Position numbers and translations under genes: made by a program
In this document: one piece after another, positions 1 to 64,000 of the stretch
How the letters are laid out: every line of letters starts with the position of its first letter
Numbering within the stretch: position 1 is the stretch's first letter
NCBI GenBank assembly: GCA_023055425.1
Contig: JALGPY010000035.1
Span: 3,029,501 to 3,093,500, forward strand
DNA from: Linanthus parryae
Lineage: Eukaryota; Streptophyta; Magnoliopsida; Ericales; Polemoniaceae
Reading direction: 5' to 3'
Length of the DNA stretch: 64,000 bases
Notes under the pieces: model-generated
What the model saw: the letters and a program-made list of their open reading frames with translations, nothing else
What the model was told of the DNA's origin: nothing
The model's database searches: none

Positions 1-1946
1 CTTCGTTGATCTGTTGGGTCACCAACCCAATTTGCATCGGTGAAGACTTGTAAGGGGAGATGGTCCTTTTGATAAAATAACCCATGGGTTTTGGTACCTT
101 GAAGATACCCAAGGATCCGTTTTGACCCACTGAAATGAACAGTCGCAGGAGAATGTAAAAATTGACAGAGATGATCGATAGCAAAGGCCAAGTCTGGTAT
201 GCCAAAAGTCAGGTATTGAAGAGCGCCTAAAAGTTGGCGGTAAATATTTTGATCGAGTAAGGGATCCCCTTATGAGATATGATACTTAATCCCAGCCGCT
301 AAAGGAGTTGGGCTGGGCATACAAGAGATCATGTTGAAACGCAAAAGAAGATCATTAATATATTTTTCTTGAGTTAATAATATACAATTGTTGGACCAAG
401 AGATTTGAAGGCCCAAAAATTACGTTAACTAGCCCAAATTGGTCATATCAAACTCATTGCTAAGTTTTTGAATTAAACAGGAAATTTAGGGCAGATCATT
501 CTTAGTTAATATAATTTAGTCAACATACAATAACAAAAGTGTAATTTTGTTATTGTTGTGACGAATAAAAAGAGAAGAATCAGCGTAAGGAGCAACAAAA
601 CCCCAAAGAGCAAATATAGGAAGTGAAGCACTCAAACAAAGCACAAGGATCTTGCTAGAGGCCGTAGATAGACTTATTTAATTTGCAAACAAAATGTGAA
701 AATTTGGGGTTTACAAATCCAGTTGGCTGCTTCATGTAAACAGTTTCACATAAGAGACTATGCAAGAAAGCATTTTTGATGCGTAGTCAACCCAAAGAGT
801 TTGATGGAACCATATTGGCAACAAGACGAGCTTAATAGCGTGAAACAGTATCGTAAGGGTTATATTTAGTTTTGTAAACTCATTTGTTGCCTTTCATATT
901 TGCAAATTGAGGTGGAGGAACTAGTAGGATCAAAGAGAGAGCTGTGTGCAGAGTTGGAAAGAACACCCGAAATGGGAGAAGAATCAGAAGTGTGAAATAA
1001 CAAATTTTTCTTAATAATACCAGATTTTTCTTATGGTTTTCATAGGATCTCCAGTAGGGGGTGAGGAGAAGAGGGAGGGGGGGGGGGGGATCATCATTGG
1101 GCCACTAGGATTTGGTACCATGGAAGAGCTGGAACTGTGCATATCCTCAAATGTGGGTGTTGGGACCACATGTGAGGTGGTTGTAGGGCCAGCTGCCTAC
1201 TCCACATCAGGACCCTCAGAGAGAGAGAGTGACCATGGCAAAAATGTATGTATTGGGACCAAGACAAGGTATAGTATCTTGTGGTGACAAAGATCTGGTG
1301 TAGTAGTATCACCATGACAAGGGGGGTGTCTGTAAAGAAAAGTGGTTAAGAATAAGAGTTAGTAGTATTTGAGGCAAAGGTATTCGAGGAGTTATTAGAA
1401 TTTGCATAAGGAAACCGAAATTCATCATAAATTACATCACGACTAACAAAGAACTTATTAAGAGTCTTATCAAAACAGAGGTAGCCATTTTAACCTTCAG
1501 CACAACCAAGAAATGTACATTGTCTAGTTTTATGATCAAGTTTAGAATGAGAGTAATGTCGTAAATATGGGTAGCAAGCCTATCAAAAAACACATTAATG
1601 TGTATAACTAGGAACATTTTTAAATAAAAGCTCATAAGGGGATTTGTTGCGTGTGTTAGTGTTAGGCATTCTATTTATCAGTAAGTTCCAGTGGCTACTG
1701 CATGATACCAAAATAATTTAGGAAGTGAGGCATTGTGAAGTAAAGTGACAAGAGATTCAATTATGTGTCTATAAATTCGTTCAACCACTCCATTTTGTTG
1801 GGTGTGTGTGGACAACACTTCTGGTGTAAAATACCAGAATCTTGAAGAAGTTTCAGAAGAACAAAGGAGGTATATTCACCTCCTCCATCAGACCTAACAA
1901 TTTTAATGGAACTTCCAACAATTTTCAAGAAATAATTTATACTTAG
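1..1946 (-). pseudogene. Cop unit A: Copia integrase-RT-RNase H remnant
   Basis: Decayed 3' part of a Ty1/copia polyprotein read on the minus strand, running off the left edge. At the edge the minus strand reads an RNase H start (FTDANWVGDPTDQ, about 51-3). Higher up lies the RT active-site region, where the usual YVDD has become YVD followed by a stop (about 500-550). Near 1770-1813 is the frameshifted end of the integrase core, corresponding to the QQNGVAERK segment that is intact in unit C. Numerous stops and frameshifts leave it non-coding. It is one of four tandem copies in this window and is continuous with the gag part at 3146-3958 once the LTR between them is removed. Lineage RE1/Retrofit-like is inferred from RT and integrase wording. 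Confidence 0.75.
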
Positions 1947-3145
1947 TGTAAGTTCAAATCAGTTTCAATGGCTTGAAATAGATTATCTATTTCAAAGCAT
2001 TGAAACTGACTATGCTTTATATGCATTAACTTAGGGGGAGTTTCTGATCTCGATCCAACTCCTAAACCCCTGTGCCTAATCAGTTGTTATATGATGATGA
2101 AATAAAAGTATTTTGACACTTTAAACTGTATCTAATCCATCTGTTTGACTTAGTTTTGCAGGGATATTATGTTTCCTATATTACAAGATCTATTTCCTAA
2201 CTTGAGTCTTACAGGAAAGGAAACTAAGTGTTGATTTGATTCTGTGATCAATCTGCTGTGTTTGAAAGTTTCACAACTTATGTTTACACAAGATAATATC
2301 AGTATCCTTGAAGATACTGAGCAACTATCCATTGGAGAAGCAGTTAGAGAAGTCAAAGCTGAAGCTACAAAATAGGAAAGTTTGTTAAGAAGGGATCTTG
2401 AAGATCTTCAATTCAAAACCTGAAGAAATACAATGGGAAAATGAGCAGAGACACACATACACATTCAAGGATTGACAAGAACAAAGAAGCAGATCCATTT
2501 CTCTCAATCCAAGCATATGAAGAACACTACATACTCACTGCAGATTCAGTTCTAGTGTTCTTCTATTCTGAACTTCATCTTTATGTCATTCTGATAATAC
2601 TTCTAGTTCTTATTCTCGTGGCTTGCTGAAGGTGAATAATAGAGAATTCTTAGTTAATAAGTTAGCTAGAGCAGATACTAGATAGGTTAGTGAGAACAAC
2701 AAGCTGTAACAGAGTAAGGCATCTCCATGTGGTTGAGATCTAGGGATTAGCTTTTGATTAATAAGAATTGAGTTTAAAATCCTGCAGGGAGAAGATACCT
2801 GAGGTAGAGACGTAGGTCCAAGTGGACTGAACTCTATATATCTTTTTTCTCTTGCATTTACTTTTCAGTTCTATACTTACTTCTTTTGCAGCAATCAAAG
2901 CAGTTTCATTTCAAGGGTTTCAAACTCATTTCAACGCCTTGAAATAGACTTATCTTTTATACTTCAACTATTTTCATTTCAAGGGTTTGAAACTCATTTG
3001 AAGGCCTTGAAATACTCTTCACTCATTATAATTCTTTTTGAAACCACTCTTCTTGCAAGTTGAGATAAAGTTGGCATACTCTATTAAACCCCCCTCCCCT
3101 TCTAGAGTATTGATCATGTATTTCTACCTAATATACACCCCTTCA
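1947..3145 (+). mobile_element. Solo LTR A (Sirevirus-like)
   Basis: A 1.2-kb LTR bounded by TG...CA and flanked by the 5-bp direct repeat CTTAG (1942-1946 and 3146-3150). It matches the LTRs of Sire-C and Sire-D in this window. It interrupts the integrase of Cop unit A. Within it are a TATA-like TATATAT at 2835-2841, a PPT-like AGGGGGAG at 2033-2040 and several copies of the TTTCAAGG/CCTTGAAA palindromic word (about 1965-2010 and 2905-3015). No internal retrotransposon sequence accompanies it, so it is a product of LTR-LTR recombination. Confidence 0.85.
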
Positions 3146-3958
3146 CTTAGAAAATGCATAAGGTACTTCATATTTCAATTTGAGTGGAAACAACCAAGTA
3201 TATCTTGAATTATCATCAGTAAAGAGAAAATTATACTTTTAACCATTAAAAGAAACAGTGGAGACAGGCGTAGTCCATTCAATGGTAGCTATCAAGTGCA
3301 GAATGAAAGTCAAACCCGCAGATTTGGCAGGTCACCTGTGCAGAGCCACATCAACCCGAACCGCCATCTTGAAGTGCTGCATCCACCTCGACCCGAACTG
3401 CTGCAACCCAAACCGGACCCATAACCGGATCCATACCCGGCTCCATACCCGGAACCCGATCTAAAACCAGATCCGGAATTCAAACCATCCGATATCTCAT
3501 AACTGAAGTTAGGGTTTTACCGTCCTCCTAGGTTGGAGTCGAATCGACTGTCGCCTCGCTGACCATAATATCCACCACGGTGGCCGGAGGTAAACCGACT
3601 ACCACGTTCAGATCGGCCACCATGAGAAAAGAAGGCAGTGGGATTAGAAGAGTTAGCGGTGTGGATCCGAGAATTTCGCATCGGTTCCGCCGCCTTGATC
3701 AAAACGTACAACTCTTCGAACGGGATCGAATGTGAGTGAGTACGAATCGAAGAGCAGAACGAGTTGAACTCGGCCGGGAGGCCATTGAGAGCATAGAGAA
3801 GCATGTCCTAATCGTCGATGCGCACCAAAGAGTCGGCAAATTTTTTGCGAAGGGTAAGAAGCCGCTACATGTACAAATCAATGGAGTCGTTATGCTTTCT
3901 GATAGTTTGAAGATCTGATTTGAGTTGGAGGCATATCACCTTTCAATGGTTTAATCCC
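3146..3958 (-). pseudogene. Cop unit A: Copia gag remnant
   Basis: Minus-strand gag of the RE1/Retrofit-like Copia. The longest open piece (3804-3517) carries a UBN2-type gag segment (MLLYALNGLPAEFNSF...FEELYVLIKAAE) followed by a Gly/Arg/Ser-rich linker. A frameshifted zinc knuckle of the CQIC...HSALDCYHRMDYA type lies around 3300. The protease that should follow is missing: the sequence passes from the knuckle straight to the integrase words that surround the LTR insertion point. The same loss occurs in units B and C. The gag start abuts the truncated RNase H of unit B at about 3958, the first tandem junction. Confidence 0.75.
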
Positions 3959-5875
3959 TGGTCTGCCAAAAGTCGTGTATTGAAGAGATGATAGACAGCA
4001 AAGGCCAAGTCTGGTGTTCCAAAAGTCATGTATTGAAGAGCGCCTAAAAGTTAAATATTTGGATCTGGTAAGGGATCCCCTTATGAGATATGATATTTAA
4101 TCCCAGTCGCTAAAGTAGTTGGGCTGGGCTTACAAGAGATCATGTTGAAACGCAAAAGAAGATCATTAATATATATTTCTTGAGTCAATAATATACAATT
4201 GTTGGACCAAGGGATTTGAAGCCCCAAAAATTACGTTAACTAGCCCAAATTGGTCATATCAAACTCATTGCTAAGTTTTTGAATTAAAAAGGAAATTTAG
4301 GAAAGATCATTCTCAGTTAATATAATGTAGTGAACATACAATAACAAAAGTGTAATTTTGTTATTGTTGTGACGAATAAAAAGAGAAGAATCAGTGTAAG
4401 GAGCAATAAAACCCCAAAGAGCAAAAATAGGAAGTGAAGCGCTCAAACCAAGCACAAGGATCTTGTTAGAGGCCGTAGATAGACTTATGTAATTTGCAAG
4501 CAAAATCTGAAAATTTGGGGTTTACAAATCCAGTTGGCTACTTCATGTAAACAGTTTCACATAAGAGACTATGCAAGAAAGCATTTTTAACGTCTAATTG
4601 CTCTCAAAACTGTCTGCTAAATTCAAAATGCATCTAACAGTGAGGTGCTTGACAACGGGGTTAAAAGTTTCATCGTAGTCAACCCAAAGATTTTGATGGA
4701 ACCATATTGGCAACAAGACGAGCTTAATAGCGTGAAACAGCACCACAAGGGTTATATTTAGTTTTTTAAAACCATTTGTTGCCTATCATATTTTCAAATT
4801 GAGGTGGAGGAACTACGCTCCATGTATTTTTTGTGAGTGTTTGGAAGTCTCTTTATAACAAGTAGGATCAATGTGAGAGGTGTGTGCAGAGTTGGAAAGA
4901 ACACCCGAAATGGGAGAAGAATCAGAAGTGTGAAATTACCAGATTTTTCTTATGGTTTTCATAGGATCTCCAGTAGGGGGTGAGGACAAGAGGGGGGTGG
5001 GATCATCATTGGGCCACTAGAACTTGGTACCATGCCAGAACTAGAACTGTGCATATCCTCAAATGTGGGTGGTGGGACCACATGTGAGGTGGTTGTAGGG
5101 CCAGCTGCCTACTCCACATCAGGACACTCAGAGAGAGAGAGAGTGACAATGGCCAAGACCAGGTGAAATGTCTATAATGGGACCAACACCAAGTATATTA
5201 TTTGTGTGTTGAAAAAGATCAGGTGTAGTAGTATCACCATGACAAGGGGGGTGTCACTAAAGAACTGTGGTTAAGAATAAGAGTTAGTAGTATTTGAGGC
5301 AAAGGTATTCGAAGAGTTAGTAGAATTTGCATAAGGATACTGAAATTCATCATAAATTACGTCGCGACTAACAAAGAACTTATTGAGAGTCTTACCAAAA
5401 CAAAGGTAACCTTTGTAACCTTCAACATAACCAAGAAATGTACATTGTCTACTTTTAGGATCAAGTTTAGAATGAGAGTAATGTCGTAAATATGGGTAGC
5501 AAGCCTATCAAAAAACACATTAATGTGTATAACTAGGAGCATTTTTAAATAAAAGCTCATAAGGGGATTTGTTGTGTGTGTGTTAGTGTTAGGCATTCTA
5601 TTTATCAAGTAAGTTGTAGTGGCTACTGCATGATACCAAAATAATTTAGGAAGTGAGGCATTGTGAAGTAAAGTGAAAACAGATTCAATTATGTGTCTAT
5701 AAATTCGTTAAGCCACTTCATTTTGTAGGGTGTGTGTGGACAACACTTCTGGTGTAAAATACCAGAATCTTGAAGAAGTTTCTGAAGAACAAATGAGGTA
5801 TATTCACCTCCTCCATCAGACCTAATAATTTTAATGGAACTTCCCAACAATTTTCAAGAAATAATTTATGCTTAG
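3959..5875 (-). pseudogene. Cop unit B: Copia integrase-RT-RNase H remnant
   Basis: Second tandem copy of the minus-strand Copia 3' region. The integrase middle is recognisable next to the LTR (words equivalent to IKIVRSDGGGEY near 5790-5850, frameshifted), then PNTNTHTTNP and YLKMLLVIHINV (5608-5357). The RT piece at 4503-4297 reads FIRHNNNKITLLLLYVHY, with YVHY in place of YVDD, so catalysis is lost. The RNase H is truncated and joined to the gag start of unit A. Stops are frequent. Compared with unit A it diverges by scattered substitutions and short indels. Confidence 0.75.
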
Positions 5876-7106
5876 TGTAAGTTCAACTCAGTTTCAAAGG
5901 CTTGAAATAGCTAATCTATTTCAAGGCCATGAAACAGGTTTCAAAGCTTTGAAACTCAGTATGCTTTATATGCATAAACTTAGGGGGAGTTTTTGATCTC
6001 GATCCAACTCCTAAACCCCTGTGCCAAATCAGTTTTTATTTGATGATGAAAGAAAAAGTATTTTGACACTTTAAGATGTATCTTATCCATCTGTTTGACT
6101 TAGTTTTGCAGGGATGTTATGTTTCCTGTATTATAGGATATATTTCCTAACTTGAGTCTTGCAGGAAAGGAAACTAAGTATTGATTTGACTCTGCGATCA
6201 ATCTGCTGTGTTTGAAAGTTTCACAACTTATGTTTACACAAGATAAGATCAGTATACTGAGCAACTATCTATAGGATAAGCTGTTAGAAAAGTCAAAGCT
6301 GAAGCTACAAAATAGGAGAGTTTGTTAAGAAGGGATCTTGAAGATCTGCAATTCAAAATGCTCAATAAAAGAGGGAAAGCTGAAGCAATACAACAGGACA
6401 ATTAGCAGAGACACTCAAACACATTCAAGGATTGACAAGAACGAAGAAGCAGATCCATTTCTCTCAATCCAAGCATCTGAAGAACACTGCATACTCACTG
6501 CAGATTCAGTTATAGTGTTCTTCTGTTCTGAATTTCATTTGTATGTCATTCTGATAATACTTCTAGTTCTTATTCTCGTGGATTTTTGAAGGTGAACAAT
6601 AGAGAATTCTTAGTTAATAAGTTAGCTAGAGCAGGTACTAAAGAGGTTAGTGAGAACCACAAGCTGTAACAGAGTAAGGCATCTCAATGTGGTTGATATC
6701 TAGGGCTTAGCTTTTGATTAATAAGAATTGAGTTGAAAATCCTGCAAGGAGAAGATGCCTGAGGTAGATACGTAGGCCCAAGTGGACTGAACTCTATATA
6801 TCTTTTGTCTCTTGCATTTACTTTTCAGTTCTATACTTAGTTCTTTTGCAGCAATAAAAGCAGTTTCATTTCAAGGGTTTGAAACTCACTTCAAGGCCTT
6901 GAAATAGACTTATCTTTTATACTTCAGCTATTTTCATTTCAAGGGTTTGAAACTCATTTCAAGGCCTTGAAATACTCATGACTCATTACAAATCTTTTTG
7001 AAACCACTCATCTTGAAAGTTTATAAAAAGTTGGCATACTCTATTAAACTCCCCCTCCCCTTCTAGAGTAGTGATCATGTATTTCTACCTACTATACACC
7101 CCTTAA
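5876..7106 (+). mobile_element. Solo LTR B (Sirevirus-like)
   Basis: A 1.23-kb LTR at the position equivalent to solo LTR A, with the same flanking CTTAG duplication (5871-5875 and 7107-7111). The 3' end has decayed from ...TTCA to ...TTAA. It contains perfect palindromes TTTCAAAGCTTTGAAA at 5939-5954 and TTTCAAGGCCTTGAAA at 6957-6972, a PPT-like TAGGGGGAG at 5981-5989, and a TATATAT box near 6796. It lies in the integrase of Cop unit B. Confidence 0.85.
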
Positions 7107-7945
7107 CTTAGCAAATACATAAGGTACTTCATATTTCAATTTGACTGAAAACAACCAAGTATAATTTGAATAATCATCAGTAAAGAGCACATAATACTTT
7201 TAACCATTAAAAGAAACAGTGGAGACAGGCGTAGTCCATTCGATGGTAGCAATCAAGTGCAGAATGAAAGTCGAACCCGCAGATTTGGCAGGTCACCTGT
7301 GCAGAGCCACCTCGACCCGAACCGCCATCTTGAAGTGCTGCATCCACCTCGAACCAAACCGATGCAACCCAAACAAGACCCATAATCGGATCCATACCCG
7401 TCTCCATACCCGGAACCCGAACGAAAACCAGATCCGAAATTCGATCCGTCTGATGACCCATAACTGAAGTTAAAGTTTTACCGTCCTCCTCGGTTGGATT
7501 CGAATCGACTGCCGTCTCTCTGGCCTGAATATCCACCACGGTGGCCGGAGGTAAACCGACTACCATGTCCAGATCGGCCACCATGAGCAAAGAAGGCAGT
7601 GGGATTAGAAGAGTCAGCGGTGTGGATCTGAGAATTTCGCATCGGTTCCGCCGCCTTGATCAAAACGTACAACTCTTAGAACGAGATCGAATGTGAGTGA
7701 GTACGAATCGAAGAGCGGAACGAGTTGAACTTAGCCGGGAGGCCATTGAGAGCATAGAGAAGCATTTCTTGATCATCGATGCACACCAAAGAGACGGCAA
7801 GTTTTTTGCGAAGGGTAAGAAGCCGCTACATGTAAAAATCAATGGAGTCGCTATGCTTTCTGATAGTTTGAATATATTTTTTTGAGTTGGAGGATGTTGG
7901 AGCGGTTTGGGGAGGCATATCACCTTTCTAGGGTTTAATCCCAGC
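7107..7945 (-). pseudogene. Cop unit B: Copia gag and start of integrase core
   Basis: Minus-strand gag region of tandem unit B. The open piece 7590-7207 ends with a zinc knuckle-like CQICGFDFHSALDCYHRMD. This has the RE1-type tail (ALDCYHRMD), but phenylalanine and aspartate replace the usual small residues of the finger. A second frame carries the UBN2 segment FEELYVLIKAAEPMRNS (about 7700-7640). Directly beside the LTR, in another frame, is the integrase word YYVLFTDDYSNYTWLF (about 7195-7140), showing that protease was deleted before the LTR inserted. The 5' end joins unit C near 7945. Confidence 0.75.
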
Positions 7946-9883
7946 CTGGTCTGCCAAACGTCATGTATTGAAGAGATGATAGATAGCAAAGGCCAAGTCT
8001 GGTCTGCCAAAAGTCATGTATTGAAGAGCGCCTAAAAGTTGGTGGTAAATATTTGGATCTGGTAAGGGATCCCCTTATGAGATATGATATTTAATAGCCG
8101 CTAAAGGAGTTGGGCTGGGCTTACAAGAGATCATGTTGAAACGCAAAAGAAGATCATTAATATATTTTTCTTGAGTTAATAATATACAATTGTTGGACCA
8201 AGAGATTTGAAGGCCCAAAAATTACGTTAACTAGCCCAAATTGGTCATATCAAACTCATTGCCATGTTTTTGAATGAAAAAGGAAATTTAGAGAAGATCA
8301 TTCTCAATTAATATAATGTAGTCAACATACAATAACAAAAGTGTAATTTTGTTATTGTTGTGACGAATAAAAAGAGAAGAATCAGCGTAAGGAGCAATAA
8401 AACCCCAAAGAGCAAATATAGGAAGTGAAGCGCTCAAACCAAGCACAAGGATCTTGTTAGAGGCCGTAGATAGACTTATGTAATTTGCAAACAAAATCTG
8501 AAAATTTGGGGTTTACAAATCTAGTTGGCTTCTTCATGTAAACAGTTTCACATAAGAGACTATGCAAGAAAGCATTTTTGACGTCTAATTTCTCTCAAAA
8601 CTGCCTGCGAAAGTCAAAATGCATCTAACAGTGGTGTGCTTGAGAACTGGGTTAAAAGTTTCATCGTAGTCAACCCAAAGAGTTTGATGGAACCATATTG
8701 GCAACAAGACGAGCTTAATAGCGTGAAACAGTACCATAAGGGTTATATTTAGTTTTGTAAACCCATTTGTTGCCTATCATATTTACAAATTGAGGTGGAG
8801 GAACTACGCTCCATGTATTTTTTGTGAGTGTTTGGAAGCCTCTGTATAACAAGTAGGATCAATGCGAGAGGTGTGTGCAGAGTTGGAAGGAACATCCGAA
8901 ATGGAAGAAGAATCAGAAGTGTGAAATAACAAATTTTTCTTAATAATACCAGATTTTTCTTATGGTTTTCATAGGATCTCCAGTAGGGGGTTAGAAGAAG
9001 AGGGGGGGGTCATCATTGGGCCACTAGGATTGGGTACCATGCCAGAACTAGAACCGTGCATATCCTCAAATGTGGGTGGCGGGACCACATGTGAGGTGGT
9101 AGTAGGGCCAGCTGCCTACTCCACATAAGGACCCTCAGAGAGAGAGAGAGTAACCATGGCCAAGACCAGGTGAAATGTCTATAATGGGACCAAGACCAGG
9201 TATAGTATCTGTGTGGTGATAAAGATCAGGTGTAGTAGTAGCACCGTGAAAAGGGGGGTTTTCTGTAAAGAAAAATGGTTAAGAATAAGAGTTAGTTGTA
9301 TTTGAGGCAAAAGTATTCGAAGAGTTAGTAGAATTTGCATAAGGAAACTGAAATTTATCATAAATTACATCGCGACTAACAAAGAACTTATTGAGAGTCT
9401 TATCAAAACAGAGGTAGCCTTTGTAATCTTCAGCATAACCAAGAAATGTACATTGTCTAGTTTTAGGATCAAGTTTAGAATGAGAGTAATGTCGTAAATA
9501 TGGGAAGCAAGCCTATCAAAAAACACGTTAATGTGTATAACTAGGAACATTTTTAAATAAAAGCTCATAAGGGGATTTTTTGTGTGTGTTAGTGTTAGGC
9601 ATTCTATTTATCAAGTAAGTTGCAGTGGCTACTGCATGATACCAAAATAATTTAGGAAGTGAGACATTGTGAAGTAAAGTGACAACATATTCAATTATGT
9701 GTCTATATTTTCGTTCAGCCACTCCATTTTGTTGGGTGTGTGTGGACAACACTTCTCGTGTAAAATACCAGAATCTTGAAGAAGTTTATGAAGAACAAAG
9801 GAGGTATATTCACCTCCTCCATCAGACCTAAGAATTTTAATGGAACATCCCAACAATTTTTTCAACACATAATTTATACTTAG
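7946..9883 (-). pseudogene. Cop unit C (left part): Copia integrase-RT-RNase H remnant
   Basis: Third tandem copy, split from its gag (26675-27512) by Sire-C. The piece 9752-9528 is the best preserved integrase C-terminal part in the array: THTQQNGVAERKYRHIIE contains the catalytic glutamate, followed by LPKLFWYHAVATATYLINRMP. The RT piece at 8494-8288 reads FIRHNNNKITLLLLYVDYII, so the second aspartate of YVDD is tyrosine. Upstream RT words equivalent to GVDYDETF lie near 8680-8690. RNase H is truncated at the tandem junction with unit B gag. Confidence 0.78.
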
Positions 9884-10938
9884 TGTAAGTACAACTCAGT
9901 TTCAAAGGCCTTAAATAGCGAATCTATTTCAAGGCCATGAAACAGCTTTCAAAGCTTTTAAACTGACTATGCTTTATATGCATAAACTTAGGGGGAGTTT
10001 CAGATCTCGATCCAACTCCTAAACCCCTGTGCCTAATCAGTTGTTATATGATGATGAAATAAAAAGTATTTTGACACTTTAAACTGTATCTAGTCCATCT
10101 GTTTGACTTAGTTTTGTAGGGATATTATGTTTCCTATATAACAAGATCTATTTCCTAACTTGAGTCTTGCAGGAAAGGAAACTAAGTGTTGATTTGATTC
10201 TGTGATCAATCTGTTGTGTTTGAAAGTTTCTCAATTTATGTTTACACAAGATGAAATCAGTATCCTTGAAGATACTAAAAAACTATCCGTTGGAGAAGTT
10301 GTTAGAGAAGTCAATGCTGAAGCTACAAAATAGGGAAGTTTATTAAGAAGAGATCTTGAAGATCTGCAATTCAAACTGCTCTATAAAAGAGGGAAAGCTG
10401 AAGCAATCAAATGGGACAATTAGCAGATACACTCAAACATATTTAAGGATTGACAAGCAACAAAGAAGCAAATCCATATCTCTCAATCCAAGCATCTGAA
10501 GAACACTGCATACTCACTGCAGATTCAGTTCTAGTGTTCTTCTATTCTGAACTTCATTTGTATATCATTCTGATAATACTTCTAGTTCTTACTCTCGCGG
10601 ATTGTACAAGATGTAACAGAGTAGGGTATCTCTATGTGCTTGAGATCTAGGGCTTAGCTTTTGATTAATAAAAATTGAGTTGAAAATCCTGCAAGGAGAA
10701 GATCCCTGAGGTAGAGACGTAGGTCCAAGTGGATTGAACTCTATATATCTCGTGTTTCTTGCATTTACTTTTCAATTCTATGCTTAGTTCTTTTGCAGCA
10801 ATCAAAAAAATTCATTTCAAGTGTTTGAAACTCTTTTCATGGCCTTGAAATAGACTTATCTTTTATACTTCAACTGTTTTCATTTCAAGGGTTTGAAAAG
10901 GTCTTGAAATACTCTTCACTCATTATAACTCTTTTTGA
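9884..10938 (+). repeat. Sire-C 5' LTR, 3'-truncated
   Basis: Matches solo LTRs A and B from TG at 9884 to the shared word CTTTTTGA at about 10938. There LTR similarity ends and gag sequence begins. The distal LTR (Pro-rich C-tract, CTAGAGTATTGATC...) and the primer-binding site are deleted. It contains the PPT-like tract near 9990 and the TATA-like ATATAT near 10743. Confidence 0.75.
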
Positions 10939-12124
10939 GGAAGGTCAAGATCTTTCATCACTTCAACTTGATGACCTGTAAGGAAACATGAAATATCCAT
11001 GAATGAAGTTGATGGAGAATAACCATAAGGTGTCAAGAACCTAGATCTGAAGGAAAATGAGAATGAGCCATCTCAATGCCTTGAAACAGAAGAAGATGAT
11101 GATGAAGATCCTATTTCTTTGATTTCCAAGGCCTTTACCTGAATTCTCAAAATGAAGAAGAACTTTGGAGACAAGGACTTCGATAGAGATAGACACAGAT
11201 CCTCTAGTAGCAAGGACTACAAATGACATTTTATCAGAGACTGCCCACACAAAAAGAGTAAAAACATTCAGCAGAAAGATCATGATTGAAGAAAGAAAGC
11301 TATGATAGCTTCTTGGAGTGATTCAGAAAGAAGAACATGCCAACCTATGCTTTATGGCTAAGCATGATGAATTTTTTGAAAAGAACATTGAGGTAATGGT
11401 AAATTGTTTAATTTCTAAACCAACAAAAGTCCTCTCTGATTACCTTAGAACAGCGCTTTTAAATAAAGAGGACAATCTGAAAGAGATCAGAGTTTTGAAA
11501 GAAAAAGTTCATCAGAAGTAAAAAAGAAAACTTGCATCTTGTTTGTCTGAATCATAAGCTTGAAATTTCTCAGAAGAAAACTGACAGTGATTTCAAGTCC
11601 TTGAAAACCAGTTTCAAAGCCTTGAAAACACAAGTCAAGGAAGTAGTCACAGAGAACTCTCTTCTGAGTGACAGTATTGTTAATCTAAGGCATCAAGTTA
11701 ATGAATTTGATAAATGAAAGACTACTCTAATCGAGAAACTTCAAGAATCTGAATCAGCCAAGACAAAACTTGCAGGCTCAGAAACAACTTGAACTTGATT
11801 CTTGGAGGTAGCTTAAAGTCTGTTCAGAAAATTGGTATTGGATACAATCCAAATTTTCCCAGAAAGAACAATACCAAATTTGTGAAAGATGGAAGCAGAA
11901 CATCTCCTAAATTCCATTAATGCAATAAAATTGGTCATGTTAGGATGACTTGTCCTTTTTAGAAGAAGATACCCTCACATAATGAGGAATACTTTTCCTT
12001 CTTAACTCAAATGACAAGTTAGATAATTTGGGTTCCTAAAGGGGTTAGACCACCCAACATGATTGAACCTGAATATGAATCTAAATTCCACACTTGGTCT
12101 AACAGCTGGGTAAGGCAGTGAATG
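10939..12124 (+). pseudogene. Sire-C gag remnant
   Basis: C-terminal half of a Sirevirus-like gag in several frames. An acidic run from E-E-D-D-D-E-D codons is followed by a basic region. Next comes a coiled-coil stretch: 11318-11521 and 11532-11717 include KNIEVMVNCLISKPTKVLSD and SDFKSLKTSFKALKTQVKEV. Last is a zinc knuckle at about 11911-11965 whose first cysteine is replaced and which is cut by a stop (F-H-stop-C-N-K-I-G-H-V-R-M-T-C). The N-terminal half is deleted together with the LTR end. The repeated LK[AS]LK wording is encoded by the palindromic nucleotide word described in the findings. Confidence 0.7.
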
Positions 12125-12128
12125 GTGT

Positions 12129-12542
12129 TTGCAGGCTGTCACCAAGACCAAAGATCATAAATCGTTTATGGACACTGGTTGCTCAAGATATATGAGTGGA
12201 AAGAGATCTTTATTCTCAAAATTGAAGGAGAAATCTGAAGGTTCAATTACACTTGGTGACAAATGCAAATGCAACATTCTAGGTAAAGTTGGTACAAATG
12301 ATGAAAATTCCATTTCTGAAGTTGATAGTTTGAAATTTAACTTGCTTAGTGTATCTCAGTTCTGTGATAATGGTAATAAGTTTATCTTTTACAAAGAGAA
12401 ATGTGTGGTGCAAGATGAGAAATCTGGCAATTGCATCCTCACTGCCTCTAGGTCAAACGATGTCTATACTTTTCAAACTAACAAAGTTGCAGGAGAAAAC
12501 TTCATGTGTCTCAAGGCCTTGAAAGAAGATTCAAAGCTTTAG
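12129..12542 (+). pseudogene. Sire-C aspartic protease
   Basis: Copia-type retroviral protease, which cleaves the polyprotein. The active-site motif FMDTGCSRYMSGK is at about residues 15-27 of this open piece (D-T-G). It is followed by typical Copia protease wording (ITLGDKCKCNILGKV, SLKFNLLSVSQFCDNG, KCVVQDEKSGNCIL). The reading frame ends with a stop where the GAG-pre-integrase domain should continue (LKALKEDSKL then TAG). The domain itself looks intact, but it has no working start and is cut from its neighbours. Confidence 0.8.
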
Positions 12543-13166
12543 CACAGAAAGTTGGGACATATTAGCTTTCATACCTTGAATAAGCTAGTTTCCCATAACT
12601 TATTAAGAGGTCTAACCTCTATCAATTTCAAAGATTAAGATGTATGCAAGGCATGTGCACAAGGCAAACAAACTAGAAGCTCATTCTAACCAATGATCTT
12701 TGTAAGTGCTACTAGACCAATTGAATTACTGCATATGGATCTCTGTGGTCCTATGAGAACTCCAACTCCAAAGGGTAAGAAGTACATGCTTGTTATTGTA
12801 GATGATTTTTCAAGATATACTTGGGTTATGTTTCTTGGAGAAAAATATGAATCTCTCACTGAATTTTCAAAGCATTGTAGAGAACTTCAAACCTTGAAAA
12901 ACCTACATATTGCTTCAATCATAAGTGATCATGGTAGAGAGTTTGATCATCTTGAGTTTGATGTATTCTGTACTAAGCATGGTATCTTTCACAATTATGT
13001 CTGCTCCTATAACTTTGTTGAAAGAAAGAACAGGACTCTTGAAGACATGTCAAGAACAATGCTTCTGGAAAATAAATTGCCAAGTACTATTGGGCAGAAG
13101 CTGTGAATACATCAAAATATATTCTCAAAAGGTTCTTGATCATACATATTCTAAAGAAGACCCCTT
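12543..13166 (+). pseudogene. Sire-C GAG-pre-integrase and integrase core
   Basis: Continuation of the polyprotein after one stop. HRKLGHISFHTLNKLV is the zinc-binding HHCC entry, with a stop before CKACAQGKQTRSSF. The rve core in 12693-13106 shows the first Asp in HMDLCGPM, VIVDDFSRYTWVMFL, and the second Asp in SDHGREFD. The third catalytic segment is damaged: the words preceding VERKNRTLEDMSRTML have lost the usual PQQNGV. A frameshift follows after 13080. Non-functional by sequence. Confidence 0.78.
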
Positions 13167-13713
13167 ATGAGTTGTTCAAAGGAAGAAAGCCAAACATTTT
13201 TTACTTCAAAAATTTTGGTTGTATATGATTTGTTCATAATAATGGTAAGGACAATCTTGGTAATTTTGATGCAAGAAGTGATGAAGGTATTTTTCTTGGT
13301 TATTCACAGACAAGCAAAGCCTATAGAGTTTATAATAAGAGAACCAAGTTTGTTGAAGAAATAATTTGTGTCATATTTGATGAAAGCTATGATGGTTCTT
13401 TGAGTGATGGTTTTGCAGATCTTAATCTGAACAAGCATGATTCGGGTACTGAAGAAGAATCCTCAAAAGGTTCCAAGGAAATCTTACAGCAACAAAGAAG
13501 GAAATTTCAAGGCCTTGAAAATAAGGTTCAAAGCCTTGAAACAAAATCTCCAAAGAAGACAGCAGATCAAGCTACTACTTCAAGTTCTCAAAGACTTGAA
13601 AAACAAATAGGAGAGCCTGAACCTTGGACACCAAGGAAGAGATTTAAATATCTCTTATCTCATTCTGCTGAAAATATTATTTCTGATCCAACCACTGGTT
13701 TGCTAACCAGATA
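13167..13713 (+). pseudogene. Sire-C integrase C-terminus and linker to RT
   Basis: Frameshifted remnant of the Copia integrase C-terminal region (words equivalent to KTPYELFKGRKPN and GYSQTSKAYR near 13155-13330), then an open linker at 13400-13711. This linker is acidic, Ser/Lys-rich and has FQGLENKVQSLETK, encoded by two tandem copies of the palindromic word (a perfect one at 13505-13520). It ends with EPWTPRKRFKYLLSHSAENIISDPTTG, the usual entry to Sirevirus RT, and stops before it. Confidence 0.7.
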
Positions 13714-14798
13714 ACAGTTGAAGAATCTCTGTGATTTTAATGCTATTATCTCTCTTGTAGAACCTAAAACTGTGAAGGAAGCATTACAAGAAGAATACTA
13801 GATCATAGCTATGCAAAGTGAAATCAATGACTTAGAAATGAACAAGGTTTGGAGTCTAGTTTCTCCACCAAGAAATCAGTCTGTTATTGGCACCGAATGG
13901 GAATACAGAAACGTTAGATGAGAATGGACAGGTAATCAGGAACAAAGTTAGATTGGTAGCTCAAGGCTACAATCAAGAAGAAGGTATTGAATATGAAGAA
14001 ACTTTTTCTCCTGTTTTCAGGGCATTTGAAGCAATTAGAATTCTACTTGCATTTGCATCTCACAAGAACATGAAACTCTTTCAAATGGATGTGAAGTGTG
14101 CTTTTCTAAATGGATATTTTCAAGAAAAAGTTTATGTTGATCAACCTCCAGATTTTGAAAATGACAAGTTTGCAGGCCATGTTTATAAACTTGATAAGGC
14201 TCTTTATGGTTTGAAACAAGCGCCAAGGGCTTGGTATGAAAGATTGTCAAAATTTTTACTGGAAAATAATTTCAAAAGAGGATTAGTAAATAAGACCATT
14301 TTTATAAAAAATCATGAGAAAGGCATGCTTGTAGTTCAAATTTATGTTGATGATATTATGTTTGGAGCTACTAATGATCTTATTTTCAAGGAATTCTCAA
14401 TTCTTATGAGCAAGGAATTTGAAACGAGCTTAATGGGAGAATTGAACTTCTTTCTTAGACTTCAAATTCGTTAGATGAAGAAAGGCATATTCCTACATCA
14501 AAGCAAGTACACAAGAGACTTTCTGAACAAGTATAATATGTCTCAATCCAAAGAGATCAAGACCCCCATGAGTTCTACATTGTATTTAGACAAAGATGAA
14601 TCTGGTAAGAGTGTTAATGTGAAAGAGTATATAGGTACGGTTGGATCATTACTACACCTCACAGCTAGCAGACGAGATATCATGTTCAGTGTTAGCATGT
14701 GTGCTAGATTTCAAGTTGATACTAAAGAATCGCACTTGTCTGCAGTTAAAAGAATCTTTAGATATCTCAATGGTACCAAAGACTTCAGGCTTTGGTAT
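13714..14798 (+). pseudogene. Sire-C reverse transcriptase and start of RNase H
   Basis: Copia RT (RVT_2). 13887-14474 is open and contains RNKVRLVAQGYNQEEGIEYEETFSPV, the first catalytic motif FQMDVKCAFLNGYFQEKVYV, LDKALYGLKQAPRAWYERL and the second, IYVDDIMFG (YVDD intact). A stop separates it from 14475-14798 (KYTRDFLNKYNMSQ, GSLLHLTASRRDIMFSVSMC, RIFRYLNGTKD), the connection to RNase H. The frame ends where Ath-1 inserted after GGTAT (14794-14798); the remainder is at 23826. Stops and frameshifts also occur upstream (13800, 13910). Confidence 0.85.
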
Positions 14799-16622
14799 TG
14801 ATAACACCTTAATAAGAGTTATCCTACGTACACTTTTACATTTTTATTTGTGTGCGTTTCGGTGCAAAGTGACAATATTTGAGCCAATATATGAAGAAAA
14901 TGCACTTTTGGCTGTTTTTGAGCTTTAATGCACCATCCAGGCGTTTCTTCATGGTTTTGAGTATGATTTTGATAATTTATCACATTTGATCATCGCGCTA
15001 GTGTTTGTGTTGTTGTTTGACAGTAATTACGTATGTGGGAATCAAGTGGAGAGAAGAAACGAGCTTCGGAATAGAAGAAAAGACGAATTTCGCGCTTTTA
15101 GAAGTTTTCGCCAAATATTGGGCAATAATTGAGAAAAACGAGAAAATCATCCAGAAACGGGAATTTCTCTACAAGGATGAATACTAAGTCTCAAAATGAA
15201 TCCAAAGGTGCAAAAATCACATTTATCGGAGTCCGGATGAGAAAGTTATGCCAAAAGGATGCTCAAGAGAGTAAAACGAGGCTAAAAACATCCGGAAATG
15301 CAAAACGTGCATTGAAATGCGTAAAATTGAGAAATAAAATATTCCCCGGACTTTTGGAATGTTTTATGGTAAAAAGGGAGTCTCGAGGACGAAGAGATCC
15401 TTCGGAAAGTAAGAGTACGATCGAAGAAGCGAAAAATAACCAAAAAGGATGTTTTTGGGTGACCCAGACTTCTCTTCGTACGAAGAGATTTGTCTTCGTA
15501 CGAAGAGATTATACATAGCCAAATTTTGAGTTGCTGAATATGTCTTCCCAAAACAGCTTGCAGTACTTATCTGGGAATGTCTTCCTACGAAGAGAAAAAA
15601 TCTTCGTACGAAGAATCTTCCTACGAAGAGAAAAAGTCTTCGTACGAAGACTCTTCGTACGAAGAGATCGCCAGAAACAGCAGATTCGTTGGGGGCTTTT
15701 GTGTAATTACTTGTAACTAAACACTATGGAAACATATTAGAACGAGTTAGGGCATAGTTTTTCAGTATCTTTGAGTTGGAGACAAGTGCTTAGAGCTACG
15801 GGGAGCTTGGGAGACACTTTGTTTGATCTTTTTCTCTTCCCTCGCTCTAGTTTTTGGTTTATGATCATGAAACTTTGTATCTTTATCATGTATTGTCGTC
15901 GCTAAACCCTCTTTTGCTGGGAATTCTCGTTCGGTAGCTAGGGTTTGATATGAACTTGATGTTTTGGGATTTCGATTCACGCTTTGAACTGAATTAAGCA
16001 TGTTCTTCTATTATTATGAAAATTTTATGTTAAATCTCTATCTTTCTAGCGCGTAGCTAACGTAGGGTTGATCTTAATTAGGATTCACGCGGTAACTCCG
16101 TGATTCTTAGTCGGTAAATTGAACTTTTCACCTAGTTGTATCACTACTATGTAACTCGGTAGTGTTGATTAGGATCATAAAGTAGAATAATGAACGTAAT
16201 GCATGCTTAAAATTGAATTAGGCTTGGTAACTCGATTTAAATTTGATTTTAGACATAGACAACTTGTTTGGTAACTTGGTGAGTTGTGTAGTGCTTGATT
16301 AATAATAGAAGACATGTTAGTGTTTCATGAATCAAAAAATAACTTTATATCATTCCTAGTGAACCTAGAGAATTCTCGGTATTTTTCCTCTAATTAGAAA
16401 AGTCATAAATCACTTTTTGTTAATCGTGAATCATTCCACTCGATTAATTGAGAATCTTGTTATTTTTATTTTTAGTAGAATTAGAACAACACACATCTTT
16501 GCGAATTGCCCACATAAGGTTTAAGATGATAACTAGTTTAACAAAGTCCCTTGGGTTCGACAAACCGGATTTCCGGATATTACTACACACGACAGCCATA
16601 CACTTGTGGTTAGATCGTGTCA
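14799..16622 (+). repeat. Ath-1 5' LTR
   Basis: Starts TGATAACACC after the GGTAT duplication and ends GTGTCA. It matches the 3' LTR along its length. It carries a cluster of perfect palindromes TCTTCGTACGAAGA at 15473, 15493, 15601, 15637 and 15652; the 15635-15652 copy extends to the 18-bp AGTCTTCGTACGAAGACT. Short open frames inside the LTR are not conserved as proteins and are not called as genes. Confidence 0.9.
15473..15665. repeat. Palindrome cluster in Ath-1 5' LTR
   Basis: Five perfect copies of the 14-bp palindrome TCTTCGTACGAAGA, plus two TCTTCCTACGAAGA variants between 15590 and 15637, within 193 bp. Equivalent clusters lie at 22655-22866 in the 3' LTR and 34216-34448 in the Ath-2 LTR. 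Each copy can form a short hairpin in RNA. Confidence 0.9.
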
Positions 16623-16628
16623 AGTTTT

Positions 16629-16647
16629 TGGCGCCGTTGCCGCGGAC
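16629..16647 (+). other. Ath-1 primer-binding site
   Basis: TGGCGCCGTTGCCGCGGAC begins six bases after the LTR end. It starts with TGG, as needed to pair with the CCA end of a tRNA, and has the form usual for Athila-like elements. Ath-2 has the corresponding site with the normal GGGGAC ending. Confidence 0.8.
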
Positions 16648-16759
16648 TTCGGCTGGACTAGTTATAGTTCATAGCCTTAGGGATTTTAATTTTCTTTTTA
16701 TATCCAATACTCACTTACGTTTTGTGTGATTTGTGATTTTAGGTTAGCTTGTACGGTGC

Positions 16760-18636
16760 ATGTCCTGTTCTAGAGACGAGCCTTTGCATCCTACACTTGA
16801 AGACCCAGAATCCTTGTTACGAGCACAGCGTAGAGACAAGAGGAATTCAAGCTCAGTTACCATGGATGCTGAAACTAGAGCTGAGTTTGAAAGGATCCGC
16901 AAGGGTGTGCAAGATGCAGAAGCAGCTAGATTTGCAGCTGTAAAAAATGCAGCAAATATAGCAAGGGAAGCTGAGGAGCTCAGAGCTCAGTTGACAGAGG
17001 TGCAAGCAAGGATGGATCGCTTGGTTCCCCCAAATCCACAACCACGTCCTAGTGCGGGGGACAAGTGGCAAACATCGATGGGAACAATGGTGGCAATAAT
17101 GGGGGAAACAACGGGCAGAACGTCGAGGCACCGGTTAACAATGCTGAGATTGAAGACCGCTCTATGGTGAACTATTTCAGGACTACTCCAGCATGTTACC
17201 AACCTACCATCGTAAGGCCACAGATCAATGCCCCGCACTTCGAGCTACGCCAACATATGATTAGTATGGTTCGTGATGAATGGGCATTCAACGGAGCTCC
17301 AGGAGATGATCCCAACCACCATATGCTGGTATTTGAGAAAATCACATCAACCTTGCACGACCAACGAGTTCCATATGAAACAGTTAAGCTATTACTGTTT
17401 CCCTTCTCCTTATCTGGAAAAGCCAAGAAGTGGCTTATAAAACCGCCAGCTGGGAGCATAGTTACATGGGCGGATTATTGTCATGAGTTTATGAGGAAGT
17501 ATTTGCCACCATCTAGAGTCGCTCCGCAGATGGCAGAGATTGCAAACTTCACTCAGGACAAAGACAGCTCCTTGGGAGATCCGTGGAGGAAGTTCAGTCA
17601 AATTCTTCGCAGATGTCCGAATCATGGGGAGCCATGGAACAAGCTCCTCCATTATTTCTACAGTGCATTAGACAAGGAGACAGCTGACCAGTTAGATATG
17701 CTAGCTGGGGGTAACTTTATGGGACTAGGGGCACAACGAGCTCAGTATCTTCTGAACAACGTGGCCAAGAGAGAGACTACGAGGTATGATACTCGTAGGT
17801 ATTCGAGACCTCGGGATCCTGCTTTGGTCAACAAATTTGAATCTATAGAGCAGAAGCTGGAATCCATGACCTCCGCAGTTCACGGCATGCAACCTCCATC
17901 ACAGGTGAAGCCCACGGGTGAGTTACTCGCGGATGAGAATCAGGGATATGGCTCCATTGAAGATGTGAATTACATTGGTCCACCACGACAGCAGCAGTGG
18001 ACTAACACTTATCATCCCAACAACCGCAATCACCCCAACTTCAGCTATGACAACACTAACATTAGGTTATATGCACCGGGTCATCATCCAAGTACGTCAA
18101 ACCAGGCACAACAGCAGGCCCCACAACAAGAAGAGCAAGAGAAAAACGTGTTATTGAGAAAGTTGATTGCTAATCAAGACAGGATGGAGAGCACGATTGT
18201 CTCTATGAAAGCCACACTTATGAGCCACAAGACTCAGATTGGGCAGATTGCCAATCAGAATGCTAAATTTCCACCAGGTATGCTTCCTTCTAATACCATT
18301 CCTCCTACTGAGCATCTCAAAGCTATTACTACTCGCAGTGGCATTACTACTCAGGATCCTCCATATCCTATCCATGCGAGAGTTGAAGTTACAAAGGCCA
18401 CAGAGAAGGAATTGGGTGAAGAGGTTCCCAAGGCCATGAGTCCCCAATCAAAGGACACGGTTGAGAAGAAAGAAGATCCTAAGAACACTCCAAATCCGGC
18501 CTCTTATGAGCCACGAATACCATATCCGGCGGCAATAAAGAAGGATGATGAGGAACACTTTGGAAAATTTGTGAACATAATTAAGCAGCTGCATATAAAC
18601 ATCCCATTAGTGGAAGCACTTGCTCAAATTCCCTAG
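16760..18636 (+). pseudogene. Ath-1 gag
   Basis: Structural protein of the element. The N-terminal part (16760-17060) has an Ala/Glu/Arg-rich helix (DAETRAEFERIRKGVQDAEA). It is in a different frame from the main body; the shift falls at a run of G near 17055-17060, where one base appears lost. The body (17065-18633, about 523 residues) has an Asn/Gly-rich start and a retrotransposon gag domain at about residues 73-220 (WAFNGAPGDDPNHHMLVFEK, LLFPFSLSGKAKKWL, LGDPWRKFSQILRRCPNHG, LHYFYSALDKETADQLD). A Gln-rich, coiled region follows. No CCHC knuckle is seen. A single TAG at 18634-18636 separates gag from protease, where Ath-2 has a lysine codon, so in intact relatives gag and protease are one reading frame. 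Confidence 0.85.
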
Positions 18637-19134
18637 TACAATAAGTTCTTGAGGGAGATCTTATGGGGAAGGAAGAGCATAGACCCTTATGCTACAGTAA
18701 AGTTGACAGAGACATGTGGTACATTGATTCAGAGAGACATTCCCAAGATGAGAGATCCAGGTAGTGTCATTCTACGCTGCACTCTCGGGGGCGTATATCA
18801 TACACTGTGTCATTGTGATTTGGGCACGAGTATCAATCTCATGCCATTGTCCTTATTTCAGAGATTGGGTATTGGTGCGCCAACCCCAGTGAAGATGGGT
18901 CTGCAATTGGCAGACAATTCTATTGTTACATCAAAAGGGGTGATTGAGAACTTGCTCGTGAAAGTGGGTGCGTTTGTCTTTCCAGCTAACTTTGTGATAG
19001 TGGACATCAAGGAGGATCGCGATGTTCCACTTATCTTTGGAAGACCGCTTTTGAAGACAATGCGCGCTAATGTGGATCTAAAGACAGAAGAGTTGACTAT
19101 CAAAGATCTAGATTCATCACTCGTGTTCAAATAA
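18637..19134 (+). CDS. Ath-1 aspartic protease domain
   Basis: Retropepsin-like protease in the same frame as gag, immediately after the TAG at 18634-18636. It begins with KFLREILWGRKSI-type wording and then the active-site region CDLGTSINLMPLSLFQRLG (D-L-G-T instead of D-T/S-G-A, as in Athila proteins). The flap is VKMGLQLADNSI and the second conserved strand is DVPLIFGRPLL. It ends at TAA 19132-19134, at the same place as in Ath-2, so this stop is ancestral and not damage. No pol follows. Confidence 0.85.
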   Translation, partial: YNKFLREILWGRKSIDPYATVKLTETCGTLIQRDIPKMRDPGSVILRCTLGGVYHTLCHCDLGTSINLMPLSLFQRLGIGAPTPVKMGLQLADNSIVTSKGVIENLLVKVGAFVFPANFVIVDIKEDRDVPLIFGRPLLKTMRANVDLKTEELTIKDLDSSLVFK

Positions 19135-21960
19135 TTTGTTCCGAACAAGGGGAAGAAAAAGTTGGCTATGATCAAGTTCAGAGAAGATAGTGTGGATCCT
19201 TCTCTTGGGTTACCGACAGTGTTGCATCCCGATCCACCCGAATCCGAAAAGAAGCCAAATCTGATGTGTGTGCATGATTTGGTGCAAAATATCAGGAACA
19301 AGAAAATGAAGGAGGAGGCACGTCGTGCTAGACCTCCTTAACATTTGAGGTAACTGGGTCGGGTCGTCGACCATAAATTACACGGTGCTTGTTGGGAGGA
19401 AACCCAACCTAATTGTTGCGTTAATTTAGGGAGTTAGTTTTAATACATTTTCTTATGTTTTGTTTATTTATTTTGGAGAGATGAGAGAGAGGGGGGCTAA
19501 CATTTGTTTCCAAGTGACATATTTGAGCAGATTATGGGAGAATCTACCCCGGTGTGCCATGGCACACATGACCGTCATAGGGACTCGTGCATGCGAGTTG
19601 GGGATTCTTCATACATGGATTTTAGCAGAGGAGGCAGTCGCCCCCGGTGTGAGAGAACACATTGACTTTAGAGGGGCATGGTGGTGCATTACTGTGCTTG
19701 GGGACTGCATGGCACGATTTCATCCCCCCCCCCCTTTAGGTGTTTGTGAGTATCTTTTTGTTTTGCTGGATTTTGTGTCACTTTTATTATATATGCCATG
19801 CTCCATCTCATCTGCTGGCCGTTCACATTGATTGCTGAGTTCTCTTTCATGATCTCTAAATTCTTTGAGGACAACGAAGCATTCAGTGTGGGGGTGGTTT
19901 AACTGTTTACTAGCCAATGTGTCTTGCATAGCCAGTTACATGTAGAATGTTTAGGTTGTATTGTGAGTCAGTATTGTAGTTTTTGGTATGTTTTTATTTA
20001 TATTGTCGTATTGTGTAGAGTAGTTTATATACAGTTTGCACTATTACATAATTGAGTATACCCACCAAAAAGTTGAATTGTGTAGAGTCAAATTTTTTTC
20101 GAGTCAAAGCCTTGCATATAGAGTAGGATCTTATTAAAAAAATAAAAATAAATAAAAAAATAAAAAAATTGAAAATTTGAGAAAAGGCAATTGAGAGAAG
20201 CTTAGACTTGGTTGATTTAGTGAGATGAGAAAACTTTAGGCATATGGCGTGAACTTTGACCGATAATGTACTATTTTAGTTCCCCCTAGTAAGTATAGAC
20301 AAAATCTCATTACGGGAATGTCTATCTATCATTTTAAAAAAACTAAAATTAAATATTAAAACCTAAAGTGTGTGTTGTTTTCTCTTAAAAGAGTTGAGCT
20401 TGGTGTTTGCTAAACAAGCCGAACGTTCATGTTGTCCGTCTTAGGTAGTCGCCAGCCCGCCTCGTAGTGGCACACAAAATAGCTGTGCGAGGATGTGTAT
20501 TAGAGCACTCACTGCTTTTAGATCTTACCTTATAGGACCACTATATAACCTTAATTTATCATTGGATTCAATGTTAGCCTCTTGACCTAGGAAGACGATT
20601 CTTGGCCATCATCATATACCGTTTAGAATTACCTTTCCATAGCGTCACGAGGGAGCAGTAGTTGAGGGGGTTCTATGAGGGAGTGCTTGATTTCACATTT
20701 ATGTGAATCCAATTGTTCGCATGTGCTTCACTAGATATCCTTGAGGTAATGCGAGGGTGAGTGAGTTGGATTGCACACTATGGTGTGGAGGTGTTCCATG
20801 TCATTAGATCGTGGACACAGTAGTGGAGAGCCTGAGTGCGTGACATCTAATCCGCACAAAAATGGGGTTGGTTGTACTTAATTGGTGGCATGTGCTAGGT
20901 ACTGGATTTTTATCATCTTGGTGTAGGAGGTTCGGTTGGATTAGGCACATGACATATCTTATTTTACTACTTGAGAGGGGAATGTGACTATAGTCTAGCG
21001 TGGGGGTGTCGACATTTGACTACGGACATAGAGATTGTGCTTTTGACGACTCCACCTTCACACACGTGCTATGATTGGCTTGCATCTTTGTTTGGTGACA
21101 CCATGTATTTTATTGAGTTAGGGGGAGATGAATTTTATTTGTGATACTCATTCATCGGTTTGTCTATTTCCTCCCCATAACATGATTACTATTGCTTGAT
21201 TCTTGAGGACCACTCATATTTATTAGATTTTATTGATATTTGATTGAGAGAAAGAAAAAAAAATAACAAAACATATATATAAAAAAAGGAAAAAGAAAAG
21301 AGATAAAAAAGGAGAGGTGAAGGTTTTTATTCCGTTTGAAGACAGAAATTGAGTTTGCGTATGCTTTGCTTTTATGGCCACGGGATTGACATGGTACCGG
21401 TGTTTGAGGGGGCCGGAGCCGGTGAGATTCGGGTTGTGGATTCCTATCATCATGGTGAGGGTGTGTGGATATGGGGTTTGGTGAGCTTATGTGACGCTTT
21501 ATGATTTTTTACTTCATACAAGTTATATAATTTTTGTCCTTAAGCCTCATCATATTTGATCATTAGCGGAATAGGAGCTCGGACTATGAATGTGGCTTAG
21601 CCTTGGTTAGCCTCTTATTTTTATCAGCACACATGAAGAGGTAGGTTGTTCTTTATAGTAAAGTTAAGCTTTCTATAATAACTATGGGGAATTACATGTT
21701 GTCAAGTTTAGTTGTAGCTCACACCTCTTGCCTAACTTTTTCATCACTCCATGAGCACCTAGTCTATGTGTATTGAAATTGCCTAATCTAACAAAAAGAA
21801 AGAATTTAAAAGCTTTCATGTGTTTATGATCGAGTCTAGATTTGCATTGCATCATCTTGCTGCATTAGTTTTGTCGTGAGTCGTGTTAGAGTCGTTTGAG
21901 TCTTGTCGGCTAGTAGACAATTAGATGCAGTGGATGTGACTTTGATCGGGACGCACAAAT
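19135..21960 (+). other. Ath-1 non-coding 3' region
   Basis: About 2.8 kb without RT, RNase H or integrase wording in any frame. It starts with the residual tail of gag-pro wording. The small inverted repeat GTTGGG-AGGAAA-CCCAAC (19391-19408) follows; the same hairpin is at 52474-52491 in Ath-2. An A-rich tract lies at 20137-20175. Two PPT-like GTGTGGGGGT or GCGTGGGGGT words (about 19886 and 20999) resemble the true terminal PPT. Aligns with Ath-2 52218-54426 over most of its length. Short frames here differ between copies and are not genes. Confidence 0.75.
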
Positions 21961-21978
21961 GGCAAGTGTGGGGGTATT
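21961..21978 (+). other. Ath-1 polypurine tract
   Basis: GGCAAGTGTGGGGGTATT directly abuts the 3' LTR start TGATAACTCC. This is the position and G-rich form of the plus-strand primer in Athila-like elements. Confidence 0.75.
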
Positions 21979-23820
21979 TGATAACTCCGTAATAAGATTT
22001 ATCCTACGTACACTTTACATTTTTATTTGTGTGCGTTTCGGTGTGAAGTGACAATATTTGAGCCAATATATGAAGAAAATGAACTTTGGGATGTTTTTAA
22101 GCTTTAATGCACAATCCGGGCGTTTCTGAATGGTTTTGAGTATGATTTTGATAATTTATCACATTTGATCTTCGCGGTAGTGTTTGTGTTGTTGTTTGAC
22201 AGGAATTATGTATGTGGAAATCAAGTGGAGAGAAGAAATGTGCTTCGGAATAGAAGAAAAGACGAATTTGGCGCGTTGTGGATGTTTTCGCCAAATATTG
22301 GGCAATAATTGAGAAAAATGAGAAAATCATCCGGAAACGGGTATTTCTCTACATGGATGAAGTCTACGTTGCAAAAGGAATCCAAAGGTGCAAAAATCAC
22401 ATTTATCGAAGTCCGGATGAGAAAGTTATACCAAAAAGGATGCTCAAGAGAGTAAAAAGAGGCTAACAACATCCGGGACTGCAAAACGTGCACTGGAGTG
22501 CGTAAAATTGAGGAATAAAATATTCCCCAAACTTTGGGAATGTTTTATGGTAAAAAGGGAGTCTCGAGGACAAGGAGATCCTTCGGAAAGCAAGAGCATG
22601 ATCGAAGAAGCGAAAAAATAACCAAAAAGGATGTTTTTGGGTGACCCAGACTTCTCTTCGTACGAAGAGATTATACTTAGCCAAATTTTGAGTTGCTGAA
22701 AATGTCTTCCCAAAACAGCTTGCAGTACTTATCTGGGACGGTCTTCCTACTAAGAGAAAAAGTCTTCGTACGAAGACTGTTCCTACGAAGGTCTTCCTAC
22801 GAAGAGAAAATTTCTTCGTACGAAGACTCTTCCTACGAAGAGAAAAGTCTTCCAACAAAGAGATCGTCAGAAACAGCAGATTCGTTAAGGCATTTGTGTA
22901 ATTACTTGTAACTTGTTCTAAACACTATGGAAACATATTAGAACGGGTTAGGGCATAGTATTTCAATATCTCTGAGTTGGAGACAAGTGCTTCGAGCTAC
23001 GAGGAGCTTGGTAGACGCTTTGTTTGATCAATTCTTTTTCTTTTCTCTAGTTTTTGGTTTATGATCGTGAAACTTTGTATGTTGATCATGTATTGTTGTA
23101 GCTAAACCCTCTTTTGCTGGGAATTCTCGTTTGGTAGCTAGGGTTTGATATGAACTTGATGTTTTGGGATTTTGATTCACGTTTTGAACTGAATTAAGCA
23201 TGTTCTTCTATTATTATGAAAAGTTTATTTTAAATCTATATCTTTCTTGCGCGTAGCTAACGTAGGATTGATCTTCATTAGGATTCACGCGTAACTCCGT
23301 GATTCTTGGTCGGTAAATTGAACTTTTTCACCTAGTTGTATCACTACTTGGTAACTCGGTAGTGTTTATTAGGATCATAAAGTAGAATAATGAATGAATG
23401 CATGCTTAAAATTGAATTAGGCTTGGTAACTCGGTTTAAATTTGATTTTAGACATAGACAACTTGTTTGGTTACTCGGTGAGTTGTGTAGTGCTTGATTA
23501 ATAATATAAGACATGTTAGTGTTTCATGAATCAAAACATAAGTTTATATCATTCCTAGTGAACCTAGGAATTCCCGGTATCTTTCCTCTTATTAGAAAAG
23601 TCATAAATCACTTTTTGTTAATCTTGAACCATTCCACTCGATTAATTGAGAACCTTGTTATTTTTATTTTTAGTAGAATTAGAACAACACACAACTTTGC
23701 GAATTGCCCACATAAGGTTTAAGATAATAACTAGTTTAACAAAGTCCCTTGGGTTCGACAACCCGGATTTTCGGATATTACTACACACGACAGCCATACA
23801 CTAGTGGTTAGATCGTGTCA
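21979..23820 (+). repeat. Ath-1 3' LTR
   Basis: 1842 bp, TGATAACTCC...GTGTCA, followed by the GGTAT duplication. It contains perfect TCTTCGTACGAAGA palindromes at 22655, 22763 and 22813 (the 22761-22778 copy is an 18-bp palindrome) and variants between. Differences from the 5' LTR are scattered substitutions and short indels. Confidence 0.9.
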
Positions 23821-23825
23821 GGTAT

Positions 23826-24280
23826 CCTAAACAGTCTAATTTCTCTTTGTGTGGCTATTCGGATGTTGAATTTGCAGGATATAAAGTTGTTAGAAACAAT
23901 ACATCAGGATGGTGCCAATTCCTTGGATCATGTTTAATCAGATGGCATTCAAAGAAATAAAACTCAGTTGCACTATCAACAGCAGAAGCTGAATACATAG
24001 CAGCTGGAGCTTGCTGTTCACAAGTGTTACAGATAGCCAAACAAATGAGAGACCTTAGATTTGATTTCAGAGATATACCTATCAAGTGTGACAACACAAG
24101 TGCAATATCAATTACAAAGAATCCAGTTCAATATTCAAGAACAAAGCATATTGATGTTAGACATCACTTCATCGGAGATCATGTTGAATAAGGTGATATC
24201 TTCACTAAACCGTTACCAGATGAAAGATTCTCAGCCTTGAGATTAGAATTGGGTATGCTAAATAAAAAAGCATTGGTTTA
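23826..24280 (+). pseudogene. Sire-C RNase H, distal part
   Basis: The RNase H that was cut by Ath-1 resumes here. The frame carries GYSDVEFAGYKVVRNNTSGW-type wording, ALSTAEAEYIAAGACCSQ (catalytic Glu in AEAEY), KCDNTSAISITKNPVQYSR (Asp in CDNTSA), TKHIDVRHHF and FTKPLPDERFSALRLELGML. Relative to Sire-E a short segment (ISTSMQIVD) is deleted after GDHVE, with a stop. It ends at ALV followed by TAG and the first PPT. Confidence 0.85.
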
Positions 24281-24722
24281 GGGGGAGAAAAAATAGGTAA
24301 GTACAAGGTAAGTATTATGTGTTTCAAAGGTTTGAACTGATTTTCAAAGCCTTGAAAATCTTGTCAAAGCTTTGAGTGTATGTGCGTTAACCATATAGCT
24401 TTTCAAGGCCTTGAAATCCATTACAAAGCCTTAAAAATAAGACTGTATGCTAGTTAGTCAATTATATGGATCTTTCAATGTTGGGTGTTATCTTTGTAGA
24501 TTTTGCCCCTCAATTTTCAAATACCCATTTTCAGCCAAAACAATACTATATTATTTGCTTCCAACGGCATACACAATATGTATCTTTTTTATTCAGAAAA
24601 TCTTCAAATATTAGGAAAATATTAAGTTTCCTTTTCAAACTGAAACTCTTTACTATTTATCTTCTTCTTTATTTCTCTCCTTCATATCTATCTTCCCTTC
24701 CTCTTATACTCCTCAAACCCTA
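24281..24722 (+). other. Sire-C first PPT and post-pol spacer
   Basis: GGGGGAGAAAAAA (24281-24293) follows the pol stop, as the internal PPT does in Sireviruses. The spacer after it holds a dense set of palindromic words: TTTCAAAGG/TTTGAA (24322), TTTTCAAAGCCTTGAAAA (24342), CAAAGCTTTG (24364), a perfect TTTCAAGGCCTTGAAA (24401-24416) and ACAAAGCCTTAAAA (24422). No coding sequence. Confidence 0.7.
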
Positions 24723-25540
24723 ATGAGCACTCGAAGAGCCTCTAACAGAATAAAAAGGGATGGTGGTTCAAAGGCTGGTATAGAGAAGAAAAGAAAAGGC
24801 CACTATGGAAGAGGTTCAGACCATCAATGGAGATTCCAGTTCAAAGACTCCTACTCCAGAAGGCATGTCACCTCCTCCTCCCAAGAAGAAGACAAAGAAA
24901 TATCAGACACCAGTTTTCAGCAAAAAGAAGACAGTGGAATCTGCTCAAGAAAAATAAAAAGGGATTCCGATTGGTAGCCCTAAGAAGGTGAATAAGAAGG
25001 CTGGCAAAGAAGACAAAGGGAAAGGAAAGATATACATTCAAGACTCATATTCAGATGCAACTTCAAGCTCGCATGAAACTTCTCCTATATCAAAGAAGGT
25101 CAGAAAGGAGAAATAAATTCAAGAAGCTGAGTCATAATCTAGCATCGAATCAGGAATAAAGGATCATAAGAAAAATTGTTCAGTGAATAAGAAAAGAATT
25201 TTTGTGAAGAAGTAATTGAAATAGGGACAAAACGCATTAAAAGGGTTAACCTTCCTGTTCAACAGTGTGATTAAAAATATAATTTTAATCATTGAGGAAG
25301 TAGAAGTGGCCCAGGAAGAAGAACAGATTGATGATGATAAAGAAGATAGTCATGAAGAAATGCAGAGCAGCAAGGAGATGGAAACGCAAACCCTTAACTC
25401 TTGCCTACTCTTTATTTCTTTTTCAAGACCTTGAAATCCTTTTCAAAGTCTTGAAAATTCTATCTTTTCAAAACTATGATCCAACAGTTTCTCATTATTT
25501 TTTGATGAAAGCTAAAAAGGGGGAGAAATTTTAGGTTATT
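24723..25540 (+). pseudogene. Sire-C extra 3' ORF remnant
   Basis: Region at the position of the additional Sirevirus reading frame, which is env-like or of unknown function in that lineage. The first piece (24723-24974) is very basic and Ser-rich (STRRASNRIKRDGG, then KKKRK-type words). After frame changes come further Lys-rich stretches and an acidic run (EEVEVAQEEEQIDDDKED wording near 25300-25360). It parallels the start of the Sire-E region at 59742, but the middle and C-terminal parts are missing. Function unknown; not coding now. Confidence 0.55.
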
Positions 25541-25730
25541 ATTTGTTTACTATAGACCTGGTTTTTGGTCAGTGGGATTATCTGAACTTTGTTGTTATTT
25601 GCTGTTTTTCAGTAAGTTATTAAGTTTGATTTATTTTGGATATCATGTGCTATGATTTACTATACTATGTGCTAATGAGTATTTTTTGCAGAAATATAGT
25701 ACCAAACAGATTGTGGTTTTGTCTTTCATC

Positions 25731-25741
25731 AAGGGGGAGAT
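25731..25741 (+). other. Sire-C terminal polypurine tract
   Basis: AAGGGGGAGAT lies directly before the 3' LTR start TGTAAGTTC. It is a second copy of the tract found after pol. Confidence 0.75.
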
Positions 25742-26674
25742 TGTAAGTTCAACTCTGTTTCAAAGGATAGTCTATTTCAAGGCCTTGAAACCGCTTTCAA
25801 AGCTTTGAAACTGACTATGCTTTATATGCATAAACTTAGGGGGAGTTTATGATCTTGATTCAACTCCTAAATCCCTGTGCCTAATCAGTTGTTATTTTAT
25901 GATGAAAGACAAATTATTTTGACACTTTAAGCTGTATCTAATCCATCTGTTTGACTTAGTTTTGCAGGGATATTATGTTTCCTGTATTACAGGATATATT
26001 TCCTAACTTGAGTCTTGCAGGAAAGGAAACTAAGTATTGATTTGATTCTGCGATCAATCTGCTGTGTTTGAAAGTTACACAACTTATGTTGACACAAGAT
26101 AAGATCAGTATCCTTGAAGATACTGAGAAACTATCCATTGGAGAAGCTGTTAGAGAAGTCAAAGCTGAAGCTACAAAATAGGAAATTTTGTTAAGAAGGG
26201 ATCTTGAAGATCTGCAATTCAAACTGCTCTATAAAAGAGGGAAAGCTGAAGCAATACATCTCTATGTGGTTAAGATATAGGGCTTAGCTTTTGATTAATA
26301 AGAATTGAGTTGAAAATTCTGCAGAGAGAAGATCCCTGAGGTAGATACGTAGGTCCAAGTGGACTTAACTCTATATATCTTTTGTCTCTTGCATTTGTTA
26401 TCAGTTCTATACTTAGTTCTTTTGTAGCAATCAAAGCAGTTTCATTTCAAGGGTTTGAAACTCATTTCAAGGCCTTGAAATAAACTTATCTTTTATACTT
26501 CAACTATTTTCATTTAAAGGGTTTGTAACTCATTTCAAGGCCTTGAATTACTCTTCACTCATTATAATTCTTTTTGAAGCAACTCTTCTTGCAAGTTCAG
26601 AAAAATTTGGAATACTCTATTAAACCCCCTCCCCTTCTAGAGTATTGATCATGTACCTACTATACACCCCATCA
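25742..26674 (+). repeat. Sire-C 3' LTR
   Basis: 933 bp, shorter than solo LTRs A and B through internal deletions (for example the stretch after 26255). It keeps the true 3' end (CTAGAGTATTGATC...ATCA) and the CTTAG duplication at 26675. It holds perfect palindromes TTTCAAGGCCTTGAAA at 25775-25790 and 26465-26480 and TTTCAAAGCTTTGAAA at 25795-25810, plus the internal PPT-like tract near 25838 and a TATATAT box near 26370. Confidence 0.85.
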
Positions 26675-27512
26675 CTTAGCAAATTCATAAGGTACTTCAT
26701 ATTTCAATTTGAGTGGAAACAACCAAGTGTATCTTGAATAATCATCAGTAAAGAGCACATAAAACTTTTAACCTTTAAAATAAACAGTGGAGACAGGCGT
26801 AGTCCATTCGATTGTAGAAATCAAGTGCAGAATGAAAGTCAAACCCGTAGATTTGGCAGGTCACCTGTGCAGAGCCACCTCGACCCGAACCGCCATCTTG
26901 AAGTGCTTCATCAACCTCGACCCGAACCGCTGCAACCCAAACCGGACCCACAACCGGATCCATACCCGGCTCCATACCTGGAACCTGAACTAAAATTAGA
27001 TCTGGAATTCGAACCTTCCGATGACCCATAACTGAAGTCAGGGTTTTACCGTCCTCCTCGGTTGGAGTCGAATCGACTGCCGCCTCGCTGACCAGAATAT
27101 CCACCACGGTGGCTGGAGGTAAACTGACTACCACGTCCAGATCGGCCACCATGAGAAAAGAAGGCAGTGGGATTAGAAGAGTCAGCGGTGTGGATCAGAG
27201 AATTTCGCATCGGTTCCGCCACCTTGATCAAAACGTACAACTCTTCGAACGAGATCGAATGTGAGTGAGTACGAATCGAAGAGGGGAATGAGTTGAACTC
27301 GTCCGGGAGGCCATTGAGAGCATAGAGAAGCATGTCTTAATCGTCGATGCGCACCAAAGAGACGACAAGTTTTTTTCGAAGGCTAAGAAGCAACTACATG
27401 TACAAATCAATGGAGTCGCTATGCTTTCTCATAGTTTGAAGATCTGATTTGAGTTGGAGGATGTTGGAGCGGTTGAGGGAGGCATATCACCTTTCTAGGG
27501 TTTAATCCCAGC
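26675..27512 (-). pseudogene. Cop unit C (right part): Copia gag remnant
   Basis: The gag half of unit C, displaced from its RNase H side by the whole of Sire-C. The piece 27333-27046 has MLLYALNGLPDEFNSFPSSI and FEELYVLIKVAEPMRNSLIH with a Gly/Arg-rich tail. 27152-26775 ends with the zinc-knuckle wording CQIYGFDFHSALDFYNRMD, in which two cysteines are changed. It abuts unit D at the same junction word (CCAGCC-TGGTCTGCC, about 27512) as the B/C junction. Confidence 0.75.
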
Positions 27513-29398
27513 CTGGTCTGCCAAAAGTCATGTATTGAAGAGATGATAGATAGAAAAGGCCAAGTCTGGTCTGCCAAAAGTCATGTATTCAAGAGCGCCT
27601 AAAAGTTGGTGGTAAATATTTGGATCTGGTAAGGGATCCCCTTATGAGATGTGATATTTAATCCCAGAAGAAGATCATTAATATATTTTTCTTGAGTTAA
27701 TAATATACAATTGTTGGACCAAGATATTTGAAGGCCCAAAAATAACGTTAACTAGCCCAAATTGGTCATATCGAACTCATTGCTAAGTTTCTTAATTAAA
27801 AATGAAATTTAGGGAAGATCATTCTCAGTTAATATAATGTAGTTAACATACAATAACAAAAGTGTAATTTTGTTATTGTCGTGACGAATAAAAAGAGAAG
27901 AATCAGCGTAAGGAGCAATAAAACCCCAAAGAGAAAATATAGGAAGTGAAGTGCTCAAACCAAGCACAAGGATCTTGTTAGAGGCCGTAGATAGACTTAT
28001 GTATCTTGCAAAAAAAATCTGAAAATTTGGGGTTTACAAATCCAGTTGGATGTTTCATGTAAACAGTTTCACATTAGAGACTATGCAAGAAAGCATTTTT
28101 TACGCCTAATTGCTCTCAAAACTGCCTGCGAAAGTCAAAATGCATCTAACAGTTGTGTGCTTCACAATGGGGTTAAATGTTTCATCGTAGTCAACCCAAA
28201 GAGTTTGATGGAACCATATTGGCAACAAGACGAGCTTAATAGCGTGAAACAGTACCATAAGGGTTATATTTAGTTTTGTAAACCCATTTGTTGCCTATCA
28301 TATTTGCAAATTGACGTGGAGGAACTACGCTCCATGTATTTTTTGTGAGTGTTTGGAAGCCTCTGTATAAAAAGTAGGTTCAATGTGAGAGTTGTGTGCA
28401 GAGTTGGAAAGAATACCCAAAATGGGAGAAGAATCAGAAGTGTGAAATAACAAATTTTTCTTAATAATACCAGATTTTTCATATGGTTTTCATAGGATCA
28501 CCAGTAGGGGTGAGGAGAAGAGGGGGGGGGGGTCATCATTGGGAAACTAGGATTTGGTTCCATGCCAGAATTGGAACTGTGCATATCCTCAAATGTGGGT
28601 GGTGGGACCACATGTGAGGTGGTTGTAGGGCCAGCTGCCTACTCCACATCAGGACCCTCAGAGAGAGAGTGCCATGGCCAAGACCAGGTGAAATGTCTAT
28701 AATGGAACCAAGACCAGGTATAGTATCTGTGTGGTGACAAAGATCAGGTGTAGTAGTAGCACCATGACAAGGGGGGATTCTGTAAAGAACAGTGGTTAAG
28801 AATAAGAGTTAGTAGTATTTGAGGCAAAAGTATTCGAAGAGTTAGTAGAATTTGCATAAGGAAACTGATATTCATCATAAATTACATGGCGACTAACAAA
28901 GAACTTATTGAGAGTCTAAACAAAACAGAGGTAGCCTTTGTAACCTTCAGCATAACCAAGAAATGTACATTGTCTAGTTTTATGATCAAGTTTAGAATGA
29001 GAGTAATGTCGTAAATATGGGTAGCAAGCCTATCAAAAAACACATTAATGTGTATAACTAGGAACATTTTTAAATAAAAGCCCATAAGAGGATTTGTTGT
29101 GTGTGTTAGTGTTAGGCATTCTATTTATCAATTAAGTTGCAGTGGCTACTGCATGATACCAAAATAATTTAGGAAGTGAGGCATTGTGAAGTAAAGGGAC
29201 AACATATTCAATTATGTGTCTATATTTTCGTTCCGCCACTCCATTTTTTTTGGTGTGTGTGGACAACACTTTTGGTGTAAAATACCAGAATCTTGAAGAA
29301 GTTTCTGAAGAACAAAGGATGTATATTCACCTCCTCCATCAGACCTAAGAACTTAGTGCAACTTCCCAAAAAACTTTCAACAAATAATTTATACATAG
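27513..29398 (-). pseudogene. Cop unit D: Copia integrase-RT-RNase H remnant
   Basis: Fourth tandem copy of the Copia 3' region. The YVDD site reads YVNY (near 27845), and the RNase H part has lost a stretch near 27665 relative to the other units. Integrase wording (YLKMFLVIHINVFFDRLATHIYD frame, 29085-28882) matches units A-C. It ends at the Sire-D insertion point, where the target word is CATAG (29394-29398) rather than CTTAG. The matching gag half of unit D is absent from the window, lost with the right part of Sire-D. Confidence 0.75.
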
Positions 29399-30534
29399 TG
29401 TAAGTTCAACTCAGTTTCAAAGACTTGAAATAGCAAATCTATTTCAAGGCAATGAAACAGCTTTCAACGCTTTGAAACTGACTATGCTTTATATGCATAA
29501 ACTTAGGGGGAGTTTCTGATCTCGATCCAACTCCAAAACCCCTGTGCCTAATCAGTTGTTATTCGATGATGAAATAAAAAGTATTTTGACACTTTAAACT
29601 GTATCTAATCCATCTGTTTGACTTAGTTTTTCAGGGATATTATGTTTCCTATATTACAAGATCTATTTCCTAACTTGAGTCGTGCAGGAATGGAAACTAA
29701 GTGTTGATTTGATTCAGTGATCAATCTTTTGTGTTTGAAAGTTTCTCAACTTATGTTTACACAAGATCAAATATGTATCCTTGAAGATACTAAGCAACTC
29801 CCCGTTGGAGAAGCTGTTAGAGAAGTCAATGCTGAAGCTACAAAATAGGGAAGTTTATTAAGAAGAGATCTTGAAGATCTTCAATTCAAACTGCTCTATA
29901 AAAGTGGGAAAGCTGAAGCAAGCCAACGGGACAATTAGCAGATACACTCAAACATATTTAGGGATTGACAGGCAACAAATAAGCATATCCATTTATCTCA
30001 ATCCAAGCATCTGAAGAACACTGCATACTCACAGCAGATTCAGTTCTAGTGTTCTTCTATTCTGAACTTCATTTGTATATCATTCTGATAATACTTCTAG
30101 TTCTGATTCTCGCGGATTGTTCAAGGGTAAAAATAGATAATTCTTAGTTAATAATTTAGCTAGAGAAGGTACTAGATAGGTAAGTGAGAACCACAAGATG
30201 TAACAGAGTAGGGAATCTCTCTATGCTTGAGATCTAGGGCTTAGCTTTTGATTAATAAGAATTGAGTTGAAAATACTGCAGGGAGAAGATCCCTGAGGTA
30301 GAGACGTAGGTCCAAGTGGACTGAACTCTATATATCTTGTGTCTCTTGCATTTACTTTTCAATTCTATGCTTAGTTCTTTTGCAGCAATCAAAAAATTTC
30401 ATTTCAAGTGTTTGAAACTCTTTTCAAGGCCTTGAAATAGACTTATCTTTTAAAATTCAACTGTTTTCATTTCAAGGGTTTGAAAATCATTTCAAGTTCT
30501 TGAAATGCTCTTCACTCATTATATTTCTTTTTGA
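29399..30534 (+). repeat. Sire-D 5' LTR, 3'-truncated
   Basis: TG at 29399 after CATAG. It matches LTR C and ends at the same TTTTTGA word. It contains the PPT-like TAGGGGGAG near 29504, a perfect TTTCAAGGCCTTGAAA at 30422-30437 and a TATATAT box near 30330. Confidence 0.75.
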
Positions 30535-31763
30535 GGAAGCTCAAGATCTTTCATTACGTAAACTTGATGACCTGTAAGGAAAACTCCTTACACATGAAAG
30601 ATCCATGAATGAAGTTGATGGAGAATTACCAGAAGGTGTCAAGAACCTAACTCTCAAGGAAAAGGAGAATGAGCCATCTCAAAGCCTTCAAACAGAAGAA
30701 GATGATGATGAAGATCCTATTGATTTGATTTCAAAATACTTTACTAGAATTCCCAAAATGAAGAAGAACTTTGGAAACAAGGACTTCGGCAGAGATAGAC
30801 ACAGATCCTCTAGTAGCAAGGACTACACAAGACATTTGATCAGAGACTTCCCACAAAAAAAGAGTAAAAACTTTCAACAGAAAGATCATGATTGAAGAAA
30901 GAAAGATATGATAGCTTCTTGGAGTGATTTAGAAAGAAGAACATGCCAATCTATGCTTTATGGCTAAGCATGATGAAATTTCTGAAAAGAACATTGAGGT
31001 AATGGTAAATTGTTTAATTTCTAAACCAACAGAAGTCCTCTCGGATTACCTTAGAACAGTGCTTTTAAATGAAGAGGACAATCTGAAAGAGATTAGAGTT
31101 TTGAAAGAAAAAGTTCATCAGAAGGAAAAAGAAAACTTGCATCTTGTTTGTCTGAATCAGAAGCTTGAAATTTCTCAGAAGAAAACTAATAGTGATTTCA
31201 AGTCCTTGAAAACCAGTTTCAAAGCCTTGATAACACAATTCAAGGAAGTAGTCAGAAAGAACTCTCTTCTGAGTGACAATATTGTTAATCTAAGGCATCA
31301 AGTTAATGAATTGGATAAACGAAAGACTACTCTAACCGAGAAACTTTAAGAATCAGAATCAGCTAAGACAAAACTTGAAGGCTCAGAACAGAACTTGATC
31401 TTGATTCTTGGAGGTAGCTTAAAGTCTGTTCAGAAAATTGGTATTGGATACAATCCAAATTTTCCCAGAAAGAACAATACCAGATTTGTGAAAGCTGGAA
31501 GTCGAACATCTCCTAAATGCCATTACTGGAATAAAATTGGTCATGTTAGGATGACTTGTCCTTATTAGAAGAAGAGACCCTCACATAATGAGGAATACTT
31601 TTCCATTTTAACTCAAATGACAAGTTAGATAATTTGGGTTCCTAAAGGGGTTATACCACCCAACATGATTGACCCTGAATATGAACCTAAATTTCACACT
31701 TGGTATAACAGTTGGGTAAGGTAGTGAATGGTGTTTGCAGGCTGTCACCAAGACCAAAGAACA
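30535..31763 (+). pseudogene. Sire-D gag remnant
   Basis: Better preserved than the Sire-C copy. 30605-30892 has an acidic segment (EEDDDEDPIDLISKYFTRIP), a basic segment and a decayed first zinc knuckle (DYTRHLIRDFPQKKSKNFQQ). 30960-31346 is a coiled coil (LKEKVHQKEKENLHLVCLN, SDFKSLKTSFKALITQFKEV). A CCHC-like motif at about 31507-31560 has Trp for the second Cys (C-H-Y-W-N-K-I-G-H-V-R-M-T-C). Stops between pieces. Confidence 0.72.
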
Positions 31764-32156
31764 TAAATCGTTGTTGAAAGAAAGAACAGGACTCTTGAAG
31801 ACATGTCAAGAACAATGCTTCTGGAAAATAAATTGCCAAAGTACTATTGGGCAGAAGCTGTGAATACATCAAGCTATATTCTCAACAGGTGCTTGATCAG
31901 ACATATTCTGAAGAAGACCCTTCATGAGTTGTTCAAAGGAATAAAGCCAAACATTTCTTACTTCAAACCTTTTGGTTGCATATGATTTGTTCATAATAAT
32001 GGTAAGGACAATCTTGGTAATTATGATGCAAGAAGTGATGAAGGTATTTTTCTTGGTTATTCACATACAAGCAAAGCCTATAGAGTTTATAATAAGAGAA
32101 CCAAGTTTGTTGAAGAAATAATTTGTGTCATATTTGATGAAAGCTATGATGGTTCT
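31764..32156 (+). pseudogene. Sire-D integrase remnant after a large deletion
   Basis: The sequence goes from the gag/protease border (CATAAATCG) directly to the integrase C-terminal words VERKNRTLEDMSRTMLLENKLPKYYWAEAVNTSSYILNRC (first in one frame, then 31803-31982). About 850 bp present in Sire-C (12165-13015), carrying protease and the integrase core, are missing. Further C-terminal integrase words (GYSHTSKAYR, VIFDESYDG) follow in another frame. Confidence 0.75.
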
Positions 32157-33545
32157 TTGAGTGATGGTTTTGCAGATCTTAATCTGAAAAAGCATGATTC
32201 GGATACTGAAGAAGAATCCTCAAAAGGTTCCAAGGAAATCTTACAGCAACAAAGAAGGCAATTTCAAGGCCTTGAAAATAAGGTTCAAAGCCTTGAAACA
32301 AAATCTACAAAGAAGACAGCAGATCAAGCTACTACTTCAAGTTCTAAAACACTTGAAAAACAAATAGGAGAGCCTGAAACTTGGACACCAAGGAAGAGAT
32401 TTAAATATCTCTTATCTCATCCTGCTGATAATATTATTTTTGATTCAACCACTGGTACGCAAACCAGATCACAATTGAAGAATCTCTGTGCTTTTAATGC
32501 TATTATCTCTCTTGTAGAACCTAAAACTGTGAAGGAAGCATTACAAGAAGCATACTGTATCATAGCTATGCAAAGTGAAATCAATGAGTTAGAAATGAAC
32601 AAGGTTTGGAGTCTAGTTTCTCCACCAAGAAATCAGTCTGTTATTGGCACCGAATGGGAATTCAGAAACAAGTTAGATGAGAATGGAAAGGTCATCAGGA
32701 ACAAAGTCAGATTGGTAGCTCAAGAAGAAGGTATTGACTGTGATGAAACTTTTTCTCCTGTTTCCAGGGAATTTGAAGCAATTATAATTGTACTTGCATT
32801 TGCATCTCACAAGAACATGAAACTCTTTCAAATGGATGTGAAGTGTGATTTTCTAAATGGCTATTTGCAAGAAGAAGTTTATGTTGATCAACCTCTAGGT
32901 TTTTAATATGACAAGTTTGCAGGCCATGTTTATAAACTTGATAAGGCACTTTATGGTTTTAAACAAGCGCCAAGGGCTTGGTATGAAAGATTGTCAAAAA
33001 ATTTACTAGAAAATGATTTCAAAAGAGGATTAGTAAATAAAACCATTTTTATAAAAAATCTTGAGAAAGACATGCTTGTAGTTCAAATTTATGTTGATGA
33101 TATTCTGTTTGGAGCTACTAATGATCTTCTTTGCAAGGAATTCTCAATTCTTATGAGCCGGGAATTTGAAATGAGCTTAATGGGAGAATTGAACTTCTTT
33201 CTTGGACTTCAAATTCACTAGATGAAGCAAGGCATATTCTTACATCAAAGCAAGTACACAAGATAATTTCTGAACAAGTATAATATGTCTCAATCCAAAG
33301 AGATCAAGAACCCCATGAGTTCTACATTGTATTTAGACAAAGATGAATCTGGTAAGAGTGTTAATGTGAAAGATTATAGAGGTATGATTGGATCATTACT
33401 ATATCTCACAGCCAGCAGACTAGATATCATGTTCAGTGTTTGCATGTGTGCTATATTTCAAGTTGATCCTAAAGAATCGCACTTGTGTGCAGTTAAAAGA
33501 ATCTTTAGATATCTCAATGGTACCAAAGACTTAGGGATTTGGTAT
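32157..33545 (+). pseudogene. Sire-D RT and start of RNase H
   Basis: 32157-32903 is open for 249 residues. It contains the linker with FQGLENKVQSLETKSTKKTA (perfect palindrome 32262-32277), TPRKRFKYLLSHPADNII, KEALQEAYCIIAMQSEINEL and RNKVRLVAQ (a short in-frame loss before EEGIDCDETFSP). It continues to FQMDVKCDFLNGYLQEEVYV, where the usual Ala/Ser after C is Asp. After a stop, 32991-33221 has IYVDDILFGATND (intact YVDD). 33285-33545 has the RT-RNase H connection (GSLLYLTASRLDIMFSVCMC, RIFRYLNGTKDLGIWY) and ends at the Ath-2 insertion. Confidence 0.83.
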
Positions 33546-35409
33546 TGATAACTCCTTAATATGAGTTATCCTACGTACACTTAACTTTGTTATTTGTGTG
33601 CGTTTCAGTGCAAAGTGACAATATTTGAGCCAATATATGAAGAAAATGCACTTTGGATGTTTTTGAGCTTTAATGCACAATTCAGGCGTTTCTTAATGGT
33701 TTTGAGTATGATTTTGATAATTTATCACATTTGATCTTCGCGGTAGTGTTTGTGTTGTAGTTTGACAGGAATTACGTATGTGGGAATCAAGTGGAGAGAA
33801 GAAACGAGCTTCGGAATAGAAGAAAAGACGTATTTGGCCCCTTTTTTGATGTTTTCGCCAAATATGGGCGATAATTGAGAAAAACGAGAAAATCATTCGC
33901 AAACGGGAATTTCTCTACAAAGATGAAGTCTACGTCGCAAAAGGAATCCAAATGTGCAAAAATCACTTTTATCGGAGTTCGGATGAGAAAGTTATGCCAA
34001 AAAGAATGCTCAAGAGAGTAAAACGAAGCTAAAAACATCCGGAAATGCGAAACGTGCATTGGAATGCATAAAATTGAGGAATAAAATACTCCCCGGACTT
34101 TGAAAATGTTTTATGGTAAAAAGGGAGTCTCGAGGATGAGGATATCCTTCGGAAATCAAGAGTACGATCGAAGAAGCGAAAAAATAACCAAAAAGGATGT
34201 TTTTGGGTGACCCAGACTTCTCTTGGTACGAAGAGATTTGTCTTCGTACGAAGATATTATACTTAGCCAAATTTAGAGTTGCTGAAAATCTCTTCCCAAA
34301 ACAGCTTGCAGTACTTATCTGGGAAGGTCTTCCTACAAAGTGAAAAAGTCTTCGTACGAAGACTCTTCCTACGAAGGTCTTCCTACAAGGAGAAAAAGTC
34401 TTCGTACGAAGACTCTTCCTCCGAAGAGAAAAGTCTTCCTACGAAGAGATCGCCAGAAACAGCAGATTCGTTGGGGGCTTTTGTGTAAATACTTTTAACT
34501 TGTTCTAAACACTATGGAAACATATTACAACGAGTTAGGGCATAGTTTTTCAGAATCTTTGAGTTGGAGACAAGTGCTTAGAGCTACGGGGATCTTGGGA
34601 GACGCTTTGTTTGATCTTTTCTCTTCCCTCTCTCTAGTTTTTGGTTTATGATCATGAAACTTTGTATCTTGATCATGTATTGTCGTAGCTAAACCCTCTT
34701 TTGCTGGGAATTCTCGTTTGATAGCTAGGGTTTGATATGAACTTGAAATTTTGGGATATCTATTCACGTTTTGAACTGAATTAAGCATGTTCTTCTATTA
34801 TTATGAAAAGTTTATGTTAAATCTCTATCTTTATTGCGCGTAGCTAACGTAGGATTGATATTAATTGAGATTCACGCGGTAACTCCGTGATTCTTAGTCG
34901 GTAAATTGAACTTTTCACCTAGTTGTAACACTAGTTGGTAACTCGGTAGTGTTGATAAGGATCATAAATTAGAATAATGAACGTAATGCATGCTAAAAAT
35001 TGAATTAGGCTTGGTAACTCGGTTTAAATTTGATTTTAGACATAGACAACTTGTTTGGTAACTCGGTGAGTTGTGTAGTGCTTGATCAATAATAGAAGAT
35101 ATGTTAGTGTTTCATGAATCAAAACATAAGTTTATATCATTCCTAGTGAACCTAGAGAATTCCTAGTATTTTTCGTCTTATTAGAAAAGTCATTAATCCC
35201 TTTTTGTTAATCGTGAACCATTCCATTCGATTGATCGAGAATCTTGTTATTTTTATTTTTAGTAGAATTAGAACAACACACAACTTTGCGAATTTCCCAC
35301 ATAAGGTTTAAGATAATGAATAGGTTAACAAATTCCCTTGGGTTCGACAACCCGGATTTCCGGATATTACTACACACGACAGCCATACACTTGTGGTTAG
35401 ATCGTGTTA
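33546..35409 (+). repeat. Ath-2 5' LTR
   Basis: 1864 bp, TGATAACTCC to GTGTTA (terminal CA has become TA). It carries the TCTTCGTACGAAGA palindromes at 34241, 34349 and 34409 with variants between 34216 and 34448. It is directly adjoined by GGTAT of Sire-D on the left. Confidence 0.88.
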
Positions 35410-35415
35410 AGTTTT

Positions 35416-35562
35416 CGGCGCCGTTGCCGGGGACTTTGGCTGAATTTGTATGGGGGAAACAACGGGCAGAACGCCGAGGCACCGGTTAACAATGCTGAGA
35501 TTGAAGACCGCCCTATGGTGGACTATTTCAGGACTACTCCAGCATGTTACCAACCTACCATC
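35416..35562 (+). pseudogene. Ath-2 PBS and truncated gag start
   Basis: CGGCGCCGTTGCCGGGGAC (35416-35434) is the PBS with its first base changed from T to C. It is followed by a deletion fusing the leader to gag words equivalent to GNNGQNVEAPVNNAEIEDR, MVDYFRTTPACYQPT. It ends at CCATC, where Tat-1 inserted. The gag continues at 50297. Confidence 0.75.
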
Positions 35563-36188
35563 TGTAGATAGTGCTTTCTGAGCTGACAGATCTTGGCCAC
35601 GTGGCAACCATCCAGCACACCATATTGTGCTCCATACACACTGGATCACCAGCCGAGCTGATCCATGGGGGGCTGCGAGACAGAGCCCTCGCATACCACT
35701 GCACGGGACTTGTAGGGACTTAGTGGTTTGGAGGCTAGAGTAAGCCCTGTCGCGTGCGAGCCAAGCCCGCGCGCGACCTTTAGTAACTGTTTTCAGAGAT
35801 TTATGGCACGAGCTCCATAAACCCGGTCAATCCGGTCAAACCCGGTCAACCTCGTAACGGTTCCGGTATTCGCGCATAACGTGCTGTAACGGTCCCTATA
35901 TATGAGGAAGAACGTGCCGTTGTGGTTAAGCTAATTAAGCCGCCATTAATGGGCGCATTAACCACACTACAACGGTCATGTTCCCTGCAATATATAGGAC
36001 GTTAACCTTTCCATACAAAAGAGAACACACTGGCCAAACGCGGAAGCTCTGCCAAACCTCTGTCTCTCTCTCAGACATTACTACTGCCTTACTCTCTCCC
36101 TACACACAACCCAACTCTTCCTGTGCTATCTCTAATCCTCTACATACGGTGTACACGGAGGTCTCCCCGCCGGAATCTCTTTTGCACA
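35563..36188 (+). repeat. Tat-1 5' LTR
   Basis: TGTAGATAGT...TTTGCACA. It contains three tandem CCGGTCAA words (35823-35849; the complement TTGACC is the core of a plant W-box) and two TATA-like boxes, TATATAT at 35897-35903 and ATATATA at about 35989. A pyrimidine-rich leader (CTCTGTCTCTCTCTC) follows. The first TATA-like box sits about 290 bp before the LTR end. Confidence 0.9.
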
Positions 36189-36191
36189 TTT

Positions 36192-36208
36192 TGGTGAACC
36201 CAACGTGA
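36192..36208 (+). other. Tat-1 primer-binding site
   Basis: TGGTGAACCCAACGTGA begins three bases after the LTR end and starts with TGG. The matching tRNA is not assigned here. Confidence 0.7.
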
Positions 36209-36228
36209 ACTTACCAACAAAAGCAACC

Positions 36229-38841
36229 ATGTCTCAGGAGGATGATATCAGCAACAGATCACCTTCCACCGAAGCTGCCTCGGGAGAGGAGACCCGCCGT
36301 ACTCCTACGACCCCCGGCGAGGCACCGACGCTAGAATCCTTAGACGCCACTGTCCAAAGTCAGGCGAAAGCTCTCAAAGCTCAGTCTGCGCAGCTAGAAC
36401 GGATTCTGGCCGTTCTGGGCACCCTTGCGCCAAACCCTTCATCAGCCACCGTCGTCTCTCAAGGAGGAGGAGCCCCTACCGCTCCAGGATTGGGAGCGTC
36501 AACCACACCTACCAACCCTAATCTGCAGACTCCACCGGCGACTACGCAGCTGACTTCAATTCAAGGGTCAACGGCTCAGATGTTGCCTCTCACTGCTCAT
36601 ACTCCTCAGCCTCCGGCTTTGGTACCTAATTCGGCGTCGCAGTATCCCTTGCCTCCAACAACGGCGATCCGGGGCAATGCGAGCAGCCAATATGTCCCCA
36701 ATCCTCCGGCGGCGTATGTGTCGCCTCCGCCTGCGGCAACCCCTCCTTCTGCTACCAAGGGAAGCATTCCAGAATGCATGACGTCTCTGCAGAAGCGCAT
36801 GGACACTATTCTGGCTCACCAATCATTCGCGGATACCATCATTCCGAAGCTAGACAACGATCCACCCATCCCGCGGGAGATCTATCTTATGCCTAACCCG
36901 GTGGGGTATAAGGCTCCTAAATGGGACAAGTTCGAGGACGTCAACGGGAACGCTCATGAGCACGTCATGCGTTTCATTGATGTCATGGGACCATACGGAG
37001 CTGATCCCAAATTGCTAATGCGAGAGTTCCCAAAATCCTTGGGTAACGTAGCATACAAGTGGTACCGAACGTTGGAGGCCGGATCCGTGAAGACTTGGGA
37101 CGACATGGTCCCGAAGTTCTATACCAAGTTCTTCCAGATGGAAGAAAATGTGACAATGATCCACCTCTCGCGGATGTATCAGAAGCGCGAGGAGGACGGG
37201 ATCACTTTCATCAAGAAATTCAGGGCGAAGTCCTTGGAATGCAAAGATCCAATGCTCGAAAGCCGGCTTGTAGAGATATGCCTGCAGTGCATGCGAGATG
37301 AATACAAAGGTATGCTCATCAACCTGCAAACACCTACGTTTTCAAAGCTTATCGAGTGCACGAAGAACATCGAGCCTATAGTTGAGAGGCAGAAAAAGAA
37401 GAACGCTCCGGAGCGATCTGCGAGCGGTACCACCTACAAAATCAGGAGGTTCAGTTACAAGAGGGGACGCGAAGCTGAGGTCAATACAGTTTCAACCCAG
37501 AAGAAAGCGAAGGTTGTGAACTTCGACGTACCACCTCTGCCATGTTCGGTGGAGGAGGCAAGCGACCTCTGCAGGCAATGGCGCAAGGACGGTGTTCTGC
37601 CGCCGCTCGAGAAGGTACCCTCCAAGGAGATGGTGAGGGACCCGAAGTGGTGCGAGTACCACGGCAAGGTCATGCATCCCACAGCGAAATGTAAGAAGCT
37701 CAGGATTGTATTCAATCAGAAGGTGAAGAACGGCGAGCTGATCATCAGCGATCACAGGAAGGATGTGCGCAACAATCCACTTCTTGCCCATGCGGAGCAA
37801 GACTCGAAAGGAAAAGAGGTCGCCATGATCTCGATTGTGTACTTGGAAGAAGTCGCAGAAGATGGTCTACCCATCATTGCCGAAGTCCATGAGGATGAGG
37901 ACTACAGCGTAGACACGGAAGACGAACGTGCTGACCGAATGAAGGGGTCACACGGCTTTAGCAGATTCTTCGACGAGATAAACTTCTCCGAGAAGTGCCG
38001 GACAGAGATGACGAAAGCAATCTTGAGGATAGCAGAGGACTACAAGGAGGATCTTGTAGTCTCTAACGGGAAAGTCATCAGGGCGTCCCGCTCTACAGAA
38101 AAGATTATGACCTTTTCTGCCAGCGATAAAAAGACAGATGCGAGCCACCAGAGGCCTCTGTATGTGACAGCCATCATCAATGGTGTCGAGTTCAAACGAG
38201 CATTCGTAGACGGAGGAGCAGCAGTCAATGTCGTTTCGCTGCACACACTGAACCTAGTAGGGATCCCCGAGCACAAGATTGTCAGGCGTCCATCTGCGCT
38301 GATGGGATTCGGAAGCGACTCTAGAATGACGATCGGATGGATCCGCCTGGGCGTTCAGATTGGCAAAATCAAGTGCTCAGCGAAGTTCTATGTCATAGAT
38401 GCGAACACTACGTATCACATGATCATAGGTCGAGCTTGGATTCATCGCTTTGACGCGGTCCCTTCAACAGCTCAACAGGTCATGAAAGCTATCTGGAACG
38501 ACATAATAGTCGAGATACCGGCTTCAACAAATCCATTCAACTTGGATGAAGCACATCTCAGCGAGGCGGTATGGTTTACCGAGATGGCGGACGAGCAAAC
38601 ACCTGGACCATTCAACCCCACTCCTTTACCTCTATGGGAAGATATCAAGGACCAGTCACCTGCGGGAGTGATGGTGACGAGGGAAGATGCCAAGGAAAAG
38701 CCGCCCACACGCGAAGAGGCGCCGCGAATTGCTTACCATCGAAAGAACGTGTACACTTTGAAGAGAATAGCAAAGCATGACCCTGAAGGCAAAGAGATAG
38801 AGAGTTTCTACGCCAATGGGAAGAAGTGTTATCGCATATGA
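36229..38841 (+). CDS. Tat-1 gag-protease polyprotein
   Basis: Open for about 870 residues from the first ATG (context ACCATGTCTC) at 36229; the frame is open a little further upstream without ATG. The N-terminal third is Pro/Ala/Thr-rich and low in complexity. The gag domain is at about residues 225-360 (APKWDKFEDVNGNAHEHVMR, NVAYKWYRTLEAGSVKTWDD, FQMEENVTMIHLSRMYQKRE). A Tat-type zinc finger WCEYHGKVMHPTAKCKKLR is near residue 473, with basic stretches before it. The retropepsin domain begins near residue 635 with the active site AFVDGGAAVNVV (D-G-G, usual for Tat/Ogre) and MIIGRAWIHRFDAVPS. It ends with TGA at 38839-38841, in the same frame as pol. Fully open, so plausibly functional. Confidence 0.92.
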   Translation: MSQEDDISNRSPSTEAASGEETRRTPTTPGEAPTLESLDATVQSQAKALKAQSAQLERILAVLGTLAPNPSSATVVSQGGGAPTAPGLGASTTPTNPNLQTPPATTQLTSIQGSTAQMLPLTAHTPQPPALVPNSASQYPLPPTTAIRGNASSQYVPNPPAAYVSPPPAATPPSATKGSIPECMTSLQKRMDTILAHQSFADTIIPKLDNDPPIPREIYLMPNPVGYKAPKWDKFEDVNGNAHEHVMRFIDVMGPYGADPKLLMREFPKSLGNVAYKWYRTLEAGSVKTWDDMVPKFYTKFFQMEENVTMIHLSRMYQKREEDGITFIKKFRAKSLECKDPMLESRLVEICLQCMRDEYKGMLINLQTPTFSKLIECTKNIEPIVERQKKKNAPERSASGTTYKIRRFSYKRGREAEVNTVSTQKKAKVVNFDVPPLPCSVEEASDLCRQWRKDGVLPPLEKVPSKEMVRDPKWCEYHGKVMHPTAKCKKLRIVFNQKVKNGELIISDHRKDVRNNPLLAHAEQDSKGKEVAMISIVYLEEVAEDGLPIIAEVHEDEDYSVDTEDERADRMKGSHGFSRFFDEINFSEKCRTEMTKAILRIAEDYKEDLVVSNGKVIRASRSTEKIMTFSASDKKTDASHQRPLYVTAIINGVEFKRAFVDGGAAVNVVSLHTLNLVGIPEHKIVRRPSALMGFGSDSRMTIGWIRLGVQIGKIKCSAKFYVIDANTTYHMIIGRAWIHRFDAVPSTAQQVMKAIWNDIIVEIPASTNPFNLDEAHLSEAVWFTEMADEQTPGPFNPTPLPLWEDIKDQSPAGVMVTREDAKEKPPTREEAPRIAYHRKNVYTLKRIAKHDPEGKEIESFYANGKKCYRI

Positions 38842-41203
38842 AGGTGCGCGGGGATGTCCTCACACGGGCATGGGGATATCCCTGGGCAAATCAACCAAAT
38901 CGAACAGATTGCGGTAACGGAAAAGCCGATGCAGAGCACTCCAGATGAGAAGCTCAAAGAAGCACCTGAATGCATGGAAGACAGGCCCAGACCACAAAAG
39001 CAAGAGTTAAAGGAAGTGTTCCTCAGCCCGAACGAGGAAAAGAAGAGGCCAGTCTTTCTAAGTGCGGACCTCGCAAGCAAGGAGGAGCAAGGACTGCTAC
39101 AGCTCCTAACTGAATACAAGGATGTGTTCGCATGGGAGTATGATGAGATGCCGGGTCTGGATACAAGCATCACTATGCATCGTTTAGACATCATCCCAGG
39201 GTCTAAACTGGTAAAGCAGAGCACAAGAAGCTTCAAGCCGGAGCTTAACGTGAAGATCAAACAGGAGATTGTCAAACTCCTGGATGCCAAGTTTATAGAG
39301 CCGAATCATCATCCCACATGGCTGGCCAATATTGTGCCGGTGGTAAAGAAGAACGGACAGCTTCGCATCTGCGTGGATTCCCGGGATCTCAATCGCTTCT
39401 GCCCAAAGGACGATTTTCCACTGCCCAACATCAATTTGCTTATCGATTCAACAGCGGGCCATCGCATGTTCAGTTTCATGGACGGCTTCAGCGGGTACAA
39501 CCAGATCAAGATGGACCCTGAAGATGCGCGGAAAACTGCATTTATCACTCCGGTGGGGGTGTTCAACTACACAGTGATGTCGTTCGGTCTAAAAAATGCG
39601 GGTGCAACCTATCAGCGGGCCATGATGGCCCTATTCCACGACATGATGCACAAAGAAGTGGAGTTTTATGTGGACGACCTGGTGGTTAAATCCAAGCAGG
39701 AAGTAGATCACCTCGCGGATTTGCGGAAAGTGTTCAATAGATGTAGACGCTTTCAACTGAAGATGAATCCTATGAAATGCGCATTTGGGGTAACATCAGG
39801 GAAGTTCTTGGGATGCGTGGTTCATCGCCAAGGAATCGAGCCTGACCCTGCGAAAGTATCAGCCATCACTGGCATGACGCCGCCCCATTACCAGAGTACC
39901 TTGAAAACATTTTTGGGAAAGCTATCATATCTGCGGAGATTCATCCCAGCGATTGCCGAAATCACCTGCTGTTTTAGTGCCCTTCTCAAGAAAGATGTCG
40001 TATACAGCTGGACTCCGGAGCACGAAGCTGCGTTCGAAAAGCTGAAGGATCTGCTGACGTCTTCAAAAATAATGATCGCACCTCAACTGGGATCACCGCT
40101 TCTGCTATATCTGACGTCAACCAGGAGGTCCATAGGAGCACTCTTGGCTCAAGAGTACGAGGGTCAAGAAAGGCCTATCTACTATATCTCTCGCATTGTG
40201 CAACCTGCTGAATCAAGGTACACAGACATCGAACGTCATTGCCTTGCCTTGTTCTTCGTGATAGAGAAGCTGAAACACTACTTTGCGTCGCACAAAGTGG
40301 TAGTGGTCACCAAGAGCGATCCCATACGATATCTGCTAACTCACACTACTCCTGGAGGAAGATTGGCGAAATGGTACATGACCATCTCTCAATACGATAT
40401 CACATGCGTGCGACCGCGAGCGATCAAGTCGCAGGCGGTAGCGGATCTGTTGGCACAGTTCCCCGACAACAGCCATGAGCCCGTGATCGAAGAAGAGCTC
40501 GAAGGACCTGAAATCTATGCAATTGACGTGCCGTATTGGACGCTCCATTTCGACGGTTCGTCAACAAGGAAATGCGGGGGAATTGGGATAGTCTTGACCA
40601 AGCCGGATGGAGAGGTCATACAAATGTCCGCAAAGCTCGACTTTGCAGTCACCAACAACGAGGCAGAATATGAAGCCCTCATAGCGGGACTGCGCGCAGC
40701 GAAGGCTTTGGAAGTAAGCAATCTGACGGTCATGGGAGACTCCAAGTTGATCGTCAAGCAAGCCTCGGGCGAATACGGTTTGAAGGAGATAAACCTTCTG
40801 TCTTACCGGACTCTAGTACAAAAGCTGGTGCAACAATTCTGCGACGTGAGGTACGAGCACAAGCCCCGAGCAGACAACAGGCATGCAGATGCTTTGGCCA
40901 CCTTGGGATCCAAGGTCAGTACAGATAAATGTCCCGCAAGGATCTCCATCGAAGTGCGAACGTCGTCGGCATTGACAGAAGATGCGTACGACGACGAACA
41001 CATGGATGACACGGACTGGAGAAAAGCAGTCCTACGAGCTATTGCAGAAGGCACAAGCAGTGAAAGCTGGGCACTCACAAAGGGGTATTGCATACATGAC
41101 AACACCCTTTACTACAAGGGTCCTGGCGGAATACTCATGCGATGCGTCTCCGAGCAGGAGGGACAACTGTTGTTAGAAAAGATTCACCAACATGCTTGCG
41201 GAG
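38842..41203 (+). CDS. Tat-1 pol: RT, RNase H and archaeal-type RNase H
   Basis: In frame with gag-pro directly after one TGA; the first ATG is at 38854. Ty3-type RT (RVT_1): KKNGQLRICVDSRDLNRFCP, FSFMDGFSGYNQIKM, TPVGVFNYTVMSFGLKNAGA and the active site EFYVDDLVVKS (39661-39693). The RNase H that follows (about 40090-40470) has LLLYLTSTRRSIGALLAQ and RYTDIERHCLAL. A second RNase H (about 40530-40920) of archaeal type has WTLHFDGSS, NNEAEYEALIAGL, VMGDSKLIVKQ and DNRHADALATLGS, with all four acidic residues. This dual arrangement characterises the Tat lineage. The frame continues into a first, degenerate pre-integrase segment and shifts near 41200. Confidence 0.9.
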
Positions 41204-42574
41204 AAAGTGAGAATCTATCGGAAGGCTCAGAGATATGGCATTCACTGGCCAGACATGTCAACAGTCGTGGCCTTGATACAAGGGAAATGCGAGAGTTGCG
41301 CACTGATCAAAGATTCTCTACTCATCGCTCTAACCGATGATGACACGGATTGGAGAAAGCCAATCTTTGACTTTCTCACCCAGGGCACCGTACCCGAGTC
41401 GAGAAAAGAAGCTGAGAAATTGAAGAGGAAAGCATCTCGGTATGTAGTACAAGAAAACCTGCTTTGGCGAAGAGGTCACGAAGGCAACTTGCTGCGATGT
41501 CTAGACGGCAGGGAAGCACAAGAAGTCATGGACCTTTCTCATCAGGTAGAACACCAAGGAGGTGCGAAATTGTGCAGGCAGCTCCTCTCAATTGGATATT
41601 TCTGGCCCACGATGGAGGCTGATTGCCGCACCAAAGTACGACGCTGCCAGGAGTGTCAATTCAAAGGAAACCTGGTGCACGCTCCTGATGTGGATCTACA
41701 TGCATTAGGAACGCCATGGCCATTTCACACATGGGCTCTAGACTTCATTGGTCCCATCCGACCAACATCACACGGGAATCACTTTATTCTCACCGCAACT
41801 GAGCTATTCACCAAATGGGTGGAAGCGATACCACTGAAGACGGAAAATGCGCTAGCTGTGGTCAATTTCATCCAGGAAAACATCATATGCAGGTTCGGAA
41901 TTCCAAACACCATTCTTTCAGATAATGGTACTCCTTTTGTTAATCGCCAGGTGGCTGCGAAGTTAGCAGAGTACAATATCAGGCAAATATGTTCCACCCC
42001 TTACTACCCGAAGGGGAACGGGCAAGCCGAAGCGACCAACAAAACGCTGTTGAGGATTTTGAGCAAGATGGTCGCAGATGACCACAAGAAATTGGCCGAT
42101 TCTCTAAGCATAGCTCTGTGGGCTTACCGAACTTCTCCAAGGACACCCACGGGGGCCTCACCATTCCTACTATGCTATGGGGCCGAGGCCGTGGTACCTG
42201 CGTAGGTGAGAGTCAATTCGGCGAGATTGGCCTTTCACGCACTATACGACAATCAACGTGATCACGATTTAGTCTTGCTGGAGGAAAAGCGAGAACAAGC
42301 TAAAAGGACCAACAAGCGGTATCAAGAAAGAATCGCTCGCGCTTACAATAAGACGGTCCAGCGAAGAGATTTCGCAGTTGGAGATTTGGTCCTACGCGCA
42401 TCTGACCATTGCATGCGAGAAGCGGCTCACCCAAAGTTCGCAGCCAATTGGGAAGGACCCTTCGAAGTCACAGAAGTCTTTGACAGTGGCTACTGCAGCA
42501 TGCGAAGGTTGCACGGCACAACCTCAACCCCGAGTTCAGTCAACATGCGCTGGATTAAGAAGTACTATCCCTGA
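41192..42574 (+). pseudogene. Tat-1 integrase, one frameshift and one stop
   Basis: Integrase inserts the cDNA into the host chromosome. It lies in a different frame from RT, the change falling near 41200. The HHCC finger is HQVEHQGGAKLCRQLL...CRTKVRRCQECQ (about 41535-41660). The catalytic core has ALDFIGPIRPTSHGNHFIL, TILSDNGTPFVNRQVA and GNGQAEATNKTLLRIL (the D, D and E residues are present). After AVVPA a TAG (42203-42205) interrupts the frame, which then continues open to 42571 with the C-terminal GPF module (KFAANWEGPFEVTEV). The region before the finger (DDTDWRKPIFDFLTQG) repeats a similar one at 41007. Otherwise well preserved, so the breaks are recent. Confidence 0.88.
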
Positions 42575-42777
42575 CTTCTCTCATTTCATGCGTTTTATTA
42601 TAACGTTGCTTCATGTCTTGTATGGCTATGATTTACACAATCTCCTCTCCCATATGAGAAAATTGTAATCTCATCTCTCCCATATGAGAGCATCATAATA
42701 AGAGAATTCTCCCAAATGAGAACTTCATATTTCTGGCTGTTAATTTTGCTTCATTTAGTTTGTTATTACTGTTAACA
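42575..42777 (+). repeat. Short near-palindromic repeats after Tat-1 pol
   Basis: Downstream of the integrase stop are three copies, about 30-35 bp apart, of a TCTCCCATATGAGA-like word (about 42646, 42683 and 42709; the third reads TCTCCCAAATGAGAA). Each is a partial inverted repeat. No coding sequence is seen. Confidence 0.6.
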
Positions 42778-43690
42778 ATGGGCTATCCGCCACCATAGCA
42801 ATCTGTGCGAAATACGATCTTAATTGATCTTTTAAAGCCTATCTGCTACGATAGCACCCTTTGCGAAATGCGATCTTAACTGATCTTCTAAGCCTATCTG
42901 CTACGATAGCACCCTTTGCGAAATGCGATCTTAACTGATCTTCTAAGCCTATCTGTTACGATAGCAATCTATGCGAAATACGATCTTGATTGATCTTCTA
43001 AGCCTATCTGCCACGATAGCAGCCTATGCCAACCGCGATCTTAATTGATCTTCTAAGCCTATTTGCCACGATAGCAGACGCGATCTTAATTGATCTTCTA
43101 AAGCCTATCTGCCACGATAGCAACATAAGCAGATGTGATCTTAATTGATCTTCTAAAGCCTATCTGCCACGATAGCGGTTTACGCGAAATGATCTTAATT
43201 GATCTTCTAAAGCCTATCTGCCATGATAGCAACTCATGCGAAAAACGATCTTAATTGATCTTCTAAAGCCTATCTGCTACGATAGCAACTCATGCGAAAA
43301 ACGATCTTAATTGATCTTCTAAAGCCTATCTGCTACGATAGCAACTCATGCGAAAAACGATCTTGATCGATCTTCCAAAACCTATCTGCCACGCTAGAAA
43401 TATATGCGTAACGTGATCGTAAAACGATCTTCCAAGACTATCTGATGTGATAGCAGCGTTGTACAAACGCGATTTAAAATTCGTCCTTAAGACTATCTAT
43501 TGCGATAGCAACATCATGCAAAATGATCTCAAGTGATCTATGAAGTTCTATCTGATGTGATAGCACTTACATTTGAATCTGAAAGCAAATCACAAGCCCA
43601 TCTGCCGAGATGGCACAGCTGTGCAAACACGATCTCGAACGATCTAATAAGACATCTGCGAATTAATGAGGCAGATAGCAAATGCGAAGT
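42778..43690 (+). repeat. Tandem array of about 16 hairpin-forming repeats
   Basis: Units of 50-57 bp, each starting CCTATCTGCYACGATAGCA and containing ATGCGAAA and ACGATCTTAATTGATCTTCTAAAG. Two inverted repeats recur per unit: CTATC(N6)GATAG and the AT-centred GATCTTAATTGATCTT. The middle units (about 43080-43380) are nearly identical and the outer ones diverge. In the divergent unit at about 43600 the first stem reads CCATC/GATGG, so both sides changed together. Tandem repeats in the region after pol are a known feature of Tat/Ogre elements and a known source of satellites. Confidence 0.88.
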
Positions 43691-44654
43691 ATGTATATAG
43701 CATTACTCAAGGCGAAATATGCCGATACGCATGCGAAATTGTATTTTTTTGTAACGAGACAGCAGATGATACAAAAGCCATTTATCATTATGAGTCAAAA
43801 AGACTTACAACTTATCTGTCTAGATAACAGCTTACAAGCGAAAAAGCTCAAATCTAACTATGCAGCCAACATGGCTTACAATACATTCGAGAAGTAACTG
43901 ACAAGCCAGCAGTGACACACCGAGGGAATCCTAACTGAGAAAGGATGAACCCAACGGTCCTAACACCGGCTATGCGATACACAGATCTGCGGCCGGACAT
44001 CTATCGCAAGTAGGGCCTTGCTCCAAAGAGCTACATGAAGCCATACGTTCAAGATCCCAGTATTTGACAAGGCCCTTGTCTGATCAACATCCCATGAGAT
44101 GTGCTTGAGGAACCACCGGTTCCGGCGTTCGACAGGCAAGCAGAAGCTCCGAAGGGCAAGGGTTCCTTGTAGACGGGGATGAACGCAACGGGTCGCTACC
44201 CTGAGCTCACGAACATGGGGGCAATAAATTCTCCTCCAGGGATGCTGGAGGAGAATTCCACCGTTCATTACGAGTCGGTAGCACGGTCACTACGGCGCTG
44301 CACCTCACCGGGAGGCGGCCGGAAACATGACGTGCAAACATAATACACGAAGAAGATTCTTCGAACACACATGAGATATCATATCCATCTTTTTTACGAT
44401 GGTTATAAAGAGCAATAAGCCTCATAAAGCGGATCTTGGAAACTATTTCTATAGCACAAAGAGCAAACTCAGGATTCACAACTTGGAGTTGCCATGAATC
44501 AACGAAAAACAAGTGTTGAAGCCAGCAGTCGTAAGGACTCACGGCAAAGCACATTTTTTGGGATGAAGAACCCAAATGAAGCACCATTACATTAATGCTT
44601 GAGCATTACATTAATGTTTCAGCTATTCGTTTGCTACTTTTCAAAATTCAAAAG
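43691..44654. other. Intergenic region between the repeats and the antisense gene
   Basis: About 0.96 kb where plus-strand pol transcripts and the minus-strand gene would converge. No convincing coding sequence. It contains a plus-strand AATAAA (44223-44228) directly at a perfect 13-bp inverted repeat (44227-44257), and a 13-bp direct repeat CATTACATTAATG (about 44586 and 44605) built on the palindrome CATTAATG. Codon-like open stretches here have no family resemblance that I recognise. Confidence 0.5.
44227..44257. other. Perfect 13-bp inverted repeat, 5-nt loop
   Basis: AATTCTCCTCCAG, loop GGATG, CTGGAGGAGAATT. It overlaps a plus-strand AATAAA and lies in the gap between the convergent sense and antisense units. 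It may be an RNA 3'-end or structure signal; this role is inferred from position only. Confidence 0.7.
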
Positions 44655-45130
44655 TCAAAGCAAATTCTTGATCAAGGAATCATGAGGGGCGAACTGATGG
44701 CTCAGATTCTCTACCTGCTCCACTTCCTGCTTCAATTGCTCGCACTTGGCATTCATCTCATGATAGAGCTTCATAGCCTCTTCAGCCTTTTGCTTCTGCT
44801 GCTCCACCTTCCGCTTCTCAGCTGCGAGGTTCTGGTGGCCGAGTTTCAAAGTTACGGCTGCGCGAATCAGGGTAACTCTTTTCATAAGAAATCTGAAACC
44901 CAGTCGGCCTTGAACTTTGGCAAGAAGATTTTGGCACATGCCAAAAATCAATTCGGCACTCTGGACAGAAATGGTCGCAGGCGTGGCCGCAGACAGCTGC
45001 TCCAAAATCCAAATGGCTTCGGTAAGAAACAGCCTCCTGTCAAAGGGCCCTATCTCCAGAGATCTCGCAAATGATTGGGGGTAGGTGAGGCGCATCCGAA
45101 CTAGCCAGTCCACATCAGTTTGCTTCAAAC
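44655..45130 (-). CDS. Exon 5: helical domain and C-terminal coiled coil
   Basis: Starts in phase 1 after TTTAG with LKQTDVDWLVRMRLTYPQSF. A helical segment follows (TEAIWILEQLSAATPATIS, LIFGMCQNLLAKVQGRLGF) and then a long coiled coil (AAEKRKVEQQKQKAEEAMKL, NAKCEQLKQEVEQVENL). It ends with a stop at 44657-44655. Likely a dimerisation tail. Confidence 0.78.
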
Positions 45131-48100
45131 CTAAAGCAATGTCAAAGCCAAGTTATGCTATAAAACTCGCAAATGAAAAATGCGAGATGCAAACAGCAAA
45201 TCTCTACTTACCAGTTCCTTCAAGAATCTCACGAAGAGAAGGAATGCGCATTGCTGGAGTAGTCGAAGACTGCCCTCGCTCCTTAGCTCTCCTGTCAGCT
45301 GCGAGCTCTAACCCCTCATAGTTAGGAGGAAGAGTATAAGCCGCACCAGCTGCGACTGCATTCCCGACCTGCGAGCCCCAAAAGCTCCACGCAGGAAGAG
45401 GTGCCACCGACTCAGTCATCGCCGAAAGCGAAGTGACAGCCGAAGTTCCTTGGCGAGGGACACTTTCAGATGCGGAAGCATCAACAGTGCTTGTTCTTAC
45501 TTCCTCAGCGCCAGTATGGGCATCTTCCTCCATCAGCACAGCGTCAGCTTCGGCATCATCAGAAAGTTCGATGATGTCCTCAAGAGGCTCTCCTGCATGT
45601 TCAGCAGCCGTGACGGGCTTCTCGGTATGGGAACTCGGAATCGGAACATAGGACGGAGAAGGCTGACTTCTTTGCTCCAGCACAGGTTCCTCAGCATTGC
45701 CTGCGATATAAAATGCGATAGTATGAGGTAACTCGTATTGTACGTTATTTTACTATCTTTGCTAAAGCTAAGAGCAAGCACCTCCACGCGAAGGTGGGAT
45801 TGAAGTATCTCTGTCATACACTAAAGACGTGGAACCATGCCCTATTAGTGTGTCCTCATTAAGCAGGTCCTTAAAATGAGCGTGACCTGGGACGCGAAGA
45901 AACCAGTCATGATTCTGTTTCAAGTTGCTAAGGTCTAGTCCATGCATATCGTTCAAATGATTACCTGAAGGTTCTCCGCACTTGCCTACTAGCCAACGGC
46001 GAATGTCAGCTTTTGACACACCATGCTTTAATGCACCAACTACAACATCTCTATAAGTTACTGCGAGATTGAAGATCTCACCTTTCTCGCCGCCTGCGAT
46101 TTCTTCAAAATCTGCTTGGGCTTGCTCCAGAGCTGCTGCATCCTCTTCTGGAGCCGCATCATCCTCCTCCGCTTGAGGAGCCACCTCTTCGGGAAGCACA
46201 TCTTCCTCGTCAGCTGGACGCACTAAGTCGTCAACATGTTGCTCTTCGAGGCTCCGCTGTCTCACACGCTCGAGCTCCTCCTCTTCGCGCTGCCTTCTTC
46301 TTTTGGCAGCTTCCGCGGCTGTCTTCTTGGACTCGGCAAGAACGTCCTCGCTTATGGGTTCGTCTGGAGTGCTAGAATGAGCATTCCTCTTTTGTCTCTT
46401 GGCCAAAAGGCCACCGATGGTCTCATCATCATCATCATCTGCGAAGAAACGATTGGTTTAAGAAAGAGTTGCAAAAGAATTACGATAATGAGAAGGGAAA
46501 CGCGATGGAGGTACCTCCTGATTCTTCCTCATGTATCACATTTGTTCTTTCTTCTTCTTCTTCATCACCTTCTCTGGGCTCCTGCCTCTCCTCTTCTTCC
46601 TCCTGGTTGAATGGAACAAAGGTCTCAACTGCGAGCTCCTTCCGCGCTCTACTGGGCATGCGACCCTTGCCTTTATCCTTGACAGAAAGGGACCTCGCTG
46701 GAGGGGAAGTTGGAGCACTTCTAGGGGAAGAAATTGTAATTCCCTTTTGCCTGGGTCTCTTCGCTCTCGGCGCGGCAGTCGCTGGAGGAGACGGATCATC
46801 TCTGGGTGGAGACGAGGCCGGAGCATTGTCTATCAGCGAGTCAGCAAAAGCATTCATGACTGCGCGAATCCTGGTTTCGACCTCGGGGTCCATCCTCGAT
46901 GCTAGCAGGAACGACTGTCCTTGTCTTCTGGTGGCAACAATGGTGTTAACCAACGACTTGGAACGATCACCAGATGCGAATCTCCGCACATGACACTACA
47001 GCAAACAGTATAGAATGAAAGCATCAACATGTGGAAATCAAGAAGCTTAACGCACGCGGAAAAAGTTGCTTACCTTAGCAAATGTCTCGCTATATCTGAT
47101 GACATGCGAGTCGCCTTTCTTAACTGCGACGATCTTTTCCTTCAGAATGACGTCAGGGCACAAATGGTTCTCATGATCCAACAATGAGTAGCAACCATAT
47201 TCAGACTCGCTCAGACTGCAATTGGGGCGAAACGGAAAAGAGTTTCTTTTGATCAAGGGAGCTCTACTCGGCTGGGCGGCCGACTGTGTCTCAATCCTCG
47301 TTTGCTGAGCGATCCAGTATGCGAGCAAGTTCTGGGAACAACCGCCCTCGCGGTTACCCGCAGGCTGCTCAAAGGGAAGATTGTTCATGAAGACTGTCTT
47401 GCACTCCTTTGTTAGCAAGCGCTTATAGCAACCTCTGATAATAGACTGGGGCCAGATTGATGGTGCCACTGCATCAAAGCCGAACTGGGGAGAAACGCGA
47501 GTGGGATCGACATCTACGGTAATCCTCTCGTATCTGGGCGCGAGCTCACGAATATGCTCTGCGAGAGGAGGTAGGGAACCTCGCAGGCACCAGCAAAAGA
47601 ATTCGTGGTAGCGTTCATGAAAATGCGATCCCTCTTCGAAGAGGAGCTCTTCTGAGAAGACGACATCCTTAGAAGGGTACAGCTTTGGAAACCATCGCAC
47701 GTTCCCAATGCGCATGGCATAGGGCCTGGCAGTGAACTCTTGCCGCTTGTCGCATATCAGGCTCCAAACGCACTTGGTATTGTTCTCTCCGAACCACCTC
47801 GCAGCTCTGCCACTGTTACGCTCCTCCGTCTCACCTGGGGGACACCACTTGTTGGGCTTAAGAGCAGTTGGGGCATAGGACGGCCATCGCTCAAAGACCC
47901 ACATCGTCAAGAAGGAAATGTTGACAAAAGTCAGTATATCGAGACGGCCACGTGACTCCTTCATGGCCACAACTAGCTGATCCAGTCTATAGTACATTGT
48001 GCCCAAGACCAAGGGTCCGAGTGCGACTCTCTAGCCAAGGGCGAGCTTCACAGCAAGCAGCAGAACGTGATAGAAGACCCCATCATGCGGGTGACCATCG

Positions 48101-48954
48101 ATTAAGTACCTCGACAGCCATGCACAGAGGAAAGCACAAAGGGTCAAGTGATAGCCTTTACCCTCCACATAATTCTTGGCCTCCGGGTCCTCACTTAGAA
48201 GATTCTTGGTGATGCTGCTGTTCGCGTAGTCACGAAAGAAGTACTGCACCCATTTGTTCCAGGTATTCTTCGCAGACGTATCAACCAACTGCCAGTTCGG
48301 AAGGGCTTTGGTAGTAGTCCACCGGGTGGAGATTTTCTTCACCTCTGATAGGCCTTCCTCCATCTGCGTGTACAAAGCGATCTCCGCAGCCGTCCTCAAA
48401 GGACTCAAGGGGTCCACTTCACCCATGGGAGAAAGATCGTACAGCATATGCACGTCCTCGAGTGTAAGGGCAGCCTCGAACTCAGCAAAGTGGAATGTGT
48501 GAGTCGCAGGCGAGTAGCGGGAAAGAAGGTTTAGAAGCATGGACTGGTCCAGCTTCACGGCAACACCCTTCATAGCACGAACAGCGAAGTATACGCCGGC
48601 CTCATTAAGAGTCGCAGCATGATCGGTCAAAACGTGGTCAATCCACTCATCCATGTAGTCCAATATCTGGACAAAAGCTTGGGTGGAAATCGCAGCATAG
48701 GGGAAGTACCCATTTTCGATTCCCAATCGAACCACGTCCTCGAAGCCAATCAACTCGAGCAAGGCTGAGTTAACTGGGGGAGTCAGTGTTAGCAATCCCT
48801 CATTGGGGACAGAAGCAGGAAATTTCTTAGCCTTAACCCTCGCGTGGTAGAAATCTTTGCCACCCAGGTAGGGGGCTTTTCGCCACAAAGCTTGCGGAAG
48901 ATCAGGTATCTCTTCGTCCTCCTTGGTGGGTTTGGTTCCTTTTGTCTTGGCCAT
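44655..48954 (-). CDS. Five-exon antisense PMD gene of Tat-1 (one in-frame TAG)
   Basis: Minus-strand gene inside Tat-1, start ATG at 48954-48952. Exons: 48954-47074, 46995-46515, 46438-45782, 45700-45212, 45130-44655. Introns are 78, 76, 81 and 81 bp with GT-AG ends (donors GTAAGC, GTACCT, GTGCTT, GTAAGT; acceptors TGTAG, CGCAG, CGCAG, TTTAG). Phases are 0, 1, 1, 1 and the total is 3984 nt (1328 codons), so frame is kept throughout. Exon 1 holds a plant mobile domain. Exons 2-4 are Ser/Pro-rich and acidic with basic clusters, and exon 5 ends in a coiled coil. The only break is TAG at 48031-48033. Antisense extra ORFs with PMD-like domains are known in Tat elements; in plants PMD proteins (MAIN/MAIL1) act in the nucleus in silencing and gene expression. 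The role in the element is unknown. Spliced structure is inferred, not shown by transcripts. Confidence 0.85.
45212..45700 (-). CDS. Exon 4: acidic Ser/Thr-rich region
   Basis: Low-complexity region with EPLEDIIELSDDAEADAVLM (an IIELSDD word resembling SUMO-interaction motifs; inference only) and then Ala/Ser/Thr-rich sequence to SLREILEGTG. Phase 1 at both ends, donor GTAAGT. Confidence 0.72.
45782..46438 (-). CDS. Exon 3: acidic, coiled-coil and conserved short domain
   Basis: Starts with a run of aspartates, then LLAKRQKRNAHSS, a charged coiled-coil stretch (KKTAAEAAKRRRQREEEELE) and a long acidic segment. A compact segment follows (GEIFNLAVTYRDVVVGALKH, SKADIRRWLVGKCGEPSGN, LKQNHDWFLRVPGHAHFKDL) that I do not recognise. 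Phase 1 at both ends. Confidence 0.75.
46515..46995 (-). CDS. Exon 2: Ser/Pro-rich linker with basic cluster
   Basis: Begins in phase 0 after the acceptor TGTAG. Wording: CHVRRFASGDRSKSLVNTIV, then PSPPATAAPRAKRPRQKGI (KRPRQK resembles a nuclear localisation signal), PARSLSVKDKGKGRMPSR and an acidic EEEEERQEPREGDEEEEE tract. It ends after one base of a codon at the GTACCT donor. No known domain. Confidence 0.75.
47074..48954 (-). CDS. Exon 1: plant mobile domain
   Basis: 627 codons. The start MAKTKGTKPTKEDEE is preferred over an open upstream stretch that lacks ATG. PMD hallmarks: THTFHFAEFEAALTLEDVHM near residues 150-170, then LLLAVKLALG, stop, RVALGPLVLGTMYYRLDQL near residue 308, then LTMWVFERWPSYAP. 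Farther on come YPSKDVVFSEELLFEEGSHF and RVSPQFGFDAVAPS, the usual wording after the PMD in such element-borne proteins. The TAG at 48031-48033 falls inside the conserved helix pair. Reading continues in the same frame on both sides with no other break, so the stop is a recent point change or is read through. Confidence 0.85.
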
Positions 48955-49657
48955 TCCTGCGGAAGAGCAAGAAAAAAGGGGGGAGAAATATGCCACACTT
49001 CAGTTTGAATTTCGAGATTCAAGATCTATGGAAAGAAAGATGAACAGTTTCCGGTATCAATTTCAGAAATTAGAGGGTTGCAAAACCCTATCCAAGATCC
49101 TTATCATCGAAGGATTAAGCCAAAAGTGGGTTCAAAGATCAAAGCTTCTTCGCAAGTTTCAACAGATAATATGTCATGGGTTTGCAGATCCAACACAGTT
49201 CAAAGCATACACTGGTATTTTAAATCGAAATTGGACGAGGCCAACCTTGTTTTCGCGAAGTCTGCTTGGATACACACAGTTGAAGAAGACGATTTGCAGT
49301 TCTGAACTGGTGATTGATTATCTGAATCTGCTCTCGAAGACTTCCGGGTATCATTCACTTTAAGAGAAGGAAGTGATGCTTTGCAACAATGGAGAGTACA
49401 AAGTATTTATCCAAAAACAATGAAGGGTTGCGTCCTTTCAGTAGTCGAATCGCAACCGTCACCGTCGAATCGCGCAATCACATGACAAGCTGACGTCACG
49501 CCTAAAACCCTAAAGGCCAGACGGCACGACTCTAGGGGTTTTAGGTCATAATGGCACGCACGGGGGCTGAACTTACCCGTATTTGAATTGGTGCGTGGCA
49601 GCGACGCGTATGTTGGTTTCCGCGCATGGAAGTCTATACAGCTATGAGTCTTCACGC
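48955..49657 (-). promoter_or_regulatory. Upstream region of the antisense gene
   Basis: About 0.7 kb between the antisense ATG and the Tat-1 3' LTR. On the minus strand a TATA-like GGATAAATACT lies at 49412-49402, about 450 bp before the ATG. Farther up are a TGACGTCA palindrome (49491-49498), a telo-box AAACCCTAA (49505-49513) and an inverted repeat CCTAAAACCCTA/TAGGGGTTTTAGG (49501-49545). These are plausible promoter parts by motif only. No coding sequence. Confidence 0.4.
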
Positions 49658-49673
49658 GCAGAAAGGGGGCTAA
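49658..49673 (+). other. Tat-1 polypurine tract
   Basis: CGCAGAAAGGGGGCTAA-like tract with GAAAGGGGG at 49661-49669, four bases before the 3' LTR. Confidence 0.8.
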
Positions 49674-50291
49674 TGTAGATAGTACTTTCTGAGCTGACAG
49701 ATCTTGGCCACGTGGAAACCATCCAGCACACCATATTGTGCTCCATACACACTGGATCACCAGCCGAGCTGATCCATGTGGGGGCTGCGAGACAGAGCCC
49801 TCGCATACCACTGCACGGGACTTGTAGGGACTTAGTGGTTTGGAGGCTAGAATAAGCCCTGTCGCGTGCGAGCCAAGCCTGCGCGCGACCTTTAGTAACT
49901 GTTCTGAGAGATTTATGGCACGAGCTCCATAAACCCGGTCAAACCCGGTCAACCTCGTAACGGTTCCGGTATTCGCGCATAACGTGCTGTAACGGTCCCT
50001 ATATATGAGGAAGAACGTGCCGTTGTGGTTAAGCTAATTAAGCCGCCATTAATGGGTGCATTAACCACACTACAACGGTCACGTTCCCTGCTATATATAG
50101 GACGTTAACCTTTCCATACAAAATAGAACACACTGGCCATACGCGGAAGCTCTGCCAAACCTCTGTCTCTCTCTCAGACATTACTACTGCCTTACTCTCT
50201 CCCTACACATAACCCAACTCTTCCTGTGCTATCTCTAATCCTCTACATACGGTGTACACGGAGGTCTTCCCGCCGGAATCTCTTGTGCACA
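49674..50291 (+). repeat. Tat-1 3' LTR
   Basis: 618 bp, TGTAGATAGT...TTGTGCACA, followed by CCATC. It has two instead of three CCGGTCAA units. TATA-like boxes are at 50000-50006 and 50092-50098. Confidence 0.9.
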
Positions 50292-50296
50292 CCATC

Positions 50297-52217
50297 GTTA
50301 GGCCATAGAGCAATGACCAGCACTTCGAGCTACGCCAAAATATGATTAGTATGGTTCGTGATGAATGCGCATTCAACGGAGCTCCAGGAGATGATCCCAA
50401 CCATAATCTGCTGGTATTTGAGCAAATCACATCAACCTTGCACGACCAACGAGTTCCAGATGAAACAGTTAAGCTATTACTGTTTCCTTTCTCCTTATCT
50501 GGAAAAGCCAAGAAGTGGCTTATGGAACTGCCTGCTGGGAGCATAGTGACATTGGCGGATTGTTTTCATGAGTTCTCTGAGGAAGTATTTTCCAACATCA
50601 AGAGTTTCTCAGCAGATGGATGAGATTGCAAACTTCAATCAGGACGAAGACAGCTCCTTGGGAGATGCGTGGAGGAAGTTCAGTGAAATTCTCCGTAGAT
50701 GTCCGAATCATGGGGAGCCATGGCACAAGCTCCTCCATTATTTCTACAGTGCGTTAGACAAGGAGACAGCTGACCAGTTAGATATGCTACCTGGGGGTAA
50801 CTTTATGGTACTTGAGGCATAGCGAGCTCAGGATCTTCTGAACAACGTGGCTTAGAGAGAGACTACGAGGTATGATACTCATAGGTATTCGAGACCTGGG
50901 GATGCTGCTTTGGTCAACAAAATTGAATCTATGGAGCAGAAGCTAGAATCCATGACCTCACCATTTCACGGCATGCAACCTCCATCACAAGTGAAGCCCA
51001 TGGGTGAGTTACTCGCGGTTGAGAATTAAGGATATGGCTCCATTGAAGATGTGAATTACATTGGTCCACCACGACAGCAGCAGTGGACTAATACTTATCA
51101 TCTTGAAAACTGCAATCACCCCAACTTTAGCTATGCCAACCCTAACAGTGGGTTATATGCACCGGGTCATCAGCCAAGTACGTCATACCAGGCACAGCAG
51201 CAGGCCCCACGACAAGAACAGGAAGAGAAAAATGCGTTATTGAGAAAGTTGATTGCTAATCAAGACATGATGGAGAGCAAGATTGTCTCTATGCAAGCCA
51301 CACTTATGAGCCACGAGACTCAGATTGGGTAGATTGCCAATCAGAATGCTAAATTTCCACCAGGTATGCTGCCTTCTAATACCATTCCTCCTACTGAGCA
51401 GCTCAAAGCTATTACTACTCGTAGTTGCATTACTACTCAGGATCCTCCATATCCTAGCCATGCGAGAGTTGAAGCTACAAAGGCCACAGAGAAGGAATTG
51501 GGTGAAGAGGTTCCCAAGACCGTGAGTCCCCAATCAAAGGACACGGTTAAGATAGAAGAGCCCAAGAACACCCCAAACCCGACCAGTTATGAGCCACGGA
51601 TACCATATCAGGAGGCAACAAAGAAGGATGATGAGGAACACTTTGGAAAATTTCTAAACATATTCAAGCAGCTGCATATAAACATCCCATTAGTGGAAGA
51701 ACTTTCTCAAATTCCCAAGTATAAGAAGTTCTTGAAGGAGATCTTATGGGGCAGGAAGAGCATAGATCATTATGCTACGGTAAAGTTGACAGAGACATGT
51801 AGTACGGTGATTCAGAGAGACATTCCCAAGATGAGAGATCCAGGTAGTGTCATTCTAGGCTGCACTCTCGGGGGTGGATATCATACACATGGTCTTTGTG
51901 ATTTGGGCACGAGTATCAATCTTATGCCATTGTCCTTATTTAAGATAGTTGGCATTGGTGCGCCAACCCCAGTGAAGATGGGTATGCAATTGGAAGACAA
52001 TTCTATTGTTACAGAAAAAGGGGTGATTGAGAACTTTTTCTTGAAAGTGGGTGCGTTTGTCTTTCCAGCTGACTTTGTGATAGTGGACATCAAGGAGGAT
52101 CGCGATGTTTCACTTATCTTTGGAAGACCGCTTTTGAAGACAATGCGCGCTAATGTGGATCTAGAGACTGAGGAGTTGACTATCAAAGCTCAAGATTCAT
52201 CACTCGTGTTCAAATAA
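50297..52217 (+). pseudogene. Ath-2 gag-protease, distal part
   Basis: Continues the Ath-2 gag after Tat-1. Gag wording DECAFNGAPGDDPNHNLLVF, LLFPFSLSGKAKKWLMEL and LGDAWRKFSEILRRCPNHG is spread over two frames because of an indel near 50575. Stops follow at about 50821, 50854 and 51029. From 51366 to 52214 the frame is open for 283 residues and joins the gag C-terminus to protease without a stop (EELSQIPKYKKFLKEILWG), then LCDLGTSINLMPLSLFKIVG and DVSLIFGRPLLKTMRANVD. This copy shows that gag and protease form one frame in the family. Confidence 0.85.
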
Positions 52218-54426
52218 TTTGTTCCGAACAAGGGGAAGAACAAGTTGGCTATGATCAAGTTCAGAGAAGATAGTGTGGATCCTTCTCTTGGGTTACCGAC
52301 AGTGTTGCAGCCCGATCCAACCGAATCTGAAAAGAAGCCAAATCTGGTGTGTGTGCATGATGTGGTGCAAAATATCAGGAACAAGAAATTGAAGGAGGAG
52401 GCATGCCGTGCTAGACCACCTTAACATTTGAGGTAACTTGGTCGGGTCGTCGACCTTAAATTACACGGCGCTTGTTGGGAGGCAACCCAACCTACTTGTT
52501 GCGTCAATTTAGGGAGTTAGTTTTAATATAGTTGCTTGTGTTTTGTTTATTTATTTTGGAGAGATGAGATAGAGGGGGGCTAAAAAATTTTCCAAGTGAC
52601 ATATTTGAGCAGATTATGGGAGAATCTACCCCGGTGTGCCATGGAACACATGACCGTCATAGGGATTCGTGCATGCGAGTTGGGGATTCTTCAGACATGG
52701 ATTTTAGCAGAGGAGGCATTCGACCCCGGTGTGCGAGAACACACGGACTTAAGAGGGGCATGGTGGTGCATTACTGTGCTTGGGGATTGCTTGTCGCGAT
52801 TTCTTCCCCACCCTTTAGGTGGTTGTGAGTATCTTTTTCTTTTGTTGGATTTTGTGTCACTTTTATTATATATGTCATGATCCATCTCATCTACTGGCCT
52901 TTCACATTGATTGCTGAGTTCTCTTTTACGATCTCTAAATTCGTTGAGGACAACGAAGCATTCAGTGTGGGGGTGGTTTAACTATTTACTAGCCAATGTG
53001 TCTTGCATAGCCAGTTACATGTAGAATATTTAGGTTGTATTGTGAGTCAGTATTGTAGTTTTTGGTATGTTTTTATTTATATTGTCGTATTGTGTAGAGT
53101 AGTTTATATACTGTTTGCACTATTATATAATTGAGTATACCCACAAAAAAGTTGAATTGTGTAGAGACAAATTTTGTTCGAGTCAAAGCATTGTATATAG
53201 AGTAGGATCTTATTAAAATAATAAAAAAAATAAAAAAATAAAAAATAAAAAAATTGAAAATTTGAGAAAAGGCAATTGAGAGAAGCTTAGACTTGGTTGA
53301 TTTAGTGAGATGAGAAAACTTTAGGCATAGGGCGTGAACTTTGACACAGAATGTACAATTTTAGTTCCCCCTAGTAAGTATAGAGAGAATCTCTCTACGT
53401 GAATGCCTATCTATCTTTAAAAAAAAAATTAAAATTAAATATTAAAACCTAAAGTGTGTGTTGTTTTCTCTTAAAATAGTTGAGCTTGGTGTTTGCTAAC
53501 TAAGCCGAACGTTCATGTTGTCCGTCTTAGGTAGTCGCCATCCCGCCAGCTCGTAGTGGCACACAAAATAGCTGTGCGAGGATGTGTATTGGAGAACTCA
53601 CTGCTTTTAGATCTTACCTTGTAGGACCACTAGATAACCTTAACCGATCCTTGGATTCAATGTTAGCCTCTTGACATAGGAAGACGATTCTTGGCCATCA
53701 TCATATACCGTTTAGAATTACCTTTCCATAGCGTCACGAGGGAGAAGTAGTTGAAGGGGTTCGATGAGGGAGTGCTTGATTTCACATTTATGTGAATCAT
53801 ATTGTTCGCATGTGCTTCATTAGATATCCTTGAGGGAATGCGAGGGTGAGTGAGTTGTCTTGCACACTATGGTGTGGTTGTGTTCCATGTCATTATATCG
53901 TGGACACAGTAGTGGAGAGCCTGATTGTGTGACATCTAATCCACACAAAAATGGGGTTGGTTGTACTTAATTGGTGGAATGTGCTAGGTACTGGATTTTT
54001 ATCATCTTGGTGTAGGAGGTTCGGTTGGATTAAGCACATGACATATCTTATTTGACTAATTGAGAGGGGAATTGACTACAGTCTAGTGTGGGGGTGTCAA
54101 CATTTGACTACGAACATAGAGATTGTGCTTTTGACGACTCCACCTTCGCACACGTGCTTTAATTGGCTTGCAGCTTTGTTTGGTGACACCATGTATTTTA
54201 TTGAGTTAGGGGGAGATGGATTTTTTTGTGATTCTCATTCATCGGTTCGTCTATTCCTCCCCATAACATGATTACTATTGCATGATCTTGAGGACCACTC
54301 ATATTTATTAGATTGTATTGATATTTGATTGAGAGGAGAAGGTTTTTATTCCGTTTGAAGACAGAGATTGAGTTTGCGTACACTTCGCTTTGATAACCAC
54401 GGGATTGACATGGTACCGGTGTTTGA
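52218..54426 (+). other. Ath-2 non-coding 3' region, truncated
   Basis: Aligns with Ath-1 19135-21405. It contains the GTTGGG/CCCAAC hairpin (52474-52491), an A-rich tract (53215-53265) and PPT-like GTGTGGGGGT words near 52966 and 54088. It breaks off in GTTTGA at 54421-54426, where Sire-E begins. No coding content. Confidence 0.8.
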
Positions 54427-55021
54427 AGCTACAAAGTTGAAAATTGATAGTGACTTCAAAGCCTTGGACAACAGGTTCAAAGCTTTGAAGGCACAAGTCA
54501 AGGAAGCTGTTGATCAAAACTCTTTTTTAACTGATAAGTATGTTGATCTAAAGAATCATTCAGATGATTTAGAGCAACAGAAAACTTCATTGGCTGAGAA
54601 GCTTCAAGAATCTAATAAGATTTTATGAACCTTTGCTGGCTCAGAACACAAGCTCAATCTCATGCTTGGAAGAAGTATGCATTTTGTCTACAAAAGTGGA
54701 ATTGGTTATAACCCAAACTTACCAAAAAGAAACCAAACCACATTTGTATAATCATGAAGCAGTCATTCTCCAAAGTGTCACGATTGTGGAAAAATTGGAC
54801 ATATTAAGTTGACTTGCCCTTTAGAAGGATAGAACCTCACATAATGAGGAACACTTATCCTTATCAGCTTAAGGGACAATTTAGACATATTTGGGTTCCA
54901 AAAGGAGTCAGACCACCTAATATGGTTGATTCTGAGTATGAATCCGAATTCTACACTTGGTCTAATAGCATGTTAAGGCATTGATTGAATTTTGCAGGAT
55001 GTCACCAAAGCTTTGAAGGAC
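54427..55021 (+). pseudogene. Sire-E gag C-terminal part
   Basis: Coiled coil (ATKLKIDSDFKALDNRFKAL, KAQVKEAVDQNSFLTDKYVD) in a frame that begins inside the Ath-2 sequence, so the junction creates a short chimaeric frame. Downstream is a complete CCHC zinc knuckle at about 54770-54825 (C-H-D-C-G-K-I-G-H-I-K-L-T-C), better kept than in Sire-C or Sire-D. Frameshifts separate the pieces. Confidence 0.75.
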
Positions 55022-55026
55022 CAGAA

Positions 55027-56539
55027 TGTAGGGTTTTGATCATGGATACGCAGTGGAATAAACAATAATTTATCCGATCAAAACCCTCGAAGGATCACAG
55101 TAAGAGAATTCATAACGATAGTAAAGGATTTGTAATAGTCACCTTGTAAATCTCATGTGATGACTTCAAACGCGAAAAGTATCACGTCTCTACGGTTGAT
55201 TTACGCCTAGGATTGAGATCTAGATCCTCCAAATCCTTTTTCTAGCTAGGAACGATGGAGGAGGAAGAAGAAATTACGCAAAGAATCACCAAGGAAGAGG
55301 GTTCGGGCCCTCTTGGTGGCCGACGGGTAGAGGGGCGGCAATAGGAGGGCTTCGGCCTCCTTTTGTTGCTCTGTCTCTCCTTGCTTTATTCTCATCTACT
55401 CTATTTATGTAGATGTGTAGAGAAACTAAGCTAGGAGAGTTCTTTATATAGTCCAACAACTCCTTGTCCTACTACATAAAGGACCCCTCTCCTAATCCTA
55501 CTCATGTAAGGATTAGTTACTTTTGAAAACTAGTCCTAATCATGTCTCTACATGAATAAGTCCACCTTGGCAAATCCTAATCATGCCTATACATGGATTA
55601 GTCCAACTTGCATATTAGTCCTACTAAGTTAGCAAGTTGTTGCGATTTGATCCTTCTTATTAATTAATCATATTACTTAATTCCCAAGTCTAGTTCAATC
55701 ATATATGGCGTGTGACCCCATAGGTTTCTACTTCGTTGGTAGTAACTATTTACTAATATGGAGCGGCCTCTAGAAAGACATCCATTCTAGCCAACTAATA
55801 GAAATAGTCATCAGACAAACCTTGTGCAAGTATTGTCTCATCCCTTTGTCTCAATATCCGGTTAGGACACGAGACATACAAGTCACACGCGTTTATCCAA
55901 TCCGTAGTTCCCCAATCTAGGAAATAGTCTTATTCGTGCAAATAACATCAATATCCTATATTGGTTTATTTGAGTCTGGCCAGACATTCTATAAGCACTA
56001 TCATATATTGGTTTACGATTCATTATGTTTTCTCCCGTTATGTGGAGGGGGGGGGGGGACGAATTCTATCAACACCACTACAATATCTAAGCTTGCTTCC
56101 TATTGTATCCGGTACGCGCCTTTATGACTACCCATTCACGGTGTAGCGTTTGACGCTACCAAAACACAATACTCCACAACTAGATGATCTAGTGACTTCA
56201 AGTATAAGGATGACAATACCTTTGTCACCGCGAGAAGAACTTGTGACTTTACATAACTTGTATGTAGCTTTCTGGGAGATGGGTCAATCCAGTATGCCAT
56301 TACTCCTAATGCATACCCATGTGTTGGATCGTGATATCTCCATATCAATCCAACCCCATACTAGTATATAATTGATTGTCGTGATAATCAATATAATCGA
56401 CTAGGGATATTTTCAGAATATAACATTTATATTCTAAGGACTTCATTCATGTTAACATATCTCCATATCGATAACATAATGAATCGTAAATCCATAAATG
56501 TCACAAGAATTTGATTGCCTCTAGTGCAAAATTCCAACA
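55027..56539 (-). mobile_element. Solo LTR of another Copia element, reversed
   Basis: 1513 bp with TG...CA ends and the 5-bp duplication CAGAA (55022-55026 and 56540-56544). It interrupts the Sire-E protease just before the active site; the flanking protein frame is continuous when the insert is ignored. Read on the minus strand it begins TGTTGGAATTTTGCACTAG, a common start of plant Copia LTRs, and has a TATA-like CTATATAAAGAAC at about 55458-55446. No internal element sequence, hence solo. It contains a G-run at 56046-56058. Confidence 0.85.
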
Positions 56540-56544
56540 CAGAA

Positions 56545-56917
56545 ATGCTTTTTGGACAGTGGATGTTCCAGGCATATGAGTGGAAAGATAACTTTATTCA
56601 CTGATCTTAAAGAGCAGTCTGGAGGAACAATCACAATTGGTGACAAATAAAAAGGAAATATAATTGGTATTGGAAGCATTGGTTATGGTTCTGCAAGTAC
56701 AATTTTCGATGCTTATTTGGTAGATGGTTTGAAATATAATTTTCTTAGTATATCTCAATTATGTGATAGAGGTAAAATAGTGGTTTTTGACAAGGAGAAA
56801 TGTGTGGTGCAAGATGAGAAATCTAGAAATTGCATACTCACTGCTCCTAGGTCACATAATATCTATGCTTTTAGTGCTAACTAAGTTGCAGGTGAAAGTC
56901 TGTAGTGTCTCAAAGCT
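56545..56917 (+). pseudogene. Sire-E aspartic protease
   Basis: Copia protease resuming after the solo LTR. The active-site words LDSGCSRHMSGK (D-S-G) follow directly at 56550-56590, then GGTITIGDK, stop, GNIIGIGSIG, VDGLKYNFLSISQLCDRG, KCVVQDEKSRNCILTAPRS. Two stops (near 56648 and 56882) inactivate it. Confidence 0.8.
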
Positions 56918-57582
56918 TTGAAGGAAGACTCAAAGCTTTGGAACAGAAAGCTTGGGCACATTAGCATGCACACTTTGAACAAGCTCATCTCAAAAGACTT
57001 GGTAAGAGGCTTACCAAACCTAAAGTTCAAATATGATGATATTTTTAAGGCATTTACACAAGGTAAACAAACAAAGAGTTCGTTCAAGAAAAAGAACTTT
57101 GTAAGTACTTCCAGACCTTTATAATTGATTCATATGGACTTGTGTGGTCCTATGAGGGTTCAGACTCCGAAAGGTAAGAAATATATGCTTGTTGTGGTAG
57201 ATGATTACTCTATATTTACATGGGTTATGTTTATTAGAGACAAGTCCGAAGCATTATCTGAATTCTCAAAGCTTTGTAGAGAGCTTCAAACTTTGAAAAC
57301 CTTACTTGTTGCATCTATTAGAAGTGATCATGGTAGAGAATTTGATCAGCTAGATTTTTATTTATTCTCTGCAAAGCATGGCATCTCACACAATTTTTCT
57401 GCACCTAGAACGCCTCAACAGAATGTAGTAGTCGAGAGGAAGAGTAGGACACTTGAAGATACGTCTAGAACCATACTACTTGAATGTAATTTGCCAAAGT
57501 ATTTGTAAGAAGAAGTTGTTAACACTGCCAATTATGTGCTGAATAGATGCTTGATTAGACCTATTTTTGAAGAAAACTCCTT
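56918..57582 (+). pseudogene. Sire-E GAG-pre-integrase and integrase
   Basis: 56918-57121 reads LKEDSKLWNRKLGHISMHTL, then KAFTQGKQTKSSF (the CxxC cysteines are changed to Phe/Ala). After a stop, 57125-57505 holds the catalytic core: HMDLCGPMRVQTPKGKKYML, VVDDYSIFTWVMF, RSDHGREFDQLDFY and TPQQNVVVERKSRTLEDTSR. All three acidic residues are there, but Gly of QQNG is Val. A stop near 57508 and a frameshift near 57565 follow. Confidence 0.82.
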
Positions 57583-58228
57583 ATGAACTTTTCAAAGGCA
57601 GGAACCCAAAGTTTTTATTATTTTAAGTCTTTTGTTTGTACTTGTTTTGTGCATAATAATGGCAAGGATAATCTTGGTAAGTTTGATGGTAGAAGTGACG
57701 AAGGTGTGTTTCTTGGTTTTTCTCAAACTAGCAAGGCTTATAGAGTTTTCAATAAGAGAACTACGATTGTTGAAGAGAACATTCATGTGATTTTTGATGA
57801 AAGTACTGATGATTCCTTGAGTGAAAGTTTTTCAGATCTCAACTTGAATAAGTATGAGGCAGAAGATGATGGTCAAAAAAGAGAAAAGAAGCAAAAATAT
57901 CATGCACGAACAGCCAGAAAAATCTTAAGGCCTTGGCCATCCTACTGAGCCAAAATCTCAAAGCCTTGAGACTGAGATTGACAGAACATATGATGCTCCC
58001 ACTATTGTGTCAAGATCTCAGAGCCTTGAAGGATCATATACCTGAAAACCAAGGAAGAAGTTCAAATACTTATTAGATCATCATGCAAAGAACATTATCT
58101 CAGATCCATCAACTGGAACACATACAAGAGGGAATCTAAAGAATCTTTGTGCATTTAGTGCTTTTGTATCTCTTATTGAGCCTAAAAATGCAAAGGAGAC
58201 ACTAGAAGATGCAGATTGGATCATTGCA
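57583..58228 (+). pseudogene. Sire-E integrase C-terminus and RT linker
   Basis: 57583-57945 reads FVHNNGKDNLGKFDGRSDEG, VFLGFSQTSKAYRVFNKRT and VIFDESTDDSLSESFSDLN, the usual Copia integrase end. After frame changes comes the linker with Ser/Glu-rich and CAAAGCCTTGAGA-type words (57960, 58015), then NIISDPSTGTHTRGNLKNLC-like wording and KETLEDADWIIAMQNELNEF into RT. Confidence 0.7.
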
Positions 58229-58661
58229 ATGCAGAATGAGCTGAATGAGTTTGAAAGGAAAAAGTTTTGGAACTTGGTTCCACGACAAAAGACTCAATCT
58301 GTTATTGGAACAAGATGTGTATTCAGGAACAAACTTGATGAAAATGGCAAGGTTGTGAGGAATAAAGCCAGACTTGTGGCACAGGGATATAATCATGAGG
58401 AAAGAATTTATCATGACGAGACATTTTCTCCTGTTTCCAGAGTTTTCAAGTTTAATGTGCAAGGAGTTTGAAATGAGCTTGATGGGAGAACTCAATTTCT
58501 TTCTTGGACTTCATGTTCATAAAATGAAGAAAATAATATTTGTACATCAAGGGAAGTATACCAAGGACTTCTTGAACAAGTATAACATGTCTCAGTCTAA
58601 GGTATTGAAGACTCCAATGAGTTAATCTCTGTCCTTAGACAAGGACACAAGTGGTAAGAGT
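58229..58661 (+). pseudogene. Sire-E RT with the catalytic core deleted
   Basis: 58229-58450 reads KFWNLVPRQKTQSVIGTRCV, FRNKLDENGKVVRNKARLVA and DETFSPVSRV. At about 58446 it jumps to SLMCKEFEMSLMGELNFFLG, so about 330 bp with the FQMDVK and YVDD motifs are missing. KYTKDFLNKYNMSQSKVLKT follows, and a second, shorter deletion lies near 58676 before RPHIMFSVCMCARF. RT activity is therefore lost. Confidence 0.82.
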
Positions 58662-59306
58662 GTGAATCAAAAGGAATGTAGACCACATATTATGTTTAGT
58701 GTATGTATGTGTGCAAGGTTTGAAGCAGATCCTAAGGAAATTCATTTGACAGCTATTAAGAGTATCTTCAGATATTTGAATGGAACCAAAGACTTGGGGA
58801 TTTGGTATCTAAGAAGAACTAATTTCTTGTTGAGTGGTTATTCAGATGCAGACTTTGCAGGTTACAAAGTGGATAGAAAGCGTAATTCTGGATGCTGTCA
58901 ATTTCTTGGCTCATCATTAATCAGTTGGCATTCAAAGAAGAAAAATTCAGTAGCCTTGTCAACTGCAGAAGCTGAATACATTGCAGTTGGTGCTTGTTGT
59001 TCTCAAGTTCTTTGGATTGCTCAACAATTGAGGGATCTTGGATATGATTTCATAAGTGTGCCTATTAACTGTGATAATACTAGTGCCATTTCAATATCAA
59101 AGAATCCAGTGCAACATTCAAGAACTAAGCATATAGATGTGAGACATCATTTTAAAAGGGATCATGCTGAGAAAGGTGATGTACCTTTATATTTTATTTC
59201 AACTTCTATGCAGATAGTTGATATTTTCACTAAACATTTTCCAGACGAAAGGTTTGCAACCCTACGGCTTGAATTGGGTATGCTAAACAAGGATGAATTG
59301 GTTTAG
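58662..59306 (+). pseudogene. Sire-E RNase H (open reading frame intact)
   Basis: Open for 214 residues to the pol stop. SGYSDADFAGYKVDRKRNSG (first Asp), ALSTAEAEYIAVGACCSQVL (Glu), NCDNTSAISISKNPVQHSR (Asp), HIDVRHHFKRDHAEKGDV and IVDIFTKHFPDERFATLRLE cover the full Copia RNase H and tail. It is the best kept pol domain among the Sirevirus-like copies here, but it lacks a functional RT upstream. It shows what Ath-1 and Ath-2 interrupted in Sire-C and Sire-D. Confidence 0.88.
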
Positions 59307-59741
59307 GGGGAGGATTAGTTCTTGTCTTATTTGTGAAAGTCTCAAAGCCTTGAGATCATACATTCTTAAGCCTTGAAAGTATGCTTCAAAGCTTTGAATC
59401 TTTCTGCCAGCCTTGAAGTTTCTCAAAGCTTTGAACCACTGTTTCAAAGCTATGAGTAATATGTTGTGTTATATTGTTTAAAAATTATATCATGAAATAT
59501 TTTGTGATATATTTTTATGAATTTGCATAATATTCGACATGTTCAGAGGATTTTGACTAAATATCCCAAAATATTTCAATCGAATATTTTTAAATCAATT
59601 TTGCGTGCAGTTCTTTTTCATTCCGACTCTTCTACCTAATTAAGCAACCTTCATGGCTTATTCTCACATTCTTCACCTTTTTATATCCATCTATATCTCT
59701 CTCTCAATTTATTTCCTTGACCCTCTGAAACCCTAATCCCA
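59305..59741 (+). other. Sire-E first PPT and palindrome-rich spacer
   Basis: AGGGGGAGGA (59305-59314) follows the pol stop. The next 150 bp carry at least six palindromic words: CTCAAAGCCTTGAGA (59341), TTAAGCCTTGAAA (59368), CTTCAAAGCTTTGAA (59384), CTCAAAGCTTTGAA (59423), TTTCAAAGCTATGAG (59441) and a half-site at 59411. No coding sequence. Confidence 0.7.
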
Positions 59742-61409
59742 ATGGAGCCCAAATCTGAGAGGATTAAGGAGCAAGGTCAGAGTTCTGGTAAGAGGGTGAA
59801 GATGAAGGCTAACAGACAAATCACTAATCAAGGATCAAATTCAGAGGCTACAACTAGCATTCAAGAAGCCTCCCCTCCTTTAAGAAGATCAAGAAGGGAA
59901 AATCAGTCTAAGAAGAGGTTCAAGAAGATGGAATTGAATCTGATTCTGAGACAGAAGAGGTTGTGAAAGACAAGGAGAAGAAGGGTAAAAAAAAGAGATC
60001 AGTCAAGAAAGAAGAGAGAGGTTAGTGGAGTGAAGAAGACAGGTGAGAATAAGGGTATTCCATATCCAAAAGATAAGAAGCCACAGGTAGATAAGAAGTA
60101 TCCACCATCAGAGAAGAAGAAAGTAAAGCATAGTTCTATGAACATCAATAAAGCTGCTGTATATGGTAAGCACTTGTTTCCTTAATCTTGGTTCATTTAT
60201 TCTCAGGTTAAATCATTTTGGATGGATGTTTATGCTTCTTCAAAGATAGCTTTTTGTAGTCTTATAAGTGATGAGCTGTTGGAGAAATTAGACACAGACT
60301 ACATTAAGAGTTTAAGAAATGGTAAGATGTTGAATCCACCCTCTGAGGCTTATCCTAGATGGACTAGGTAGTTTTATTTGAACTTGGTTCAAGATATTGA
60401 TGACAATGAGAGTTACGTTTTAACTTCTAAATTTACTGGAATTGATATGAGGCTTGATCATAGGGTTTTCTCCAATTTTTTGGGCATTCCTAGGAAGTAT
60501 AGGATTCATGAGCATCCTGAGAGAAAAGGAGTATTTGGAGAAGGCAAGATCTTTGTTTTTCTTGGAGGGAAAACCAACTGGACCCATGTAGTTAACACAT
60601 TCAGTATTGAACTGTGAAGCCAAAATTATTTTCTCAATTATCATGAGGTGTGTAGTTCCAAGAGAGCATTCCAAATAGTTGGTGATAGACAAAATTTTGA
60701 TCTTGATGTATCTGATTTTTCAAGGCTTTGAGATGATTTGCCCACTGTGATCATGAAACATATGGTGTATTGTTGCACTAGAACCAGGACTCACTCATTG
60801 CATTATGCTAATCTGTTGCCTTTGTTCTTTAAACACTTTGGAGTTTCTTTGAAAAATGAGGAGAAAATTACAAGTGGTTTTGGGTTGGTGGATGAAGCTT
60901 CACTTCAAAGGATTGGAGTTTCTTTGAAAAACAAGGATGCATTGGTCGAGACTATTAAAGGCAAGTGGAAGTTTTGTTCTGATTTGTCTGCAAAGGAATT
61001 AAAGGAGAATGAGTAGATCAAACCTAGAGCAGTTACAACATCAAAATCTTCTGGTAGTGTGGATTTTTCTCAGGTTATTGATAGAGTTGAATTACTGGAG
61101 AATGGTGTTGAAGATCTTAGACAAGGTCTTTTTGATTTGTCTATTGATTTTGCGAAGTTCAAGGGTTTGGTGAACTCAAAGTTCGATGTGATCATCAAAG
61201 GTTCGAACATAAAGAAGATACCATCTTCCAAAAGCAGAGACAGTAGCATTGATTCATATGGTTTGTATTTAAGATCTTGTGTGCTGTGTTTTTATGAAAC
61301 AAAGTGTTATATGCTGCTTTTTATATTGTCTAGTCTTACTGGTGTGTTTGAGTTGCACAAAATCCAGGAAATCTTGGATAATCAATATTTTTTGTTTTGT
61401 CTTTCATGA
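59742..61409 (+). pseudogene. Sire-E extra 3' ORF region
   Basis: Reading frames at the position of the additional Sirevirus ORF. 59742-59963 is a Ser/Lys/Arg-rich N-terminus (MEPKSERIKEQGQSSGKRV). A Lys-rich stretch follows in another frame to about 60130. 60378-60614 reads DNESYVLTSKFTGIDMRLDH and FSNFLGIPRKYRIHEHPERK. 60738-61013 reads HSLHYANLLPLFFKHFGVSL. 61059-61409 begins with a coiled coil (QVIDRVELLENGVEDLRQGL). Several stops and frame changes occur. The middle part resembles, weakly, the core of plant transposon proteins found in such ORFs; a true envelope role cannot be claimed. No clear signal peptide or fusion-type segment is seen. Confidence 0.6.
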
Positions 61410-61419
61410 AGGAGGAGAT
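61410..61419 (+). other. Sire-E terminal polypurine tract
   Basis: AGGAGGAGAT directly before the LTR start TGATAGATC, at the same position as the AAGGGGGAGAT tract of Sire-C. Confidence 0.65.
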
Positions 61420-62844
61420 TGATAGATCAGAAGCTCTTGAGTATTGAATGAGTTCATAAACGTAGGGGGAGATTTGGTTCCTTGATGATGAAAGCCAAAT
61501 CAGAAGTTAAGAAACAACACTAAGTAAAAAAGCTTTGACATACTGTAGTGTTCATATGTTTATATTGTGTTTATATGTTTATGTGTTTGCAGGACTATTG
61601 AATGGATTGCATAATGAGTTTATCATTCACTAATGAATTCCGAAAATATTATTGAGTATTGTTTTGGCAGGTATAGCACATGTTACAGGTTTGAGCATCA
61701 AGGCTCACACTTGTGAACTAGCAGTCAAAGCTCAAAAGTTTTGAAATTTTTCTTATGACTGTATTCTGTTAAGTTCACTTAACTGATCTTTGTATGCAGG
61801 CTGGATTAGTTGGATTCAAAACTGAGTATTGATTTATTATAACTCTTTATTACTTATTTTATATTGATTCATTGTGATATCTACTCATTTGATTTTAGAA
61901 ATTGAATTTAATCTAAGGCAAAATAAACCCAGTTTATCAGGAACTGTATGTCTGTGACGGATCAGATCTTGTTGTTGTTTTGTATAGATAATGTTTTATC
62001 TTTGTTTGTGAGTGTGTGCAGGTTTTTTGGCCGTTTCAACGTTCATAAACAACTCAGATACCTATCCTATCATAGGTGTTGAAAGAAGCATATTTGGGGA
62101 GAGGATTTATAGGAATTCAGTTCCTAAAATCTCTCAGAGTTGTTGCAGACTGTTGATAAAAGCTGAGTTTGAATTTCAAACAAAGATAGATATGAAGAGA
62201 GGCTGATCAATGTGGGTTTTTAAGAGAGTTACGAACATGAGAGATCAAGTTACACAACTCTTCAAACAATCAGGCCAATCAACACTGCAGCAATTGAAGA
62301 TCATTCATCAAATCATAAGAACACTTCAAGGCTTCATTAGCTTATTATTTATGAGTTCTTCTACTTGTACTCAATTGTATTATTCATTATATATTTTTAA
62401 AACCTCACAGAACTTAGTAGTTTGGTTGTTCAAGTGAACAACAAAAGACTCTTATTGTTTAAACAGATTGTAGCTGGTAACTAGATAGGTTGGGAACCAC
62501 AAGCTGTGTAAGTGTAAGGTAGCTCACTTAGGCTTGAGATCTAGCTCTAGATCTGGGTGATTAATAAAAAGTTGTATTGAAATCCTGGAGGGATCAGATC
62601 CCTCAAGCAGAGACTAGGTCCAGTTGTGACTGAACTCTGTAAAAATTCCTATGTCCTTGTTATTTATTTTGATTTCTTTTCATTACAGTTAATAAAAGGC
62701 AGCTCCAAAGCTTTGGAGGATTTCCAATCTCAAAGCTTCTTTGAGTAGCAATTATATTTCTAGCACCTCAAATCTTTTTCCATGCTCTATTCAACCCCCC
62801 CCCCCCCTCACTCTAGAGTATTTGATCATCTTTATTTAATTACA
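61420..62844 (+). repeat. Sire-E 3' LTR
   Basis: Homologous in layout to LTRs A-D: an internal PPT-like TAGGGGGAGA near 61462, AGAACACTTC- and GAGATCTAG-type words, GATCCCTCAAGCAGAGACTAG, then a C-run (62797-62811) before CTCTAGAGTATTTGATC. It is diverged from the Sire-C LTRs. The end is placed at TACA near 62844; 62849 is also possible. Confidence 0.65.
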
Positions 62845-64000
62845 TTACAAACTTTCAACCCGCCATTGAATGCTCTTTTTTAATTATGCTATTTTATTTT
62901 CTTTTTTTTAGAAGATTTGTTCTATTTTCTAATTGTGTGTAAGTGTGTATATATTCATCTATATATAATATAAAATATGTATCCTATGAAAAGTAAAGTA
63001 GTAACCGATGGTGAGTCATGTTCTGAAATAGTTATGCCTCTTAATGAGAATTATTGAGGAGTAATAATCTAATAATTATCTTATTGGAAGTTACATGATA
63101 GGTATATAGATGTATACACACATATTTGAGAAACTCTCCTTGTGCACTCTCTTTGGAAACTCTCCACTAGAATTCGCCATGTGGTCTTATTTTTTTCTTA
63201 ATAAATTAAATATCCCCAATTAGTAAGAGAGAGATTTTTTTTATAACTTCCACGTCTCATATTTTTATGCCATGTTTGTAGGGTTTTTCTCCACATCATT
63301 TTTTTGAAAGATTTTTCTCCACATCTTTGGAACCGGCGATTATCATTTTTCTTTTTTTTTTAGAAAAAAAACTTAATCTAGTCTTACGTTACTATTATCA
63401 ATTTTCTAACAATAACTAAAAAATAAAAAGTATTGTTGATACTGGTGATTATCAATTTTCTTAAAATAACTAAACAAAAGTTTTGTCGTCATGTATATCC
63501 GCAACTATTTTCATCAGTAGTGTTTTCTTCAACATAATTGCCATACATTACTATTCCTGCTTCTACCAAAAACGTTGTCAAACAAAATCAATACTAATGT
63601 TAATGAGAAACAATGCTCAGTTACAATGTCAGGCTATTTTTTTTCAAAAGTTTGAACATGAACTCGAGTTCCCAAATTCTTCAACGACTATTTTTTTTCG
63701 CTCGGACCAATTAAACAAAAAGTTCCTGAAATAATGATATATGATCACGTACCTGTAATTTTAACTTCTCCTATTTTTTTTCTTTTAAGTATGTTTTCTG
63801 CTTTCTTTTTTCGTTCTCACGGATTACGGTAGAAGCGAGAAGAGTTTCAAAAAAAAAAAAAAGATTTTCCTTCAAGCAGAGTTTAAATGGAAGTTCACTC
63901 CATTTTGTAGTTATTTGCCGCCAATTTTGTTATGATCAACTAGCGGTGAAAATAGTTGAGTTTCAATACTTCTTATCTTTTTAGTTATTTTAAGAAAATT
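62845..64000. other. AT-rich flank, nothing recognised
   Basis: About 1.15 kb rich in A/T runs. No protein family wording, LTR ends or tandem structure recognised. The open stretch at 63483-63734 has no domain and is treated as chance. Confidence 0.5.

Follow-up and report, generated by a model that had tools for sequence, protein, structure and literature searches.

The window, a 64,000-nucleotide stretch of Linanthus parryae DNA, holds on its minus strand five open segments that lie inside a retrotransposon. We asked whether these segments form one spliced, protein-coding gene, whether selection has acted on the protein, and what the protein might do for the element. Taken as a whole, the evidence is probably best explained by a selected, spliced gene for a nuclear accessory protein, with counter-silencing as its most likely task.

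The antisense gene and its host element

A preliminary description had joined five minus-strand exons through four GT-AG introns of 76 to 81 bp, with matching phases, into 1328 codons, and we reproduced all of this; the joined antisense frame measures 3984 nt, which is 1328 codons including the stop. In the order of reading, exon 1 (47074..48954) encodes the N-terminal part and a plant mobile domain (PMD) and is followed by intron 1 (46996..47073, 78 bp); exon 2 (46515..46995) carries an acidic run and a basic cluster, RAKRPR, that looks NLS-like by eye, and precedes intron 2 (46439..46514, 76 bp); exon 3 (45782..46438) encodes an acidic linker with the basic clusters KRQKR and RRR and precedes intron 3 (45701..45781, 81 bp); exon 4 (45212..45700), also acidic, evolves fastest (dN/dS 0.33) and precedes intron 4 (45131..45211, 81 bp); and exon 5 (44655..45130) ends the frame with a coiled-coil-like tail and the stop codon. 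Further phase-matching GT-AG pairs occur near every junction, and the pairs chosen are those conserved across copies.

The PMD ascribed to exon 1 passed a profile search: the first piece of the exon matched positions 7-142 of PF10536 with 48.1 bits (cut-off, 34.9), and the second matched positions 146-294 with 24.3 bits, alone below the cut-off but continuing along the profile, the two together spanning positions 7-294 of 347. The acidic linker and the coiled-coil tail were likewise recovered, the former in exon 3 (51 D+E versus 27 K+R in 219 residues) and the latter as a heptad-like stretch in exon 5 by a simple home-made score; exons 2 to 5 gave no Pfam match above the curated cut-off. Searches with the second piece of exon 1 (327 aa, 47050-48030 of the window) gave no match at an E value of up to 0.001 among 906 candidates from a predicted-protein collection, none up to E 1 among solved structures, and no relative in viral contigs. 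The wording "intact-looking" has to be withdrawn for the window copy, in which an in-frame TAG at 48033-48031 (codon 308) interrupts exon 1 within the PMD; the pol of the element is broken as well.

The host is indeed a Tat-like element, as had been proposed, namely, a 14.7-kb Ty3/gypsy element of the Tat clade (35563..50291, plus strand) flanked by the target site duplication CCATC (35558-35562 and 50292-50296). It is inserted in what we read, from the translation of the flanks, as the gag frame of an Athila element. Its 5' LTR (35563..36188, 626 bp) and 3' LTR (49674..50291, 618 bp) show 14 mismatches in 617 aligned bases (K2P, 0.023). Also on the plus strand are a gag and protease frame, open from stop to stop (36136..38841), whose start overlaps the end of the 5' LTR; a frame for reverse transcriptase (RT), RNase H (RH), and an additional RNase H (aRH) (38842..41340); and an integrase (INT) frame (41177..42574) that is not in the RT frame and has a stop at 42203 in the window copy. 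A tandem-repeat array of 55- to 56-bp units (42756..43466) lies directly behind pol, and a polypurine tract recognized by eye (49661..49669, plus strand) adjoins the 3' LTR. The antisense gene is located between pol and the 3' LTR, on the opposite strand.

Tat elements are defined by an additional RNase H besides the RT-linked one (PMC6317226), and a profile search placed RT_RNaseH at 418-518 and RVT_3 at 570-687 of a single frame. The aRH lies between RH and INT, as in the angiosperm Tat lineages Ogre and Retand. A PMD in the extra open reading frame (ORF), a trait typical of Ogre, albeit not universal, is present. A Transposase_28 antisense ORF has been reported for Retand in 97% of recent clusters (PMC11963269) and in 23% of elements (PMC6317226); the six pieces of our antisense gene that were scanned gave no match to Transposase_28 (PF04195) at E up to 0.1. 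The gag-PR and RT-RH-INT frames of the window copy are in register, with a stop at 38839-38841 between them and no gap seen; Ogre has a short spliced region there.

Selection on the spliced frame across copies

We read 21 copies in all, the window copy and 20 others. The preliminary description had suggested counting copies with the same exon layout and computing dN/dS, and it had named as refuting outcomes the lack of a PMD hit for exon 1 and the lack of conserved splice sites and frame in related elements; neither of the two occurred. Deletions and one insertion aside, each of the 20 other copies shows the five-exon layout, and the splice sites are nearly all kept (donors GT in 83 of 83 cases, acceptors AG in 80 of 83). 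Rates of shared variants were 0.07, 0.06, and 0.21 at codon positions 1, 2, and 3, respectively, and 0.19 in the introns, which vary about as much as third positions do. The excess at position 3 was found in every exon (Fisher p of 7.9e-27, 8.2e-7, 2.9e-4, 1.4e-5, and 1.7e-6 for exons 1 to 5, variants in at least two copies). For variants in at least three copies, the pN/pS of the antisense gene was 0.22 for transitions and 0.26 for transversions, and singletons gave 0.49 and 0.54. With variants in at least two copies, the values were 0.24 and 0.38, versus 0.06 and 0.22 for the integrase, which is thus under stronger constraint than the antisense gene.

A divergent copy, L036, retains all four introns at a dS of 0.66, with an overall dN/dS of 0.149; by exon, the ratio was 0.106, 0.169, 0.193, 0.334, and 0.130 for exons 1 to 5, the exon 2/3 boundary of this copy falling in ambiguous alignment. 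The kept splice sites, the variation at third positions, and the dN/dS relative to L036 together indicate that purifying selection kept the spliced antisense protein while the family spread; the window copy has decayed since. At the same time, every one of the 21 copies read carries at least one lesion in the antisense gene, exon 3 of L036 contains a frameshift, and four stop positions are each common to two copies, so that an element may be able to do without the gene in cis.

The introns would outlast retrotransposition because they are not introns in the genomic RNA, which represents the opposite strand; the antisense orientation thus offers a simple account of how a retrotransposon retains them. 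Unspliced, the exon 1 donor occurs at 722 genomic places within 3 mismatches, and processed, intron-less copies were found at 0 places for junctions 1, 4, and 3 at up to 3 mismatches, the joined 30-mers used, when set against the 21 copies read, differing at no more than 3 positions from 21, 21, and 20 of them, respectively. Since the replicating RNA is the opposite strand, the absence of processed copies at these junctions is neutral.

Role of the encoded protein

We are highly confident that the antisense gene is a selected, spliced protein gene, and a nuclear accessory factor is the somewhat favored reading of its product. Such an accessory gene, with five coding exons antisense between the integrase and the 3' LTR of the Tat-clade element, would yield a product of about 1327 residues combining a PMD, basic NLS-like clusters, an acidic linker, and a coiled-coil-like tail, and this product would act in the nucleus. 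There it would most likely compete with or redirect the PMD proteins that the host uses in MAIN/MAIL1-PP7L silencing, and with these diverted, the element would remain expressible. MAIN and MAIL1 function in the silencing of transposable elements (TEs) (PMC5418596, PMC7156037, PMC9899485), and counter-silencing has already been proposed for the PMDs of MULEs (PMC5418596) and of TEs (PMC8616336). MAIN and MAIL1 (PMD-C) are host genes that have a nuclear role in TE silencing and, like the window gene, a PMD. The PMD literature accessible to us reports no biochemical activity for the domain, so that the counter-silencing step is a guess, and we put it forward tentatively. Any contact of the protein with the MAIN/MAIL1 pathway would have implications for the origin of the host PMD proteins.

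The same gene could have another task, serving the replication cycle in the manner of a retroviral accessory factor (nuclear import of the preintegration complex, target choice, or regulation of genomic RNA) and leaving host silencing untouched. A role of this kind was suggested for antisense extra ORFs by Vicient and Casacuberta (PMC7264820), and a coiled-coil-like tail with basic clusters suits many nuclear scaffolds; against it, the PMD is common to host proteins known from silencing (PMC5418596) and the other exons lack a Pfam match above the curated cut-off. We consider it a serious but rather unlikely alternative. Far less probable is that the antisense RNA matters rather than the protein, base-pairing to the 3' portion of the genomic RNA and feeding small RNAs. 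Such a role has been proposed for antisense ORF transcripts (PMC7264820), and 175 phasiRNA loci lie at PMD genes of tea, the location of those genes relative to such elements aside (PMC10673657), but an RNA-only role does not predict third-position changes in five exons in the correct phases with introns free to vary.

The introns and the host-like domain would also suit a host gene captured recently as a passenger, which we think very improbable: the 722 places holding the exon 1 donor and the layout shared with a copy at a dS of 0.66 speak against it, and none of the six PMDs compared proved to belong to a highly similar host locus sharing the five-exon structure, the closest of them, a single-copy gene, having 35% identity with the window PMD. 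That the exons are chance open frames facing some other constrained sequence can be dismissed, despite several plus-strand open frames opposite them, as the gag-pol frames stop at 42574 and in each of the five exons it is the antisense frame that is specifically constrained, a pattern that persists relative to L036.

The other PMDs compared were more distant (23-31% identity for three from genomic PMD clusters and 19-22% for two others). In an unrooted tree of 13 sequences from this genome, the window PMD grouped with the element copies and then with the single-copy gene (98.6/100), and the PMDs of the genomic clusters, in this tree built without labelled references, fell apart from it. A bolder reading, which we regard as improbable, is that the spliced antisense PMD gene, carried through subfamilies split at a dS of about 0.66, is a dedicated antagonist of host PMD silencing and that its domesticated descendant is the gene nearest the element PMDs, a PMD gene that our search found as a single copy at G000:C57:122.94 Mb; both sides of an arms race would then be present in one genome.

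Known extra ORFs and a possible antisense promoter

PMD extra ORFs of Ogre/Tat Ty3/gypsy elements were reportedly described by Steinbauerova in 2011, as papers citing that work have it. The PMD (pfam10536) has been found in the extra ORF of 57% of Ogre elements (Neumann 2019, PMC6317226), which the window element resembles in its PMD extra ORF, its Tat affiliation, and the aRH between RH and INT; the extra ORFs there are frames 250 codons or longer, and the accessible part of that source describes neither a conserved five-exon antisense gene nor its selection profile. Clades PMD-A1 and PMD-A2 comprise PMDs encoded exclusively by Gypsy elements and widespread in angiosperms (Ikeda 2017, PMC5418596), and the window PMD is likewise gypsy-encoded. 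The Retand TRP28 ORFs and maize Grande gene23 also run antisense in the region from pol to the 3' LTR, close to a tandem-repeat array (PMC11963269, PMC7264820), but they have Transposase_28 where the window gene has a PMD; the Grande gene23 protein is nuclear and is transcribed from its own promoter (PMC7264820). The stretch from pol to the 3' LTR is about 7.1 kb in the window element versus 2.9-6.6 kb in the Retand lineage, and the internal region is about 13.5 kb versus 7.4-12.9 kb.

Gypsy elements with PMD extra ORFs are thus already known from print, as is the proposal of a counter-silencing role, while the conserved multi-intron layout and the selection profile were not found in the accessible literature on TE extra ORFs and PMDs. 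Vicient and Casacuberta urged in 2020 that such extra ORFs be examined for antisense and spliced transcripts (PMC7264820); from the conserved introns and the constraint at the codon level, a spliced antisense protein is the clear prediction for a high-copy family, and exact junctions are now available for testing its splicing.

The five coding exons are probably preceded by an extra 5'-UTR exon: a pyrimidine tract and CAG acceptor immediately 5' of the ATG, kept in six of six usable copies and also in L036, would close a putative 5'-UTR intron (48957..49245, minus strand) with its donor at 49245 or 49210. An internal minus-strand promoter is plausible, with a TATA-like ATAAATA in the internal region (49404..49410, minus strand) as its candidate core; this motif (49410-49404) is kept in six of six usable copies.

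Layout and decay of the antisense gene

The antisense gene, which encodes a plant mobile domain (PMD), comprises five minus-strand exons (48954-47074, 46995-46515, 46438-45782, 45700-45212, and 45130-44655) separated by introns of 78, 76, 81, and 81 bp, and its joined frame of 1328 codons, including the stop, agrees with the preliminary description. The accompanying label "intact-looking" could not be upheld, as an in-frame TAG at 48033-48031 had been overlooked, which interrupts exon 1 between PMD profile positions 142 and 146 and is absent from all 20 other copies. Because of this TAG, the window copy cannot yield the full protein by standard reading.

A PMD piece of 177 residues was used to search the 1.51-Gb genome from which the window comes. 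Among 11,124 first-look candidates, all 150 that were scored matched, at 93-100% identity, and the exon 1 donor, flanked by 15 bases to either side, was found at 722 places with at most three mismatches. Twenty of the scored places, all on the plus strand, were then read as copies, giving 21 with the window. In every one of the 21, the gene was damaged by one or more stops, frameshifts, or deletions. In-frame stops occupied 19 positions on the window codon grid, 15 of them in single copies and 4 in two copies (the pairs L018/L014, L019/L021, L016/L017, and L024/L026); the stops common to a pair may reflect either recurrent mutation or the spread of broken-gene copies helped in trans.

Splice sites and selection

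The splice sites proposed earlier proved to be conserved in the related elements, with GT at 83/83 donors and AG at 80/83 acceptors; intron 3 was missing from L015. The splice dinucleotides were less variable than the intron interiors (3/16 versus 118/232 sites, p 0.018; 0/16 versus 44/232, p 0.08, when a variant had to occur in two or more copies). A genome search found no intron-less copies for three of the junctions, a result that is neutral with regard to splicing.

Counting only variants shared by two or more copies, the fraction of variable sites was 0.069, 0.060, and 0.215 at codon positions 1, 2, and 3, respectively, and 0.190 in introns; the third-position bias was seen in every exon and was weakest in exon 3. 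The choice of copies by similarity in residues 309-485 could depress variation there, but exons 2-5 and the remainder of exon 1, lying outside the query, gave the same pattern. Variants of the gene found in two or more copies gave a pN/pS of 0.24 (transitions) and 0.38 (transversions). With a threshold of three copies the values were 0.22 and 0.26; singletons, which take in post-insertion decay, gave 0.49 and 0.54. Since the integrase had lower ratios (0.06 and 0.22; variants in two or more of the 17 copies that span it, one being the window), the antisense gene is under constraint, but less so than the integrase.

The divergent copy L036 was found because a PMD gene at C57:122.94 Mb matched its subfamily (38-42%). 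In L036 all four introns are retained (73-81 bp by the alignment boundaries) with their GT-AG ends, as is the acceptor before the ATG, and its lesion is a frame change within exon 3. Compared with the window, it gave a dN/dS of 0.149 at a dS of 0.66 (0.106, 0.169, 0.193, 0.334, and 0.130 for exons 1 to 5) and an intron difference of 0.41, consistent with conservation of the frame set out in the earlier reading. This comparison, resting on one pair of copies, is our best evidence that selection acted on the spliced reading. The acidic exon 4 (45212-45700) was the fastest-evolving part in the same pair (0.33 versus 0.11-0.19 elsewhere) and might be in contact with a changing host partner.

As putative expression signals upstream of the ATG, an ATAAATA box inside the internal region (49410-49404) and a pyrimidine tract plus CAG ending at 48957 were each conserved in 6/6 usable sequences (the window and five loci; L005 and L008, in opposite orientation, were left out). 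A putative 5'-UTR intron would have its donor at 49245 or 49210.

The host element and its surroundings

The gene lies in a whole Tat-clade Ty3/gypsy element (35563-50291) delimited by an LTR pair and a CCATC target-site duplication, within sequence reading as an Athila gag frame. Over 617 aligned bases the LTRs (626 and 618 bp) show 14 differences (K2P 0.023), corresponding to roughly 0.9 to 1.6 million years at rates of 1.3e-8 or 7e-9 substitutions per site and year. The plus strand encodes gag, protease, RT, RNase H, a second RNase H, and integrase. In the window copy the pol frame is broken, as integrase and RT lie in different frames, and the integrase has a stop at 42203 unique among 14 copies compared. 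The second RNase H, between RH and INT, has the Ogre/Retand position described by Neumann 2019 (PMC6317226), where a PMD is reported for 57% of Ogre elements, a feature that our element shares. As a PMD is present and a Pfam profile search of the antisense gene pieces gave no match to Transposase_28, its domain content places the element only in the Tat clade, angiosperm type.

After pol, a tandem array of 55-56-bp repeats (42756-43466), a type of array also described in Retand elements (PMC11963269), aligned to other copies only in fragments. At 44579, just downstream of the antisense gene, 19/20 other copies have some 240-380 extra bases, as estimated from BLAST gaps, which seem to have been lost from the window copy; in L025 the alignment breaks differently. 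Translations inspected by eye contained Athila gag-like and Copia-type polyprotein-like fragments at 17053-19134, 50309-52217, 13229-14474, 31986-32906, and 58626-59306, pointing to a region of nested retroelements.

Possible function and related PMD genes

Host splicing of the minus-strand transcript would yield a large PMD protein with predicted basic clusters, a linker rich in acidic residues, and a tail resembling a coiled coil, and the introns would persist through retrotransposition because the reverse-transcribed RNA is the other strand. The PMD proteins MAIN and MAIL1 are described as acting with PP7L in TE silencing (PMC5418596, PMC7156037, PMC9899485), a role that makes interference with this pathway our leading, though tentative, guess. 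Direct action in the replication cycle ranks second, as a slightly less probable reading.

Citing papers trace the earliest PMD extra ORFs in gypsy elements to Steinbauerova 2011, and such ORFs have also been reported among consensus LTR elements from ten species, or from 40 when no filter is applied. Gypsy-only PMD clades (PMC5418596), a proposed counter-silencing role for TE PMDs (PMC8616336), and, in Grande, an antisense nuclear accessory gene with its own promoter (PMC7264820) have likewise been described. To these our analysis adds the precise, conserved five-exon layout and the selection profile.

The C57 PMD gene (L035/L032, 122938625-122939830) has a 678-aa open frame and was single copy in a search that scored 111 places out of 12,172 candidates, the next best having 50% identity and 5 stops. 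In an unrooted tree of 13 sequences from this genome, it grouped with element PMDs (35-42% identity, support 98.6/100), apart from cluster PMDs, and is a candidate domestication product of an element PMD. Dense clusters of high-scoring PMD matches with many long open frames, apparently local expansions, were seen at C57:126.3-127.7 Mb, C46:154.9-155.9 Mb, and C2:29.2-29.9 Mb.
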